Positions 1-64,000 of a stretch of 64,000 nucleotides of DNA are shown here, piece by piece (within the stretch, counting starts at the first letter, position 1; each line of letters begins with the position of its first letter). The position numbers and the translations under genes were made by a program. The stretch is taken from the NCBI GenBank assembly GCA_016182845.1, contig JACPFT010000005.1, forward strand, positions 248,001-312,000, given 5' to 3'. Origin of the DNA: Gammaproteobacteria bacterium. Its GTDB lineage: Bacteria; Pseudomonadota; Gammaproteobacteria; Enterobacterales; Permianibacteraceae. Under the pieces are notes generated by a model. It had not been told where the DNA came from and ran no database searches. It saw nothing but the letters and a program-made list of their open reading frames with translations.

Positions 1-1137
1 CGAGCCGTCTTCCAGGTGAAAGCTCTGCGTCGAGCTGGGCATGGCCGTCTCACCTGCGCTTAAGGGGTCCAGGGCGCGGAACAGCTCATGGATGGCGGCC
101 ACGCTCCAGATCACGTCGACCCGGTTGATCTTCGGGAAGCGCGGATGGTTGCGCTCCGGCGGTTCCTCCCAGGCGCGGCGCAGGCAGGATAGGATTTGCA
201 GGCACTCGTGGCGGGGCAGGCGGCGGGAGAATCCCAGGTTCAACTCCTCGTGACTGCTTTCCAGGGTTTGCTGGTGTTGGTGCAAGCGGGCCACTAGGAA
301 CTTGGTATTGATCCACCAGCGGGCACCGCCGGGCAGCACGGTGTGGGAGGTCATGGCCGCCGGCTTGCCTCCGCCGGTGAGATCCACCAGGAAGTGGTAA
401 CTATCCAGCTCGTGCTCCTCGCTCTGGGCGACGTCGGCCAGATCCACCCAGTAGCTCAGGTACTGGAAGATTTCCCAGTGTTCGACGCGGGAAAGGCGGT
501 AGGGGTCGGTCAGAGCGATAAGGGCGATGCGCTTGAATTCAGCGGCGATATTGGGCAGACCGTCACGGATGGCCTCCGACTCGATCTCCGCGTCGGTCAG
601 TTCGTGCTGAACCGCAAAGGCGAAGAGGCCGTACAACTCGCGCCACAGGTGAACCGGTGCCGGCGTGTAATTCTCGTAACAGCCCATCAGCATCAGGCCC
701 AGGTAATGGATGGCCGCATGAATGGCCATGAGCAAGGTCTTGCCCTTGGGGCTGCCGCGCTGGGCCAGGGTGTCGTTGACGATCAGCTTGTAGGCGAAGG
801 CCATTTCCCGGGTCAGGCTGTGCAACTCCAGGCGCTCGTCCAGGCTGATGCGGTTCTGGGTGTGCATCCGCCCCATGCGCCGATAGTAATGGGCGGCCAG
901 ATGGTAGCTGTTCTCATAATCGGGCATCAGGCCCGCGCGGGCATGAGGGCTGAGCTCGGTGCGATTCAAGCTGCCCAGGGCCTTGAGCACCTTGGGCATG
1001 GCTTGGCGCATATCGCCATAGGGCAGGGATTCCAGCCAGCGCCGCGAGGCATCGGGCCGGGTTTCGACCAAGAGATGTTCGCCATGTTGGCGAACGGGCA
1101 AGGTAAGGCGAAGTGCGTCCAAGATGGCGGCGCCCAT
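1..1137 (-). CDS. Partial hypothetical protein, possibly N-terminal part of a PilZ-associated family
   Basis: The minus-strand frame is open from an ATG at 1137 to the window edge, giving about 379 codons with no stop, so the C-terminus is missing. The start is preceded by GGGTGA about 8 bases upstream. The protein is soluble and helical, begins MGAAILDALRLTLPVR, and has a Trp/His-rich middle but no signal peptide or membrane segment. The N-terminal pattern (a W-LE-LP segment, then LKALGSLNRTELSPHAR) resembles from memory the helical N-terminal region of gammaproteobacterial proteins that end in a c-di-GMP-binding PilZ domain. That domain would lie outside the window, so the assignment is weak. 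It is divergent from the TlpA-like gene. A plus-strand frame over the same bases (343-1164) is a shadow. Confidence 0.6.
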   Translation of the reverse strand, partial: MGAAILDALRLTLPVRQHGEHLLVETRPDASRRWLESLPYGDMRQAMPKVLKALGSLNRTELSPHARAGLMPDYENSYHLAAHYYRRMGRMHTQNRISLDERLELHSLTREMAFAYKLIVNDTLAQRGSPKGKTLLMAIHAAIHYLGLMLMGCYENYTPAPVHLWRELYGLFAFAVQHELTDAEIESEAIRDGLPNIAAEFKRIALIALTDPYRLSRVEHWEIFQYLSYWVDLADVAQSEEHELDSYHFLVDLTGGGKPAAMTSHTVLPGGARWWINTKFLVARLHQHQQTLESSHEELNLGFSRRLPRHECLQILSCLRRAWEEPPERNHPRFPKINRVDVIWSVAAIHELFRALDPLSAGETAMPSSTQSFHLEDGS

Positions 1138-1230
1138 TGTGTTCACCCAGTGTATCGTCCATGATGAAAGTCACTGTAAAGAAACCACCCCTGCGCTGAC
1201 AAGCGTCTTGTGAAGAAGCTCATACCGCGT

Positions 1231-1737
1231 ATGAACTCCTATCTGTTTCAGTCTAGACGGCTTTTTTCGATTCTTCCTCGTTTTGGGGCCGGCCTGGTTC
1301 TGTTCCTGGCGTCCTGCGGCGGCGCTGATTTCAGGTATTTGGACGGTAGCGAGGGCCAGCTCGACGATTGGGATGGCCGCTGGGTCGTCGTCAATTTCTG
1401 GGCCGAGTGGTGTAAGCCCTGCCGCCAGGAAATGCCGGCCCTGGGTCGCCTGGCGGCGCGTCACGCGGATTGGCGGGTGGTCGGCATCAATTTCGATGGG
1501 GTGAAGGACGAGGAGCTGCGGCGGCTACGCGAGCAGCTCGGCGTCCGCTACCACCTGTTGAGTAGCGAGCCGCCGCCGCGCCTGGGACTGGAAACGCCCG
1601 CCGTGCTGCCGACCACCTGGGTGCGCACACCCGAGGGCCGCTGGCTGGGTCCCTTGCACGGCGAACAGAGCGAGGCCGATATCGAGGCTCTGATTCAGGC
1701 CAAGGGGGCCCTGGTTCAGACCAAGGTCGAAGTATGA
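1231..1737 (+). CDS. TlpA/ResA-like thioredoxin-fold lipoprotein
   Basis: Predicted periplasmic, membrane-anchored thiol-disulfide oxidoreductase. A hydrophobic leader ends in the lipobox LASC, so the mature protein would be lipidated on that Cys. The thioredoxin fold follows, with the active site WCKPC at about residues 60-64 and the usual cis-Pro region (VLPTTWV) late in the domain. At 168 residues it is the normal size for TlpA/ResA proteins, which reduce disulfides in apocytochrome c or other exported proteins. A GTG at 1210 would add seven residues; neither start has a clear ribosome site, and I prefer the ATG. It overlaps the acylphosphatase gene by ATGA, so the two are probably translationally coupled. 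The specific partner cannot be told. Confidence 0.85.
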   Translation: MNSYLFQSRRLFSILPRFGAGLVLFLASCGGADFRYLDGSEGQLDDWDGRWVVVNFWAEWCKPCRQEMPALGRLAARHADWRVVGINFDGVKDEELRRLREQLGVRYHLLSSEPPPRLGLETPAVLPTTWVRTPEGRWLGPLHGEQSEADIEALIQAKGALVQTKVEV

Positions 1738-2015
1738 GCGAGCAGGCCTTCCATGCCCTGGTCGCCGGGCGGGTGCAAGGGGTTTCCTACCGCGCATCGG
1801 CTCGCGCGGAGGCTTTGCGCCTGGGTCTATGCGGCTGGGTGCGCAATCTGCAGGACGGCCGCGTCGAGGTTTGGTTCGGTGGCGAGGCTGAGGCCTGCGC
1901 CCGGTTCCTCGCCTGGCTGCGCCAGGGGCCGCCTGGCGCCAGCGTTTCGGAATTGCTGCATGAGCCGGTGTCCTACGTGGCCCATGCCGGCTTCGAGGTA
2001 CGTGCCAGCCGCTAA
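1734..2015 (+). CDS. acyP: Acylphosphatase
   Basis: Small (93 residues) enzyme that hydrolyses carboxyl-phosphate bonds of acylphosphates in the cytoplasm. The N-terminal signature GRVQGVSYR carries the substrate-binding Arg, and the second signature GWVRNLQDGRVEV carries the catalytic Asn. Both are in the expected spacing, and the length is typical. Its ATG overlaps the stop of the upstream TlpA-like gene (ATGA). Its own stop overlaps the stop of the convergent bepA-like gene by four bases (2012-2015), leaving no room for a separate terminator. No physiological link to the thioredoxin-like neighbour is known to me. Confidence 0.93.
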   Translation: MSEQAFHALVAGRVQGVSYRASARAEALRLGLCGWVRNLQDGRVEVWFGGEAEACARFLAWLRQGPPGASVSELLHEPVSYVAHAGFEVRASR

Positions 2016-3469
2016 CGCTGGCTCAATTCCTGTTCCAATAAGTCGTCGTACTGCTCCAGGCGGGCCTGGATGCGCTGGCGCGCATAGGGATCCTGGCTGC
2101 GTTGGCGCAGGGCCTGGCGCAGATGGCGGATGGCCTTGTCCAGATCGCCCTTGAGGAAGAATTCCTGGGCCTGGCTTTCGTAAACCTCGTCCATGTAGCC
2201 GGCACGGCCCTGGGCTTCGGCCAGCAGGCGGTAGGTCGCGACGTCCTGCTCATGGCCTAGGACATGCTCCTGCAACACCGTGCGCGCTCGCTCGGGCTGG
2301 TTCGCCAGGAGCAGGGCCTGGGCGTAAGTCAGCGTGGCGGCATGATGACCGGGATTGGCGCGCAGGAGCGCTTCAAGACGGGACTGGGCGGGGCCCGGAC
2401 GACCGGCGGCGATGTCCAGGCGCGCCAAGGCCAGCGCGAATGTCAGCCGGTCCGGATGGCTTCGCTGCAATTCTTCCAGCAGAGGCAGGGCCTCATCGTA
2501 ACGGCGTAGCTCGGTCAGGGCCAGGGCCTTGCCGTAGCGGGCCGCCGTGGCCTTGTCGCCGCTCTCGGCGAGGGCATGCTCATAGGTCTTGAGCAGCTCC
2601 TGGGGATTTTCTCCGGTCAGGCTTTTGAGGCGCGCGCGGAACAGGGCATAGGCGAGCGGATCCCGATCGCCGCCCGGTCCGAAGGTGGCGGCGCGCTGGC
2701 GGCCCTCGGCGACGCGGTTCTGGGTGACCGGGTGGGTCATCAGGAATTCCGGGGGCTTGCGGTCGTAGCGGTAAGCCTGAGCCATGCGCTCGAACATGGA
2801 GGGCACGGCGAAGGGATCGAAGCCGGCGCCGGCCAGGGTGTCGATGCCGATGCGATCGGCCTCGGATTCGTTGCTGCGCGTGTAATTAATCAGATGCTGC
2901 TGGGCGCCGGCCTGACTGGCCGTCAGGGCGGCGATACCGGCATCGCCGCTGCCGGCCGCGATGGCTGCCACGCCAATGAGCATGCCGGCCAGGACCGGCA
3001 GGGACATCTGGCTCTGGGCCTCCAGGCGCCGAGCCAGATGGCGCTGGGTCACGTGGGCGATTTCATGACCGAGCACGGCGGCCAGTTCGCTCTCCCGCTC
3101 CGCCGTCGTGACGAGACCGGTGTGTATGCCGATATAGCCGCCGGGCAGGGCGAAGGCGTTGATGCTGGGATCGCGGATCACGAAGAACTGAAACTGGTGG
3201 TTCTTGCCATCCGGATTGTGGGCGACCAATTGGAAGCCCAGGCGGTTGATGTAATCGCCGATCTCCGGATCATCGGCTAGCGGCGCCTGCTTGCGCACCT
3301 GGCGCATGATGGCATCGCCGATGGCCTGCTCCTGGCTCAAGGGCAGCGCGCGCTCCGTGCTCGAACCGATATTCGGCAAGTCGTCGGCGGCCAGGGCCGG
3401 CCCGGCGGCGAGCCCGGCGCAGGCGGCGAACAGGCTGGTCAGCAGTACGGATTTCAGGACTGAGGGCAT
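2012..3469 (-). CDS. bepA: M48 family metalloprotease/TPR protein, BepA-like
   Basis: Periplasmic zinc protease and chaperone that in E. coli assists or removes BAM/Lpt substrates in outer-membrane assembly. The chosen ATG at 3469 gives 485 residues and a good Sec signal (MPSVLKSVLLTSLFAACAGL..., cleavage after ALA). The M48 domain has the zinc motif GHEIAHV (HExxH) and the downstream glutamate region SNESEADRIG. The second half is a run of TPR-like helices (KALALTELRRYDEALPLLEEL and later repeats), the BepA architecture. E. coli BepA is 487 residues. In Pseudomonas a homologue sits beside a TusA-like gene as here (divergent). Upstream in-frame starts lengthen the protein but spoil the signal peptide. 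Confidence 0.9.
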   Translation of the reverse strand: MPSVLKSVLLTSLFAACAGLAAGPALAADDLPNIGSSTERALPLSQEQAIGDAIMRQVRKQAPLADDPEIGDYINRLGFQLVAHNPDGKNHQFQFFVIRDPSINAFALPGGYIGIHTGLVTTAERESELAAVLGHEIAHVTQRHLARRLEAQSQMSLPVLAGMLIGVAAIAAGSGDAGIAALTASQAGAQQHLINYTRSNESEADRIGIDTLAGAGFDPFAVPSMFERMAQAYRYDRKPPEFLMTHPVTQNRVAEGRQRAATFGPGGDRDPLAYALFRARLKSLTGENPQELLKTYEHALAESGDKATAARYGKALALTELRRYDEALPLLEELQRSHPDRLTFALALARLDIAAGRPGPAQSRLEALLRANPGHHAATLTYAQALLLANQPERARTVLQEHVLGHEQDVATYRLLAEAQGRAGYMDEVYESQAQEFFLKGDLDKAIRHLRQALRQRSQDPYARQRIQARLEQYDDLLEQELSQR

Positions 3470-3633
3470 GGGGCGGGTATCTCGGTTCTGGTCTCGGGGC
3501 GGTGCGGCGGCGGGCAGGCTGCATGCTCTGACCAGCAAACCGCTAGGCAAGTTCCCGGCGCGCAGGCTTTGCGTCTGGGATAATACCGTAATGGCTGCGA
3601 TAATGGCGGGCCGGCCATCAAGCGAGGTTATTC

Positions 3634-3873
3634 GTGGTGAGCGAAGTTTGCGATCAGGAACTGGATGCACGCGGTCTGCGCTGCCCCTTGCCCCTGCTGC
3701 GTGCCAAACAGGCGTTGAACGGCCTCGCCTCTGGGCAGCGGCTTTCCGTGTTGACCACGGACCCGGCATCGCTGCGCGACTTCGCGGCCTATTGTAGGCA
3801 GGCCGGCCATGAGCTGCAGGAGTCCGCCGAACCGGTGCCGGGTGAGTACCGCCTGGTGCTCCGTAAGGCTTGA
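3634..3873 (+). CDS. TusA-family sulfurtransferase-like protein
   Basis: This 79-residue protein has the TusA/SirA/YeeD family signature LDARGLRCPLPLL, with the single conserved Cys in CPxP. Family members carry a persulfide on this Cys for tRNA thiolation, molybdenum-cofactor enzyme maturation or sulfur oxidation. The start is GTG (3634 or 3637), preceded by AGCGAGG. It is divergent from the bepA-like gene and upstream of a LysR regulator. In Pseudomonas aeruginosa a TusA-like gene occupies the same place next to the M48 protease and acts in molybdoenzyme maturation, so this is more likely that paralogue than the tRNA-thiolation TusA. That functional choice is inference from position. Confidence 0.85.
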   Translation: MVSEVCDQELDARGLRCPLPLLRAKQALNGLASGQRLSVLTTDPASLRDFAAYCRQAGHELQESAEPVPGEYRLVLRKA

Positions 3874-4097
3874 GGCCGGAGGCTCCGATCCGTCATAAAT
3901 TTTCTTTTAGCCTGGCGAGCTTATAAGTCCTGTGTTAGACCTAGAACACTGCCTGAAGAAGGCCGTCCTGCGGAGCGGCTCCCTGCCCCAGGGCTACTCG
4001 TCGCGTTGTGCGATACCAGGCGGGCGCTTGGCATGCCGTTGCCCCCACCACCGTTCTGAGCCAGCATGAACGGACCCCCATCGCGAGGGTTTGAATC

Positions 4098-5003
4098 ATG
4101 GCCGATCGACGACTCCAGGTGTTCTACACCGTCGCACGCCTGCTGAGCTTTACCAAGGCCGCCGAGGCCTTGCACATGACCCAGCCGGCCGTCACCTTCC
4201 AGGTCCGTCAGATGGAGGAGTACTTCACTGCGCGCCTCTTCGACCGCACCCACAACCGGATTCGCCTGACCGAGGCCGGCAAGCGCGCCTACGAGTATGC
4301 CCAGCGCATCTTCGGCCTGTACGAGGAGATGGAGCACGCGGTCCGCGAGCTGACCGGCGAGGTCAGCGGCGTCTTGCTCATCGGCGCCAGCACCACGGTG
4401 GCCGAATACTTGCTGCCGCCCCTGCTGGGGCATTTCAAGCGCGAGTACCCGGATGTCCAGATCCGCCTGAAAGTCTCCAATACCGAGGGCATCGTCGGTC
4501 TGGTGGAAAATAACCTCGTGGATCTGGGCTTCATCGAGGGCACGGTGGAGAATTCCAGCTTTTCCGTGCAAATCTGCCATGACGAGGAACTGGTCGTCGT
4601 GGTGCCGCCCGGCCATGCCCTGGCCGGCCATGCCGGCGTCGCGCCTAGCGAACTGACGGGCTATCCCTGGATTTGCCGCGAGGAAGGCTCGGGAACGCGG
4701 GAAATCATCGCCCACTATCTCCAGGACAATGGCATGCACTATGCCGATCTCAATGTGGTGATGGAGCTGGGCAGCCCGGAGGCCATCAAGGGCGCGGTCG
4801 AGGCCGACATGGGCATTTCCGTGATGCCCAGCGCCACCATCGCCAAGGAACTGAAGCTGGGCACGCTGCGCTCGGTGCCCCTGGCGCCGGCCTTGAAGCA
4901 TCCTCTGTCCTTCATCTACAAGAAGCAGAAATTCCATGTGCGCGCCCTGGATGAGCTGCTGACTTTCGCTTATCAATACTGCCGTGGCGCCATGCCGGCC
5001 TGA
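4098..5003 (+). CDS. LysR-family transcriptional regulator
   Basis: A 301-residue regulator with the N-terminal winged helix-turn-helix typical of the family (residues about 5-62, SFTKAAEALHMTQPAVTFQV as recognition region). The C-terminal periplasmic-binding-like effector domain follows (about 90-295). The start ATG has GAGGG eight bases upstream. The effector is unknown. It has the general look of CysB/CbbR-type regulators but lacks the CysB N-terminus. The 224-bp region upstream (3874-4097) is AT-richer near 3895-3935 and contains CTTATAAG, which could be part of its own control region. It precedes a PerM-like permease by 83 bases, possibly cotranscribed. Confidence 0.88.
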   Translation: MADRRLQVFYTVARLLSFTKAAEALHMTQPAVTFQVRQMEEYFTARLFDRTHNRIRLTEAGKRAYEYAQRIFGLYEEMEHAVRELTGEVSGVLLIGASTTVAEYLLPPLLGHFKREYPDVQIRLKVSNTEGIVGLVENNLVDLGFIEGTVENSSFSVQICHDEELVVVVPPGHALAGHAGVAPSELTGYPWICREEGSGTREIIAHYLQDNGMHYADLNVVMELGSPEAIKGAVEADMGISVMPSATIAKELKLGTLRSVPLAPALKHPLSFIYKKQKFHVRALDELLTFAYQYCRGAMPA

Positions 5004-5086
5004 CAGAGAGCGTCTTCTCGGCTCGCCGGGAAGGCGCTGGAATCGCGTTCGCTCACCGACGCATCCACCACGAGTTCGGCGGGTTC

Positions 5087-6169
5087 ATGCTTCCCATACT
5101 GACGCGCTGGTATCGACGCACGTTCACCGACCCCCAGGCCATCGTGCTGGTCGTGCTCTTGGCCTTGAGCACAGGTACCGTGCTGCTGTTCGGCGAAATC
5201 CTGGCGCCGGTGATTGCCGCCTTGATTCTGGCCTTCCTGCTCGATCAGGCGGTGGATGGCCTGGAGCGCATAGGCCTGCCGCGTTTTCCGGGCGTGCTCC
5301 TGGTGTTTTCCGCTTTCGTCGGCATCCTGCTGCTGACCGTGTTCTGGCTATTGCCCCTGGTCTGGCAGCAGATCGCCACCTTGTTCGCCGAGCTGCCTAG
5401 CATGTTGCAAAAATGGCACGCGGCCCTGTCGGCCCTGCCGCAACGCTATCCCACGCTGCTGCGCGATAGCCAGGTCCAGGAGCTGTACACCTTCGTGCAG
5501 GGAGAGGCGGCGAGTTTCGGTCAGACGGTTCTGTCTTTTTCCCTGGCCTCCCTGGTCAACCTGGTCAGCATCCTGGTGTATTTGTTCATGGTGCCTTTCC
5601 TGGTGTTTTTCTTCCTGAAGGACCGGGATCTGCTCAAGGCCTGGCTGGTCCGCCGCCTGCCGCCGGAGCGGCGCATGGCGCGGCGCGTGTGGCGCGAACT
5701 GCGCCAGCAGGTCGGCAATTATGTGCGCGGCAAGGTGGTGGAATTGCTCTTGACCTTCGTCGCCAGCTATGTCGTCTTCGCCGTTTTCGAGCTGCGCTAC
5801 GCGCTCCTGCTCGGCATCCTGGTGGGATTCTCGGTTCTGATCCCCTATGTGGGCATCGTCGCCGTCACCATCCCAGTCACCCTGGTGGCCTATTTCCAAT
5901 GGGGCTGGTCATCGCAGTTCGGCACGCTGATGCTGGCCTACGGCATCGTTCAGGCCATGGATGCGGTGGTGCTGGTGCCCCTGCTTTTTTCCGAGGCGGT
6001 GAAGCTGCATCCGGTGGCGATCCTCTGCGCCATCCTGTTTTTCGGCGGGATCTGGGGTTTCTGGGGCGTATTTTTCGCCATTCCCCTGGCCACCCTGGTG
6101 AAGGCGGTGATGGGGGCCTGGTCGGAAGTGGTGTCGACGCGCGGCACGGCCGCCGAACTGGATCATTGA
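5087..6169 (+). CDS. perM: AI-2E family transporter / PerM-like permease
   Basis: A 360-residue inner-membrane protein with about seven to eight hydrophobic segments: two near residues 20-60, one near 70-95, a central pair around 150-175, and a cluster from about 205 to the end. A soluble loop lies at about 95-145. This is the layout of the AI-2E/PerM (UPF0118) family, whose members are proposed exporters; TqsA in E. coli affects autoinducer-2. The family motif region is seen in VGFSVLIPYVG and in the C-terminal GGIWGFWGVFFAIPLATL. In E. coli and Pseudomonas a perM gene lies near bepA, supporting this name over tqsA. Substrate unknown. Confidence 0.85.
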   Translation: MLPILTRWYRRTFTDPQAIVLVVLLALSTGTVLLFGEILAPVIAALILAFLLDQAVDGLERIGLPRFPGVLLVFSAFVGILLLTVFWLLPLVWQQIATLFAELPSMLQKWHAALSALPQRYPTLLRDSQVQELYTFVQGEAASFGQTVLSFSLASLVNLVSILVYLFMVPFLVFFFLKDRDLLKAWLVRRLPPERRMARRVWRELRQQVGNYVRGKVVELLLTFVASYVVFAVFELRYALLLGILVGFSVLIPYVGIVAVTIPVTLVAYFQWGWSSQFGTLMLAYGIVQAMDAVVLVPLLFSEAVKLHPVAILCAILFFGGIWGFWGVFFAIPLATLVKAVMGAWSEVVSTRGTAAELDH

Positions 6170-6171
6170 AA

Positions 6172-6191
6172 CCGGGGCAGGCCTGCCCCGG
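6172..6191. terminator. Palindrome between convergent perM and phoH
   Basis: A perfect 20-bp palindrome (CCGGGGCAGG followed by its complement) lies 3 bases after perM and 8 bases before the phoH stop. It could form a GC-rich hairpin on either strand. The following run is only CTTCTCCCT, so it is at best a weak intrinsic terminator serving both genes. Confidence 0.45.
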
Positions 6192-6199
6192 CTTCTCCC

Positions 6200-7612
6200 T
6201 CAAAGCACGTCGGAGGCCTGGTCCGCGAGTCGCGAGCGCTCGCCGCGTCTCAGGGTGATATGACCGCTGTGCTCCCAGGTCTTGAAGCGGTCCACCACGA
6301 AGGTGAGGCCCGAGGAGGTTTCGGTCAAATACGGCGTGTCGATCTGCGCCACGTTGCCGAGGCAGACGACCTTGGTGCCCGGTCCCGCGCGGGTGATCAG
6401 GGTCTTCATCTGCTTGGGCGTGAGGTTCTGGGCCTCGTCGATGATCACGAACTTATTCAGGAAGGTTCGGCCGCGCATGAAGTTCAGGGAACGGATTTTC
6501 ACCCAGCGGCGCAAGAGATCCTGGGTCGCCGCCTGGCCCCATTGCCCGGATTCGTGGGCGGGGGCGAGCACTTCCAGGTTATCCATCAAGGCGCCCATCC
6601 AGGGGGTCATCTTTTCTTCCTCGGTGCCCGGCAGGAAGCCGATGTCCTCGCCCACGGGAACCGTGACGCGGGTGACCACGATTTCCTTGTAGAGTCCTTT
6701 TTCGATGGTCTGCTCCAGGGCAGCCGCCAGGGTCAAGAGGGTCTTGCCGGTGCCGGCCGTTCCCTGCAGGCTGACGAAGTCGATATTGGGGTCCATGAGC
6801 AGGTTGAGGGCGAAACTCTGCTCGCGGTTGCGGGCGCTGATGCCCCAGACCGAATGATTCTTGTGGCGAAAATCCGTGGCCACTTCGATGATGGCGTGAT
6901 TTTTTTCCAGCGAGCGCACGATGGCCTCGAAGGGGGCTTCGTCCGGCGTGTAGATACAGGTATTGGGATACCACTGTTTCACCAGGGGGCCGGCGATCTT
7001 GTAGAAAGTGTGACTGTCCTCGCGCCAGGAGGAAATCTCCTTGCTGTGGGTGTCCCAGAAATTCGCAGGCAGCTGGAAGTGGCCGGTGTGCAGTTGTTCG
7101 ACATTGTCGAGCACCCGGTCGTTGTAATAATCCTCTGCGTGCAGGCCCAGGATCGCGGCCTTGATGCGCAGGTTGATGTCCTTGGACACCAGGGTGACCG
7201 GTCGCTTGGGATTTTCTTGCGCCAGTGCAAGAGCCACGGCGAGTATGCTGTTGTCGGGACGGCCGGGCAGATGCACCGGCAGGTTCACCGCGTATTCCCG
7301 AGTCTGGAAGAACAACCTGCCCACGTCTTTCTTGGTCAGCGTGCTGGTGTAAGGCGGCAGGAGCAGGGACACGCCGGCATGCACTTCCTCGCTGCTGGCA
7401 TTGCCCATCAGGTCGTCCAGGAATCGGCTGGTCTGGCGCACGTTGCGGGAGACTTCGCTCATGCCTTTCTTGCCCGCGTCCAGCTCTTCCAGGACGATCA
7501 TGGGCAGGAACACATCGTGTTCGTCGAAGCGGAACAGGGCGGTTGGATCGTGCATCAGCACGTTGGTGTCGAGGACGAAAAGGCGTTTTCCACGGATTTT
7601 TTTGCGAATCAT
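6200..7612 (-). CDS. PIN domain + PhoH-like ATPase (PhoH2/YlaK type)
   Basis: Cytoplasmic 470-residue protein. The N-terminal PIN nuclease domain (about residues 5-150) has the acidic start FVLDTNVLMHD, and a C-terminal PhoH NTPase domain (about 240-460) has Walker A GTAGTGKT and Walker B FVIIDEAQNL. The two-domain PhoH2 arrangement has been linked to RNA unwinding/cleavage in other bacteria. I chose ATG 7612 because GAGAAGGAAG lies just upstream; a longer frame lacks such support. In Pseudomonas-type genomes the gene is found with bcp and gcvR, as here. The role in this organism is unknown. Confidence 0.9.
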   Translation of the reverse strand: MIRKKIRGKRLFVLDTNVLMHDPTALFRFDEHDVFLPMIVLEELDAGKKGMSEVSRNVRQTSRFLDDLMGNASSEEVHAGVSLLLPPYTSTLTKKDVGRLFFQTREYAVNLPVHLPGRPDNSILAVALALAQENPKRPVTLVSKDINLRIKAAILGLHAEDYYNDRVLDNVEQLHTGHFQLPANFWDTHSKEISSWREDSHTFYKIAGPLVKQWYPNTCIYTPDEAPFEAIVRSLEKNHAIIEVATDFRHKNHSVWGISARNREQSFALNLLMDPNIDFVSLQGTAGTGKTLLTLAAALEQTIEKGLYKEIVVTRVTVPVGEDIGFLPGTEEEKMTPWMGALMDNLEVLAPAHESGQWGQAATQDLLRRWVKIRSLNFMRGRTFLNKFVIIDEAQNLTPKQMKTLITRAGPGTKVVCLGNVAQIDTPYLTETSSGLTFVVDRFKTWEHSGHITLRRGERSRLADQASDVL

Positions 7613-7717
7613 GCGAACTTCCTTCTCAGGTGAAGCTTCGTTCCGCTCGCGCGAGCGAGCGCATCGGTGATTCTTGCCGCACACCGTTCTCCCGGTGAAC
7701 GGCGCAGTCCTCGTCGC

Positions 7718-8185
7718 TTAGAGTTCTTTGGCGGCTTTGAGTACCTCCTCGGCATGGCCCTTGACGCTGAGTTTCCGCCACTCGGCACGCAGGATGCCCT
7801 TGGCGTCGATGAGAAAGGTCGAGCGTTCGATTCCGCGCACTTGCTTCCCGTACATGTTCTTCATCTTGATCACATCATAGGCCGTGCACAGGGTTTCTTC
7901 GCTGTCGGACAGTAAATCAAAGGGAAAACATTGCTTGGCGCGGAAATTCTCATGGGCCTTCAGGCTGTCGCGGGACACGCCCAGGATCACCGTGTTGGCC
8001 TCGGCGAATTGCTCATGCAGATCGCGAAAGGCCTGGCCTTCCAGGGTACAGCCGGGAGTGGAGTCCTTGGGATAGAAATACAGGACCAGGTTCTTGCCGG
8101 CGAAGTCCTTGTTGCTCAATTTTTGACCGCCGGTGGCCGGCAGTTCGAAGGCGGTGGCGGCTTGGCCGATGACCGGTAGACTCAT
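7718..8185 (-). CDS. bcp: Peroxiredoxin, Bcp/PrxQ type, lacking the usual resolving cysteine
   Basis: Thiol peroxidase of 155 residues that reduces H2O2 and organic peroxides using thioredoxin. The peroxidatic Cys is in STPGCTLEG. In E. coli Bcp the resolving Cys lies five residues later; here that place is GQAF, with no Cys. The remaining cysteines (KQCFPF and TLCTAY) lie well downstream, so the enzyme is either 1-Cys or uses a different resolving residue. It lies between gcvR and phoH on the same strand. The association of bcp with gcvR is conserved in E. coli and Pseudomonas. Confidence 0.93.
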   Translation of the reverse strand: MSLPVIGQAATAFELPATGGQKLSNKDFAGKNLVLYFYPKDSTPGCTLEGQAFRDLHEQFAEANTVILGVSRDSLKAHENFRAKQCFPFDLLSDSEETLCTAYDVIKMKNMYGKQVRGIERSTFLIDAKGILRAEWRKLSVKGHAEEVLKAAKEL

Positions 8186-8251
8186 GCGCTAGGCTCCAGC
8201 GGCGGGGTGTTGGGGGCGCCTGTCCTTGCGCCCGGTTTTAGAGCAAACCTA

Positions 8252-8785
8252 TCACGGCCCCTTGGCGGGTTCCATGATCGCATCGAGATTTAGATCGTCG
8301 CAGAACAGCAGGAATTGCTCGCGCAAGTCGGCGATGTGGATTTCCTTGGGGATGTTGACGGTCATGAACAGCCGAACCATGGGGGCGCTGGTGTAGGGCG
8401 CGGCATAGGTGTCGGTGGCTAGATTGACGACGTTGATGGCCTGGGACGAGAAGAAGTTGGCGATTTCGGCGACGATCCCGGGCGTGTCCAGTCCGACGAC
8501 ATTGATGTCATAGGGCACCAGGGTGATCTGCGGCTCCGGCGCATTGGTGCGCTTGAGCATGGTGGTCAGTCCCAGGCGCTGGGCCAGGCCGGGTAGGGTG
8601 TGCTCGAGCTTGGCGATGGCATTCCACTCGCCCTGCAGCATCATGATCAGGGCGAATTCATTGCCCAGCACGGCCATGCGGCTGTCGGCGATGTTGCAGC
8701 CGCTGTCGGTGGCGAGACCGGTGAGTTCGGTGACGATGCCCGGGCGGTCGGCGCCCAGGGCGGAGATGACGAGGTAGTGGCTCAT
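8252..8785 (-). CDS. gcvR: Glycine cleavage system regulator GcvR-like ACT protein
   Basis: A 177-residue protein made of two ACT domains: residues about 1-85 ([20 protein letters not shown]) and about 92-170 ([17 protein letters not shown]). This is the GcvR layout. GcvR binds glycine and restrains the activator GcvA in E. coli. The ATG at 8785 is chosen because it starts exactly at the first ACT strand. It is upstream of bcp as in E. coli, but here its divergent neighbour is rimO, not dapA. No gcvA or gcvTHP is present in the window. Confidence 0.9.
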
Positions 8786-8911
8786 TTTGGGTGTTCTTGG
8801 CTGGGTTTTGGCGAGGTGAGGACCGGGCCAGTCTACCACCAGGACAGGTCGGAGGACGACCCGCTTCGGCCGGTCGACCGAGCCGCTGCAAATACCGACT
8901 GGCTAAAGAAT

Positions 8912-8931
8912 GTACAATCGCGTACAATCGC
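8912..8931 (+). promoter_or_regulatory. Duplicated -10-like decamer upstream of rimO
   Basis: The decamer GTACAATCGC occurs twice in perfect tandem (8912-8921 and 8922-8931), about 60-75 bases before the rimO start in the gcvR/rimO divergent region. Each copy contains TACAAT, a good sigma-70 -10 match. A convincing -35 is not visible, so this is a candidate only. Confidence 0.35.
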
Positions 8932-8988
8932 GCGCCCGCCGAGCCAGCCCCTGGTTTCGGCCTTCGCGTCCCCACGAGGTTTGCCTGC

Positions 8989-10326
8989 ATGTCCCAAGCC
9001 AATGCCACGCCCAAGGTTGCCAATCCTAAAGTTGGGTTCGTCTCTCTCGGTTGTCCCAAGAATCTCGTCGATTCCGAGCGCATCCTGACCCAGCTGCGCG
9101 CCGAGGGTTACCAGATCGTGCCCAGCTACGACGATGCGGATCTGGTTGTGGTGAACACCTGCGGCTTTATCGACTCGGCGGTGGAAGAATCCCTGGACGC
9201 CATCGGCGAGGCACTGGCGGAGAACGGCAAGGTCATCGTCACCGGCTGCCTGGGTGCCAAGTCCGAGGTGATCAAGGACGCCCATCCCTCCGTGCTGGCC
9301 GTGACCGGTCCCCACGCCTACGAGGAGGTCATGACGGCCGTGCACACCCATGTGCCGCCCAAGCACGATCCCTTCGTGGACCTGATCCCCGATACCGGCG
9401 TCAAGCTGACCCCCAAGCACTACGCCTATCTGAAGATTTCCGAGGGCTGCAACCACCGTTGCACCTTCTGCATCATCCCGTCCTTCCGCGGCGATCTGGT
9501 GTCCCGCGAGATCGGTCCGGTCCTGGCCGAGGCCGAGCGCCTGGTCAAGTCCGGCGTGAAAGAACTTCTGGTCATCTCCCAGGACACCAGCGCCTATGGC
9601 GTGGATCTCAAGTACAAGACCGGTTTCTGGAACGGCCGTCCGGTGAAGAGCCGTTTCCAGGAGTTGTGCGAGACCCTGGGCGAGATGGGCGTGTGGGTGC
9701 GCCTGCACTATGTCTATCCCTATCCCCACGTGGACAAGGTCGTGCCGCTCATGGCCGAGGGCAAGCTGGCCAAGTATCTGGACATTCCTTTTCAGCATGC
9801 CAGCCCCAAGGTCCTCAAGCTCATGAAGCGCCCGGCCCATGCCGAGAATGTCCTGGAACGCATCAAGGCCTGGCGCGAAATCTGCCCGGAGCTGAGCATA
9901 CGCTCCACCTTCATCGTCGGCTTCCCCGGCGAGACCGAGGAAGACTTCCAGATGCTCCTGGACTGGCTGGACGAGGCCCAGCTGGACCGCGTCGGCTGCT
10001 TCAAGTATTCGCCGGTGGAAGGCGCGGCGGCCAACGAGCTGCCGGATCCGGTGGCGGAAGAGGTAAAGGAAGAGCGCTGGCAGCGCTTCATGGCGAAACA
10101 GCAGGCCATTTCCGCCGCGCGCCTCCAAGCCAAGATCGGCAAGACCTACAAGGTCCTGGTGGACGAAGTGGTGGAGGAAGGCGCCGTGGCCCGCTCCGAG
10201 GCCGATGCGCCAGAGATCGATGGCCGCGTGTTTATCGACGGCGCCACTCACCTGAAACCCGGCGAGTTCGTCATGGTCGAGATCGAGGACGCCGACGAAT
10301 ACGATCTCTGGGGCAAGCTGGTGTAA
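8989..10326 (+). CDS. rimO: Ribosomal protein uS12 methylthiotransferase RimO
   Basis: Radical-SAM enzyme that adds a methylthio group to an Asp of ribosomal protein S12. The 445-residue product has an N-terminal UPF0004 domain ([17 protein letters not shown] with further Cys at NTCGF and TGCLG), which binds the auxiliary 4Fe-4S cluster. The radical-SAM core follows with the CxxxCxxC motif in CNHRCTFC, then a C-terminal TRAM domain (about 375-445). The [10 protein letters not shown] start separates RimO from MiaB. The ATG at 8989 has CGAGG upstream; an earlier in-frame start adds 66 residues not typical of the family. It ends at a strong terminator. Confidence 0.97.
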
Positions 10327-10345
10327 GCCGCCCGTCCTGCGAAGA

Positions 10346-10368
10346 GGCCGCCCCTTGGGCGGCCTTTT
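10346..10368. terminator. Intrinsic terminator after rimO
   Basis: An 8-bp GC stem GGCCGCCC / GGGCGGCC with a 3-base loop is followed by TTTT on the plus strand. It lies between convergent rimO and cydB. Confidence 0.85.
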
Positions 10369-10373
10369 GCATT

Positions 10374-11342
10374 TCAATAGCCCTGGGCCGCCGGCGTCTT
10401 GCCCCGGAACACCCGGTAGGCGTAGGCCGTGTAGCCCAGGATGATGGGCAGGAGCAGGACTACGCCGACGATGAGGAACTCCAAGGACTTGGGCGAAGCG
10501 GCCGCCTGCTGCAGGCTCAGGCCCAGCCCCAGGTAGGGGAAATGGCTGGCGACCAGGCCGGCGAAGCCGAGCACGAACACCGCGATGGCGAGACCGAAGG
10601 GCTCGCGCTCGGCGCGGGGCAGGATGCTCAGGAGGCGGGTCAGGAGCAGCACGGCCAGGAGCGGCAGGGGCGCCAAGTAAAGGACGTGCGGCAGGCTGAA
10701 CCAGCGGGCCGCCAGGTCGGCGCGGGCTAACGGCGTCGCCAGGGTCACAGCCACCAGGCCCAAGGCCAGGAGATAGACGCAAGCCCGCGCCCAAGCCCGT
10801 GCCCGTTCCTGCAATTCCCCCTCGTTCTTCATCACCAGCCAGGTGGCCCCCAAGAGGGCGTAGCCGGCGCAAAGTCCCGCCGCACAGATCAGGATGAACG
10901 GGCTGAGGCGCGCCACACCGCCGCCCGGCAGGCTCTCCACATAGGCGCCCAGGGCGAAACCCTGGCCGGCGGCGGCCAGGAGCGAACCCAGGAAGAACAC
11001 GCCATCCCAGAGCGCGCGGGCCATCCGGGTCTTGTAGCGGAATTCGAAGGCGACGCCGCGCAGCACCAGGCCCAGCAGCATCAGAATGAGCGGCACGTAC
11101 AAAGCCGGCAGCAGGGCCGCGTAGGCCGGGGGAAAGGCGGCGAAGAGCAGCACCCCGCCGAACACCAGCCAGGTCTCGTTGCCGTCCCAGAGCGGCACGA
11201 TGCCGGCGATCATGCGATCCCGCTCGGCCTGCTCGCCCACCAGGGGCAGTAAGAGGCCGACACCCAGATCGAAGCCATCCAGGATCACGTACATGAGCAC
11301 GGCGAAGCCGGTCAGGGCATAGAAGAACAGCGGCAGATCCAT
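10374..11342 (-). CDS. cydB: Cytochrome bd-type quinol oxidase subunit II (CioB/CydB)
   Basis: Inner-membrane subunit of 322 residues with about eight to nine hydrophobic helices. It begins MDLPLFFYALTGFAVLMYVI and has the family's early GFDLG and WDGNETWL motifs. With CydA it forms the bd oxidase that reduces O2 to water with quinol without pumping protons. ATG 11342 lies 5 bases after the cydA stop. It is shorter than E. coli CydB (379), consistent with the CIO-type group. No small CydX-like frame is apparent between its stop and the terminator 6 bases beyond. Confidence 0.93.
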   Translation of the reverse strand: MDLPLFFYALTGFAVLMYVILDGFDLGVGLLLPLVGEQAERDRMIAGIVPLWDGNETWLVFGGVLLFAAFPPAYAALLPALYVPLILMLLGLVLRGVAFEFRYKTRMARALWDGVFFLGSLLAAAGQGFALGAYVESLPGGGVARLSPFILICAAGLCAGYALLGATWLVMKNEGELQERARAWARACVYLLALGLVAVTLATPLARADLAARWFSLPHVLYLAPLPLLAVLLLTRLLSILPRAEREPFGLAIAVFVLGFAGLVASHFPYLGLGLSLQQAAASPKSLEFLIVGVVLLLPIILGYTAYAYRVFRGKTPAAQGY

Positions 11343-11347
11343 GGCGT

Positions 11348-12703
11348 TCACTCCGCCAGCCAATGGCCGGACTGTGTGGGGATGGGCCGGCTTTCGACCT
11401 GCACGCCGCGCCGTACCAGGCGCAGGGCGTAGAACAGGAAGACGGCGAGGAGGACGGTGTAGACGGCGAGAAATAGGCTCAGGGAGTTGAGCACCAGGGC
11501 CGCCGGCAGATTCGGACTTAAGGCGTCGCGGGTTCGTAACAGGCCGTGCACGACCCAGGGCTGGCGGCCGATCTCCGCCACCCACCACCCGGCCAGGGTG
11601 GCGATGAAGCCGGAGGGTGCCATCCATTGGGCCAGGGTCAGGAAGCGCGGCGAGTCGGCCAGGTGGCCGCGCCGCCAGAGCATGAGCCCCCAGGCGGCGG
11701 TGAGGAGCATCAGCGCCGCCATTCCCAGCATGACCCGGAAACTCCAGAACACCGGCAGCGCCGGCGGGCGCTGGTCTGGCGGCACGGACTTCAGACCCTG
11801 GAGCTCGCCGTCGGCGTCGTGGGTCAGGATCAGGGAGGCGAGGCGGGGAATGCCGATTTCCAGGTGGTTGGTTTCGGCCTTGGCATCCGGCCAGGCGAAG
11901 AGCAGCAGCGGCGCGCCGCGCTCGGTTTCCCAGACGCCCTCGATGGCGGCGAGCTTGAGAGGCTGGTACTCGCGAACCTTGAGGCCGTGCAGATCGCCGA
12001 CGAGGAATTGCAGGGGAATGAGCAGGGCCGCCAGGCCAAGCCCTAAGCGCAGATGGGTGGCGGCGAAGGCCTGGTCGCCACGGCGTTGGTGCCAGGCGCC
12101 GGCGGCCAGGACCGCGAAGGCGCCGCTCAGGAAGGCCGCGATCAGCATGTGGGCGAGACGCAGGGGGAAGGAGGGGTTGAAGATCACGTCCCACCAATCG
12201 GCGACGACGGCATGGCCGGCGCCGAGCGCGTGCCCGGCGGGGGTCTGCATCCAGGAATTGGCGGCCAGGATCCAGAAGCTGCTGGCCAGGGTGCCCAGGG
12301 CCACCATGAGCGTGGCGAAGAAGTGCAGGCGCGGGCCGACGCGGGTCCAGCCGAAGAGCATGATGCCGAGGAAGCCGGCCTCCAGGAAGAAGGCGCTAAT
12401 GACCTCGTAACCCATGAGCGGGCCGATGATTTCGCCGGCAAAGGCCGAGAAACCGGCGAAGTTCGTGCCGAACTCGTAGGACAGGACGATACCGGAGACC
12501 ACGCCCATGCCGAAGGCCAGGGCGAAGAGCTTGCTCCAGAATTTCGCGTAATCGCGGTAGCGGGCGTCGCCGGTCTTCAGCCACAGGCCTTCGAGGAGGA
12601 CCAGGAGCCAGGCGATGCCGATGGTGAAGGTCGGAAACAGGATGTGGTAGGACAGGGTGAGTGCAAATTGCAAGCGGGAGAGCAGTAGGGCATCCATGGA
12701 CAT
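11348..12703 (-). CDS. cydA: Cytochrome bd-type quinol oxidase subunit I, short Q-loop type (CioA/CydA)
   Basis: Haem-bearing subunit, 451 residues from the ATG at 12703 (start MSMDALLLSRLQFALTLSYH). Candidate haem ligands include the His in LSYHILFP and the His in LRLAHMLIA. The conserved GRQPW motif is in the segment following GWWVAEI. The protein is about 70 residues shorter than E. coli CydA because the periplasmic quinol-binding loop is short, as in cyanide-insensitive oxidases. It is first in a two-gene operon with cydB. An FNR/Anr-like site lies about 85 bases upstream, suggesting induction at low oxygen. Confidence 0.94.
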   Translation of the reverse strand: MSMDALLLSRLQFALTLSYHILFPTFTIGIAWLLVLLEGLWLKTGDARYRDYAKFWSKLFALAFGMGVVSGIVLSYEFGTNFAGFSAFAGEIIGPLMGYEVISAFFLEAGFLGIMLFGWTRVGPRLHFFATLMVALGTLASSFWILAANSWMQTPAGHALGAGHAVVADWWDVIFNPSFPLRLAHMLIAAFLSGAFAVLAAGAWHQRRGDQAFAATHLRLGLGLAALLIPLQFLVGDLHGLKVREYQPLKLAAIEGVWETERGAPLLLFAWPDAKAETNHLEIGIPRLASLILTHDADGELQGLKSVPPDQRPPALPVFWSFRVMLGMAALMLLTAAWGLMLWRRGHLADSPRFLTLAQWMAPSGFIATLAGWWVAEIGRQPWVVHGLLRTRDALSPNLPAALVLNSLSLFLAVYTVLLAVFLFYALRLVRRGVQVESRPIPTQSGHWLAE

Positions 12704-12786
12704 CGCACCGTGAGCGTTGTGGACACCGTTCCAGCCTACGCCCGAGCGAGCGCCCTCCCCAGTGACCGGCTGTCGCATGGGGCGCT

Positions 12787-12800
12787 TTGACGCAGATCAA
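12787..12800 (-). promoter_or_regulatory. FNR/Anr-like box upstream of cydAB
   Basis: TTGAC-GCAG-ATCAA differs from the FNR/Anr consensus TTGAT-N4-ATCAA at one base. It lies 84-97 bases upstream of the cydA start and 148 bases upstream of phaB, in their shared divergent region. Anr/FNR control of bd oxidases is known in Pseudomonas and E. coli. The site could serve either gene; cydA is the likelier. Confidence 0.55.
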
Positions 12801-12947
12801 GGATTCGCCGGATCGTGCCGCTGGCGGTAGGCCGAAATTGCCGACGGAGTCGCTTGTCCGACCTCGCTTGTCATCGTATGGTAGGAAAGCGCTGTAACAA
12901 TGGGCATCCCCGACAGGGGCGGATTGACATCGACGAGGAGCAAAGAC

Positions 12948-13694
12948 ATGAAAGGACGTGTGGCATTCGTGACCGGCGGAACGGGCGGCATCGGTACCGC
13001 CATTTGCCGGCGCCTGTGTGACGAGGGGTACAAGGTCGCGGCCGGTTACAATTCCGGCGGCGATCACGAGAAGGCCCGTGCCTGGCAGGCCGAGCAGAAG
13101 ACCGCTGGCTACGACATCGCCATCAGCTACGGCGATGTGCGCGATTTCGAGTCCTGCAAGCGCTCCATCGGCGAAGTCGAGGAGATGCTCGGTCCCATCG
13201 ACGTGCTGGTCAATAACGCCGGCATCACCCGCGACGCCACTTTGCGCAAGATGACGCCGGACATGTGGGGCGCCGTGCTCACGTCCAACCTCGACTCTGT
13301 GTTCAACATGACTCGCAATGTCATCGAGGGCATGATCGCGCGGCAGTTCGGCCGCATCGTCAATGTCTCGTCCATCAACGCCCAGAAAGGTCAGCTCGGC
13401 CAGACCAATTATTCCGCCGCCAAGGCCGGCATGCATGGCTTCACCAAGGCCCTGTCCCAGGAAGTGGCGCGCAAGGGCGTGACGGTCAACACCATCTCCC
13501 CCGGTTATATCGCCACGAAAATGGTCATGGCCGTGCCCGAGGAAATCCGCAACAAGATCATCGAGGATATTCCGGTCGGCCGCCTGGGCACCCCGGAGGA
13601 AATCGCCCGCGCCGTGGCCTTCCTGGCCGCCGACGAGGCCGGTTTCATCACCGGCTCGGATCTGTCGGTGAACGGCGGGCAGCATATGCACTGA
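12948..13694 (+). CDS. phaB: Acetoacetyl-CoA reductase (PhaB-type SDR)
   Basis: A 248-residue short-chain dehydrogenase. The NADPH-binding glycine motif is TGGTGGIG near the N-terminus, with NNAG at about residue 90. The catalytic Ser is in VNVSSINAQKGQ, and Tyr/Lys are in NYSAAKAG. The segment GQTNYSAAKAGMHGFTKALSQE and the C-terminal GGQHMH closely match PhaB/PhbB rather than FabG. It makes (R)-3-hydroxybutyryl-CoA for polyhydroxybutyrate. The ATG has a strong GAGGAG eight bases upstream. No phaC or phaA lies in the window. A terminator follows. It is divergent from cydAB. Confidence 0.9.
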   Translation: MKGRVAFVTGGTGGIGTAICRRLCDEGYKVAAGYNSGGDHEKARAWQAEQKTAGYDIAISYGDVRDFESCKRSIGEVEEMLGPIDVLVNNAGITRDATLRKMTPDMWGAVLTSNLDSVFNMTRNVIEGMIARQFGRIVNVSSINAQKGQLGQTNYSAAKAGMHGFTKALSQEVARKGVTVNTISPGYIATKMVMAVPEEIRNKIIEDIPVGRLGTPEEIARAVAFLAADEAGFITGSDLSVNGGQHMH

Positions 13695-13710
13695 GTCAGT
13701 GCGACCAAAA

Positions 13711-13739
13711 CAAAAGGGCCTTTCGGCCCTTTTGTCGTT
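13711..13739. terminator. Intrinsic terminator between phaB and DUF2897 gene
   Basis: A perfect 10-bp stem CAAAAGGGCC / GGCCCTTTTG with a 4-base loop lies just after phaB and one base before the convergent small gene's stop. A/T runs on both sides make it usable in both directions. Confidence 0.85.
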
Positions 13740-13904
13740 TCAGTCCTTCTTGTCCTTCGCATCCAGCTCCGCGTTGCGTTCGCGGATGCGCTTTAGCTGT
13801 TCTTCGCTGAGCGGCAGCTTCTTCGCGCTGTCTTTCAGCAGCAGCAGATTCCCGACGATGAAGCCGATGGCAAGAGCGATGATGAGCCAGGCGTACCAGG
13901 GCAT
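13740..13904 (-). CDS. Small membrane protein, DUF2897 family
   Basis: A 54-residue frame beginning MPWYAWLIIALAIGFIVGN: one N-terminal transmembrane helix followed by a charged tail (KRIRERNAELDAKDKKD). Length, the leading Trp-rich segment, GFIVGNLLLLK and the charged tail match from memory the DUF2897 family of gammaproteobacterial proteins, which has no known function. It lies between the phaB terminator and the M14 carboxypeptidase on the minus strand, 45 bases downstream of that gene, so it may be cotranscribed. Confidence 0.75.
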   Translation of the reverse strand: MPWYAWLIIALAIGFIVGNLLLLKDSAKKLPLSEEQLKRIRERNAELDAKDKKD

Positions 13905-13949
13905 GGCGACTCCATGTACCGACGGGGCCCCGTAGCCCCGGTTCTCAGC

Positions 13950-15755
13950 TTACAGTTCCCGACCCACCGGGTACAGCAGGTAGCGCTGATCGTAAAACTT
14001 GCTGCGCTCGTAGAACCAGGACAGGCGCGCCTGCGGGTCCTTGGCGAAGGCGGGATCGGCGGCGAGCTTGGCCTCGAAGTCCGCTTTCAGCTTGGGGTCG
14101 TCGGCCAGGGCCTTTTCCGCCATGGGGGCGATCACATAGCCTTCCACGTATTCCGTGCGCTGCAGGATTTCCGGGAAGAAGCCCCAGGCGAACAGAGAGT
14201 CGTTGCTCTTCGGCTCCATCATCACCACCAACAGATCGCCCAGGGCCTGATCCGTGCTGACGCGCACCGAACCGGCCGGGAACCATTCCTCGCGGGTTTC
14301 CTTCTTGAGCTTGGCGTTCAGGGTGTTACGGCCCTCGAAGGGCGTGGCCGAGGGCTTGGCATCGACCACGCGATACATTTCCAGTTTTACCGTGGTCGGC
14401 GCTTTCAGCTGTTCCATCGCGATGCCATGGGCACGCAGGCGCTCGATCACCTCCGGCTTGGTGGCCGGCACCCAATAGGCCTTGGGCCGGGACAGTTGAA
14501 CCGCCGGCTGCTGGCGATAGAACTTGAGGTTTTCCAAGGTTTCCGGCTTGCCGGTCCAGCGCACTTCCTCGATGCCCGAGGCGGGGGATGCGTATTTCTC
14601 GTGGCTTACCCCTAAGAAATCCCGCTCGCCGGCCGGCTGCTCGGTATCGGTCCAATTCATGGGGATACTGGCCGGGCGGCCGCCTTGCTCGAAGGCGATG
14701 GCGGCGCGCAGTTCCTTGGCGCGCTTGCCGAGCACGTCCAGGGCTTCCTCCAGCAGCACGCGGTTGCCCAGCACGCGCTGTTTATAGGGCTTCAGGGAAT
14801 GATTCTCGATCAGCACGCTGGGCATATGGCGCAGATCGCCGTAACCGGCGGAGAAGCGCGGCGTGTGCTGGCCATCGTCCAGGCCTTCGCTCAGGTCGCG
14901 GTTGTTCCTGGCGAACACCAGGGGGCCCGGGATGTGATCGGCGCCTTTAAGGGCACTCGTGACCGCCGGCGAAAAATACTTTTCCAGCCACTGGGCGATC
15001 TTCGGCGAATAGCTGGGCTTGCCCTCGTGGCCGTTGTAACCCCAGGTGATGTCGTACTGGTAGTCGATACCGTCGGTGACATGCAGATCGATATACAGCT
15101 CGGGCTGCCACTCGTTGATGAGGCCCAGCATGGCGCGGGTTTCCGGCGCGTCGGCCTTGATGTAATCGCGGTTCAGGTTCAGGTTCTGGGCGGTGGTGCG
15201 CCAGCCCTGGTTCACCGGGCCGCGCTGGTTCGGGCGGTTCCACTCGGAGATGCGCTCGTGGCCATCGGCATTGAAGATGGGCACGAACAGGAAATTGGCA
15301 TCGTCCAGCAGCTCGTCCTTCTTGTTGAAGGCGATATCGCGCAGCAGCATGAGCCCCGCGTCCTTACCGTCGATCTCGCCGGCATGGATGCCGGCCTGGG
15401 CCAATAGAGTCGGCTTGCCGGCGGCTTTCAGGCTGGCGGAGTCGAAGGCGCCGGCCTTGCTGGCGATGACGACCACCAGCTCGCGGCCCTGGGCGGTCTT
15501 GCCGAAGCTCTTCATTTCCAACAGGGGCGATGCCTCCACCAATTTCTGCAAATAGGCCATGGTGTCGGCGTAATTCGGCGTGTCGTTCAGGCCCAGTTTC
15601 TCCGCCGGTGTTTCCCAGGCGTCGCCATGGGGCGCGATGAGCTTCTCGCTGTCGCCATGCCATTCCGGTGCCGGCGGCAGCAGATCCTGGGGGCCGGCCC
15701 AGGCATTCAAGGAAACGGCGAGGCCGATGGACAGTGCGAGTAGGGATTTTTTCAT
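13950..15755 (-). CDS. Secreted M14-family zinc carboxypeptidase
   Basis: A 601-residue exported protein with a clear Sec signal (MKKSLLALSIGLAVSLNAWA). The M14 catalytic domain covers about residues 55-350. Zinc ligands are seen in GIHAGEIDG (HxxE) and in the later IDLHVTDG, and a candidate catalytic Glu is in VLIENHSLKPY. The remaining ~250 residues form an accessory region I do not recognise. M14 enzymes cut C-terminal residues from peptides or muropeptides. It lies 6 bases after the M15 peptidase gene on the same strand, at the end of the dapE-containing run, so it is probably in the same transcript. The substrate is not evident. Confidence 0.88.
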   Translation of the reverse strand: MKKSLLALSIGLAVSLNAWAGPQDLLPPAPEWHGDSEKLIAPHGDAWETPAEKLGLNDTPNYADTMAYLQKLVEASPLLEMKSFGKTAQGRELVVVIASKAGAFDSASLKAAGKPTLLAQAGIHAGEIDGKDAGLMLLRDIAFNKKDELLDDANFLFVPIFNADGHERISEWNRPNQRGPVNQGWRTTAQNLNLNRDYIKADAPETRAMLGLINEWQPELYIDLHVTDGIDYQYDITWGYNGHEGKPSYSPKIAQWLEKYFSPAVTSALKGADHIPGPLVFARNNRDLSEGLDDGQHTPRFSAGYGDLRHMPSVLIENHSLKPYKQRVLGNRVLLEEALDVLGKRAKELRAAIAFEQGGRPASIPMNWTDTEQPAGERDFLGVSHEKYASPASGIEEVRWTGKPETLENLKFYRQQPAVQLSRPKAYWVPATKPEVIERLRAHGIAMEQLKAPTTVKLEMYRVVDAKPSATPFEGRNTLNAKLKKETREEWFPAGSVRVSTDQALGDLLVVMMEPKSNDSLFAWGFFPEILQRTEYVEGYVIAPMAEKALADDPKLKADFEAKLAADPAFAKDPQARLSWFYERSKFYDQRYLLYPVGREL

Positions 15756-15761
15756 TGTGAC

Positions 15762-16496
15762 TTATTCCGAAGGGTTGTGCCCAGCGGCGCTGGGCGGACA
15801 AATGTTGCGGATATAACGGGATTCGATGTGGGGCAGTTGGGCGAGCACCAGCTCGCGTAGCGGAAGCTCCAGGTTGAGCACGGCGCTGGCCAGGAGGGCC
15901 GGCGTCAGGGCCTGGGCGGCCGGGATGCTCACCGGGGCATGGGAAATATGCCAGGGCTCGGCCGCGACGCCGCCGCGATACTCGGCATAGGGCAGGAAGA
16001 AGCCGAAACGCTGCAGATTGTCGCGCAGCCATAGGCCGAAATCGTGGAAGGGGCCGCCGGGGGAAAATTCCTCGGGAACCAGCTGCACGCGGAAATCGGC
16101 GGGAATCCGGCTGCGATCGATGATATCGACCTCGCTGCCCCAGTGGTGGCGGCTGGCGCCCGGTAGGGCCGACCAGCGCAAAATGGCATGCAGCAATTCG
16201 TCGGGACTCAGGCTAGAGAAATCCAGGACCGAGCCATCCAGGGCAAAGAGCTTGCGCTTGCCTTCGGCCTTGGCACGCCAGATGGCGGCCTGGTGCTCGA
16301 AACTGCGAAACGCGCTGACCAGGCGCGGCTGGAAGCCCTCGCCTTCCGCAGCCGAGCAGAGGGCGAGCAGGGCCTCGCGGGTATCGGCATGCACGCGGAA
16401 GGGTAGGCCCTGGGCGTCGCGGGCAGGGTGCTCGGGCAAGGCCACCAGATGGCTTTCCGCCTGACCCAGGAGTTGTTCCGGCGTCAGCATGCTCAT
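15762..16496 (-). CDS. M15 family D-alanyl-D-alanine carboxypeptidase (VanY-like)
   Basis: A 244-residue zinc peptidase of the LAS/M15B group. Motifs in order: [10 protein letters not shown], the zinc ligands in [11 protein letters not shown] (His and Asp), and the catalytic/zinc pair in EPWHISH. These enzymes trim the terminal D-Ala from peptidoglycan stem peptides. No signal peptide is evident at the annotated start, which is odd for a peptidoglycan enzyme; the first 25 residues are not hydrophobic. Its ATG overlaps the dapE stop by four bases. Coupling to dapE and yffB upstream and to a secreted M14 peptidase downstream suggests cell-wall peptide turnover, which is inference. Confidence 0.86.
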
Positions 16497-17626
16497 GCCA
16501 GCAGGTTCTCCAGGAGTCGCTCATAGATGCGCGCCAGGCTTTCCAAGTCGGCGACGGCGCAGCACTCGTTGAGCTTGTGGATGGTGGCATTGGGCACGCC
16601 CAACTCGACGACCTGGGCGCCGGTCTTGGCAATGAAGCGGCCGTCGGACGTGCCGCCGGTGGTGGAGGCCTCGGTTTCCAGGCCGGTTTCCTTGGCGATG
16701 GCCGCGCGCACCGCGTCCACCAGCTCGCCGGAGCCGGTCAGGAACGGTTCGCCGTTCAATGTCCAGTCGATCCGGTAGTCCAGCTGGTGATTATCCAATA
16801 CGGCATGGACCTGGCGCTGCAAATCTTGCCAGCTCTGTTCCGTGGAATAGCGGAAATTGAAGGCCAGTTTCAGCTCGCCGGGGATGACATTGCCGGCGCC
16901 GGTGCCGGCGGCCATATCCGTGATCTGAAAGCTCGTCGCCGGGAAAAACGCATTGCCCTCGTCCCAGCGGGTCCTTGCCAGGGCGTTCAGGGCGGCCAGG
17001 GCCTTGTGCACCGGGTTGTCGGCCAGATGGGGGTAGGCCACATGGCCTTGCACACCCTTGACCAATAATTTTCCCGACAGGGAACCCCGCCGGCCCACTT
17101 TGATCATGTCGCCGGTCGCTTTCACGCTAGTGGGCTCGCCGACGAGACAATAATCCAGACGCGGCCCGTTTTCCTGCAGCCATTCCACGACGCGTACCGT
17201 GCCGTTGATGAACGGACCTTCCTCGTCGGAGGTGATGAGATAGGCGATGGCGCCGCGATGGTTCGGATGCTTGGCGACGAAACGCTCGGTGGCGACGAGC
17301 ATGGCCGCCAGGGCGCCCTTCATGTCGGCGGCGCCGCGGCCGTACAAGACGCCGTCCTTGATGGTGGGCGTGAAAGGGTCCGTATGCCATTGCTCGACGG
17401 GGCCGGTGGGCACGACGTCGGTATGCCCGGCGAACACGAAGACCGGGCCGCTTTCGGCATCGCCGCGCAAGGCCCAGAAATTATCGGTGTCGACGAAGCG
17501 CAGGGGCGTGGCGGTGAAGCCGCAGGCGGCGAGTCGCTGCATCATCAGCGTCTGGCATCCGGCGTCTTCCGGCGTGACCGAGGCGCGGCTGATGAGTTCC
17601 GAGGCCAGGTCGATGACTTCACTCAC
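16493..17626 (-). CDS. dapE: Succinyl-diaminopimelate desuccinylase
   Basis: M20-family di-zinc enzyme of 377 residues (E. coli 375) that makes LL-diaminopimelate in lysine/peptidoglycan synthesis. Visible motifs are the first metal site [11 protein letters not shown], the bridging Asp and catalytic Glu in [12 protein letters not shown], and the C-terminal GTSDGRFI. The start overlaps the yffB-like gene by four bases (ATGA), the same neighbour pair as in E. coli. The end overlaps the M15 peptidase gene by four bases. Three adjacent frames linked by 4-base overlaps imply one translationally coupled transcript. Confidence 0.97.
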
Positions 17627-17967
17627 GACAGGGCTTCCCGGTATTTTTCCTCGGCGAAACCCACCAGCAGCCTACCGCCGGCTTCCAGAACCGGACGCTT
17701 GACGAGACTGGTGTTGGCCAGCATCAGGGCCACGGCCTTGGCCTCGTCCACGGCTTCACGGGCCGTTTCCGGCAGGCCGCGCCAGGTCGTGCCTCGAGTA
17801 TTCAGCAGCGTTTCCCAGCCGACTCGGGAAATCCACTCGCGCAGCTTGGCTTCGGAAAGCCCGGCCGTTTTGTAATCATGAAACGCGTAATCCCTGCCCT
17901 GAGCGGCGAGCCAGGCGCGGGCCTTCTTCATGGTGTCGCAGTTCTTGATGCCGTAGATCGTGAGCAT
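17623..17967 (-). CDS. yffB: ArsC/Spx-family protein, YffB-like
   Basis: A 114-residue thioredoxin-fold protein of the ArsC/Spx/YffB family, starting [16 protein letters not shown], where the single N-terminal Cys is the family active site. The C-terminal half holds the [14 protein letters not shown] segment typical of YffB. It is not a proven arsenate reductase. YffB is conserved next to dapE in E. coli and many relatives with unknown purpose. Here it overlaps dapE by four bases and lies about 20 bases downstream of the palindromic repeat that separates it from dapD. Confidence 0.88.
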
Positions 17968-17986
17968 GCCGTAGATCCTAAATCAG

Positions 17987-18124
17987 TTAACCGCCAAGGC
18001 GCCAAGACGCCAAGACGCCAAGACGCCAAGACGCCAAGACGCCAAGACGCCAAGACGCCAAGGAGTGAAATGGGAGATGCTCCTATTGGCAATTCTCCGT
18101 GTCTTGGCGTCTTGGCGGTTAATT
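17987..18124. repeat. Palindromic repeat, copy 1, with expanded 8-bp tandem array
   Basis: The left arm starts TTAACCGCCAAGGC at 17987 and runs into seven perfect copies of GCCAAGAC (18001-18056), with one variant unit on each side. The right arm (18101-18122) is the reverse complement of TTAACCGCCAAGAC plus one further unit. The spacer holds AGGAGTGAAATGGGAG... without a gene. The unequal arms (nine units against two to three) suggest slippage expansion of the left arm. Related elements lie at 35789-35866 and 42648-42757. This copy separates dapD from yffB, both on the minus strand. Confidence 0.9.
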
Positions 18125-18128
18125 CTTT

Positions 18129-18953
18129 TTATTCCACGCCGCGCAGCAGCTCGTTGATGCCGACCTTGGCGCGGGTCTTGGCGTCGACTTTCTTGACGAT
18201 GATCGCCGCATACAGGGAGTACTTGCCGTCGGCGGAGGGCAGGTTGCCGGGGACCACCACCGAGCCCGCCGGCACGCGGCCGTAATGCACTTCGTCGGTT
18301 TCGCGGTCGTAGATGCGCGTCGACTGGCCGATAAACACGCCCATGGAGATCACCGCGCCTTCCTCGACGATGACGCCTTCCACGATTTCGGAGCGCGCGC
18401 CGATGAAACAACCGTCCTCGATGATGGTGGGATTGGCCTGCAAGGGTTCCAGGACGCCGCCGATGCCGACGCCGCCGGACAGGTGCACGTTCTTGCCGAT
18501 TTGCGCGCAGGAGCCGACGGTGGCCCAGGTGTCCACCATGGTGCCGCTGTCCACATAGGCACCGATGTTCACATAGGAGGGCATGAGCACCACGTCGCGG
18601 GCGACGTAGGCGCCGCGCCGGGCATAGGCGCCGGGCACGACGCGGGTGCCGTCGCGGGCGAAATCCTCGGCCGTGTAGCCGGAGTATTTGAGTGGCACCT
18701 TGTCGTAGAACTGCACGTCGCCGGATTTCACCGGGGCGTTGTTCTCCAGGCGGAAGGACAGCAGGACCGCCTTCTTCAGCCATTGGTTGACCTGCCACTG
18801 GCCGTCACGCTTCTCGGCGACGCGTAACTCGCCGCGATCCAGCTGGCCGAGGATGTCCTGGACGGCGGAACGCAGCTCGGCGGACGCCGTGCTGGGGCTT
18901 AGGCTCGCGCGGTCTTCAAAGGCGGATTCGATCAGATTTTGCAGGGGGGGCAT
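18129..18953 (-). CDS. dapD: 2,3,4,5-tetrahydropyridine-2,6-dicarboxylate N-succinyltransferase
   Basis: Succinyl-CoA-dependent enzyme of the lysine/diaminopimelate pathway, 274 residues as in E. coli. An N-terminal helical domain (about 1-95) is followed by a left-handed beta-helix of hexapeptide repeats (about 100-235), recognisable in [20 protein letters not shown] and the GGVGIGG turn. A C-terminal strand region ends in INELLRGVE. It lies 23 bases downstream of glnD, keeping the E. coli order map-glnD-dapD. The pathway partners dapE (downstream, beyond the repeat) and dapA (56.8 kb) are also in the window. Confidence 0.97.
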
Positions 18954-18976
18954 GCTAAAAAACTCGCAGAAAAGTA

Positions 18977-21664
18977 TTAGGCGGCGTTATGCCGGCCCTT
19001 GGTATCCAACGCCTCGGCATCATCCAGATAATGCTGGATGGTGGCGCGCAGGGCATCTTGTTTCGCGGCGTCCGTGAACGGCGCATCGTCCTGATCGCTG
19101 ATGAAAAACATATCCTCGACCTTTTCGCCCAGGGTCACGATCTTGGCATTGTGCAGGCGCACGCCGTGGGCGCGGAAGGCGTGGCCGATGCGCGACAACA
19201 GGCCCGGGCGATCCAGGGCGATGACTTCCATGGCGGTGCGGCCGTTCTGCAGCTCCGGTAGGAAAGTGACCGTGGTCTTCACCGAGAAATGGGCGAAGCG
19301 GCGCGGCGTCCGGCGCTGCAGGACCAGGGGACATTGATCCACATGGCGCAGCTCCTTTTCTAGTAACTTTTCGACGCTCTTGATGCGGCGCGGGTCGTTA
19401 ACCGGCTGGCCGTCCTCGTCCAGGACCACGAAGCTGTCCAGGCAATAGCCGTTCTGGGCGGTGTGCACGGTGGCGTCCAGGATGGACAGGCCCTTCTGGG
19501 CCAAGAGCGTGGTGATGGCGGCGAACAGCTGATCCTGGTCGCGGATGTACACGAAGATCTCGGTGCCGCCCTCGGAAGCGTGCTTGCGCAGCATCACCAG
19601 GGGCTCGCCGCGCGCATCGTGGCGCAGGATGCCCATGGTGTGCCAGGCCACCTGGCTCGCCGAGTACTTCAGGAAATAATCCTCGCCCCACTGCGCCCAG
19701 AGCTGCTCCACCTCGCGGCTGGGCAGCCTCGCCGCGTCCAGCAGGGTCTTGGCGTCCAGCTGCACGTCGGCGATGCGCTCGGCGCGGTTGATGGGGTTCT
19801 CCAGGCCCCGGCGCAGGGCGCGCTTGGTGGCATGGTAGAGATCCCGCAGCAGGGCGTCCTTCCAGGAGTTCCACAGGGATTCGTTGGTGGCGCGGATATC
19901 GGCGACGGTCAGTACGTAGATATAATCGAGGTGCATCTGGTCGCCGACCTTGCGGGCGAAGGCATTGACCACGTCCGGGTCGCTGATGTCCTTGCTCTGG
20001 GCGGTCTTGGACAGGCTCAGGTGTTGGCGCACCAGCCAGGCCACGAGGCGGGCGTCGTGCTCGGACAGGCCTTGGGACTGGCAGAAGGCCAGGGCATCGA
20101 GCTCGCCGAACACCGAGTGATCGCCGCCCCGGCCCTTGCCGATGTCGTGGAACAGGGCGGCCAGATACACCAGCTCGGGCTTCTCCAGCTTGGCCAGGGT
20201 CTGGCTGGCCAGCGGGAACTCCTCGGCATGCTCGGGCTTGCTGAAGCGGTAGATGTTGAGCAGCAGGAACAGCGTGTGCTCGTCCACCGTGTAGACATGG
20301 AACATGTCGTACTGCATCTGCCCGGTGATGCGCGCGAAATCCGGGATATAGGCGGCGAGGACGCCATAGCGCTTGATCAGCGCCAGGGCCTTGTCCAGGC
20401 CCTTGCGCCCGCGCAGCAGACGCAGGAACAGGGCATGGTGTTCCGGCTTGGCGCGGTAGGCCGCGTCGACGAGGGGCAGGGCGTCGCGGATGCAGCGCAG
20501 GGTCGAGGCGCGGATGGCGCGGATCTTTCCGTTCTCCGCCACATGGCAGAAGATTTCCAGCAAGGCGGCGGGTTGGCGCGTGAACAGCTCCGGCTCGCGG
20601 GCCTCGATCACGTCGCCGCGCAGCTGGAAGTGCTCGTCGAGCTGGACCAGGGGCGCATCGGCATCGCGCTTCAGGATGTCCTCGGCGAAGAGATTGAGCA
20701 GCATGTCGTTCAGTTCGCGGATCTGCATCACCGAGCGGTAGTAGCGCTTCATCATCTGCTCGATGCCCAGGCTGTTCTCCTGATCCTCATAGCCCAGGCG
20801 CGCGGCCAGGAGGCGCTGGTAGTCGAACAGCAATCGGTCCTCGCCGCGTCCGGCGACGAGGTGCAGGCCGAAGCGCAGCTTCCATAGATAGGCCTGGCAG
20901 CTGGACAGGGCCAGGTACTCGGATTCGGTGAGATAGCCCAGGTGCACCAGCTCGTGCAGGGTCTTGGCGCCGTAATGGCGCTTCAGGACCCAGGCGATGG
21001 TCTGCAGATCGCGCAGGCCTCCCGGGCTGGATTTCAGATTCGGCTCCAGCTTGTAGGCGCTGGACAGGGTCTTGTAGTGGCGCTGTTTCTGTTCGTTGAA
21101 CTTGGCTTCGAAGAATTCGCCGGCGGGGAAGATCCGGTCCGGGCCGGTGGCCTCCACCATGGCCGCGAACAGCCGGTCGTTACCGGCCAGGGCGCGGGCC
21201 TCCAAGAGGTTCGTGCAGATGGTGATGTCGGCGGCGGCCTGGGCCGCGCATTCGGCCACCGAGCGCACCGCGTGTCCGATCTCAAGTCCCAGATCCCAGA
21301 GCCGGGTCAGGAAGACTTCGAGTTTCTCCCGGCTGGCCGCGTCCAGGGTCGCTTCGGTCAAGACCAGGAGATCGATATCGGAATGGGGATGCAACTCGCC
21401 GCGCCCGTAGCCGCCCACGGCGCACAGGCAGAGGCGATGGTCCAGGCCCGAGGCCTGCCAGAAGTCCTGCAACAGGGCATCGAGCTGGGTGGCGCGGGCA
21501 TGCACCAGGACTTCCACGTCCTCGCCGGCATCGAAGGCCTGTTCCAGGGCCTCCTGGCCGGCTTTCAAATAGGCCTTGCCGGCGGCGAGCGGGTCCTCGC
21601 CGAGAGTCATCGACCGGGCCAGCTCGGCCCGCAGTTCGGCGAGCTCCTGCCCGGCCGCGGCCAT
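18977..21664 (-). CDS. glnD: PII uridylyltransferase / uridylyl-removing enzyme
   Basis: Nitrogen sensor of 895 residues that uridylylates and de-uridylylates PII in response to glutamine. Domains in order: nucleotidyltransferase (about 50-220; [17 protein letters not shown] with the two catalytic Asp), helical linker, HD phosphohydrolase (about 460-580; [15 protein letters not shown]), and two C-terminal ACT domains (about 710-790 and 820-890; the last begins [16 protein letters not shown]). All catalytic motifs are intact. The ATG overlaps the map stop by one base (TGATG), so translation is probably coupled. glnB is not in the window. Confidence 0.97.
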
Positions 21665-22431
21665 CAGAAGGATTCCTCTTTGCGCTTGGTGAGGACTTCC
21701 ACACCGTCGGCGGTCACCGCCAGGGTGTGCTCCCACTGGGCGGACAGGGAGCGATCCTTGGTGAGCACGGTCCAGCCGTCCGGCATCAGCTTCACTTCGC
21801 GCTTGCCGGCATTGATCATGGGCTCGATGGTGAAGCACATGCCTTCCTTCAGCACTTCGCCGGTGCCGGGACGGCCGTAGTGTAGGACCTGGGGGTCTTC
21901 GTGGAAGATCCGGCCTATGCCGTGGCCGCAGTATTCGCGCACCACGGAGAAGCCGTGCTTTTCGGCGTGGCTCTGGATGGCATGGCCGATGTCGCCCAGG
22001 CGCATGCCCGGCTTGACCATCTTGATGCCCAGGTACAGGCATTCCTGGGTCACCCGGGTCAGGCGCTCGGCCAGGATGGAGGGCTTGCCCACATAGAACA
22101 TCTTGGAGGTGTCGCCGTGGAAACCGTCCTTGATGACCGTAATGTCGATATTGATGATGTCGCCGTCTTTCAGGGCCTTGTCGGCGGGGATGCCGTGGCA
22201 GACCACATGGTTGACCGAGGTGCAGATGGACTTGGGAAAGCCGTGGTAGTTGAGCGGGGCGGGCACGGCCTGCTGCACATTGACCATGTAGTCGTGGCAG
22301 AGCCGGTTCAACTCATCGGTGGTGACACCCTTGACCACATGGGGCTCGATCATCTCCAGCACTTCCGCCGCCAGGCGGCCGGCCACGCGCATTTTTTCCA
22401 GTTCGTCGGGGGTCTTCAGGGTGATACTCAT
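21664..22431 (-). CDS. map: Type I methionine aminopeptidase
   Basis: Removes the N-terminal Met from nascent proteins. The 255-residue single-domain enzyme shows the metal-binding residues in order: Asp in NIDITVIKDGFHGDTS (two Asp), His in GHGIGRIFHEDP, Glu in FTIEPMINAG, and a final Glu in QWEHTLAVTADG. The ATG has AAGGATAAT directly upstream. It is divergent from rpsB and first in the map-glnD-dapD run. This arrangement (map opposite rpsB) is the standard gammaproteobacterial one. Confidence 0.97.
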   Translation of the reverse strand: MSITLKTPDELEKMRVAGRLAAEVLEMIEPHVVKGVTTDELNRLCHDYMVNVQQAVPAPLNYHGFPKSICTSVNHVVCHGIPADKALKDGDIINIDITVIKDGFHGDTSKMFYVGKPSILAERLTRVTQECLYLGIKMVKPGMRLGDIGHAIQSHAEKHGFSVVREYCGHGIGRIFHEDPQVLHYGRPGTGEVLKEGMCFTIEPMINAGKREVKLMPDGWTVLTKDRSLSAQWEHTLAVTADGVEVLTKRKEESF

Positions 22432-22512
22432 ATTATCCTTGGAATACAGCCGCTTAGGGCTGGTTCATGAGGCATGCTCGCCGCGGCTGCGTAGGGCGTT
22501 GCAAGGCTTACG

Positions 22513-22541
22513 TTGAGAAAAACTTGCGCCTATGGTATAAA
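22513..22541 (+). promoter_or_regulatory. Sigma-70 promoter for rpsB-tsf
   Basis: TTGAGA at 22513-22518, a 17-base spacer, and TATAAA at 22536-22541 form a near-consensus promoter. It is followed by GC-rich AGCGCGGCC, like the discriminator of growth-rate-regulated ribosomal promoters. The start would be near 22548, giving a leader of about 150 bases. Confidence 0.8.
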
Positions 22542-22547
22542 GCGCGG

Positions 22548-22697
22548 CCTTCGGAGGCAAACCGAATCATCGGATGGGCTCCCGGAGGCATTACTACAAC
22601 CCACACACGCATCGTCACAGACGCCGGGGTGCTTCGGTTTAACGACCAAAGTCGGCGCCTGGGATGCGTGGAGGCCAAACCCCATCAGGAGTAAAAA
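22548..22697 (+). promoter_or_regulatory. rpsB 5' untranslated leader, possible S2 autoregulatory site
   Basis: About 150 untranslated bases separate the promoter from rpsB and end in CAGGAG-TAAAAA-ATG. The leader has complementary GC-rich segments (for example CGGAGGC near 22551 and GGAGGCATT near 22581). In E. coli, S2 represses its own mRNA through a structured leader conserved in gammaproteobacteria. That it works here is inference; I did not fold it. Confidence 0.45.
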
Positions 22698-23447
22698 ATG
22701 GCTAAAGTTTCCATGCGCGACATGATCCAGGCTGGCGTCCACTTCGGTCACCAGACCCGTTACTGGAACCCGCAGATGAAGCAGTACATCTACGGCGCTC
22801 GCAACAAGATTCACATCATCAACCTCGAACACACCCTGCCCCTGTTCAATGACGCGATGAACTTCCTGAGCTCCATCGCCGCCAAGAAGGGCAAGATCCT
22901 GTTCGTGGGCACCAAGCGCGCCGCTTCCGAATCCGTCAAGGAAGAAGCCCTGCGCTGCGGCCAGTACTTCGTGAACGAACGCTGGCTGGGCGGCATGCTG
23001 ACCAACTACAAGACCGTTCGTCAGTCCATCAAGCGTCTGAAAGACCTGGAAACCATGAGCCAGGATGGTACCTTCGCCAAGGTCACCAAGAAAGAAGCCC
23101 TGCTCATGACCCGCGAGCTGGACAAGCTGGAACGCTCCCTGGGCGGCATCAAGGACATGGGCGGCCTGCCGGACGTGCTGTTCGTCATCGGTTCCGACCA
23201 TGAGAAGATCGCTATCACCGAAGCCAACAAGCTGGGCATCCCGGTCGTGGCCGTTGTCGATACCAATGCTTCCCCGGACGGCGTCGATTACGTCATCCCC
23301 GGCAACGACGACGCCATCCGCGCCATCCAGTTGTACCTGAAGGCTGCCGCCGACTCCATCGGCGAAGGCCGCGTGGTCGCCAACCAGGTTGGCGATGCGC
23401 CGGAAGACTTCGTGGAAGTCGCCGACAAGGAAGCCGCCGCTGAATAA
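22698..23447 (+). CDS. rpsB: 30S ribosomal protein S2
   Basis: Structural protein of the small subunit, needed for S1 docking. The 249 residues begin [20 protein letters not shown], with the S2 signatures [13 protein letters not shown] and, near residue 200, [21 protein letters not shown] coiled-coil insertion lies at about 105-150. It ends in an acidic tail. Codon choice is strongly biased to C-ending codons, as expected of a highly expressed gene. It is the first gene of the rpsB-tsf unit, with a strong promoter and a long leader upstream and an attenuator-like hairpin just after the stop. Confidence 0.98.
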
Positions 23448-23467
23448 GCCGCGCCGACTTGCCGGAT

Positions 23468-23493
23468 AAAAAGGGGGCCCAGCCCCCTTTTTT
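23468..23493 (+). terminator. Attenuator/terminator between rpsB and tsf
   Basis: An 11-bp stem AAAAAGGGGGC / GCCCCCTTTTT with a 3-base loop runs into a T-run 20 bases after the rpsB stop. A partial terminator here would give more S2 than EF-Ts messenger, or the reverse if tsf has its own promoter. Confidence 0.85.
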
Positions 23494-23538
23494 GGGCATT
23501 TTTTCGAGCTACAGGCTCCTGCCTTTCGCTCTTCGTCG

Positions 23539-23621
23539 CGAGTCCGGTGCATGCCCGGACTCGCTCGCGCCAAATCAATCACTTAGGTGATCGATTTGCG
23601 GCCGGGCCCGTCTTGGCCCGG
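23539..23621 (+). repeat. Three consecutive hairpins in the rpsB-tsf spacer
   Basis: Beyond the terminator lie three inverted repeats: CGAGTCCGG / CCGGACTCG (23539-23563, perfect 9 bp, 7-base loop); AAATCAATCAC / GTGATCGATTT (23572-23597, one mismatch); and CCGGGCC / GGCCCGG (23602-23621). They occupy most of the space before the tsf ribosome site. They may shape mRNA processing or stability. Confidence 0.7.
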
Positions 23622-23662
23622 ACTAGCTGCATCTTGAACCTTAGACTTGTGAGGATATGACC

Positions 23663-24538
23663 ATGGCTGAGATCACCGCCGCCCTCGTTAAAGAACTGCG
23701 CGAGCGCACCGCCGCCGGCATGATGGAATGCAAGAAGGCCCTGACCGAGTCCAATGGCGACATCGAGCTGGCCATCGAAAACATGCGTAAGGCCGGCGCC
23801 ATCAAGGCCGCCAAGAAGGCCGGCCGCGTGGCCGCCGAAGGCCTGATCGTCGCCAAGAGCAACGGCAAGCTGGCCGCCCTGGTGGAAGTCAACTGCGAAA
23901 CCGATTTCGTGGCCCGTGACGCCAACTTCATCGCCTTCGCCAATGCCGTCGGCGACGTCGCCCTGGCCGGCGCCATCGACAATGTCGAAGCCCTGTCCGC
24001 CGCCAAGCTGGCCTCCGGCGAAACCGTCGAAGAGACCCGCGCCGCCCTGGTGGCCAAGATCGGCGAAAACATGACCGTGCGCCGCGTGCAGCTGGTCAGC
24101 GCCGACGCCGTGGTCGGCATCTACGTGCACGGCGGCCGTATCGGCGTCGCCGTGGCCCTGAAGGCCGGCGACGAAGAGCTGGCCAAGCAGTTGGCCATGC
24201 ATGTCGCCGCCGCCAAGCCGGAAGTCGTGCGTCCGGAAGACGTGCCAGCCGAGCTGGTCGCCAAGGAGCGCGACATCGCCACCGCCAAGGCCGCCGAATC
24301 CGGCAAGCCGGCCAACATAGTCGAGAAGATGGTGGAAGGCACGATCGCCAAGTTCGTCAACGAAGTCTCCCTGGTCGGCCAGGCCTTCGTCATGGACCCG
24401 AACGTCACCGTCGGCCAGCTGCTGAAGAACAAGGGCGCCGATGTCGCGAGCTTCGTGCGCCTGGAAGTGGGCGAGGGCATCGAGAAGGTGGAAACCGACT
24501 TCGCCGCCGAAGTCGCCGCCATGGCCAAGGGCGCCTAA
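23663..24538 (+). CDS. tsf: Elongation factor Ts
   Basis: Nucleotide exchange factor for EF-Tu, 291 residues. The N-terminal UBA-like domain begins [19 protein letters not shown], followed by the conserved EF-Tu-contacting TDFVARD segment at about residues 80-86, the core subdomains, and a C-terminal module. I chose ATG 23663 (MAEIT) because GAGGAT lies about seven bases upstream; an ATG six bases earlier is too close to it. Composition is Ala/Lys-rich with biased codons, as usual for translation factors. It follows rpsB through a spacer rich in hairpins and is followed by a MITE-like element. Confidence 0.97.
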
Positions 24539-24548
24539 GACGCGCTTG

Positions 24549-24705
24549 TGGCCTGTACGGGTAATTCGTTAACTTTAGTTCGGATGCATGAAGCCCTGAG
24601 ACAAGGCGCCGCGATGAGTCATAGCAGGGCTATGGCGAGGCGCGGCAACGCTGTACCAGGGGTTCAGGCGCCGAAATGGAGTAACGGAATTACCCACACA
24701 GGCCA
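24549..24705. mobile_element. MITE-like near-palindromic element flanked by CTTG
   Basis: A 157-bp imperfect palindrome. The left end TGGCCTGTACGGGTAATTC matches the complement of the right end (TGGCCTGTGTGGGTAATTC) at 17 of 19 bases. Similarity continues inward with small gaps, to GCCGCG ... CGCGGC and a central ATAGC-AGG-GCTAT hairpin at about 24619-24631. Outside both ends is the direct repeat CTTG (24545-24548 and 24706-24709), as expected of a target-site duplication. No transposase frame is inside; a plus frame across it looks like a chance ORF. It lies between tsf and pyrH. Confidence 0.7.
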
Positions 24706-24712
24706 CTTGCTA

Positions 24713-24776
24713 CGCGGGCCGGGAGTCTTTCCGGCCCGCGAGTCTGGCCTGATGGGCATGCTTTCGCGTGCCCATC
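24713..24776 (+). terminator. Two hairpins upstream of pyrH
   Basis: CGCGGGCCGG / CCGGCCCGCG (24713-24740, perfect 10-bp stem, 8-base loop) and GATGGGCATGC / GCGTGCCCATC (24751-24776, one mismatch). The first could terminate rpsB-tsf transcripts, though no T-run follows. The second may be part of a pyrH leader. With the element above they fill the 314-base gap between tsf and pyrH, where I see no gene. Confidence 0.5.
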
Positions 24777-24852
24777 GCGACAGATTCGAATCCCTGCTTC
24801 TCGCAGCATCTATTCGCGCTGGCGTTGGCAAGCGCCGGCACAAGGAGCGCCC

Positions 24853-25575
24853 ATGACTGACATCGCCAAGCCGGTTTACAAACGCATCCTGCTCAAGCTC
24901 TCCGGCGAAGCCCTGATGGGCAACGAAGGCTTTGGCATCGATCCCCAGGTGCTGGATCGCATGGCCTGGGAAGTCCAGCAGCTGGTGGGCCTGGGCGTGC
25001 AGGTCGGCATGGTGGTGGGCGGCGGTAACCTGTTCCGCGGCGAGGCCCTGGCCAAGGCCGGCATGAACCGCGTCGCCGGCGACCACATGGGCATGCTGGC
25101 CACGGTCATGAATGCCCTGGCCATGCAGGACGCCCTGGAGCGTAGCGGCGTGCCGACCCGGGTCATGTCCGCCATCTCCCTGACCTCGGTCTGCGAGGAC
25201 TACGACCGCCGTTTCGCCATGCGCTTTATGCAGGCGGGTCAAGTCGTTATCTTTTCCGCGGGCACGGGCAATCCCTTCTTCACCACCGACACGGCGGCCG
25301 TACTGCGCGGCATCGAGATCGAGGCCGATCTCATCATCAAGGCCACCAAGGTGGACGGTGTGTACTCGGCCGATCCCAAGAAGGATCCGAACGCCGAGCG
25401 TTATGCCAAACTGTCTTACGACGAGGCCCTGGAGAAGGAGCTGGCCATCATGGACCTGACCGCCTTCTGCCTCGCCCGCGACCACAAGAAGACCATGCGC
25501 GTCTTCAATATGAACAAGCCGAATGCCCTGTTGCGCGTCGTCGCCAACCAGGACGAAGGGACGCTCATTCAATAA
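24853..25575 (+). CDS. pyrH: Uridylate kinase (UMP kinase)
   Basis: Hexameric UMP kinase making UDP, 240 residues (E. coli 241). The amino-acid-kinase fold is shown by the N-terminal [11 protein letters not shown], the glycine-rich [10 protein letters not shown], the [14 protein letters not shown] helix, [16 protein letters not shown], and the ATP-site region [19 protein letters not shown] lies seven bases before the ATG. It stands between tsf and frr as in E. coli, 33 bases ahead of frr. Confidence 0.98.
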
Positions 25576-25608
25576 TCTGGCATTAGCCATTCCGACACGG
25601 AGACTAGC

Positions 25609-26166
25609 GTGATTAACGATATCAAGAACGACGCTGAAAGCCGCATGGGCAAGTCGGTGGAAGCCCTCAAGCACGAGCTGGTCAAGATTCGTACCGGCCG
25701 CGCCCATCCCAGCCTGCTGGAACACGTCCAGGTGTCCTTCTACGGCTCCATGGTGCCCATCTCCCAGGCCGCCAGCGTGGCCACCGCCGATTCCCGCACC
25801 CTGACCGTGACGCCCTTCGACAAGAACATGATTGGCCCCATCGAGAAGGCCATCATGACCTCGGACCTGGGTCTGAACCCCATGTCCGCCGGCACCACCA
25901 TCCGCGTGCCTCTGCCGCCCCTGACCGAGGAGCGTCGCCGCGATCTGACCAAGGTGGTCAAGCACGAGGGCGAGAATGCCAAGGTCGCCGTGCGCAACAT
26001 TCGCCGCGACGCCATTGCCGACATCAAGGAGCTCCTGAAGGCCAAGGACATCACCGAAGACGACGAGCGCAAGGCCGGTGATGCCATGCAGAAGCTGACC
26101 GACAAGCACATCGAGGCCATCGACAAGATCCTGGCCGAAAAAGAAAAGGAACTGATGGAGATCTGA
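25609..26166 (+). CDS. frr: Ribosome recycling factor
   Basis: A 185-residue (E. coli 185) tRNA-mimic that splits post-termination ribosomes with EF-G. It has the three-helix-bundle sequence with characteristic [15 protein letters not shown] and [17 protein letters not shown] segments, and a long C-terminal helix ([20 protein letters not shown]). The start codon is GTG, preceded by ACGGAGAC. A terminator-like hairpin follows before uppS. Confidence 0.98.
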
Positions 26167-26192
26167 AGGCGGGCTTCCGCTTCCGGATCATG

Positions 26193-26219
26193 GGCCGCGC
26201 CAGCTGTGCGCGGCCTTTT
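26193..26219 (+). terminator. Terminator/attenuator between frr and uppS
   Basis: An 8-bp stem GGCCGCGC / GCGCGGCC with a 7-base loop is followed by TTTT, 25 bases before the uppS start. Read-through is expected because no clear promoter is visible in the short gap. Confidence 0.75.
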
Positions 26220-26244
26220 GCCATTAGGAGCTACGAGAAGATCT

Positions 26245-27003
26245 ATGCCGGCTAACAAGGCCAAGAACAACGAGATGCGCCTGCCGCGCCATGTCGCCAT
26301 CATCATGGACGGCAACGGCCGTTGGGCCGAGAAACGCTTCCTGCCGCGCGTGGCCGGCCACAAGGCCGGCGTCGACTCGGTGCGCGCCGCCGTCACCATC
26401 TGCGGCGAGCTGGGCATCGAGGCCCTGACCCTGTTCGCCTTCTCCAGCGAGAACTGGGCGCGGCCGGCCGAGGAAGTGTCCCTGCTCATGGAGCTCTTCC
26501 TTAGTGCTCTGGAAAAAGAGGTCAAGAAGCTGCACAAGGCCAATGTGCGCCTACGGATCATCGGCGATCTGTCCCGCTTCAACGCCAAGCTGCGCTCGCG
26601 CATCGCCGACGCGGAGGCCCTGACCGCCGGCAACACCGGCCTGCGCCTGTTCATCGCCGCCAATTACGGCGGGCAATGGGACATCGCCCAGGCGGCACGC
26701 CGCCTCGCGGCGCGCGTGCAGCAGGGCGAGCTGGCCCTGGAGGGCATTACCCCCGAGGCCCTGGAGGCCGAAGTCTGCCTGGCCGATGCCCCCAAGCCGG
26801 ATCTGTTCATCCGTACCGGCGGCGAGCACCGCATCTCCAATTTCCTGCTCTGGCAGCTGGCCTATACCGAGCTGTATTTCACCGACACGCTTTGGCCGGA
26901 CTTCGATGCCGAGCAATTCAAGAAGGCCTTGGCGGATTTCAGCCGCCGCGAACGCCGTTTCGGCAAGACCGGTGCCCAAGTACGTAGCGAGGACAAAGCC
27001 TGA
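26245..27003 (+). CDS. uppS: Undecaprenyl diphosphate synthase
   Basis: cis-Prenyltransferase making the C55 lipid carrier for peptidoglycan and LPS. The 252-residue product has the N-terminal signature [13 protein letters not shown] (catalytic Asp), then [11 protein letters not shown], and the C-terminal region [21 protein letters not shown] chose ATG 26245, after GAGAAG; an upstream in-frame start adds 13 unsupported residues lying in the terminator. It overlaps cdsA by one base (TGATG). Confidence 0.97.
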
Positions 27004-27872
27004 TGTTGTGGCAACGCGTGATCACTGCGCTTCTGCTCCTGCCCATCGCCCTGGGGGCGCTGTTCATGCTGCCCATCGCCAGCTTCGCGGCCTTCTGCGC
27101 CCTGGTGATGGCCGGTTGCGCCTGGGAGTGGACCCGGCTCGTTGGCTTGCACGGCCATGCATTGCGTGCCGCGTATGTGGGCCTGCTGCTGGCGCTGTTC
27201 GGCCTGCTGACGCAGCTTTCCGATCCCTTTTTCGCCTGGCCGGCGGCCCTGAGCCAGAGCCCGCCGCAATGGGTCCTCGCGCTGGGCCTAGGCTTCTGGT
27301 CCCTGGTGGCCCTGCCTCTGGTTCTGCGCTATCCGGCCTCGGCCGCGGTCTGGCGCGGGCGCGGCTGGCTGGGGGCGCTCATGGGCCTGGCGCTCTTCCT
27401 GTCCACCTGGGTGGCCCTGGTCTCCTTGCGCGCCGTGGGCGTGCTCGATGAGCCACTACGCGGCGGCTTCGTGCTGCTCTACATGCTAGGTATCATCTGG
27501 GCGGCCGATATCGGCGCCTATTTCGCCGGCAAGGCCCTGGGCCGCCGCAAACTGGCTCCGATGGTGAGCCCCGGCAAGACCGTGGAAGGTTTCCTGGGTG
27601 GCCTGGGCGGCGCCGCCGCCGTGGGCATCGCCGGCGCCCTAGCCCTGGAACTGCCCCTGCTGCCCTGGTGGCCCCTGGCCGCCCTGATCCTGGGCACGGC
27701 CCTGGTGTCGGTGCTGGGCGATCTCTTCGAATCCATGATGAAGCGCGCCGCCGGCGTCAAGGATAGCGGCAGCCTGCTGCCCGGCCACGGCGGCGTGCTC
27801 GATCGCCTGGACAGCCTTCTGGCGGCCGGCCCGGTTTTCGCCTGGCTGTTCCTGGCCTTCGGCCTGCAATGA
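27003..27872 (+). CDS. cdsA: Phosphatidate cytidylyltransferase
   Basis: Inner-membrane enzyme of 289 residues that makes CDP-diacylglycerol, the precursor of all phospholipids. About eight hydrophobic helices are visible, and the C-terminal CDS signature is [21 protein letters not shown]-like, continuing into [13 protein letters not shown] (metal-binding Asp residues). It begins one base inside the uppS stop, and its stop overlaps a possible dxr start by ATGA. This suggests tightly coupled lipid precursor genes. Confidence 0.95.
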
Positions 27873-27883
27873 GGAGCGAGGGC

Positions 27884-29059
27884 ATGCACGGCGTTTCTGT
27901 TCTAGGCTCCACCGGCTCCATCGGCCTCAGCACCCTGGATGTGCTATCCCGCCATCCGGAGCGTTTCCGGGTCGTCGCCCTGAGCGCCAACCACAATGTG
28001 GAGCGTCTGGCCGAGCAATGCCTGCGCTTCAAGCCCGAGCTTGCGGTCATGGCCGATGCCCAGGCGGCAGGCCGTCTCGCCGAGCGGCTCAAGGCGGCTT
28101 GTCCGGAAACCCGCGTCCTGGCCGGCGAAGAGGGCCTGCTGGAGGCCGCCGCCCATCCAGAGGCCCAGAGCGTCATGGCCGCCATCGTCGGCGCGGCCGG
28201 CCTGCTGCCCACCCTGGCGGCGGTGCGCGCCGGCAAGCGCGTGCTGCTCGCCAACAAGGAAGCCCTGGTCATGTCCGGGCAGCTGTTCATGGACGCGGTG
28301 CATGCCCACGGCGCGACCCTGTTGCCCATCGACTCCGAGCACAATGCCGTGTTCCAGTGCATGCCGACGGGCTTCGACCAGGGCCTGGCTCGGGTCGGCG
28401 TGCGCCGCATCCTGCTCACCGGCTCCGGCGGCCCCTTCCGCAGCCTGCCGCTGGAGCAGCTGCCGTCGGTGACCCCGGAACAGGCCTGCAAGCATCCGAA
28501 CTGGAGCATGGGCCGCAAGATCTCGGTGGACTCCGCCACCATGATGAACAAGGGCCTGGAAGTCATCGAGGCGCGCTGGCTGTTCGACGCCGAACCTTCG
28601 CGCATCGCCGTGGTCCTACACCCGCAGAGCGTGATCCACTCCATGGTGGAGTACCTGGACGGCTCCGTGCTGGCGCAGATGGGCCAGCCGGACATGCGCA
28701 CGCCCATAGCCCATGCCCTGGCCTGGCCCGAGCGCATGGACTCGGGCGTCAGCCCGCTGGATCTGGTGGCCCAGGGCCGCCTGGATTTCGAGGCGCCGGA
28801 CCTGGGCCGGTTCCCCTGCCTGGGACTGGCCTACGAGGCCTTGAACCTGGGCGGCACGGCCATGGCGGTGCTCAATGCCGCCAATGAAATCGCGGTGGCG
28901 GCCTTCCTGGACGGCGCGATACGCTTCACGGATATCGCCGCCTGCAACGAGGCGGTGCTAAGAGCCTGTACCGGCGGTCAGGCCGAAACGCTGGAAGGCG
29001 TGCTGGCGGCCGATGCCGAGGCACGGCGCCGTGCCGGTGAGTGGTTGAAGTGCCGTTGA
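27884..29059 (+). CDS. dxr: 1-deoxy-D-xylulose 5-phosphate reductoisomerase
   Basis: Committed enzyme of the MEP isoprenoid pathway, 391 residues (E. coli 398). The NADPH motif is [14 protein letters not shown] at the N-terminus. The metal and substrate region contains [18 protein letters not shown] and [18 protein letters not shown] chose ATG 27884 with GAGGAGCGAGGG before it; an ATG 15 bases earlier overlaps the cdsA stop. Its place after cdsA (frr-uppS-cdsA-dxr) follows the Pseudomonas order, not that of E. coli where dxr precedes uppS. It supplies precursors for UppS next door. Confidence 0.97.
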
Positions 29060-29088
29060 CGATGCCGCGCAGGCGGTGGAGGTAAGTG

Positions 29089-30447
29089 ATGTCGGGCATT
29101 CTGTGGAACGGTTTCTTCCTGGTGGTCGCACTCGGCCTCCTGGTGACCGTGCACGAGTTCGGCCATTTCTGGGTGGCGAGGCGCTGTGGCGTCAAGGTCT
29201 TGTGCTTCTCCATCGGTTTCGGCACGCCGCTGTGGCGGCGTATCGGTCGCGACGGCACGGAATACCAGATCGCCGCCATTCCCCTGGGCGGTTATGTGAA
29301 GATGCTGGACGAGCGCGAGGCGCCGGTCGATGCGGCCGAGCTTCAGTTCGCATTCAACCGCCAGCCCGTAGTGTCGCGCATCGCCATCGTCGCGGCAGGA
29401 CCGCTGTGCAACTTCCTGTTCGCCATCCTGGCCTATTCCCTGATGTACATGGTGGGCATCACCACCCTGAAGCCGATCCTGGGGGACATCGATCCCGCCA
29501 GCATCGCCGGCCGCGCGGGCTTACGGGCCGGCGAGCAGATTCAGCGCATGGACGGCCGCGAGATCCAGAGCTGGGAGGATGTGACTTTCGCCGCCGTGGC
29601 GCGGGTGGGGGAAACCACGCCCCTGGTCCTGGAGACCCGCGTCAAGGGGACGGACGGAACCCGCCGCTACGAGCTGGATATTTCCGCCTGGCGGCTGAAT
29701 GGTAAGGAGCCCGACGTCCTGGGCTCCCTGGGCCTGAAACCAGTGGAGCCGAAGATTCCGGCCGTGCTCGCCGAAGTGGCGGAGAACGAACCAGCCGGCA
29801 AGGCCGGCCTGAAGATCGGCGACAAAGTGCTGAGCGTCGACGGCAAGCCCGTCGCGGACTGGCCGGAGCTGGTGCGACAGATCACGGCCAGCCCGGAACG
29901 AAAGCTGAGGCTGACAGTCGAACGGGCGGGCCAAAAACAGCACCTGGATGTCACGCCCCGTGCCGCGACCGGCGAGGACGGCAAGCCCATCGGCCTCCTG
30001 GGCGTGCGCCCGGTGGTGCCGGCGGGATTGTCGGACCTGCAACATCGGGTACAATTCGGACCCCTGGACGCGGTCTGGCGCGGTGCCGGCAAGACCTGGG
30101 AAGTCAGCGTGCTGAGCCTCAAGATGCTGGGCAAGCTGGTGACCGGTTCGGTGCCGGTGGACAGCATCAGCGGCCCCATCAGCATCGCTCAGGGAGCTGG
30201 CGCCTCGGCCCGCATCGGGCTTGAGTATTTTTTGAGCTTTTTGGCCCTCATTAGCATAAATCTAGGGTTAATCAACCTCTTGCCGATTCCGGTGCTGGAT
30301 GGGGGGCACTTAATGTATTACCTTATTGAGTCGGTTCGAGGCCGGCCATTATCCGAGCGCATGCAGGAATGGGGACTCAGACTGGGCATGAGCCTGGTGC
30401 TGGGATTGATGTTGGTGGCGGTCTATAACGACCTGGCGCGCCTGTAA
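29089..30447 (+). CDS. rseP: RIP metalloprotease RseP
   Basis: Site-2 intramembrane zinc protease that cleaves RseA and releases sigma E in the envelope stress response. The 452-residue product has the zinc motif HEFGH in its first helix (residues about 20-24), two tandem periplasmic PDZ domains (about 115-200 and 215-305), and the third zinc ligand region LLPIPVLDGGH. GGAGGTAAGTG precedes ATG 29089; GTG 29086 is an alternative. It sits immediately before bamA, whose folding state feeds the same stress pathway. Confidence 0.97.
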   Translation: MSGILWNGFFLVVALGLLVTVHEFGHFWVARRCGVKVLCFSIGFGTPLWRRIGRDGTEYQIAAIPLGGYVKMLDEREAPVDAAELQFAFNRQPVVSRIAIVAAGPLCNFLFAILAYSLMYMVGITTLKPILGDIDPASIAGRAGLRAGEQIQRMDGREIQSWEDVTFAAVARVGETTPLVLETRVKGTDGTRRYELDISAWRLNGKEPDVLGSLGLKPVEPKIPAVLAEVAENEPAGKAGLKIGDKVLSVDGKPVADWPELVRQITASPERKLRLTVERAGQKQHLDVTPRAATGEDGKPIGLLGVRPVVPAGLSDLQHRVQFGPLDAVWRGAGKTWEVSVLSLKMLGKLVTGSVPVDSISGPISIAQGAGASARIGLEYFLSFLALISINLGLINLLPIPVLDGGHLMYYLIESVRGRPLSERMQEWGLRLGMSLVLGLMLVAVYNDLARL

Positions 30448-30476
30448 AAAAACCGACCGAAGTGAAGACAACAAGA

Positions 30477-32948
30477 ATGCTTATCAAGCGATCCGCCCTG
30501 GCCGTCGCCCTCAGCCTGGCCGCCGTCTCGAATGCCTATGCCGTGGAACCCTTCGTCGTGCGCGATATCCGCGTGGAAGGCCTGCAGCGCGTCGAGCTCG
30601 GCACCTTCCATACCTATCTGCCGCTCAAGGTCGGCGAGTCGGTCGATGACTCGCGCATTCCGGCCATCATCCGCGCCCTGTACCGCTCCGGATCCTTCGA
30701 GAACATCGAAGTGGCCCGCTCCGGCGACACTATGGTGTTCAATGTGCTTGAGCGTCCTACCATCTCCGCGTTGAGCTTTACCGGCAACAAGCAGCTCAAG
30801 ACCGAGGACTTGGAGAAGGGCCTGAAAAGCTCCGGTATCGCCAAGGGCGAAGTTCTGAGCTCGGCCGTGCTCTCCAAGATCGAACAGGAGCTGGAAAGCC
30901 AGTATTTCTCCCGAGGCCGTTATTCGGCCAAGGTCAAGGCGGTGGTCAACCGCCTGCCGCGCAACCGAGTCGACATCAAGTTCGTCATCAACGAGGGTGA
31001 GGCGGCCACCATCCGCCAGATCAACATCGTCGGCAACCGCGTATTCGGTGACGAGGCGCTGCTCAAGCGCTTCGAACTCACGACCGGCGGCTTGTTTTCC
31101 TTCTTCACCGACGACAACCAATACGCCAAGGAAAAACTCTCCGGCGACTTGGAAAAGTTGCGCTCCTATTACCTCGACCGCGGTTATGCCAAGTTCCAGG
31201 TAGTGTCCACCCAGGTGTCCATTACGCCGGACAAGCATGGGGTTTTTATCACCATCAACATCGACGAGGGTGAAAAGTACAAGGTCAAGGATTTCAAGCT
31301 GTCCGGCAGTCTGATTCTTCCGGAGGCCGAACTTCGGCAGCTGGTTCCGCTGGGCGAGGGCAGCACCTACTCCGGCGCCCTGATCACCTTCGCCGAAGAA
31401 GCCATCACCAACCGCCTGGGCGCCGAGGGCTATGGTTTCGCCAAGGTGCAGACCATTCCGGAAATCGACGATGCAAAGAAGGAAGTGTCTCTGAACTTCT
31501 TCGTTAATCCGGGCAATCGCGTCTACGTGCGCCGCGTCAACTTCAAGGGTAATAACAAGACCGCCGACGAGGTCCTGCGCCGCGAAATGCGCCAGATGGA
31601 AGGCGGCTGGCTCAATAACCAGCAGGTTGAACTGTCCAAGACCCGATTGGAGCGCCTCAGCTACTTCGAGGAGGTCAAGGTGGAGACGCCGCGCCTGCCC
31701 GGTAGCGACGACCAGGTAGACATCGAGTTCGAAGTGAAGGAGCGCGCTTCGGGCCAGCTTTCCGGCGGTATCGGCTATTCCCAGAACGGCGGCTTTCTGT
31801 TCAATGCCGGCATTTCCCAGGATAACTTCCTGGGCAGCGGCAAACAGGTTGCCCTGTCGGTCGACAAGAGTTCCTTTCTGGATAACATCAATATCGGCTA
31901 TCAGGACCCGTATTTCACCGATGATGGTGTCAGCCAGGGATTCAGCATTTTCTACCGTAAGACCGACCTTGGCAGGCTGCGTGTCTCTACCTACACCACC
32001 GACACTACTGGTGGCCAGATCGATTTCGGCCTGCCGCTCAACGAATTCAACCGGATTGGCACCTCGCTGACCCTGCAAAACACTACCATCAATGCCCGCG
32101 GCTTCGTCTCCGAGCAGGTTGAAGATTTCTTCAAATCCTACAACCAGGACCCGGGCATAGACTCCTCGCTGAATTTCGATGTGTTGAAGGTTGGTGCCTT
32201 CTGGCAACATAACAGCCTCAATCGCGGGATTTTCCCCACGGCCGGCAATTTCCAATCGCTGTCGGCCGATGTGGCGACACCAGCGGGCGACTTGGAGTAT
32301 TACAAACTCAACTATCGCCTGCGCCACTACATCCCGATTTCCCGTTCCGGCTGGTCGGTCTATCTGCGCGGCGAACTGGGTTATGGCAATGGTCTGGGCG
32401 AAACCGATTCCGGCGCCGACGCCAAGCTGCCATTTTTCGAAAACTATTTCGCAGGCGGCTTCAACACCGTGCGTGGTTTCGAGGACAACGTGATTGGTCC
32501 CCACGAAATCCAGCGTCTGGCGACAACGACATCCGACCCGAGCGGTACGGGCCCGAGTATCCCTCTGCCCCCGCCTTTCGATTTTGTCACCGACCCGACC
32601 CGTACGCGAACGATTGGCGGTAATGCGCGTGCCTTGGCCAGCGCTGAGCTGATTTTCCCGACGCCTTTCGCTGCAGGCAATAATTCGGTTCGCACCAGCC
32701 TGTTCGTCGATGCCGGCCATGTCTGGGATACGGAGTTCGATCGCGAGCGCTTCAGTGATTTGTCGGCAACGGAGTTCGCCAAGATTCCGGATTACTCCGA
32801 TGCCGGGGAATTCCGCGTGTCCGCCGGTTTCGCGGTGCAGTGGATTTCCCCGCTGGCGCCGATGACTTTCAGCGTCTCCAAGCCGCTCAAAGATGTGGAA
32901 GGGGATGACACGAAGGTCTTCCAGTTTAACTTAGGTCAGTCTTTCTAG
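30477..32948 (+). CDS. bamA: Outer membrane protein assembly factor BamA
   Basis: Core of the BAM complex that folds beta-barrel proteins into the outer membrane. The signal peptide MLIKRSALAVALSLAAVSNAYA is followed by five POTRA domains (about residues 24-420; the first starts FVVRDIRVEGLQR) and a C-terminal 16-strand barrel. The protein ends in the barrel signature FQFNLGQSF with terminal Phe. A GTG at 30462 would add five residues; no start has a clear ribosome site. The partner BamC is at 57.7 kb. The barrel holds a Pro-rich loop (SIPLPPPFDF) near residue 695. Confidence 0.97.
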   Translation: MLIKRSALAVALSLAAVSNAYAVEPFVVRDIRVEGLQRVELGTFHTYLPLKVGESVDDSRIPAIIRALYRSGSFENIEVARSGDTMVFNVLERPTISALSFTGNKQLKTEDLEKGLKSSGIAKGEVLSSAVLSKIEQELESQYFSRGRYSAKVKAVVNRLPRNRVDIKFVINEGEAATIRQINIVGNRVFGDEALLKRFELTTGGLFSFFTDDNQYAKEKLSGDLEKLRSYYLDRGYAKFQVVSTQVSITPDKHGVFITINIDEGEKYKVKDFKLSGSLILPEAELRQLVPLGEGSTYSGALITFAEEAITNRLGAEGYGFAKVQTIPEIDDAKKEVSLNFFVNPGNRVYVRRVNFKGNNKTADEVLRREMRQMEGGWLNNQQVELSKTRLERLSYFEEVKVETPRLPGSDDQVDIEFEVKERASGQLSGGIGYSQNGGFLFNAGISQDNFLGSGKQVALSVDKSSFLDNINIGYQDPYFTDDGVSQGFSIFYRKTDLGRLRVSTYTTDTTGGQIDFGLPLNEFNRIGTSLTLQNTTINARGFVSEQVEDFFKSYNQDPGIDSSLNFDVLKVGAFWQHNSLNRGIFPTAGNFQSLSADVATPAGDLEYYKLNYRLRHYIPISRSGWSVYLRGELGYGNGLGETDSGADAKLPFFENYFAGGFNTVRGFEDNVIGPHEIQRLATTTSDPSGTGPSIPLPPPFDFVTDPTRTRTIGGNARALASAELIFPTPFAAGNNSVRTSLFVDAGHVWDTEFDRERFSDLSATEFAKIPDYSDAGEFRVSAGFAVQWISPLAPMTFSVSKPLKDVEGDDTKVFQFNLGQSF

Positions 32949-32976
32949 TTCGATTTCAAGGATTAAGGAGCCCATT

Positions 32977-33492
32977 TTGAACAAGCTTATCCGTATTGGT
33001 GCGCTGGTTGCCGGTCTGGCGGCTGCGATGCCGATGGCTTCCATCGCCGCTGATCTGAAAATCGGCGTGGTAAACATGCGCGAAGTCATGGCCAAGGCCC
33101 CTCAGCGCGAGGCGATCACCGCGATGCTGAAGAAGGAATTCACGACTCGCCAGGATGAACTGCGCAAGTTGGACAAGCAGATCCAGGGCAAGGTCGAGAA
33201 GGCCCAGCGCGATGCGCCGGTGCTTTCCGCTCAGCAGAAGATCGACATCAAGCGCGAGCTGGAGCAGCTGAATACTGACTTCCGCCTGCGCCAGAAGGCC
33301 TTCGAGGAAGATCTGGGGCGCCGTGACAACGAGGAAGGCCGCAAGCTGTACCTCAAGGTCACCCAGGCCATCGAAAACATCGCCAAGAACGGTGGTTACG
33401 ACATTATCCTGGCTCGCGAAACCGTTCCCTACATCAGCGAACGCGCGGATATCACCAAAGATGTGCTCGGCGCTCTGAGCACCCGCAAGTAA
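32977..33492 (+). CDS. skp: Periplasmic chaperone Skp/OmpH
   Basis: A 171-residue periplasmic chaperone that carries unfolded outer-membrane proteins to BamA. The signal peptide ends MASIAA, then DLKIGVVNMREVM (the short beta body) and long coiled-coil arms at about residues 50-120 (KEFTTRQDELRKLDKQIQGK and following heptads), closing with the C-terminal strand GGYDIILAR. The start codon is TTG, but AAGGAG six bases upstream makes it convincing. It lies between bamA and lpxD as in E. coli. Confidence 0.95.
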   Translation: MNKLIRIGALVAGLAAAMPMASIAADLKIGVVNMREVMAKAPQREAITAMLKKEFTTRQDELRKLDKQIQGKVEKAQRDAPVLSAQQKIDIKRELEQLNTDFRLRQKAFEEDLGRRDNEEGRKLYLKVTQAIENIAKNGGYDIILARETVPYISERADITKDVLGALSTRK

Positions 33493-33504
33493 GCGAGCGG
33501 GCGG

Positions 33505-34518
33505 ATGTTGACGCTAGGAGCCATAGCCGAACACCTGGGCGCCGCGTGCCGAGGCGACTCCGGCCGCCTAATCGACGGAGTGGCGACCCTGAGTTCGGCC
33601 GGGCCTAGCCAGATCGCGTTTCTGTCCAACCCGGCGTATCGGGCGCAACTGGCCGCCACGAAGGCGGGCGCGGTGATTCTCGCGCCCACCCTGGCGGATG
33701 AGTGCCCGGTGGATGCCCTGCTGATGCAAAACCCCTACCTGGGATTTGCGCAAGTGGCCAGCTTGCTCGACCGGTCGCCGCCTCCCGCCACTGGATGCCA
33801 TGGCTCGGCCATCGTGCATCCGACGGCGGTAGTCGAGCCTTCGGCCCATTTGGGACCGAACTGCGTCGTCGAAGCCGGAGCCTATGTCGGCGCCAACGTG
33901 GCGGTAGGCGCGGGCTGCGTGGTCGGCCCGGGGGCTCGGGTTGGCGCGGATAGCCGTTTGTGGGCCAATGTCACGCTGTACCACGGGGTTCGCATCGGCG
34001 AGCGCTGTATTTTGCATAGCGGGGTGGTCATCGGCAGCGACGGCTTCGGCTTTGCTCAAGATCGTGGCCAATGGGTCAAAATTCCGCAAACCGGTACCGT
34101 CATCGTCGAAGATGAAGTGGAGATCGGCGCCAATACGGTGATCGACCGCGGCGCCCTGGACGATACCCGCATCGGTCGCGGCGTGAAGCTGGATAATTTG
34201 ATTCAAGTAGCGCACAACGTGCAGATTGGCGAGAACACGGCCATCGCGGGATGTACGGCCATCGCCGGCAGCACGCGCGTCGGCCGGAATTGCACCATCG
34301 CCGGCGGAGTGGGGATTGTGGGCCACATCGAGATCGCCGATCGCGTGCATGTGGCGGCCATGACCCTAGTCACCAAATCGATTACCGAAGCCGGCGCAGT
34401 GGCTTCAGGGACCGGGATGTTGCCGGTCGCCGAATGGAAAAAGAGTGTTGCTCGTTTCCGCCAGTTGGACGATATGGCACGCCGGCTGCGGCGCCTCGAA
34501 GCACTCATACATAAATAA
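33505..34518 (+). CDS. lpxD: UDP-3-O-(3-hydroxyacyl)glucosamine N-acyltransferase
   Basis: Third step of lipid A synthesis. The 337 residues consist of an N-terminal uridine-binding domain (about 1-100), a left-handed beta-helix of hexapeptides (about 105-300; VHPTAVVEPSAHLGPNCVVE), and a C-terminal helix (FRQLDDMARRLRRLEALI). The catalytic His is in LIQVAHNVQIG. It lies 12 bases after skp and is part of the lpxD-fabZ-lpxA-lpxB set. Confidence 0.97.
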   Translation: MLTLGAIAEHLGAACRGDSGRLIDGVATLSSAGPSQIAFLSNPAYRAQLAATKAGAVILAPTLADECPVDALLMQNPYLGFAQVASLLDRSPPPATGCHGSAIVHPTAVVEPSAHLGPNCVVEAGAYVGANVAVGAGCVVGPGARVGADSRLWANVTLYHGVRIGERCILHSGVVIGSDGFGFAQDRGQWVKIPQTGTVIVEDEVEIGANTVIDRGALDDTRIGRGVKLDNLIQVAHNVQIGENTAIAGCTAIAGSTRVGRNCTIAGGVGIVGHIEIADRVHVAAMTLVTKSITEAGAVASGTGMLPVAEWKKSVARFRQLDDMARRLRRLEALIHK

Positions 34519-34547
34519 GCGGCCGACTGGCCGTTATGGATTAGGAC

Positions 34548-35015
34548 ATGACTGTGACCAACGAACTGAACAGCCTCGATATTTACGAGGTGCTCAAGCA
34601 TCTTCCCCACCGCTATCCGTTCCTTCTGGTGGATCGGGTGTTGGACTACAAGCCGGGCGAGTACTTGGTTGCCGTCAAGAACGTGACCTATAACGAACCG
34701 TTTTTCCCCGGGCATTTCCCTCATCGTCCGGTGATGCCGGGCGTGTTGATTCTCGAAGCCATGGCGCAGGCGACGGGGATCCTGGCGTTCAAGACGACGG
34801 GTACGGTTCCGGACGAAAAGTCCCTGTATTATTTTGTCGGCATCGACGATGCGCGCTTTAAGTTGCCGGTGGAACCGGGCGACCAGATGATCATGGAAGT
34901 CCGTGTGATGACCACTAAGCGCGGCGTGTGGAAATTCTCGGCCGAGGCCAAGGTCGATGGCAAGGTCGCGTGTTCCGCCGTGCTGATGTGCGCCCAAAAG
35001 GAGATCCTGCCGTGA
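34548..35015 (+). CDS. fabZ: (3R)-hydroxyacyl-ACP dehydratase FabZ
   Basis: Fatty-acid elongation dehydratase of 155 residues with a hot-dog fold. The catalytic His is in [14 protein letters not shown] and the catalytic Glu in [11 protein letters not shown]. The N-terminal [20 protein letters not shown] is typical of FabZ rather than FabA. Its position between lpxD and lpxA reflects shared use of 3-hydroxyacyl-ACP by lipid A and phospholipid synthesis. The stop overlaps the lpxA start by four bases (GTGA). Confidence 0.97.
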
Positions 35016-35782
35016 TTCATCCGACCGCGATTATCGATCCCAAGGCGCGGATCGGTGTCGATGTCGAGATCGGGCCTTACTCCATCGTGGGTCCCGATGT
35101 CGAAATCGGCGATGGAACCTGGATTGGTCCCCATGTGGTATTGAAGGGGCCGACCGTCATCGGTCGCGGTAACAAGATTTTCCAGTTCGCCTCGGTGGGC
35201 GAGGATTGCCAGGACAAGAAATTCCGTGGTGAACCGACCCGCCTGGTGATCGGCGACAACAACGTGATTCGCGAGTCGGTGACGATTCATCGCGGCACAA
35301 CTCAGGATCAGGGCCTTACGCAGATCGGCAACAACAATCTGCTCATGGCCTATGTGCATGTCGCCCATGATTGCATGGTTGGCAATGGCGTTATTCTCGC
35401 CAATAACGCCACGCTGGCCGGCCATGTTCAAGTCGGCGATTTCGTGATTCTCGGCGGTTTTACCGGCGTGCACCAATTCTGCCATATCGGCGCCCATGCC
35501 TTTTCGGCGGTCAGTTCCGTGGTGCTGAAGGATGTGCCGCCGTATCTGATGATCGCCGGTCATAATGCCGAGCCCCACGGCCTCAATACCGAAGGCTTGC
35601 GCCGCCGGGGCTATTCGGCGGAAACCATCGCCAACCTGCGTCGCGCCTACAAGATCATTTACCGCCAGGGTCTGACCGTTCAGGCGGCGCTGCCGCAGCT
35701 GGAGGCCATGATCGGCGAGTGCCCGGAAGTCCAGCTGTTCGTGGATTTCCTGAAGACCTCGACGCGCGGAATTATTCGTTAA
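35012..35782 (+). CDS. lpxA: UDP-N-acetylglucosamine acyltransferase
   Basis: First enzyme of lipid A synthesis, 256 residues (E. coli 262). It is a left-handed beta-helix of hexapeptides (residues about 1-185, from [20 protein letters not shown]), with the catalytic His in [13 protein letters not shown] and a C-terminal helical domain ([18 protein letters not shown]). The start is GTG, overlapping fabZ by GTGA and preceded by AAAGGAG. A palindromic repeat separates it from lpxB, an unusual interruption. Confidence 0.97.
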
Positions 35783-35788
35783 CAAGAA

Positions 35789-35866
35789 TTAACCGCAAAG
35801 GCCGCTAAGACCGCGAAGGATCTCGTCATGCGATTTCTTTGCGGCCTTAGCGGCCTTTGCGGTTCA
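35789..35866. repeat. Palindromic repeat, copy 2 (lpxA-lpxB spacer)
   Basis: The left arm AACCGCAAAGGCCGCTAAG... (35791-35818) pairs with the right arm CTTTGCGGCCTTAGCGG... (35837-35864) across an 18-base loop. The arms are made of 9-base units of the form CGC-N-AAG-N. It is the same family as the elements at 17987 and 42648. It lies inside the lpx gene run, ending 16 bases before the lpxB start. Confidence 0.88.
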
Positions 35867-35882
35867 TCAATATGGTGTTTTC

Positions 35883-37040
35883 ATGGGCGAAAACGTAAAG
35901 CACGTAGCCATTGTCGCCGGGGAAATGTCCGGGGATTTATTGGGCGCCGGCCTGATGGACGCCCTGCGTCAGCGTTTCCCCAACGCGCGGTTCTCCGGGA
36001 TAGGCGGACCGCAGATGTTGGCGCGTGGCTTCGAGAGTCACTACTCCATGGACCGCTTGGCGGTGATGGGGCTGGTTGAGGTCCTGGGGCGTCTGCCTGA
36101 GCTCCTGCGCATTCGCAAATCCCTGCGAGAACGCTATCTTGCCGAAAGGCCCGACGTGTTCATCGGCATCGATTCGCCGGATTTCAATCTGGGGCTGGAG
36201 CTGGCTCTGCGCCGGGGCGGCGTGAAGACCGTGCATTATGTCAGCCCGTCGATCTGGGCCTGGCGGCCGGAGCGTGTGCACAAGATCCGCGAGGCGGTCG
36301 AACACGTGCTTTGCCTGTTGCCTTTCGAACCCGCGTTTTACGAGAAGGCGGCGGTGCCCGCGACCTTTGTCGGTCATCCGCTGGCCGACATGCTTCCGGT
36401 CGAGAGCGAGCAACGCGTCGCCCGCCAGACACTGGGCCTCCCGGAGGACGGTTTCGTCGTGGCCTTGCTGCCCGGTAGCCGGGGCACGGAGCTGAAATTC
36501 CTGGCCGAACCGATGATTCGCGCGGCGCGGCTCTGCCTGCAGCGTTTTCCCGATCTGCAATTCGTTGCGCCCATGGTCAACGGGCGGCGCCAGCAGCAGT
36601 TCGAGGCCGTCTTGAACCGCATCGATCCGGATCTGCCGGTGCGCCTGGTGTCCGGTCGTTCCCGCGAGGTCATGGCCGCCGCCGACGTGGTGCTCTTGGC
36701 CTCGGGAACGGCGACCCTGGAGGCCATGCTGCTCAAGCGGCCCATGGTCGTGGCCTACCGCATGGCCTGGCTGACGGTGAAGCTCCTGCGGCCGAAGATC
36801 TCGCTCAAGCATTTTTCCCTGCCCAATCTGCTGGCTGGCGAGGCCCTGGTGCCGGAGCTCTTGCAGGAGGACTGCACGGCGGAAAAGCTCGCCGAGGCGG
36901 TGTTGTCCTGGCTGGAGCATCCGGAGCGCGGCGAGGCCCTGCGGGCGCGCTTCACGGCGATGCATCAGGCCCTGCGCCAGAACGCCAATGTTCGCGCCGC
37001 CGAGGTGGTAGCTGGTCTGGCCGAAGGAGTGAAACCGTGA
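35883..37040 (+). CDS. lpxB: Lipid-A-disaccharide synthase
   Basis: GT19 glycosyltransferase joining the two glucosamine units of lipid A, peripheral on the inner membrane, 385 residues. It shows the N-terminal [13 protein letters not shown] motif, the [10 protein letters not shown] and [13 protein letters not shown] segments, and the C-terminal donor site [13 protein letters not shown]. Unlike its neighbours it has no visible Shine-Dalgarno sequence (TATGGTGTTTTC before ATG) and starts just after a large palindromic repeat. Translation could depend on that structure. It overlaps rnhB by four bases. Confidence 0.96.
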
Positions 37041-37612
37041 ATTCCGCGATCCTGGTGGCCGGCATCGACGAGGTGGGACGCGGTCCCCTGGCGGGCCCCG
37101 TGATGGCGGCGGCGGTGATCCTGGATCCGGCTAAGCCCATCACCGGCCTGACCGATTCCAAGAAACTTAGCGAGAAGCAGCGCGAGCGCCTGTTCCCGTT
37201 GATCCAGGAGCGCGCCTTGGCCTGGGCCGTGGGCCGTGCCGAGGTCGAGGAAATCGACGCCATCAATATTCTTCAGGCCTCGCTACTGGCCATGCAGCGT
37301 GCCGTCGCCGGCCTGCCCATCGCGCCGGTCCATGCCTTGGTGGACGGTAACCGCTGCCCGGCCTTGCCATGCACGGCCCAAGCCATCGTCAAGGGCGATC
37401 TGACCGAGCCGGCCATCAGCGCCGCGTCCATACTCGCCAAGGTCGTGCGCGACCGGGAAATGGCCGAGCTGGACACCGTCTACCCGGGTTATGGTCTGGC
37501 CAAGCATGCCGGTTACCCGACGGCCAGCCACTTGGAAGCCCTTGCTCGTCTGGGCGTAAGCCCCATCCACCGGCGCAGCTTTGGGCCGGTCAAACGCTTG
37601 TTGATGCGATAA
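37037..37612 (+). CDS. rnhB: Ribonuclease HII
   Basis: Removes RNA from RNA/DNA hybrids and single ribonucleotides from DNA. The 191 residues contain the catalytic acid motif [15 protein letters not shown] (Asp, Glu), the Asp in ALVDGNRCP, and a later Asp in VVRDREM. The start is GTG, overlapping the lpxB stop (GTGA). The 3' end overlaps the convergent DUF2182 gene by 23 bases (37590-37612), so no terminator separates them. Confidence 0.97.
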
Positions 37613-38342
37613 GCGACCACAGGCCGACCGCCACCAGAAGGCCGGCGCTGCCATAGCGCCAGCCCTGGCTCATGGGCAGAATTTTCTCCAGCAGGACCCA
37701 CAGGCTTAAGGCCGCCATGGCCCAGAGGTTCATGGCGCCGGCGACTAGCAGAAGCAGCATCAGCGCCCAGCTGCAGCCCAGGCAATAGAGGCCGTGACCT
37801 AGACCCAGGCGCAAGGCGCCGCCATGACCGTGGCGGCTGAGATATCCGAGGGGGCTTTGGCATTGCCGCTGACAGCTGGTTTTCAGCCGGCTCAGCTGGT
37901 ACAGCCCAGCCAGCAGCAGGGTGAAACCGGACCAGGCCGCGCCCAGACGCAGATGCCAATCCAGGAACCCCAGGCTCTCGCCCAGGGCCTGTAGGCCCGT
38001 CATCAGCAGGGCGAAGCCGCTCCACACCAACGTATAACCGAGCACGAACCAACCCAGTTTGGCGAAGCGCCGTGCGTCCCGGGCCAGGCAGCGGCGGTAG
38101 AGCAGGAAGACCGGTAGGGCTGCCGGCAGCATCATGGCCTGCATCATGATGAGCCACATCAGTGCCGCCGCCAGGGCTTCGGGGCCTGTCCAGTCGGTGG
38201 GCGGCATGGCCATCTCGCCCATGGCGGCCATGTCGTTGGCCGCCTCGACCTGCCACCACCAGGCGGCCAGCGCCAGGGTCAGCACCAAGCCGGCGAAGCC
38301 CCAGTCCTGCCAATCCAGGCGCTTAAGTGTGGTGCCAGTCAT
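37590..38342 (-). CDS. DUF2182 predicted metal-binding membrane protein
   Basis: A 250-residue polytopic membrane protein with about six to seven hydrophobic segments. A Met-rich stretch (AMGEMAMPP and [13 protein letters not shown]) and cysteines in KTSCQRQCQ and [10 protein letters not shown] fit the DUF2182 family, described only as predicted metal-binding integral membrane proteins. The start overlaps the DUF1326 gene by four bases, so the two are coupled. Met and Cys clusters suggest a soft metal such as copper, which is inference. The pair interrupts the rnhB-dnaE order on the opposite strand. Confidence 0.85.
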
Positions 38343-38980
38343 GCGCCAGAACGGAACAGTCCATGGGGGCCAACATCCATGGTCCAGAGCATGGCGTTGG
38401 TCCGGCTATGGCTCATGGGGATCGCACCCTCCGTGCGGAATGTGGCGCTGGCGCAGTCGGTGTCGGTGAATTCGAAACCCTCGGGCAGCACGACCTTGGC
38501 GCGGTGCACCGAACCGTCCATGGGGTTGCGGATCGGCTCGGCCGAGCCCTCCAGGGCGCCGGGCACGCTGATGCGCGCGCTCAAAGAGGCCCGGTCCGAC
38601 TCCACGCGAACCGGGAGGAAGCGTGGCTCGTGCATGGTCTCCACGGTGCTGGCGAAGATGGCGAAGAAACAGGTGGGTTCCTGTTCCTGGCCGGTGAGCA
38701 GCATGAGCAGGGCCTGGCGCTGCGCCTCGGTGGCGCGCTCGTCGATGAAGGCCTGGGCCTGGCCATGGCCTTCGTGGATGGCGCCCGGCCAGGCGAAGAC
38801 GCAGGCGACGTGCAGATCGTCCAGTCGGGTGTCGCCGAAGTGGCCTTCGGTGATATGAAAGCCCACCGCCGCTTCGCAGCAGCCTCGTGTGGGCGGGGCA
38901 TTGAACTGGCAGGGGCAGCCGTAATCGCAGTTGCACAGGTCCACGGCGGGGCCGCTCAGGCGCCAATCGACATAAGCCAT
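38339..38980 (-). CDS. DUF1326 cysteine-rich protein
   Basis: A 213-residue soluble protein starting MAYVDWRLSGPAVDLCNCDYGCPCQF. The spaced cysteines C-N-C-(x)3-C-P-C followed by GCCEAA are the hallmark of the DUF1326 family and look like a metal or cofactor site. No signal peptide is present, so it is probably cytoplasmic. It overlaps the DUF2182 membrane gene by four bases; the two families commonly occur together, implying a joint unknown function. It is divergent from dnaE. Confidence 0.85.
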   Translation of the reverse strand: MAYVDWRLSGPAVDLCNCDYGCPCQFNAPPTRGCCEAAVGFHITEGHFGDTRLDDLHVACVFAWPGAIHEGHGQAQAFIDERATEAQRQALLMLLTGQEQEPTCFFAIFASTVETMHEPRFLPVRVESDRASLSARISVPGALEGSAEPIRNPMDGSVHRAKVVLPEGFEFTDTDCASATFRTEGAIPMSHSRTNAMLWTMDVGPHGLFRSGA

Positions 38981-39151
38981 GATGTGCTCCTTGGGTGAGG
39001 CGATACCTGTTGATGAGCTTAGATCCGGGGTCGGGGACGATTAGACCGAATGGAAGCCTGCGGGTCCGGCTTAGGGTCCATGGATAATAAGCGGCGAGTG
39101 CATGAAGGCGGGCGAAGCCCTAGAATAGCCGCCTGCTTCCGAGGATTCCCC

Positions 39152-42100
39152 ATGCCCCAGCCCTTCGTCCATTTGCGCCTGCACACCGAGTTCTCCATGA
39201 CCGATGGCTTGGTCCTGGTCAAGCCCCTGGTGAAGACCTGCGCGAAGCTGGGCATGCCCGCCGTGGCGGTCACCGATCAGGGCAATTTCTGCGCCGCGGT
39301 CAAGTTCTACAAGGCCGCCAACGATGCCGGGGTCAAGCCCATCCTGGGCGTCGACGCCTGGTTGCGCAGCCCGGACTTGCCGGATGGCCTGAGCAGGGTC
39401 GTGTTCCTGTGCATGAGCCAACAGGGCTACAAGAACCTCACCGTGCTCATCTCGCGCGGCTATATGCGCAACCAGCTGGACGGCCGCGCCATCATCGAAC
39501 GCGACTGGCTGCCGGAACTGGCGGAGGGGCTCATCGTCCTGTCCGGGGGGCGGGAAGGCGAGATCGGCCAGGCTCTCCTGGCCGGCGATGGGGGCCTCGC
39601 GGCGCAGATGCTGGGCTTCTGGAATGCCCATTTCCACAACCGCTTCTATCTGGAGCTGCAGCGTACCGGCCGGCCCGACGAGGAGCGTTATATCCATGCC
39701 GTGATCGGCCTGGCCCAGGGCGCCAATACGCCGGTCGTGGCCACCAATGACGTGCGCTTCATCGCCCCGGAAGACTTCGAGGCCCACGAGGTCCGGGTAT
39801 GCATCGCCGACGGCCGCGTCCTGGACGATCCGCGCCGGCCGCGGTTGTACAGCGACCAGCAGTATCTGCGCACGCCGGAGGAGATGGCCGAGCTGTTCTC
39901 GGACATCCCGGAGGCCCTGGAAAACAGCCTGGAGATCGCCAAGCGCTGTTCGGCGGAGCTGCGCCTGGGCAAGTACTTCCTGCCTAATTTCCCGGTGCCG
40001 GACGGCATGACCATCGACGAGTTCTTCCGCGCCGAGTCGGAGCAGGGCCTGGAGGCGCGCCTGGATTTCCTGATCGGCCGCGACGATCCGGAGTTCGCCG
40101 AGAAGCGCAAACGCTACGACGAGCGCCTGGACATCGAGATCAACTGCATCATCCAGATGGGTTTCCCCGGCTACTTCCTGATCGTGGCCGACTTCATCCA
40201 ATGGGCCAAGAACAACGGCGTGCCCGTGGGGCCGGGGCGCGGTTCGGGCGCCGGCTCCCTAGTCGCCTATGCCCTCAAGATCACCGATCTGGATCCGCTG
40301 GCCTACGACCTGCTGTTCGAGCGATTCCTCAATCCCGAGCGCGTGTCCATGCCCGACTTCGACGTGGACTTCTGCATGGACGGCCGCGACCGGGTCATCG
40401 ACTACGTGGCCCAGAAATACGGTCGTGAGTCGGTGTCCCAGATCATGACCTTCGGCACCATGGCCGCCAAGGCCGTGATCCGCGACGTGGGCCGCGTCCT
40501 GGGCCAGCCCTATGGCATGGTGGACAAGCTGTCCAAGCTCATTCCCACCGAGCTGGACATGACCCTGGACAAGGCCTACGAGCAGGAAGAGCAGCTTAGG
40601 CAGAAGATCGCCGACGACGAGAACGTGCGCGAGATCTGGGAGTACGCCAAGAAGCTGGAAGGCGTGACCCGTAACTCCGGCAAACACGCCGGCGGCGTGG
40701 TGATCTCCCCGGGCCTCATCACCGACTTCGCGCCGCTGTACACGGACGGGCAGGGCGGCGGCCTGGTGACCCAGTTCGACAAGGACGACGTGGAATCGGC
40801 CGGCCTGGTGAAGTTCGACTTCCTGGGTCTGCGCACCCTGACCATCATCGACTGGGCCCTGGACACCATCAACACGCGCCGGCGCCGCGTCGGCGACGCC
40901 GACATCGACATCGCCCGCATTCCCCTGGACGATGCGGGCACCTTCGAGCTGCTCAAGAAGTTCGAGACCACGGCGGTGTTCCAGCTGGAATCCCGGGGCA
41001 TGAAGGATCTGATCCGCCGCCTGCAGCCGTCCACTTTCGAAGACATTGTCGCACTCGTGGCCCTGTTCCGCCCCGGTCCCCTGGAATCGGGCATGGTCGA
41101 AGACTTCATCAATCGCAAGCACGGCCGTGCCGAGGTGGCCTATCCGACGACGGAGCTGCACCACCCCGACCTGGAGCCGGTGCTCAGACCCACCTATGGC
41201 GTGATCGTCTACCAGGAACAGGTGATGCAGATCGCCCAGGTCCTGGGTGGCTATTCCCTGGGCGGTGCCGACATGCTGCGCCGCGCCATGGGCAAGAAGA
41301 AGCCCGAGGAGATGGCCAAGCAGCGCATCACCTTCGTCGAGGGCGCGCGAGCCAAGGGCATACCCGATGCGCAATCGGGCGGCATCTTCGACCTCATGGA
41401 GAAGTTCGCCGGTTACGGCTTCAACAAGTCCCACTCGGCCGCCTATGCCTATGTCTCCTACCAGACCGCCTGGCTGAAGCGGCACTATCCTTCCGCCTTC
41501 ATGGCCGCCGTGTTGTCCGCCGACATGGCCAACACCGACAAGGTGGTGACCCTCATCGAGGAATGCCGGGCCATGGGCCGGCGCATCTCGCCGCCGGACG
41601 TCAACACCGGCCTGATGAAGTTCACCGTCGACGACGAAGATGTCATCGTCTACGGTATCGGCGCGATCCGAGGCGTGGGTGAGAATGCCATCGAGAACCT
41701 GATCGCCGAGCGCCGGGCCCAGGGCCGCTACCGGGACCTCTTCGATTTCTGCAATCGCGTCGACCTGCGCAAGGTCAACCGCCGCGTGCTGGAGGCCTTG
41801 ATCAAGGCCGGCGCCATGGACAAGCTGGGACCCAGCCGAGCCGGCATGATGGCCAGCCTGGACTCGGCCATCGCCGCCGCCGAGCAGCGCAGCCGCGATC
41901 TGGCCCAGGGCCAGAACGATCTCTTCGGCGGACCCATGCCCGGCGCGGCGGACAGCAAGCAGCCCCAGTTCGTGCACGGGAAGGAATGGCCCGAGGCCAT
42001 ACGTCTGCAGAACGAGAGGGAAACCCTGGGCCTCTATCTCACCGGCCACCCCATCGACCGTTACTTAAGCGAAGTGCGCCGCTTCGCGCGCAACCGCATC

Positions 42101-42637
42101 GCCGATCTGGTGCCCACCGGCCGGGGCAAGAACACCTGGGCCGCCGGCCTGGTGGTGGCCACGCGCACGGTCAAGACCAAGAAGGGCGACAACCTCGGCA
42201 TCGTCACCCTGGACGACCGTTCCGGGCGCATCGACGTGGTGGCCTTCGGCGAGGCCTACGAGACCTACCGCGACCGCCTGGTCAAGGACGCCATCCTGGT
42301 GGTGGAGGGCGAGGTCAGCACCGACGACTTCAACGGCGGCTTGCGCATGAGCGCCGCCAAGATCATGGACATCATCGAGGCTCGCGAGCGCTTCGCCGAG
42401 GCCCTGTGGCTGGAGCTGGACGGCCGGTCGCTGGATGCCGCTCGCCTCGCCAGGCTGGAGGCCATCCTGGAGCCCTTCCGGCCCGGCAGCTGCGCCATCA
42501 AAGCCGCTTACCGCAATGCCGGCGCCGCCTGCGAGCTGGTTTTCGGCAACACCTGGCGCGTGCGTCCCGCCGACGAGTTGATCCTGCGCGTCGAGGAGCT
42601 GCTGGGACCGGGGTCGGTGACGGTGCGCTACGGCTAG
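39152..42637 (+). CDS. dnaE: DNA polymerase III alpha subunit
   Basis: Replicative polymerase catalytic subunit, 1161 residues (E. coli 1160). The N-terminal PHP domain (about 1-270) begins with [14 protein letters not shown]. The palm/fingers hold the catalytic Asp pair in [13 protein letters not shown] (about residue 405). The [13 protein letters not shown]-like segment ([17 protein letters not shown]) follows, then the tandem helix-hairpin-helix region and an OB fold (about 990-1070). ATG 39152 follows GAGGA; the frame extends 34 codons further upstream without family support. It lies between the lpx-rnhB and accA genes as in E. coli. A palindromic repeat follows. Confidence 0.98.
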
Positions 42638-42647
42638 GAAAAGAGAA

Positions 42648-42757
42648 TCAACCGCCAAGGCGCGAAGGCGCGAAGTAAGAAAATGCAAGGTTCTGGTCGG
42701 ATGTGTGTCCGATGTCTATGAGTTTTTCCTTGGCGCCTTTGCGCCTTGGCGGTCAAT
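42648..42757. repeat. Palindromic repeat, copy 3 (dnaE-accA spacer)
   Basis: The left arm TCAACCGCCAAGGCGCGAAG (from 42648) continues one more unit to 42675. The right arm (42728-42757) is CCTTGGCGCCTTTGCGCC followed by TTGGCGG. A 52-base spacer between the arms has no gene but contains GTCGGATGTGTGTCCGAT, a small inner hairpin at about 42694-42712. It is the same family as the copies at 17987 and 35789. Confidence 0.88.
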
Positions 42758-42799
42758 TCTTCTTCACTTTTCCCGGTACCCGTCCCCCGCCGCAACGGT

Positions 42800-42805
42800 T
42801 ATAAT
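42800..42805 (+). promoter_or_regulatory. Candidate -10 element for accA
   Basis: A perfect TATAAT lies 37 bases before the accA ATG, just beyond the repeat. No good -35 is visible 16-18 bases upstream, so the promoter is tentative. Confidence 0.4.
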
Positions 42806-42841
42806 TCGGCACTTTTTCTTCCCGACACTGGGGATAGGTGC

Positions 42842-43792
<951 letters not shown>

Positions 43793-43836
43793 GTCGAAGC
43801 GGGGCCGTAAGGCTCCGTTTGTTTTCCGGTATCGCC

Positions 43837-45198
43837 ATGCCGCCGCCATCCCGATTCGCCGCCCTGTCGAGCCGCCTGGACGCCTTGCCGGATGCTCCGC
43901 TCTTGCTGGCTTACAGCGGCGGGGCCGATTCCGAGGCGCTGCTGCGACTTCTGCTCCTGCGGCTAGGGGCATCGTCTCCGCGCCGCCTGCGCCTGGTCCA
44001 TGTGCACCACGGCCTCTCGCCCAATGCCGACGCCTGGGAGGCGCACTGCGCCCAGCGCGCCGAGTCCCTGGGCATTCCCTTCCTCTGCCGGCATGTGCAC
44101 TTGGAGCTAACCGGCGGCGACAGTCTGGAAGCTCAGGCTCGCGCCGCGCGCTACGGCGCCATGGCCAAGGCCATGCAGGCCGGCGAGATCCTGCTCACCG
44201 CCCATCATCGCGACGATCAGGCCGAGACCGTGTTGCTGCGCTTGCTGCGCGGCAGCGGCACCGCCGGCCTCGCGGCCCTGCGCGCGTGGCAGGACTTCGG
44301 GCCGGGCCGGTTGTGGCGGCCCTTGCTGGGGATTTCCGGGTCCTTGCTGCGGGGCTGGCTTGCCGAGCAGGGGCTGAGCTGGCTGGAAGACGAGAGCAAT
44401 GCCGCCGCCCGTTTCGATCGCAATTTCCTGCGCCATGAGATCCTGCCCCGCTTGAGCGTGCGCTGGTCGGCTGCCGCCGCTAGCCTGGCCCGCCACGCCG
44501 CCCAGGCCGCAGAGGACGAGGCCTTGCTGGGCGAACTGGCCCGCGCCGATCTGGTTCCGGCACGCCAGGCGCGGCCCGAGTGTCTGACGATGGCTCCTCT
44601 GCTGAGCCTGAGCCCGGCCCGGGAGCGCAATGCCCTGCGTCTGTGGTTGAAGGAACTCGGCTGGCAGATGCCCAGCCGGGCGCAGATGGACGTTCTCAGC
44701 GGCGAGGTGCTACGGGCGGCGGAGGATGCAAAGGCCTGCTTGCGCCTGGCGGAGGGCGAGCTGCGCGCCTGGCGCGGCAGCTTGTTCGCGGTTCCGATGC
44801 TTACTGAGTTGGGGCAGGTCGCTGCCCAGGCCTGGCCCTGGCCGGAACCGATCCGCTTGTCTAGCGGCCTTGGCTGGCTGAAGGCCCAACCGGCCGAGAC
44901 AGGACTGCGGGCACCGGCACCCGGCGAGGCGGTGAGCCTGAGATACCGGGCGGGCGGCGAACGCTGCCGACCAGCCGGACGCGACCATTCCCAGAGCCTG
45001 AAGAAGCTGTTCCAGGAGCACGGGGTTCCGCCCTGGCTGCGCGAGCGCCTGCCCCTCGTGTACTTCGGCGAGGAACTGGTGGCCGTGGCCGGGGTGTTCG
45101 TCTGCGCGCAGGCGCTGGCCTTGCCGGGCGAGCCGGCCTGGAGCCTGGAGCTATTTCAGCCGGCGGGAATTTGTTCCTGGATCGAGGCATGCAGATAG
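43837..45198 (+). CDS. tilS: tRNA(Ile)-lysidine synthase
   Basis: Converts C34 of the CAU-anticodon tRNA-Ile to lysidine so it reads AUA. The 453 residues have the N-terminal PP-loop LAYSGGADSEALL (SGGxDS) at about residue 25, the VHVHHGLSPNADAWE and AHHRDDQAETVLLRLLRG segments, and a C-terminal domain including SLKKLFQEHGVPPWLRERLPL. ATG 43837 is preferred to a TTG at 43789 that overlaps the accA stop. Its 3' end overlaps the convergent GGDEF/EAL gene by 43 bases. Confidence 0.95.
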   Translation: MPPPSRFAALSSRLDALPDAPLLLAYSGGADSEALLRLLLLRLGASSPRRLRLVHVHHGLSPNADAWEAHCAQRAESLGIPFLCRHVHLELTGGDSLEAQARAARYGAMAKAMQAGEILLTAHHRDDQAETVLLRLLRGSGTAGLAALRAWQDFGPGRLWRPLLGISGSLLRGWLAEQGLSWLEDESNAAARFDRNFLRHEILPRLSVRWSAAAASLARHAAQAAEDEALLGELARADLVPARQARPECLTMAPLLSLSPARERNALRLWLKELGWQMPSRAQMDVLSGEVLRAAEDAKACLRLAEGELRAWRGSLFAVPMLTELGQVAAQAWPWPEPIRLSSGLGWLKAQPAETGLRAPAPGEAVSLRYRAGGERCRPAGRDHSQSLKKLFQEHGVPPWLRERLPLVYFGEELVAVAGVFVCAQALALPGEPAWSLELFQPAGICSWIEACR

Positions 45199-47849
45199 CG
45201 TTCCGCATCGGCCGCCGCCAGGGGCCGGGCGAAATAATAGCCCTGACCGTATTCGCAGCCCAGGGCTTCCAGGGCCTGGCATTGGGCGATGTTTTCTATC
45301 CCCTCCGCGACGACGCTTAAGCCTAGGCTGGCGGCCAGAGCGCGTATCGTGCGCACGATCACCTGGTGCTGACTTTCCGATTCCAGGTCGGAAATGAAGC
45401 TGCGGTCGATCTTGAGCACATCCAGGGGGAAGCGGTGGAGATAGCTCAGGGACGAATAGCCCGTGCCGAAGTCGTCCAGGAGGATTTGCGCGCCCAAGGC
45501 CCGCAGGCCATCCAGCATTTCCCGGGCCGATTCGAAATTCTGCATCAGCAGGCTTTCGGTGATCTCCAGCTTCAGGTGTTCGGGCGCGAGGCCGGTGTCG
45601 AGCAGGACCCGCTCGATGTCGTGCAGCAACTGCGCCGAGAATTGGCGGCTGGACAGGTTGACGCTGATACTCAGCTCGGCGAGGCGCGGATCCTGGCGCT
45701 GCCAGGCATGGAGCTGGCGGCAGGCCTGGCGCAGGATGCAGAGGCCCAGTTCGTGGATCAGGCCGGTTTCCTCGGCAATGGGAATGAACACCACGGGCGA
45801 GACCGGGCCGCGTACCGGATCCTGCCAGCGCGCCAGGGCCTCGAAGCCGACTACCCGGCCGCTGGCCAGGTGCAGGATGGGCTGGTAGTAGGGCTCGATG
45901 AGGCCGTTCTCGATGGCCTGGCGCAAATCGTTTTCCAGCTTCAGGCGGTCGATGGCCTGGCTGTGCAGGGCCGGATCGAAGATCGCGTAGCGGGCCTTGC
46001 CCTCGGCCTTGGCGTGATACATGGCCGTGTCGGCGTCGCGCAACAACTCTTCAGGGCGCGAGTAATCGAAGCTGGAATAGGTGATGCCTATGCTGGTGGA
46101 GATGAACACCTGGTGATCGCCCAGCTGGAAGGAGTCGGTCAGGCGCGAGAGGATGCGGCCGGCGACGATTTTCGCGTCGGTTTCGCTTTCCGTGCCTTCC
46201 ACGAGGATGCAGAACTCGTCGCCCCCTAGGCGCGCCACCGTGTCGTTGAGTCGGATACAAGTTAGCAGGCGCCGGCTGACTTCGATCAGCAGCTTGTCGC
46301 CCACCAGATGCCCCAGGCTGTCATTGACGATCTTGAAGCGATCCAAATCCAGGTAGAGCACGGCGAATTCGGCCGAGGCATGGCGCTTGCGCCTGGCGAT
46401 GGCATGCTCCAACCGGTCGGTGAACAGGGCGCGGTTGGGCAGATCGGTCAGGGCGTCGTGCAGGGCGTCGTGCAGCAGCTTGGTCTCGATGCGCCGGCGT
46501 TCGGCGATTTCGGTCTGCAGAAATTCATTGGCGGCGGACAATTCCAGGGTGCGCTCGACGACCTTGCGCTCCAGCTCGTCGTTGGCCTGTTGCAGCTGCT
46601 CGTGGGCCGCGCGCAGTTCCTCGGCGTCGCGGCGGCGGGTCAGGGCCGTGGCGATGTGTTGGGACACGAAGTTGAGCACTTCCACATCGCGCTCGCTGAA
46701 GCGCACGTTCTCATCGTAACTCTGTACCACCAGCACGCCGATATTCTCGGCCTTGTCCTGCAGTGGAATACCCAGCCACGTCGTCGAGCGGGTGCCGATG
46801 GCGGGGTGGTCAGGGGCGACGATCTGGCGGTTTTCCCGGTTCACCAACAGCGGATGCCCCTGCACGAGCACGCGCCCGGTCAGGGTATCGCTGGACAAAT
46901 GCAGGACCGATTGCGGCGGGTTCTTGTCGAAGCGGTCCACGAAATAGGGGAAGCTCAGCTCGTCCCGATTCCGGTCATAGAGCGCGATATAGAAATTCTC
47001 GGCATACATAAGCTCGCCGACGATGGCATGCAGGGCCCGGTAGAATTCGTCCAGGGCGGCTTCCGACGACGTGAGATCGGCGATGCGGAACAGGGCCGCC
47101 TGCAGGCGCTCCGCCCGCTCCCGCTCGGCGATTTGCCGCTCCAGAACCGCGTTGGCGCGGCTTAGTTCCGCCGTGCGCTCCTGGACGCGCCGCTCCAATT
47201 CCTCGTGGGCCTTGAGCTGGCTTTCGTCCAGTTGCCGGCGCTGCAGGGCGGTGGCGATGTGCTGGGACACGAAGAGCAGGAGATCTTCGTCCTCCCGGCT
47301 GTAAACGGTATCGGCCACATAGGTTTGCAGGATCAGGACGCCGATGGTCTTGTCGCCGACCTTGAGTGGTATGCCCAGCCAGTCCACGCTGTCGGCGCCC
47401 ATGCTGCGCAGTTCGCCGCGCCGCTCCAGTTCCAGGATGGCCGGACCATCCACATGCACGACCTGACCGGCCTTGAGCACATAACCGGTCAGGGAGCCGC
47501 GCATTTTCTCGGCCGGAATACTGGCCAGGGTTTTCAGGTCCAGCTCGTCGACCGTGTCGACGAAGTACACGAAGCTGAAGGCGTCCTTCTGTTCGTCGTA
47601 GAGGGCGATGGCGAAATTCTTGGCATACATCAGCTCGCCGACGACCGCATGCAGCTCGCGGTAGAAGCTGGGCATGTCCATTTCCGCGCTGGTCAGATCG
47701 GCAATACGGTAGAGCGCCGCCTGCAAGTGGCGAGCCTTCTCCCGCTCGTCGGCGATGGTCTCCAGGACCGACACGCGGGCGCGCAGCTCTATGAGCTCGG
47801 AGGGTAGTTGTTCCCGTGGGCTTGGTTTATCGATCAAGGGCTTAGTCAT
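45156..47849 (-). CDS. GAF-GAF-GGDEF-EAL cyclic di-GMP signalling protein
   Basis: A cytoplasmic protein of about 897 residues without membrane segments. Order: short coiled coil, GAF domain (about 30-190), coiled coil, second GAF (about 245-400), coiled coil (DELERKVVERTLELSAAN), GGDEF (about 460-620), EAL (about 635-885). The two GAF domains are clear duplicates (ALYRIADLTSAEMDMPSFYR against ALFRIADLTSSEAALDEFYR). The cyclase motif GGDEF is intact with an inhibitory RxxD site (RLND) five residues before it. The phosphodiesterase motifs GFEALARW, EITES, DDFGTGYSSL and KIDRSF are also intact. Both activities are possible, controlled by GAF ligands. ATG 47849 follows GGAGC. Confidence 0.93.
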   Translation of the reverse strand: MTKPLIDKPSPREQLPSELIELRARVSVLETIADEREKARHLQAALYRIADLTSAEMDMPSFYRELHAVVGELMYAKNFAIALYDEQKDAFSFVYFVDTVDELDLKTLASIPAEKMRGSLTGYVLKAGQVVHVDGPAILELERRGELRSMGADSVDWLGIPLKVGDKTIGVLILQTYVADTVYSREDEDLLLFVSQHIATALQRRQLDESQLKAHEELERRVQERTAELSRANAVLERQIAERERAERLQAALFRIADLTSSEAALDEFYRALHAIVGELMYAENFYIALYDRNRDELSFPYFVDRFDKNPPQSVLHLSSDTLTGRVLVQGHPLLVNRENRQIVAPDHPAIGTRSTTWLGIPLQDKAENIGVLVVQSYDENVRFSERDVEVLNFVSQHIATALTRRRDAEELRAAHEQLQQANDELERKVVERTLELSAANEFLQTEIAERRRIETKLLHDALHDALTDLPNRALFTDRLEHAIARRKRHASAEFAVLYLDLDRFKIVNDSLGHLVGDKLLIEVSRRLLTCIRLNDTVARLGGDEFCILVEGTESETDAKIVAGRILSRLTDSFQLGDHQVFISTSIGITYSSFDYSRPEELLRDADTAMYHAKAEGKARYAIFDPALHSQAIDRLKLENDLRQAIENGLIEPYYQPILHLASGRVVGFEALARWQDPVRGPVSPVVFIPIAEETGLIHELGLCILRQACRQLHAWQRQDPRLAELSISVNLSSRQFSAQLLHDIERVLLDTGLAPEHLKLEITESLLMQNFESAREMLDGLRALGAQILLDDFGTGYSSLSYLHRFPLDVLKIDRSFISDLESESQHQVIVRTIRALAASLGLSVVAEGIENIAQCQALEALGCEYGQGYYFARPLAAADAERYLHASIQEQIPAG

Positions 47850-47925
47850 CAAGCTCCGGCCGCCTGGCTGTCCTTCGTGCATTCAGCATAACCCAGTGAG
47901 CCGCCGTCCGGTATGCCGCCCGAAG

Positions 47926-49071
47926 TCAAAACAAATGCCCAAAAAACTCTCGGATACTGTCCTTCTGCCTCAGCGCATCGGCATGGCCGAGCTCGATGAG
48001 ATCGCGGCAGAACGGCGCCTCGAACATCAGATAGCTGAGAACGGTGGAGCCGCTGGTGGCCGAGGCGCCGATGCGCCCGAACAGGAAGCGCAGGGTCGGC
48101 GGCAGGGCGGCCGCGTGCTTGCCCGCGATGACGGAAATGTCCTCGCTGGGGGCGATGACCAGGGTTTTCACCGGCTTGAGCGGGATGCCGTGCTTGTTCA
48201 GCTCTTCCGGCGGAACCATGCCCACCGTGCGGTTGATGCGTTGCAGGCGCTCCAGATCGCCCTCCAGGCTGTCGATGAAGATGCTGTCCAGGATATGGCC
48301 GGCTACTTGCGCGATGGTAGGCGGCGTGATGGCGATGCGTCGGTCCGGCGGCAGTTTGCGCAAGGGGTCGACGCCCACCACCATGACCTGGTCGGCGCCC
48401 AGGTGCAGGGCGGGGCTGATGGGCGCCAGAAAGCGCATGGAGCCGTCGCCGAAGTACTCGCGGTTGACCTTCACCGCCGGAAAGATCAGGGGTAGGGCCG
48501 CCGAGGCCATGACGTGGTTGAGGTTGATCACCGCCTTGGCGCCGGCGCGGCGATGGCGTTGCCAGGATTCCAGCTGCGGTCCGCCCTGGAAGAAGCTGAT
48601 GGACTCCCCGGAGGTATAGCCCGAGGCCGTGATGGACAGGGCATAGAGCGCGCCGTTCTGCACGGCCTCCTGGATGCGCGCGAAGGGGATCACTTGCTTG
48701 AGCAATCGGCGCAGGGGCGCATTGTCCAGCATCGTCACCGAATTGGGCTCGCCCGCATTGAACAGCACATGGCCCATCCAGCGCAGGGTGTTCCTGGTAA
48801 TACCCGCCAGATCCGAGCGATAGATGTGATGGGTGTGAAAATTCGCCCAGACCGTTTCCAGGCGCTTGACGCCGATGCGCGTGCGCGCGGCATAGGCGGC
48901 CAAGACCGTGGCATTGATGGCGCCGGCGGACGTGCCGCAGAGAATGGGAAAGGGGTTGCCGCAGTCGCTGGGCAGGATGTCCATCATGGCTTTCAGGACG
49001 CCCACTTGGTAAGCGGCCCGTGCGCCGCCGCCCGAGAGGATGAGAGCGGATTTCGGTGTTTCGGAAAGCAT
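47926..49071 (-). CDS. Patatin-like phospholipase
   Basis: A 381-residue lipid acyl hydrolase of the patatin family. It shows the oxyanion motif LSGGGARAAYQVG, the nucleophile elbow CGTSAGAIN (GxSxG), and the catalytic Asp in YFGDGSMRFLAP, where the usual DG[GA] is DGS. No signal peptide is present. The C-terminal third (about 240-381) is outside the patatin core and unrecognised. It is upstream of the GGDEF/EAL gene on the same strand, separated by 76 bases. Substrate unknown. Confidence 0.9.
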   Translation of the reverse strand: MLSETPKSALILSGGGARAAYQVGVLKAMMDILPSDCGNPFPILCGTSAGAINATVLAAYAARTRIGVKRLETVWANFHTHHIYRSDLAGITRNTLRWMGHVLFNAGEPNSVTMLDNAPLRRLLKQVIPFARIQEAVQNGALYALSITASGYTSGESISFFQGGPQLESWQRHRRAGAKAVINLNHVMASAALPLIFPAVKVNREYFGDGSMRFLAPISPALHLGADQVMVVGVDPLRKLPPDRRIAITPPTIAQVAGHILDSIFIDSLEGDLERLQRINRTVGMVPPEELNKHGIPLKPVKTLVIAPSEDISVIAGKHAAALPPTLRFLFGRIGASATSGSTVLSYLMFEAPFCRDLIELGHADALRQKDSIREFFGHLF

Positions 49072-49125
49072 GCTCTAAGCCATTGTTTTTACAATAGCTA
49101 AGCGCATGGTCAGCGATTTTGCAAG

Positions 49126-49701
49126 TCAGTCGGCGTGGACGTACCAGTGCTTCTGCCAGGCGCCGAGCACGCGGGTCGGATACCAGCTTTGGCCTAGCGT
49201 GCCGTTGTAGCGGGCCAGGGCGTTTTGCAGATTGCCGCGCTCGATCTGCAGATAGAGGGAGAGGATGGCGCAGCCGTAGCGCAGATTGGTCTCGGCATCC
49301 AACAAGTTGTCGTCCGGATGGCCGATGTCCTCGACCCAGAAGGGCATGACCTGCATCAGCCCCAGGGCGCCGGCATTGGAAATCGCGTACTTGTCGAAAT
49401 TGCTTTCGGTCTCGATGAGACCCAGCACCAGTTCGGGGTTGAGGCCCACGCGCCGCGCCTCCCGGTGCACGGTCTTCAAAACGCGCAGGCGCTCCTCCAG
49501 GTCCGGCAGGCGCTTGGCCAGGCGTCCCGACATGTCCACCAGCCAGACCTCGGCATCGAAGCGGTCGGCGAAGCCCAGGCTCTCCTTCAGCGAGTCACGC
49601 AAGAGCCCGCGCTGGGCCTCGTCGGGCCGCGCCTGGTTGCCGGCCAGCACGGGGCTGACCAGCAACAGGGCGAGTAGGGGCAGGATGCGCCGGAAGAGCA
49701 C
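49126..49701 (-). CDS. Lytic transglycosylase, SLT domain
   Basis: Periplasmic peptidoglycan lytic transglycosylase of 191 residues with a Sec signal (LLALLLVSPVLAGN). The SLT fold has the catalytic Glu in LIETESNFDKYAIS, followed by AGALGLMQVMPFW and ARYNGTLGQSWYP. It is a small MltE/Slt-type enzyme lacking extra domains. The start appears to be GTG at 49701, seven bases after the proS stop, so it is likely cotranscribed with proS on the minus strand. Confidence 0.9.
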   Translation of the reverse strand: MLFRRILPLLALLLVSPVLAGNQARPDEAQRGLLRDSLKESLGFADRFDAEVWLVDMSGRLAKRLPDLEERLRVLKTVHREARRVGLNPELVLGLIETESNFDKYAISNAGALGLMQVMPFWVEDIGHPDDNLLDAETNLRYGCAILSLYLQIERGNLQNALARYNGTLGQSWYPTRVLGAWQKHWYVHAD

Positions 49702-49707
49702 GACGTT

Positions 49708-51438
49708 TCAGCGGCCGAAGGCGCTCTTGAGCAGGGGCAGGACCTCGCCCAGCGGCACCTGACGCGCCTCCGCATCGCGGCGACCTTTGTATTCCACCAG
49801 ACCCTCGGCCAGACCGCGCTCGCCCACCACCAGGCGGTGGGGGATGCCGATCAGCTCGGCGTCGGCGAACATCACGCCGGCACGCTCGTTGCGGTCGTCG
49901 AACAGGACGTCGAAGCCGGCGGCCTTCAGGTCCGCATAGAGCTGGTCGGCGGCGGCCTTCACCGTCTCGCTGCGGTGGTAGTTCATGGGCACGACCACCA
50001 CCTCGAAGGGCGCGATGGCCGCCGGCCAGAGGATACCCTTGTCGTCGAAGTTCTGCTCGATGGCGGCGGCGACGATGCGCGACACGCCGATTCCATAGCA
50101 GCCCATGGCCATGATCTGGGCCTTGCCATGCTCGTCCAGGACCGTGGCCTTCATGGCCTCGGAGTACTTCTTGCCGAGCTGGAAGATATGGCCCACTTCG
50201 ATGCCGCGCTTGATGACCAGCTGGCCCTTGCCGTCGGGGCTGGGATCGCCTTCCACGACGGTGCGCAGATCGACGACTTCGGTCCACAGGGCATCGCGCT
50301 GCCAGTTGACGCCGGCCAGGTGCTTGTCGTCCTGGTTGGCGCCGCAGACGAAGTCGGCGAGATGGGCGGCACTGCGATCGACGATGACCGGGATGCTGAG
50401 GCCCACCGGGCCGATGGAGCCGGCCGAGGCGCCGGTGGCGGTGCGGATCTGGGCATCCGTGGCCATGACCAGGGGCGAGCCGACCAGGGGGTGTTTGGCG
50501 GCCTTGATCTCGTTCAGCTCGTGATCGCCGCGAATCACCAGGGCGACGATCTTGCTCTCGTCATGCTCGCCGTCCGCGCCGCGGCCCAGGACTAGCAGGG
50601 TCTTGACGGTCTGGGTGGGCTGGACTTTCAGGAAGGCGCAGACCTCCTCGATGGTCTTGACCTTGGGCGTGTCCACGACGCTCAGGCTCAGGGACGGAGA
50701 GGGGCGCTCGCCGGCCGGGGCCAGAGCTTCGGCCATCTCGGTGTTGGCGGCGTAGTCGGACGTGTCGGAGAAGGCGATGGCATCCTCGCCGGATTCGGCC
50801 AGGACGTGGAATTCGTGGGAGCCGCTGCCGCCGATGGAGCCGGTGTCGGCGATCACGGCGCGGAAACCCAGGCCCAGACGGCGGAAAATCGCCGAATAGG
50901 CCTCGTACATAACCTGGTAGGTCTGTTCCAGAGAAGCTTGGTCGATATGGAAGGAATAGGCATCCTTCATCAGGAACTCGCGGGCGCGCATGACGCCGAA
51001 GCGCGGGCGGCGCTCGTCGCGGAACTTGGTCTGGATCTGGTAGAAGTTGGCAGGCAACTGCTTGTAAGAGCGCAGTTCGTTGCGGATCAGGTCGGTGATG
51101 ACTTCTTCGTGGGTCGGGCCGATGCAGAACTCGCGGCCATGGCGATCCTTGACGCGCATCAGCTCGTCGCCGAACTGGAACCAGCGGCCGGTCTCCTCCC
51201 AGAGCTCGGCGGGCTGGACCGCCGGCATCAGGACTTCGATGGCGCCGGCCTTGTTCATCTCCTCGCGCACGATGGCCTCCACCTTGCGCAGGACGCGCAG
51301 GCCGGTGGGCAGCCAGGTGTACAGGCCGGCGGCAAGACGGCGGATCATGCCGGCGCGCAGCATCAACTGGTGGCTGATGATCTCGGCATCGCCGGGCACT
51401 TCGCGCAGGGTGGAGAGCAGGTACTGGCTGGCTTTCAT
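49708..51438 (-). CDS. proS: Prolyl-tRNA synthetase, bacterial type with editing domain
   Basis: Charges tRNA-Pro. The 576 residues (E. coli 572) hold the class II motifs: motif 1 region [13 protein letters not shown], motif 2 [23 protein letters not shown]-type segment, and motif 3 [13 protein letters not shown]. An INS editing domain is inserted at about 225-400 ([10 protein letters not shown] and the [10 protein letters not shown] region), and the anticodon domain is C-terminal. ATG 51438 begins the standard [15 protein letters not shown]; a longer frame is unsupported. It is divergent from aspS. Confidence 0.97.
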
Positions 51439-51634
51439 CGGGGGGATCTCTGTCTTTTTGTCATGAGTCGTGGGGATGGGCGCAAGGCCGCGAAAACTGC
51501 TTGGCATTCTAGCAGCCGAGAGCCGCTTGCGGTACGGCGCGAGCCGCGAAGCGCGGGTGCTCCGGCGTTTAGCGCCCAGTATATATTGCTAAGCACAAAA
51601 TCGCTCTTGTCCCACCTAACGGCTGTCAGTAGTA

Positions 51635-51664
51635 TTGAGCGTTTTCGCCTTCTCTTTATCTATA
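51635..51664 (+). promoter_or_regulatory. Candidate sigma-70 promoter for aspS
   Basis: TTGAGC (51635-51640) and TCTATA (51659-51664) are separated by 18 bases, ending 16 bases before the aspS ATG. This would give a very short leader. A further AT-rich stretch, CAGTATATATTGC at about 51577-51589, may be part of the divergent proS promoter. Confidence 0.4.
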
Positions 51665-51680
51665 GCTACACAGGTCCATC

Positions 51681-53459
51681 ATGCGCAGCATTTATGCAGG
51701 TGAGCTCCGCGAAGCTCACATCGGTCAAGAAGTCCAGCTGGCCGGCTGGGTGCATCGTCGCCGCGACCACGGCGGCGTCGTGTTCATCGAAGTCCGCGAC
51801 CGCGAGGGTTTCGTGCAGGTCGTCTTCGAGCCGGATAATCAGAATGTCTTCTCCGTCGCCGAACACCTGCGCAACGAGTTCGTGGTGAGCCTGAAAGGCG
51901 TGGTCCGCGCCCGTCCGGCCGGCCAGGCCAATACCAATCTCAAGACCGGCGCCGTGGAAGTCGTCGGCACCGAGCTCACCATCCTGGCCCGTTCCGAGCC
52001 GCTGCCCTTCCAGTTGGACGAGCATCAGCACGTCTCCGAGGAAGTGCGTCTCAAGTACCGCTACCTGGACCTGCGCCGTCCCGAGATGAACGAGAAGATG
52101 CGCTTCCGCACTCGCGTCGCCCAGTCCATCCGCCGCTACCTGGACGACCAGGGCTTCCTGGACATCGAGACGCCCATGCTGACCCGCGCCACTCCCGAGG
52201 GCGCCCGCGACTACCTGGTGCCCTCGCGCACCCACAAGGGCCATTTCTTCGCGCTGCCCCAGTCGCCCCAGCTGTTCAAGCAGCTCCTGATGATGTCCGG
52301 CTTCGACCGCTACTACCAGATCGTGCGCTGCTTCCGCGACGAGGATCTACGCGCCGACCGTCAGCCGGAATTCACCCAGATCGATATCGAGACCTCGTTC
52401 CTGAACGAGGAGCAGATTATGAGCATCATGGAAGGCATGGTGCACACGCTGTGGAAGGACCTGCTGGGCATCGATCTCGGCGCCATGCCGCGCATGACCT
52501 ATGCCGAGGCCATGCGCCGCTTCGGTTCGGACAAGCCGGATCTGCGCATCCCCCTGGAATTCGTCGACATCAAGGATCTGGTGGCGAGCGTGGACTTCAA
52601 GGTCTTCGCCGAACACGCCAATAATCCCAAGAGCCGCGTCACTGTGCTGCGCCTACCCAAGGGCGGCGAACTCCTGTCGCGCAAGCAGATCGACGACTAT
52701 GCCGAGTTCGTGAAGATCTATGGCGCCAAGGGTCTGGCCTATGTCAAGGTCAACGACCGCGCCGCCGGCATGGACGGCCTGCAGTCGCCCATCCTCAAGT
52801 TCCTGCCGGCCGAGGTGGTGGAGTCCATCCTGGTCCGCGTCGGCGCCGAGACCGGCGACATCCTGTTCTTCGGCGCCGACAAGGCCAAGATCGTCTCCGA
52901 CGCCCTGGGCGCCCTGCGCCTGAAGATCGGCCATGACCTCAACCTCTACACCGGTGCCTGGGCGCCCCTGTGGGTCGTGGACTTCCCCATGTTCGAGGAA
53001 GACGACGACCGCCTGTACGCCATGCACCACCCCTTCACCGCGCCCAAGGTCGATTCCATCGACCAGCTCAAGGCCGACATGGGCGGCGCCGTGGCCCGCG
53101 CCTACGACATGGTCTTGAACGGCTGCGAGATCGGCGGCGGTTCCGTGCGTATTCACCGCACCGACATGCAGAGCCAGGTCTTCGAGATCCTGGGCATCGG
53201 CGAGGAAGAAGCCCGCGAGAAGTTCGGCTTCCTATTGGACGCCCTCAAGCTGGGCTGTCCGCCCCATGGCGGCCTGGCCTTCGGCCTGGATCGCCTGGTC
53301 ATGCTCATGACCGGCTCCCACTCCATCCGCGACGTGATCGCCTTCCCCAAGACCCAGACCGCGGCCTGCCCGCTGACCAATGCTCCGGGCGAGGCCAGCG
53401 CCGACGCGCTCAAGGAACTGGGCATCATCTCGGTGAAGCCCCTGGGCGAGAAGCACTAA
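51681..53459 (+). CDS. aspS: Aspartyl-tRNA synthetase, probably non-discriminating
   Basis: Class II synthetase of 592 residues (E. coli 590). Domains: N-terminal OB anticodon domain (about 1-110), catalytic core with motif 2 [20 protein letters not shown] and motif 3 [13 protein letters not shown], and the bacterial GAD insertion (about 285-420). The anticodon domain has His30 (RRRDHGG) and Gly81 (RPAGQ). These match the His/Gly pair reported for the non-discriminating AspRS of Pseudomonas aeruginosa rather than the E. coli residues, suggesting it also makes Asp-tRNA-Asn. A strong terminator follows. Confidence 0.97.
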
Positions 53460-53468
53460 GCTTTCCGC

Positions 53469-53508
53469 CCCACAAAAAAGCCGCAGGAGACTGCGGCTTT
53501 TTTGTGGG
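53469..53508. terminator. Strong bidirectional terminator after aspS
   Basis: A perfect 18-bp stem, CCCACAAAAAAGCCGCAG and its complement, encloses a GAGA loop; the T- and A-runs lie within the stem. It separates convergent aspS and the ABC permease gene. Confidence 0.92.
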
Positions 53509-53517
53509 TTCACGAAC

Positions 53518-54525
53518 TCAACTCGCCTCCCAGCGGAACAGCTTGGCCGAGATGGCCATCAACACGGCGGTCATGCCCGCCAGCACCGCCAGGTGCGGCG
53601 CGATCTCGATGAGTCCCGCGCCGTCGTTCATGACGGCCCGCGCGCCATCCACCAGATGGGTCAGGGGCAGGAATTGGGCGGCCTGCTGCAGCAGCGGCGG
53701 CGTGCCCTCCAGGGAGAACCAGACGCCGGACAGGAACATCATGGGCCAGGACAAGACGTTCAATAGCCCACCGGCGAACTCCTCGCTGCCGGTGCTGCTG
53801 GCGGTCAACAACCCCAGGGCGATCATGGCGAGGGCGCCGAGGGCAGCCAGGACCAGGAGGGCGAGGTAGGAGCCCTTCATCTCGAAGCCGATGAGCAGCT
53901 TGCTGCCGAAGAACACGATGGCGCTGACCACCAGTATCAGGAGTAGGCGCGACACGACCTGCGCGCTGAGGAACTCCAGGGCGGTCAGCGGCGTGGCCTT
54001 GAAGCGCTTGAGCATGCCGTTCTTGCGGTAGCGCACCAGGACATAGCCGACGCCGAACAGGCAGGAGAACATCATGTTCATGCTTAAGATCCCCGGCAGG
54101 ACCCAGTCCACGTAGCGCAGGGCCTTGCCCGTGACCGCCGCCTTTTGGAAAACCCCCGGCTCGCTGCCCAGCAGCAGTTGCTCGGCGATATAGCCCTGGG
54201 CATTGTCCTCGTTGAGGAAATAGCGGTTTTGCTTCAGATCCAGCAGCAGCTGGATGCGGTGGGTTCGTACCCGCTCGACCGCCTGGGCTTCCTGCTCATA
54301 GGCCACGAACTCGATATGGCGCAGCCGCAGAAAAGCATGCTCGGCCCGCGCCGCCGGGCTGTCGCCCAGGAGCCCGATCTTGTACAAGGGCTTGCCCTCG
54401 CCCGAGAAGGCGAAGGCGAAACCGATGATCAGGAAAAAGGGGAAGGCGAAATTCCAGCCCAGGGCCGCGCGGTCGCGGATGAATTCCAGGCTGCGGGTGT
54501 GCAGGACGGCGAGAAATCGGCGCAT
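53518..54525 (-). CDS. ABC-2 type transporter permease
   Basis: An inner-membrane protein of 335 residues: one N-terminal helix (about 25-45), a large periplasmic region (about 50-140) and five C-terminal helices (about 145-335). It is the ABC2_membrane layout of multidrug/exporter permeases, with the signature region SWPMMFLSGVWFSLEGTP near residue 260. The ATG at 54525 has GAGGAGG just upstream. It follows its ATPase gene by 21 bases on the same strand. Substrate unknown; the family includes drug, lipid and polysaccharide exporters. Confidence 0.88.
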   Translation of the reverse strand: MRRFLAVLHTRSLEFIRDRAALGWNFAFPFFLIIGFAFAFSGEGKPLYKIGLLGDSPAARAEHAFLRLRHIEFVAYEQEAQAVERVRTHRIQLLLDLKQNRYFLNEDNAQGYIAEQLLLGSEPGVFQKAAVTGKALRYVDWVLPGILSMNMMFSCLFGVGYVLVRYRKNGMLKRFKATPLTALEFLSAQVVSRLLLILVVSAIVFFGSKLLIGFEMKGSYLALLVLAALGALAMIALGLLTASSTGSEEFAGGLLNVLSWPMMFLSGVWFSLEGTPPLLQQAAQFLPLTHLVDGARAVMNDGAGLIEIAPHLAVLAGMTAVLMAISAKLFRWEAS

Positions 54526-54546
54526 ACGCCTCCTCAAGGTGGAGCC

Positions 54547-55422
54547 TCAGCCCCGTAACTGATGCCCGGTCAGCTTGATGAACAAGTCTTCCAGATTGGG
54601 CTTCTGGATCTGCATCCCGGTCAGGCTCAGATCGGCGTCCAGGAGGGCGCGCAGGCTGGCGTCCAGATCGCGGCTGGTGAACTCGTAGTAATCGCCGCGT
54701 TTTTCGATGGGGAAGGGCAGATCCGGCGCCTGGCCATTGGCCGGCAGGCGCACCAGAACGCCGTCGAAATGCTCGGCCAGGAGCTTGTGCGGCGCGTCCT
54801 GGGCGATGATGCGGCCATGATCCATGACCGCGATTTCGTCGCAGAGCATTTCCGCCTCGTCCATGTAATGCGTGGTCAGGATCACGGTCTTGCCGCGCGC
54901 CTTGATGCCGCGCACCAGCTGCCAGAAATTGCGCCGGGCTTGCGGGTCCAGGCCGGTAGTGGGCTCGTCCAGGAACAGCAGTTCCGGATCGTTGACCAAG
55001 GCCATGGCTAGTAATAGACGCTGACGCTGGCCGCCGGACAGCTTGCGGGCATCGCGGTCCAGGAATTCCCCCAGGGCGCAGAGTCCCACTAGCTGGTCGA
55101 TCGGCAGAGTCTGCTCGTAGAAGGCCGAGAACAGCTTGAGGTTTTCCCGCACGGTGAGGAAATCCTGCATGGCCGTGTTCTGGAACTGGATGCCGATGCG
55201 CTTCAGGAAATCCCGGCCTCGCTCCTCGCCGCGATAGAGGATGCGCCCGCTGTCGGCCTTGGTCAGGCCCTCGAGGATTTCCAGGGTCGTGGTCTTGCCG
55301 GCGCCGTTGGGGCCCAGGAGGCCGAAGCAGATGCCCTCGCGCACGGCGAAGCCGATGCCGCGCACGGCCTCCACGTCGCCGAAGCGCTTGCTCAATCCCT
55401 CGACGCGCAGCAGTTCCGCCAT
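54547..55422 (-). CDS. ABC transporter ATP-binding protein (drug/antibiotic exporter type)
   Basis: A 291-residue ATPase partner of the adjacent ABC-2 permease. It shows Walker A GPNGAGKTTT, the signature LSGGQRQRL, Walker B LLFLDEPTTGLDP, and the H-loop TTHYMDEAEM. A C-terminal extension (about 215-291, ending NLEDLFIKLTGHQLRG) is typical of the CcmA/NodI/DRA-type exporters. It lies five bases after the Prx5-type peroxiredoxin gene on the same strand, so the three may be one transcript. Confidence 0.92.
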   Translation of the reverse strand: MAELLRVEGLSKRFGDVEAVRGIGFAVREGICFGLLGPNGAGKTTTLEILEGLTKADSGRILYRGEERGRDFLKRIGIQFQNTAMQDFLTVRENLKLFSAFYEQTLPIDQLVGLCALGEFLDRDARKLSGGQRQRLLLAMALVNDPELLFLDEPTTGLDPQARRNFWQLVRGIKARGKTVILTTHYMDEAEMLCDEIAVMDHGRIIAQDAPHKLLAEHFDGVLVRLPANGQAPDLPFPIEKRGDYYEFTSRDLDASLRALLDADLSLTGMQIQKPNLEDLFIKLTGHQLRG

Positions 55423-55427
55423 GGCCT

Positions 55428-55910
55428 TCAGTTCACCAGGGCCAGCATGGCCTCGGCGCCGGACACCGCGAATTGCTTGGGTTCCTCGATCTGGAGGGCA
55501 GTGACCACGCCGTCCTCGGCGATCAGGGCAAAGCGCCGGCAGCGCAGGCCCATGCCGGCGCCGCTGGCGTCCAGCTCCAGTCCCAGGGCCTTGGTGAGGG
55601 CGGCATTTCCGTCGGCCACCATGACCAGGTTCTCGGCATTCTGGGCCTTGCCCCAGGCGCTCATGACGAAGGCGTCATTGACCGAGAGGCAGAGGATCGT
55701 GTCCACGCCCTTGGCCTTGAAGGCGTCGGCATGCACCACGTAGCCCGGAAGATGCGCCGCCGAGCAGGTGGGCGTGAAGGCGCCGGGCAGGCCGAACATC
55801 ACGACCTTGCGGCCCGCGAACAGGCTCATGCTGTCCACGGCCTCCGGGCCTTTCTCGCCCATCAGATAGACCGTGGCCGAGGGCAGCTTGTCGCCGATTT
55901 GAATGCTCAT
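55428..55910 (-). CDS. Peroxiredoxin, Prx5/AhpE-like (glutaredoxin-linked type)
   Basis: Thiol peroxidase of 160 residues. It begins MSIQIGDKLPSATVYLM, with the peroxidatic Cys in GLPGAFTPTCSAAHLPGY, the Prx5 family signature, and the later CLSVNDAFVMSAW motif. In bacteria this subfamily is often linked to glutaredoxin and glutathione; no glutaredoxin domain is fused here. It is the second peroxiredoxin in the window besides Bcp. Close spacing to the ABC transporter genes suggests cotranscription without a known functional link. Confidence 0.92.
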   Translation of the reverse strand: MSIQIGDKLPSATVYLMGEKGPEAVDSMSLFAGRKVVMFGLPGAFTPTCSAAHLPGYVVHADAFKAKGVDTILCLSVNDAFVMSAWGKAQNAENLVMVADGNAALTKALGLELDASGAGMGLRCRRFALIAEDGVVTALQIEEPKQFAVSGAEAMLALVN

Positions 55911-56006
55911 GGCGTGTCCTTATTGTGGGGGCAAAGGCTCAATGGAAACCCGTTCGCCCCGGTAAGGCCGAAGGCCTGCATCGAAGGGGAACGGGCCGTG
56001 CGTGTC

Positions 56007-56564
56007 TTAGTACGACACCGGCGAGGCAATGGCCTGCTGCACCTTGTTGTTGTTGATCACGTCGCTGATCACCTGGCCCAGCAGGTCGTTGACCGTCTTG
56101 CTGGCCTCTTCCTCTCCGGCCTTGAGCGGGATGTCGCGCACCATCGTTTTGCTGAAGGTGTAGGTATTGTTGCCGATGGTGAGTTCCCAACGGGTTTGGG
56201 CATGCACTTCGTCGGTGGTCGTGCCCTTGACGATGTCGGTGGTCAGCTGGGTGATATTGATTTGCATCGAGGTGCCGGTGCTATAGCCCTCCGAGGCCGC
56301 ATAGCCCTGCAGCTTGAGACCCTTGACCAGGGCGGACTGGATGGCCTTGGCGTAGTCGTTCTTGGGGGTGAGCGCGAACTTGGGGCTGGCGGCATCGCGC
56401 ACCGTCTGCATGCCCGGCGCGGCCTGGACCGAGACAGTCACCGACTGGCCCTGGCCGGTCTGGCCGCTGGCATAGAAACCGGCCGGGTTGATCATCGTAC
56501 TCTGGGGCGGGGGCAAACAGCCGGCGAGGGCCAGGCTGAGGACGAGGGCAATGCGCAGTTTCAT
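56007..56564 (-). CDS. YajG-family lipoprotein
   Basis: A 185-residue predicted lipoprotein with leader MKLRIALVLSLALAGC, the lipobox being LAGC. The mature part shows NPAGFYASGQTGQGQSVTVS, a C-terminal conserved stretch (MVRDIPLKAGEEEASKTVND), and alternating strand-like segments. It matches the YajG family in length (E. coli 192) and lipobox position. Function is unknown; AmpG-linked in E. coli only by position. AAGGAA precedes the ATG. It is divergent from dapA, with the dapA promoter between them. Confidence 0.8.
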   Translation of the reverse strand: MKLRIALVLSLALAGCLPPPQSTMINPAGFYASGQTGQGQSVTVSVQAAPGMQTVRDAASPKFALTPKNDYAKAIQSALVKGLKLQGYAASEGYSTGTSMQINITQLTTDIVKGTTTDEVHAQTRWELTIGNNTYTFSKTMVRDIPLKAGEEEASKTVNDLLGQVISDVINNNKVQQAIASPVSY

Positions 56565-56702
56565 GGACCGTTCCTTGAGGTTGGTGGCGCTGGTTGGCGC
56601 TATGCTAGCCGATGAACCGGTGGGAAAAAACCGGGAATTCATGACTCTGTGCGCCATGCCGTCCGGAATTTACTCTCATTCCGGCTTGAGGGCGGGTAAT
56701 CC

Positions 56703-56731
56703 TTGTCACTGCCGGGGGGCGGCACTACCAT
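56703..56731 (+). promoter_or_regulatory. Sigma-70 promoter for dapA-bamC
   Basis: TTGTCA at 56703-56708, a 17-base spacer, and TACCAT at 56726-56731 lie about 45 bases before the dapA start. This is the only promoter-like pair seen in the 211-base divergent region. Confidence 0.6.
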
Positions 56732-56775
56732 AGCGGTTTTTCGTCAAGCGGGCCGAAGGCGCCCGGGAGAGCGGT

Positions 56776-57651
56776 ATGTTGTCGGGCAGTATTGTCGCCC
56801 TGGTCACCCCCATGCAGGCCGACGGCAGTGTCGACTTCGCCTGTCTGGCCGAACTGGTCGAGTGGCATATCGCCGAAGGCACGTCCGGCATCGTCGCTGT
56901 GGGCACCACCGGCGAGTCGGCGACCCTGGAATTCGCCGAGCATCTGGCCGTGGTCGAGGCCGTGGTCAAGCAGGCGCGCGGTCGCATCCCGGTCCTCGGT
57001 GGCAATGGTTCAGCTTCGACCGCCCATGCCGTCAAGCTGACCCGCGCCCTGGCTGAGCTCAAGGTCGACGCCTGCCTCTGCGCCACGCCGTATTACAACA
57101 AGCCGACTCAGGAAGGCCTGTTCTTGCATTACTCAGCCGTCGCCGCCGCCAGCGCCGTGCCTCAGCTGCTGTATAACGTACCCGGCCGCACGGCTTGCGA
57201 CATGCTCCCCGACACCGTGGTGCGCCTGTCCCAAGTCCCCGGCATCGTCGGCATCAAGGAAGCGACCGGACTGCTCGCGCGCGGCATCGAGCTGCGCGAA
57301 CATTGCGGCAAGGACTTCCTGCTCTTTTCCGGCGACGATGCGACCGCCATGGAGTTCATGCTCCAGGGCGGCGACGGCGTGATCTCGGTCACCGCCAACG
57401 TCGCGCCCCGGGCCATGGCCCAGATGTGCCAGGCGGCCCTCGCCAAGGATCGAGCCCGTGCCACGGAACTGAATGCCTCTCTCGATGGTCTTCACAGGGA
57501 CTTGTTCATCGAAGCCAACCCGATCCCGGCGAAATGGGCCTTGCAGCGCCTGGGCCGAATCGGCGGCGGCATCCGCCTGCCGCTGACCCCCTTGAGCCCG
57601 GCGGCCCAGCCGCGCGTCGAGGCGGCCATGGTCCAGGCCGGGCTGCTATGA
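56776..57651 (+). CDS. dapA: 4-hydroxy-tetrahydrodipicolinate synthase
   Basis: First committed enzyme of lysine/diaminopimelate synthesis, a 291-residue TIM barrel (E. coli 292). The Schiff-base Lys is in VGIKEATG (about residue 161). Pyruvate-binding TTGES and the catalytic Tyr in YNVPGRTACD (about 133) are present. GGAGAG precedes the ATG. It is the head of dapA-bamC, an order shared with E. coli. dapD and dapE lie about 38 kb away in this window. Confidence 0.97.
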   Translation: MLSGSIVALVTPMQADGSVDFACLAELVEWHIAEGTSGIVAVGTTGESATLEFAEHLAVVEAVVKQARGRIPVLGGNGSASTAHAVKLTRALAELKVDACLCATPYYNKPTQEGLFLHYSAVAAASAVPQLLYNVPGRTACDMLPDTVVRLSQVPGIVGIKEATGLLARGIELREHCGKDFLLFSGDDATAMEFMLQGGDGVISVTANVAPRAMAQMCQAALAKDRARATELNASLDGLHRDLFIEANPIPAKWALQRLGRIGGGIRLPLTPLSPAAQPRVEAAMVQAGLL

Positions 57652-57713
57652 GCTTTCCCATATTACCGATTGTCCGACTAACCGATTGCCAATCCCCAGG
57701 AGTTTTCCTGTTC

Positions 57714-58835
57714 ATGAAGCGTAGCGTTTCTCTGTTGTCCCTGAGCCTGGTCTTGGGACTGAATGGTTGTGCCTCCTGGTTCGGCAAGGACAGCTGGGTC
57801 GGCGAAGAAGACTCCTTCCTGCAAAGCCGCATGGACAAGCCCTTGGCTCTGCCCCAGGGTGTGAGCCGAGCCGTTCAGGAAGATGAATACGTCGTTCCCG
57901 GCCTGGGCGCCGGCGCCGCAAAGGGCTTGCGCGGCAGCCAACTCGACAACCATCCGCCGCAGTTGGTGTTTTCCGTCGGCCGCGATGTGCTCCTGGATTC
58001 TTCCGCCTATCTGCCGACGGCGACTTTCAGCATGAGCCCGGTAACCTTGTTCGAACAGGTTAATAAATTCCTGAGCTTCCGGGAAATCCCCGTGGCCAGC
58101 GTCGACGCCCAGGCTGGCATCATCCTCACTGATTGGATCGAGCACGATGACAGCGGATTCTTCTCCGCGTTCCTAATCGGCTCCGATCCCGAGCGTAGCC
58201 GTCAACGCTTCAAGTTCTCGGTCAAGACCGATGGTGAATCGGGCAAGGGCACCCTGGTCGTGGAGCAGATAGCCGCCGAGTCCGATTCCGGCGATGGTTG
58301 GCTGGCCGGAACGCCGGGGCGCGACGCTGGCGTCGAGATGCTCAACCGTTACCTCGCCTGGTATGACGAGGGCGAACAGCGTGCCGCCCGCAGCCGCGTA
58401 TTGGCTGAAAAGGCCGGATTCCCGCTGCGCTTGGCGGTCAATTCCAGCGATGTCCCGGCCTTCGTCGCCGATGCCGGTTTCCAGCGCGTCTGGGAGCGCC
58501 TGCCCGGCGCCCTTGAACCGCTCGGTTTTGTCGTCGACGACAAGGACCAGTCCCTGGGCGCCTACTTCCTTTCCTACGAAGGCGCGCCGGATGGCGGCTT
58601 CCTTGACAGCCTGGCATTCTGGAGCAGTAAGCCGGATGTCGAGCAACTGGACCTGCCCGAGGACGATTACCAGATCAAGCTGGAAGAACTGGGCGAAAGC
58701 ACCGCGCTGACCATGCTTGACGAAGACGGCAAGCCGGTTCCTCAGAAACAGCTGGAGAAGATCCTGCCGGCCTTGTCGGCGGCCTTCGAGACCTCGGCCG
58801 GCGATCTGCCCAAGACTCGCCGCAAGCCGGAATAA
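57714..58835 (+). CDS. bamC: Outer membrane assembly lipoprotein BamC
   Basis: Lipoprotein of the BAM complex, 373 residues. The leader is MKRSVSLLSLSLVLGLNGC with lipobox LNGC. An unstructured N-terminal stretch that in E. coli contacts BamD follows (DSFLQSRMDKPLALPQGV resembles the conserved YRRQ-like zone). Two helix-grip domains come next (about 95-200 and 225-340). CAGGAG lies 11 bases before the chosen ATG, a little far; the frame extends into dapA but without a better start. Position after dapA is diagnostic. Confidence 0.93.
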   Translation: MKRSVSLLSLSLVLGLNGCASWFGKDSWVGEEDSFLQSRMDKPLALPQGVSRAVQEDEYVVPGLGAGAAKGLRGSQLDNHPPQLVFSVGRDVLLDSSAYLPTATFSMSPVTLFEQVNKFLSFREIPVASVDAQAGIILTDWIEHDDSGFFSAFLIGSDPERSRQRFKFSVKTDGESGKGTLVVEQIAAESDSGDGWLAGTPGRDAGVEMLNRYLAWYDEGEQRAARSRVLAEKAGFPLRLAVNSSDVPAFVADAGFQRVWERLPGALEPLGFVVDDKDQSLGAYFLSYEGAPDGGFLDSLAFWSSKPDVEQLDLPEDDYQIKLEELGESTALTMLDEDGKPVPQKQLEKILPALSAAFETSAGDLPKTRRKPE

Positions 58836-58841
58836 GCCTAG

Positions 58842-58876
58842 CGCCGTCGCCTGTTCCCTTGGAACAGGCGACGGCG
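58842..58876. terminator. 16-bp perfect hairpin between bamC and purC
   Basis: CGCCGTCGCCTGTTCC and its exact complement are separated by a 3-base loop, six bases after bamC. No T-run follows (GGCATTTCCC), so it may stabilise the bamC message 3' end or act as a Rho-independent terminator only weakly. Confidence 0.6.
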
Positions 58877-58968
58877 GGCATTTCCCGCGACTTCCTGTAA
58901 AATTGTGCCATGGACCCTGCGCATCGCGCCGCATGGGCCTTTTCCGCTGAATGGCGAAAGGTATGACT

Positions 58969-59847
58969 ATGACCGGTATCACCCAGACGAATTTGCGCAG
59001 CCTGACCAAGATCTATCAGGGCAAGGTACGCGACATTTATGCCATCGACGACAAGCGCATGCTACTGGTCGCTACCGACCGCCTGTCGGCTTTCGATGTC
59101 ATTCTCAACGAGCCAATTCCGGACAAGGGCAAGATTCTCACCGCCGTATCCAATTTTTGGTTTGAAAAGCTCAAGGGCATTATGCCCAATCACCTGACGG
59201 GCGAGCGCGTGGCCGACGTGGTTTCGGCCGAGGACCTGCCCCAGGTGGAAGGCCGTTCGGTGGTCACCAAGCGCCTCAAGGCCCTGCCCATCGAGGCGGT
59301 GGTGCGCGGTTATCTGGCCGGTTCCGGCTGGAAGGATTACAAGGCGACCGGCGCCATCTGCGGTATCCGCCTGCCGGAAGGCCTGCGCGAGGCCGACAAG
59401 CTACCGGAGCCGATTTTCACACCCACCACCAAGGAAGCCGTCGGTAGCCACGACATGCCCATCGACTTCGAGGGCGTTGCCGCCACCATCGGCCGCGATC
59501 TGGCCGAACAGGTGCGCGCCAAGGCCATCGAGTTGTACAAGACCGCCAGCGAGTTCGCCGCCACGCGCGGCATCATCATCGCCGACACCAAGTTCGAATT
59601 CGGCCTGGATGATGACGGCGTGCTGCATTTGATCGATGAAGCCCTGACCCCGGATTCATCCCGTTTCTGGCCAGCGGATTCTTATGCGCCGGGCTCCAAT
59701 CCGCCGAGCTATGACAAGCAATTCGTGCGTGATTGGCTGGAAACCACGGGCTGGAACAAGACCCCGCCGGCGCCGACCCTGCCCCAGGAGGTTGCCGAGC
59801 GTACCGCCGCCAAATACCGTGAGGCCTTGGAGCGTTTGACTGGTTGA
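58969..59847 (+). CDS. purC: Phosphoribosylaminoimidazole-succinocarboxamide synthase (SAICAR synthase)
   Basis: ATP-dependent step of purine synthesis. The 292 residues are the longer eukaryote-like/proteobacterial form (E. coli 237). Visible are [15 protein letters not shown], the ATP-site [27 protein letters not shown] and [15 protein letters not shown]. Among three nearby ATGs I chose 58969, seven bases after GAAAGG. The order dapA-bamC-purC matches E. coli. A terminator follows at once. Confidence 0.96.
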
Positions 59848-59864
59848 GCGTCTGTCATTTAAAG

Positions 59865-59896
59865 CAAGGGCCGCAGGATGCGGCCCTTGTCGTTTT
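59865..59896 (+). terminator. Intrinsic terminator after purC
   Basis: A 10-bp stem CAAGGGCCGC / GCGGCCCTTG with a 5-base loop is followed by TCGTTTTT. The 130 bases between it and the next terminator hold no convincing gene. Confidence 0.88.
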
Positions 59897-60025
59897 TACC
59901 ACAGCGGAGTTCGTTCGGCTCGATGCGGGCAGGGCAGGGACGCCGCTCAGCGGTCGCGTCGTGCGCGTACGGAACGGACTGGCGGGATCGGCGAATAGCT
60001 ACATGCTGACGCGCCTAGTGTCAGC

Positions 60026-60057
60026 AAAAAAAGCCCGGCCAAGGGGCCGGGCTTTTT
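60026..60057 (-). terminator. Intrinsic terminator of the H1-like gene
   Basis: A 13-bp stem AAAAAGCCCGGCC / GGCCGGGCTTTTT with an AAGG loop lies 15 bases beyond the stop of the minus-strand gene. The A-run on its left side is a T-run in that transcript. Confidence 0.9.
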
Positions 60058-60072
60058 GGGTACCGCGAGGAA

Positions 60073-61083
60073 TTATTCCGCGCTGGTATCCGTCGTGTTG
60101 GCCGGAGCTTCTACCGGGGCCGGCTCAACGACCGGCGCGGCCGGCTGGACTTTCTTCGGACGACCCGGACGGCGAGCCGGCTGAGCGGCTTCGGCGGGCT
60201 TGCTGGCGGCTTTTTTGGCAGCCGGCTTGGCGGTTTTGGTGGGTGCGGCTTTAGCCGGCTTGGCAGCCTTTACCGGTTTTGCGGCGGCGGGCTTGGCGGC
60301 GGGTTTGGCCGCTGCCGGCTTGGCAGCCTTGGCGGCCTTTACCGCCTTGGCCGCCTTGGCCGCCTTGGCCGGAGCGGCAGCGGGTTCCGCAGCGGCTTTC
60401 TTGGGACGACCCGGCTTGCGCTTCGGAGCTGCGGCAACGGCAGGAGTTTCCACTGCGGCTTTCTTCGGGCGACCCGGCTTGCGCTTCGGGGCTTCGATGG
60501 CAGCGGTCTCCACCGCGACCTTCTTCGGACGGCCCGGCTTGCGCTTCGGTGCGTCGGTAGCAGCCAGCGCAGTGGCGGGCTTACGACCACGCTTGGTATT
60601 CTTGGCGGTCTTGGCCTTGGCGGCTTCACCCTTTGCCCAGGCCTTTTCGAAGGCGGCGATCGCCTTGTTCAGGCCTTCCTGCTTCTTGGCAGCGGACTTG
60701 GCGGCGGCCAGCTGGGTTTTCAGCTTGTCGGCGGCTGCGGTCAGTTCCTTAACTTCCAGGCTGGCGGTAGCGGCAGCGACCTTGGCTTTTTCGGCGGCGA
60801 CGCCCTTGCCGGACTTGGCTTTGGCCTTGGCGGCATCGGCCTTGGCCTTGGTCTTTTCGAGGGCTTTCTTATTGGCTTCGATGTTCTTGGTGGTCGTCGC
60901 CAGTTCGCTTTCGTAGGCCTTGTTCAGCGCGGCAACAGCAGCGGCATAGGCCTTTTCAAACTCGGCCACGCCAGTTTTGGCGGCGGGCTTGGCTTTCGCG
61001 GTGGCGGCAGCTTTGGGGGCTTTTACCGTTTTCGCCGCTTTCGGGGCGCGGGGCTTCTTGGTTTCGACTTTGGCTCTGGCCAT
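60073..61083 (-). CDS. Histone H1-like AT-hook protein, AlgP/AlgR3-like
   Basis: A 336-residue Ala/Lys/Pro-rich basic protein. A basic N-terminus (1-38) precedes a helical, coiled-coil-like middle (about 39-160, beginning GVAEFEKAYAAAVAALNKAY). The C-terminal tail carries four AT-hook cores: KRKPGRPKK at about 180, 200 and 221, and RRPGRPKK at about 305. These are embedded in KAAKPAAAKP repeats and end in an acidic tip. This resembles Pseudomonas AlgP (AlgR3), an H1-like regulator, and related proteins of variable repeat number. ATG 61083 follows AAAAAGGTG. Likely a nucleoid-associated DNA-binding protein; targets unknown. Confidence 0.87.
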   Translation of the reverse strand: MARAKVETKKPRAPKAAKTVKAPKAAATAKAKPAAKTGVAEFEKAYAAAVAALNKAYESELATTTKNIEANKKALEKTKAKADAAKAKAKSGKGVAAEKAKVAAATASLEVKELTAAADKLKTQLAAAKSAAKKQEGLNKAIAAFEKAWAKGEAAKAKTAKNTKRGRKPATALAATDAPKRKPGRPKKVAVETAAIEAPKRKPGRPKKAAVETPAVAAAPKRKPGRPKKAAAEPAAAPAKAAKAAKAVKAAKAAKPAAAKPAAKPAAAKPVKAAKPAKAAPTKTAKPAAKKAASKPAEAAQPARRPGRPKKVQPAAPVVEPAPVEAPANTTDTSAE

Positions 61084-61544
61084 GGTGATGCACCTTTTTG
61101 CAGTTATACAACGCGCAGTGATACTGCTTGCAGTAGCTCGGCGTGACGCCTGGGATATCGGGAGTTTGATATTACCTAGCGTCAATGCCGTGAACTGATA
61201 TGTTCTCGTCGAACAAATTATATACAAACTTGGCAGGAGATAAATAGAAATGCAAATGAAATACGGCAATTCGGAGGCGTTTTTTTGTGTTTTTGCCATA
61301 TAGCCGGTCATATTGAGCATATCCATATGCCTAACATTGGCCAATTGACCCAACTCTATTGGCAATTGCGTGGGAATATTGTCATCCATCGAGCTGCTCA
61401 CCGTGCTTCATGGGCGGGGGCGCCGAGTTGGTTTCCACGGATTGTCTCGGCGATAATGCGTTCTCGGGACGATTGAACCGTATGTGCAATCTGGCCATTA
61501 CTGAATCATCCTCAGGCTTGTCGGTTCCATCAACGGGAGTTTGT
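61084..61544. other. 461-base divergent spacer, AT-rich, regulatory
   Basis: No gene is seen here. A perfect TATAAT on the minus strand (61217-61222), without a clear -35, could drive the H1-like gene with a leader of about 125 bases. A perfect dyad GCATAT-CC-ATATGC lies at 61317-61330, a possible operator. T-rich runs occur at 61279-61294. A longer plus frame from 61359 into the glutaredoxin-like gene is not supported by a ribosome site. Confidence 0.5.
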
Positions 61545-61775
61545 ATGCGAGTGCGTTTGTTTTATACTGTGGGCTGCCATCTGTGCGAGTTGGCCGAGAT
61601 GACATTGCCGACGGTTCCGGAACTGGTGGTGGAGCGGATGGATATCGCCGACGATGAGGCGTTGTTGGAGCGTTACGGCCTGCGTATTCCCGTGCTTGCG
61701 CGCCTTTCCGACGGGGCTGAACTGGATTGGCCCTTTGACGCGGAGCGTGTTAACCAGTTTCTCGCAGAAGTTTGA
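61545..61775 (+). CDS. Glutaredoxin-like protein (DUF836 type)
   Basis: A 76-residue thioredoxin-fold protein beginning MRVRLFYTVGCHLCELAEM, with a CxxC active site (CHLC) at the family position. The cis-Pro lies in RIPVLAR. It matches the small glutaredoxin-like/DUF836 family, probably cytoplasmic, with no established partner. ATG 61545 follows CGGGAG. It stands alone between the H1-like gene (divergent) and the TetR regulator. Confidence 0.88.
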   Translation: MRVRLFYTVGCHLCELAEMTLPTVPELVVERMDIADDEALLERYGLRIPVLARLSDGAELDWPFDAERVNQFLAEV

Positions 61776-61968
61776 ACGCTCAGACGGGGAGGGGCCTTGG
61801 CCGCAGTGGTCCGGCAAAGATAATCGGCCCCTGAGTCTCCCTGTCGTTCCTAGCCTTCCGCGTAATCGTCGCCCCAGAGCAGGCCGTCGTTAGTCGGCGA
61901 TTTTCTTGGCATCCGTCAAAAACACGGTCATTTCCTGGGAAGCTGGTAGGTGTGACAGGGTGTTAGGC

Positions 61969-62012
61969 TTGACTTCTTCAAGCGGTGAACGTATGTTTCA
62001 AACAAGTGTTTT
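61969..62012 (+). promoter_or_regulatory. Promoter and PsrA-like operator of the TetR gene
   Basis: TTGACT (61969-61974), a 17-base spacer and TATGTT (61992-61997) form a good sigma-70 promoter. The inverted repeat CAAAC-AAGT-GTTTT (61999-62012) lies right at the expected start point. It fits the PsrA operator form (G/C)AAAC-N2-4-GTTT(G/C) except the last base. This would give autorepression of the downstream regulator. Confidence 0.65.
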
Positions 62013-62029
62013 ACTGCCCTGTCGCCACC

Positions 62030-62680
62030 ATGCCAGAACCTCTTGCCACGGAACGCGCATCGACCAAGACGCGTATCCTGGACGCCGCCGAGTGGTTATT
62101 CGCTGAACGCGGTTTCGCGGAAACCTCGCTGCGCAATATCACCAGTCGCGCCAACGTCAACCTAGCCTCGGTCAATTATCATTTCGGCTCCAAGAAATCC
62201 CTGATTCAGGCGGTGTTCGATCGCTTTCTGCGCGAGTTCTGCGACAAGCTTCACCATGAGTTGACGGCTCTGGAGCAACGCGGCACACCCTGTGCTCTGC
62301 CTCAGGTTCTGGAATCCGTATTGCCGGCCTTGTTGCACATCGACACGCTGCGCCCGAATGGTGCGGCGATCTTCATGCGCCTGTTGGGACGCGCCTATTC
62401 GGAAACCCAGGGGCATATGCGACGCTTCATGTTCGAGCACTACGGCAATGTCATGGAGCGCTTCAACCGTCAGATCATGATGGCTTGTCCCGGTCTGCCT
62501 CCGGTGGAGCTGTTCTGGCGTCTACACTTCATGCTGGGCTCGGTCGTGTTCACCCTGGGCGGAGGCGAGGCGCTACGGGAAATCGCCCAGGCCGACTTCA
62601 ATGAACGAGCGGAATTGGAGTCGGTGGCGCGCAAGCTGATCCCCTTCCTGGCCTCGGCCATGCAGGCGCCCGCCGCCTAG
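62030..62680 (+). CDS. TetR-family regulator, PsrA-like
   Basis: A 216-residue repressor with an N-terminal TetR DNA-binding domain (about 12-60; ILDAAEWLFAERGFAETSLR and NLASVNYHFGSKKSLIQAVF) and a helical ligand domain. The FGSKKSLIQAVF segment, the C-terminal layout and the neighbouring fadE and PsrA-like box suggest PsrA, the acyl-sensing repressor of beta-oxidation genes in Pseudomonas. ATG 62030 starts just before the conserved domain; an earlier ATG at 61985-61995 would include the operator in coding sequence and is rejected. Confidence 0.85.
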   Translation: MPEPLATERASTKTRILDAAEWLFAERGFAETSLRNITSRANVNLASVNYHFGSKKSLIQAVFDRFLREFCDKLHHELTALEQRGTPCALPQVLESVLPALLHIDTLRPNGAAIFMRLLGRAYSETQGHMRRFMFEHYGNVMERFNRQIMMACPGLPPVELFWRLHFMLGSVVFTLGGGEALREIAQADFNERAELESVARKLIPFLASAMQAPAA

Positions 62681-62732
62681 GCGCCTCACTTTCACGCGTT
62701 AAACGAACTGGATTTTTCAACGAGGACGAATG

Positions 62733-64000
62733 ATGGTCACTTTCTGGCAGCTGCTACTGCTGATCGCCTTGCTCGGCGTCAGCACATACCGTTCCATGGG
62801 CAAGGAATCCGGCCTGGGGCTGGCGGCCGCCGGCTTGTTCCTGGCGACACTCATCGGCCAATTCGCCCTGCTGCCCTGGTTGTTGCTGGGCGCCGTTGCA
62901 GCGGTGTTGATGCTGGACGATCTGCGCCGGGAAAAGCTGGTGCGGCCGGTGTTCAAGCTGTTCAAGAAAGTCCTGCCGCCCATGACCAGCACGGAGCGCA
63001 CGGCGCTGGAAGCCGGCGATGTCTGGTGGGATGGCGAATTGTTCCGTGGCCAGCCGGACTGGAAGCAGCTGCATGCCTATCCCAAGCCGGTCTTGAATGA
63101 CGAGGAGCAGGCCTTCCTGGACACGCAAGTGGAGCAGCTCTGCGCCATGCTCGACGATTTCAAGATCGTCAACGAAGAGAAGGATCTGCCGCCGGAAGTC
63201 TGGGCCTATATAAAGAAGGAAGGATTCTTCGGGATGATCATTCCGAAGAGCTTCGGCGGTCTCGGTTTTTCCGCCATCGCTCATTCCACCATCGTGTCCA
63301 AGATCGCCACTCGCTCGCTGACGGCGGCGGTGACCGTCATGGTGCCGAATTCGCTGGGCCCGGCGGAATTGCTCCTGCACTACGGTACCGACGAGCAAAA
63401 AAATCATTACCTACCGCGCCTGGCCACTGGCGAGGAAATCCCCTGTTTCGCACTGACCTCGCCGGAAGCAGGCTCCGATGCCGGAGCCATCCCGGACAAG
63501 GGCATCGTCTGCATGGGCGAGCACGAGGGCAAGGAAACCTTGGGTATCCGCCTGACCTGGAACAAACGCTATATCACCCTGGCGCCGGTGGCGACGGTCG
63601 TGGGCTTGGCTTTCAAGCTCTACGATCCGGAGCATCTGCTCGGCGACGAGGCCGATCTGGGCATTACCTGCGCCCTGATCCCGCGCGATCATCCCGGCAT
63701 GGAAATCGGCAACCGCCATATTCCCATGTACACGGCGTTTATGAACGGCGTGACGCGCGGCAAGGATGTGTTCATTCCCATCGACTGGATCATCGGCGGT
63801 CCGAGCTACGCGGGGCAGGGCTGGCGCATGCTCATGGAATGCCTGTCGGCGGGTCGCGCGATTTCCCTGCCGGCCCTGGCCACGGCCACCGGCAAGCTGT
63901 GCTATCGCATGACCGGCGCCTATGCCCGTCTGCGCAAGCAATTCAAGATGGCCATCGGTCAATTCGAGGGCGTGGAAGAGGCCCTGGCGCGCATCGCCGG
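62733..64000 (+). CDS. fadE: Acyl-CoA dehydrogenase FadE (partial, runs off window)
   Basis: First step of fatty acid beta-oxidation. About 422 codons are visible and the frame is open at the window end; E. coli FadE is 814 residues. Two N-terminal membrane helices (residues about 3-60) precede the dehydrogenase domain: [17 protein letters not shown], then [17 protein letters not shown] (flavin region), [13 protein letters not shown], and a [15 protein letters not shown] helix. ATG 62733 has CGAGG seven bases upstream; ATG 62730 is an alternative. It lies 52 bases after the PsrA-like gene, consistent with regulation or cotranscription. Confidence 0.95.

Follow-up and report, generated by a model that had tools for sequence, protein, structure and literature searches.

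Between rnhB and dnaE of a gammaproteobacterium of the family Permianibacteraceae lies a pair of overlapping genes on the opposite strand, which raises the question of what two such proteins do together and how their genes came to stand there. We analyzed this locus within a 64,000-nucleotide stretch of contig JACPFT010000005.1 (assembly GCA_016182845.1, positions 248,001 to 312,000), hereafter the window, whose own coordinates are used unless another locus is named. An earlier note, made from the letters of the window, had described a DUF2182–DUF1326 gene pair at 37590–38980 with a four-base overlap; both open reading frames and the shared ATGA are confirmed. The features are as follows.

37037–37612, plus strand: rnhB, left neighbor of the pair (open reading frame, comparison with relatives).
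37590–37612, unstranded: stretch in which the PpoB2 gene and rnhB overlap at their 3′ ends (open reading frames).
37590–38342, minus strand: DUF2182 (PpoB2) gene, 250 residues, membrane copper-chaperone family (open reading frame, PF09948, predicted structure).
37770–37784, minus strand: codons of C187, C190 and S191 of PpoB2, helix 5 (sequence, alignment).
37860–37874, minus strand: codons of C157 to C161 of PpoB2, loop 4, basic and probably cytoplasmic (alignments, loop charges).
38130–38159, minus strand: codons of M62 to M71 of PpoB2, Met-rich helix 2 (model, alignments).
38339–38342, minus strand: four-base overlap of the DUF1326 and PpoB2 genes, ATGA (sequence).
38339–38980, minus strand: DUF1326 gene, 213 residues (open reading frame, PF07040, predicted structure).
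38876–38878, minus strand: codon of C35, the fifth invariant Cys of DUF1326 (alignment; position computed from the open reading frame).
38909–38935, minus strand: codons of CNCDYGCPC, C16 to C24 of DUF1326 (alignment, motif search).
39152–42637, plus strand: dnaE, right neighbor, started at the Met that aligns with relatives (open reading frame, relatives).

Both proteins match their Pfam families far above the gathering cut-offs: PF07040 on DUF1326 at E = 2.9e-54 (184.3 bits, cut-off 25) and PF09948 on DUF2182 at E = 1.2e-50 (172.5 bits, cut-off 28.7). The 3.8-Mb genome has a single copy of each, and the degenerate DNA pattern for CNCDYGCPC matches once in the window and never in shuffles. 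Neither protein matched an NCBIfam model up to E = 1 or a PDB sequence. The earlier note had called both families uncharacterized, which does not hold for DUF2182: Pfam's current name for PF09948 is PpoB2, "Copper chaperone", and a 2010 review (PMC2855505) presents PpoB2 as taking part in the transfer of copper to a tyrosinase in Marinomonas. For DUF1326 the description stands. The open-licence literature searched yielded no published function or activity for it, including any enzyme activity unrelated to metals of the kind that the earlier note had considered as a counter-argument; DUF1326, DUF2182, PF07040, PF09948 and COG5588 go unnamed in that literature, and COG5486 appears only in PMC2855505.

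The note had also supposed that the two families travel together, and they do. Across 349 genomes of the phylum, DUF1326 occurs in 40 and PpoB2 in 47 (45 over the cut-off; G128 and G297 under it), and all 40 DUF1326 genomes have PpoB2 (Fisher p about 1e-45, with relatedness ignored). At 50 of the 54 places with a DUF1326 gene, PpoB2 is a same-strand neighbor no more than 56 bp away; at the other four (L069, L070, L110 and L111) DUF1326 stands alone, and one of the 54 contains an internal stop. A second set of 148 loci was chosen for holding either gene and overlaps with the first in some species. Here 128 loci hold both genes, 127 of them within 300 bp and one at 331 bp, with DUF1326 first in 106 and PpoB2 first in 22; 13 hold only DUF1326 (two of the loci, L141 and L181, end soon after DUF1326) and 7 only PpoB2. 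The pairwise distances of the two proteins are correlated (Mantel r 0.674, 0 of 999 permutations, 110 dereplicated pairs), as expected of co-inherited genes, and shared descent alone could also give this correlation. The pair is also present in actinobacteria and a haloarchaeon.

Several loci depart from the simple arrangement. Eight (L128, L131, L157, L159, L166, L183, L193 and L197) carry two DUF1326 genes before one PpoB2 gene, a doubling that makes a heterodimer possible. On plasmid pSymA of Sinorhizobium meliloti (L125, 9848–10636), the one record opened among 58 Sinorhizobium plasmid records with a DUF1326 match, no PpoB2 is detectable within about 2 kb downstream of DUF1326. On pHG1 of Cupriavidus necator H16, a gene annotated as a GDCCVxC domain-containing (seleno)protein directly follows the pair (L207, 9464–9691).

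How the pair reached its present place is suggested by the relatives. In the window 1539 bp separate rnhB from dnaE; in 16 of 17 relatives the two genes adjoin, with −1 to 197 bp between them, so the pair does interrupt this neighborhood, as the earlier note proposed; the seventeenth relative (G002) has no dnaE within 1488 bp of rnhB. Of 119 genomes drawn as relatives, the window's own included, just two have DUF1326, G000 and G071; in G071 the pair and rnhB are about 0.5 Mb apart. These observations agree with the later arrival that the note envisaged and support insertion of the pair between rnhB and dnaE. Base composition shows no break that would signal foreign origin, and no tRNA that would mark a mobile element is present at 30000–46000. 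In G002, a member of the same family, an open reading frame on the opposite strand that looks trypsin-like by eye follows rnhB (L215, 2188–3477), and the junction may take inserts repeatedly. PpoB2 occurs in one further genome of the 119, G017, which belongs to the order of the window's organism; its copy is broken (L123, about 8990–9390), and the genome has no DUF1326.

The nearest copies, among the best 80 of 576 candidates, are those of Pseudomonas khazarica and Pseudomonas sp. BMS12, with DUF1326 about 70% identical; with only these 80 considered, nearer relatives may exist outside the collection. The tree groups the window with these two copies (100/100, bootstrap not fully settled). In both pseudomonads the pair is flanked by guaA, recognized by eye, and a multicopper oxidase gene. 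Against these two copies dN/dS is 0.13–0.25 for DUF1326 and 0.30–0.35 for PpoB2, at high dS, so both genes look maintained. The pair is real, widespread and maintained, a variant of the PpoB2 system in which DUF1326 is the partner.

The metal-type residue clusters noticed in the window recur in both families, as five invariant Cys in DUF1326 and as Met-rich and Cys-bearing helices in PpoB2. In alignment A1, built from DUF1326 rows taken from whole genomes by the Pfam model, C16, C18, C22, C24 and C35 are present in all 32 rows, the window included, and the loss of conservation that would have spoken against a metal role was not found. The only other invariant residues in A1 are W6, G46, L53 and G97, and the five Cys are the only invariant residues suited to a soft metal. 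The same five Cys occur in all 78 rows of alignment A4, which is not independent for C16 to C24 because many of its rows were found with the one of its two peptide patterns that includes the CNCDYGCPC motif. Their spacing is CxCx3CxCx10C, with the last interval 10 in most rows and longer in some. None of the 78 DUF1326 rows has a strong signal-peptide-like start by a hydropathy window (maximum 1.43), a crude check in which one multicopper oxidase reached 1.47, barely over the top DUF1326 value.

The predicted structure of DUF1326 is confident (pLDDT 96, pTM 0.91) and points to a fold similar, though not identical, to that of acetoacetate decarboxylases. At a threshold of E = 0.001 Foldseek gave five matches, every one an acetoacetate decarboxylase or its kin (best E 2.1e-5, probability 1.00), with TM-scores of 0.36–0.45 of the query and rmsd of 13–16 over long alignments. 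In VIA, whose own note calls best Z values of 7 to 8 common, the first 11 rows belong to the same group at Z 10.0 to 8.7, the next row falling to Z 7.1, and the best match has Z 10.0 and rmsd 3.5 over 158 aligned residues. A viral structure library gave nothing at E = 0.001. Among PDB sequences, the A1 profile brought up no decarboxylase at E values as high as 10; four cell-wall pilus matches to the DUF1326 profile (E 0.039–0.13) were taken as chance.

This predicted fold is what would favor DUF1326 being a metal-independent enzyme of the acetoacetate-decarboxylase type, with PpoB2 transporting a related small molecule. Acetoacetate decarboxylases use a catalytic Schiff-base lysine, and DUF1326 has no conserved Lys (the top Lys column reaches 44% in A1 and 36% in A4). 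A predicted decarboxylase-like fold that has no conserved Lys is new here. Its invariance is centered on Cys, and its partner family has a copper role; we therefore judge this enzymatic explanation improbable.

The model of PpoB2 has about seven long helices (pLDDT 87.8). Fold comparison with the PDB gave nothing convincing (best E 0.79 in Foldseek, best Z 5.1 in VIA), which shows neither novelty nor kinship, and the PpoB2 profile matched no PDB sequence. Over 66 rows, with loop and helix borders set by hand from the model, the N-terminus has on average 2.8 K plus R, loops 1–4 have 0.7, 3.5, 0.9 and 5.3, and loop 6 has 0.45. Met averages 3.4 in loop 1 and 6.7 in helix 2, and Cys averages 2.0 in loop 4 and 3.0 in helix 5. 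These charges suggest a topology with the Met residues towards the outside and the Cys residues towards the inside, into which loop 6, expected to be cytoplasmic, fits poorly with its K plus R of 0.45, apart from the conserved E219–K220. The layout leaves the direction of transfer unfixed, and export fits it as well.

We compared residues between 131 DUF1326-linked PpoB2 rows, which were not dereplicated, and 7 tyrosinase-linked rows. Both branches share W63, M66, M71, P73, W107, C161, C187, C191, W192, M195 and E219, and C157 and C190 are near-universal in the DUF1326-linked branch only. The second of these patterns, together with the fact that Cys-only ligands are not specific for copper, would suit a pair that handles another soft metal (zinc, mercury, arsenic or an Fe–S cluster), PpoB2 having switched metal in the DUF1326-linked branch. 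We consider such a switch quite unlikely, given that M66, M70, M71, C161, C187 and C191 are kept in most of the 7 rows of the copper-implicated branch and that Met favors Cu(I).

The window's own PpoB2 has five of these six residues, a set derived here and distinct from Pfam's definition of the family. Its sixth position, a new observation, is Ser191 (37770–37772). Of the 129 DUF1326-linked rows readable there, 128 have Cys, as do all 7 tyrosinase-linked rows. Mutation, adaptation and sequencing error are indistinguishable as its source, and S191 makes the full function of this particular copy uncertain.

PpoB2 is usually preceded by a gene for tyrosinase, DUF1326 or the thioredoxin-like DUF899, three soluble proteins without kinship to one another, so that the upstream partner is exchangeable; this, too, is new. 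Seven over-cut-off PpoB2 loci in the 349 genomes have no adjoining DUF1326 (L118–L124): tyrosinase precedes PpoB2 in L121 and L122 and DUF899 in L118, L119 and L120, L124 has neither, and in L123 PpoB2 is the broken copy. Among 21 plasmid stretches picked by hand from the match lists and opened, DUF2182 is preceded by DUF1326 in ten (L206–L210, L212, L236, L237, L239 and L243), by an annotated tyrosinase in four (L231, L232, L234 and L235) and by DUF899 in three (L240–L242). An unannotated frame that scores as tyrosinase precedes PpoB2 in L233, the tyrosinase of L238 is followed by a PpoB2 match that is partial and unannotated, and L125 and L211 hold DUF1326 without PpoB2. DUF899 lies immediately before PpoB2 at 7998–8798 of L118, 9886–10650 of L120 and 1650–2414 of L240, and both G416 and Paraburkholderia sprentiae carry the DUF899 and the DUF1326 versions. 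Tyrosinase-linked PpoB2 forms a separate group in the tree (5 rows, 100/100, bootstrap not fully settled). The tree's one DUF899-linked row sits on a very long branch, and its place is unsure. A tyrosinase search of the window's genome gave no match; the control genomes likewise gave none, and absence is therefore not established.

An outward route for the metal, in which DUF1326 would collect cytoplasmic Cu(I) and PpoB2 would carry it out, either to detoxify the cell or to supply copper oxidases that are exported, has to be weighed against the multicopper oxidases near some pairs. In the two nearest relatives (L126 and L127) a multicopper oxidase gene comes next, on the strand of the pair, and PF07732 occurs in 32 of 40 pair genomes versus 176 of 309 others (one-sided p 0.003; p 0.011 among complete genomes; genome size and kinship uncontrolled in both). 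Yet 8 of the 40 pair genomes have no PF07732 match, and in L067, L176 and L185 the oxidase is some genes away on the other strand. PMC2855505 indicates that PpoB2 does not serve the laccase PpoA, and seven tyrosinases checked with the crude hydropathy window have no strong hydrophobic start (0.43–1.27), compared with 2.17 and 2.33 for two exported-type oxidases and 1.47 for a third. Export is thus unlikely in our estimate. As an obligate client the multicopper oxidase was rejected, on the 8 genomes without a match, and a weak association remains; the window's genome has one, on another contig.

Other neighbors gave little. No copper-regulator site emerged: scanning upstream of the 128 pairs with the CueR-type consensus returned five sites with 3 mismatches and none better, against 22 with 3 mismatches and one with 2 in 384 mononucleotide shuffles (three each). 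Clustering of neighbors in the 148 loci, with genes called by a simple composition score and some of them shadow frames, produced no constant copper gene near the pair. A third operon gene was rejected, as neighbors are mostly lineage-bound (largest cluster, 18 loci).

Copper handling by the pair is probable on grounds of homology. Because PpoB2, with its published copper client, is attached to both DUF1326 and DUF899, the simplest reading is that both are metal recipients, and in it the five Cys would be the metal site of DUF1326; that DUF1326 receives copper is plausible. We give roughly even credence to a copper-transfer unit in which PpoB2 presents Cu(I) at the cytoplasmic face and DUF1326 receives it. 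PpoB2 would pass Cu(I) along its Met-rich helix (M66, M70 and M71) and the Cys of helix 5 and loop 4 (C187, C190/191 and C161), and would present it at the cytoplasmic face. DUF1326, soluble and without an export signal, would take the copper into its five-Cys cluster and would serve as a client, a chaperone or a store, filling the position of tyrosinase in the Marinomonas-type operon. Copper as the metal of DUF1326, the inward direction, a direct hand-over and the use of copper by DUF1326 are all suppositions of this scheme.

More tentatively, and with clearly less confidence, PpoB2 might be a general loader that delivers copper to dedicated cytoplasmic clients of at least three types (tyrosinase, DUF1326 and DUF899). 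DUF1326 would then represent a new class of copper protein in the cytoplasm, perhaps an enzyme, bearing a five-Cys Cu(I) cluster on an acetoacetate-decarboxylase-like scaffold. Few routes are known that feed copper to bacterial cytoplasmic proteins. For two uncharacterized families, DUF1326 and DUF899, pairing with PpoB2 yields a direct and testable prediction, that they receive metal, and the occurrence of DUF1326 in proteobacteria, actinobacteria and a haloarchaeon would give an answer a wide reach.

Among known systems, the cysteines recall the copper-sensing motif CXCX4CXCX2CX2H of yeast Mac1, as given in PMC4992176: both have two CxC steps and five Cys in a short stretch, but DUF1326 has the spacing CxCx3CxCx10C and no invariant His, so the likeness is a resemblance only. 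The overall fold predicted for DUF1326 is like that of the acetoacetate-decarboxylase-like structures 3bgt, 4zbo and MppR (4jmd), from which DUF1326 differs in lacking a profile match to them among PDB sequences and a conserved Lys and in having a five-Cys cluster instead. The DUF899–DUF2182 pairs of Paraburkholderia, Caballeronia and three further genomes have a soluble-protein gene just before PpoB2, as here, with overlapping genes in L120, L240 and L242; their partner is instead DUF899 (PF05988), a member of the thioredoxin-like clan according to PMC3091736 and unrelated to DUF1326 by Pfam. The PpoB1–PpoB2 tyrosinase and copper-chaperone operon of Marinomonas mediterranea (PMC2855505) likewise sets a PF09948 membrane gene beside a soluble-protein gene. 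In the comparison with tyrosinase-linked PpoB2, which rests on 7 rows from relatives, W107, C187, W192, M195 and E219 are common to all 7 rows, W63, M66, M71, P73 and C161 to 6 and M70 to 5, whereas C157 and C190 set the DUF1326-linked branch apart and S191 the window. The strict PpoB-type operon has tyrosinase immediately upstream of PpoB2; in the window, DUF1326 occupies that position.
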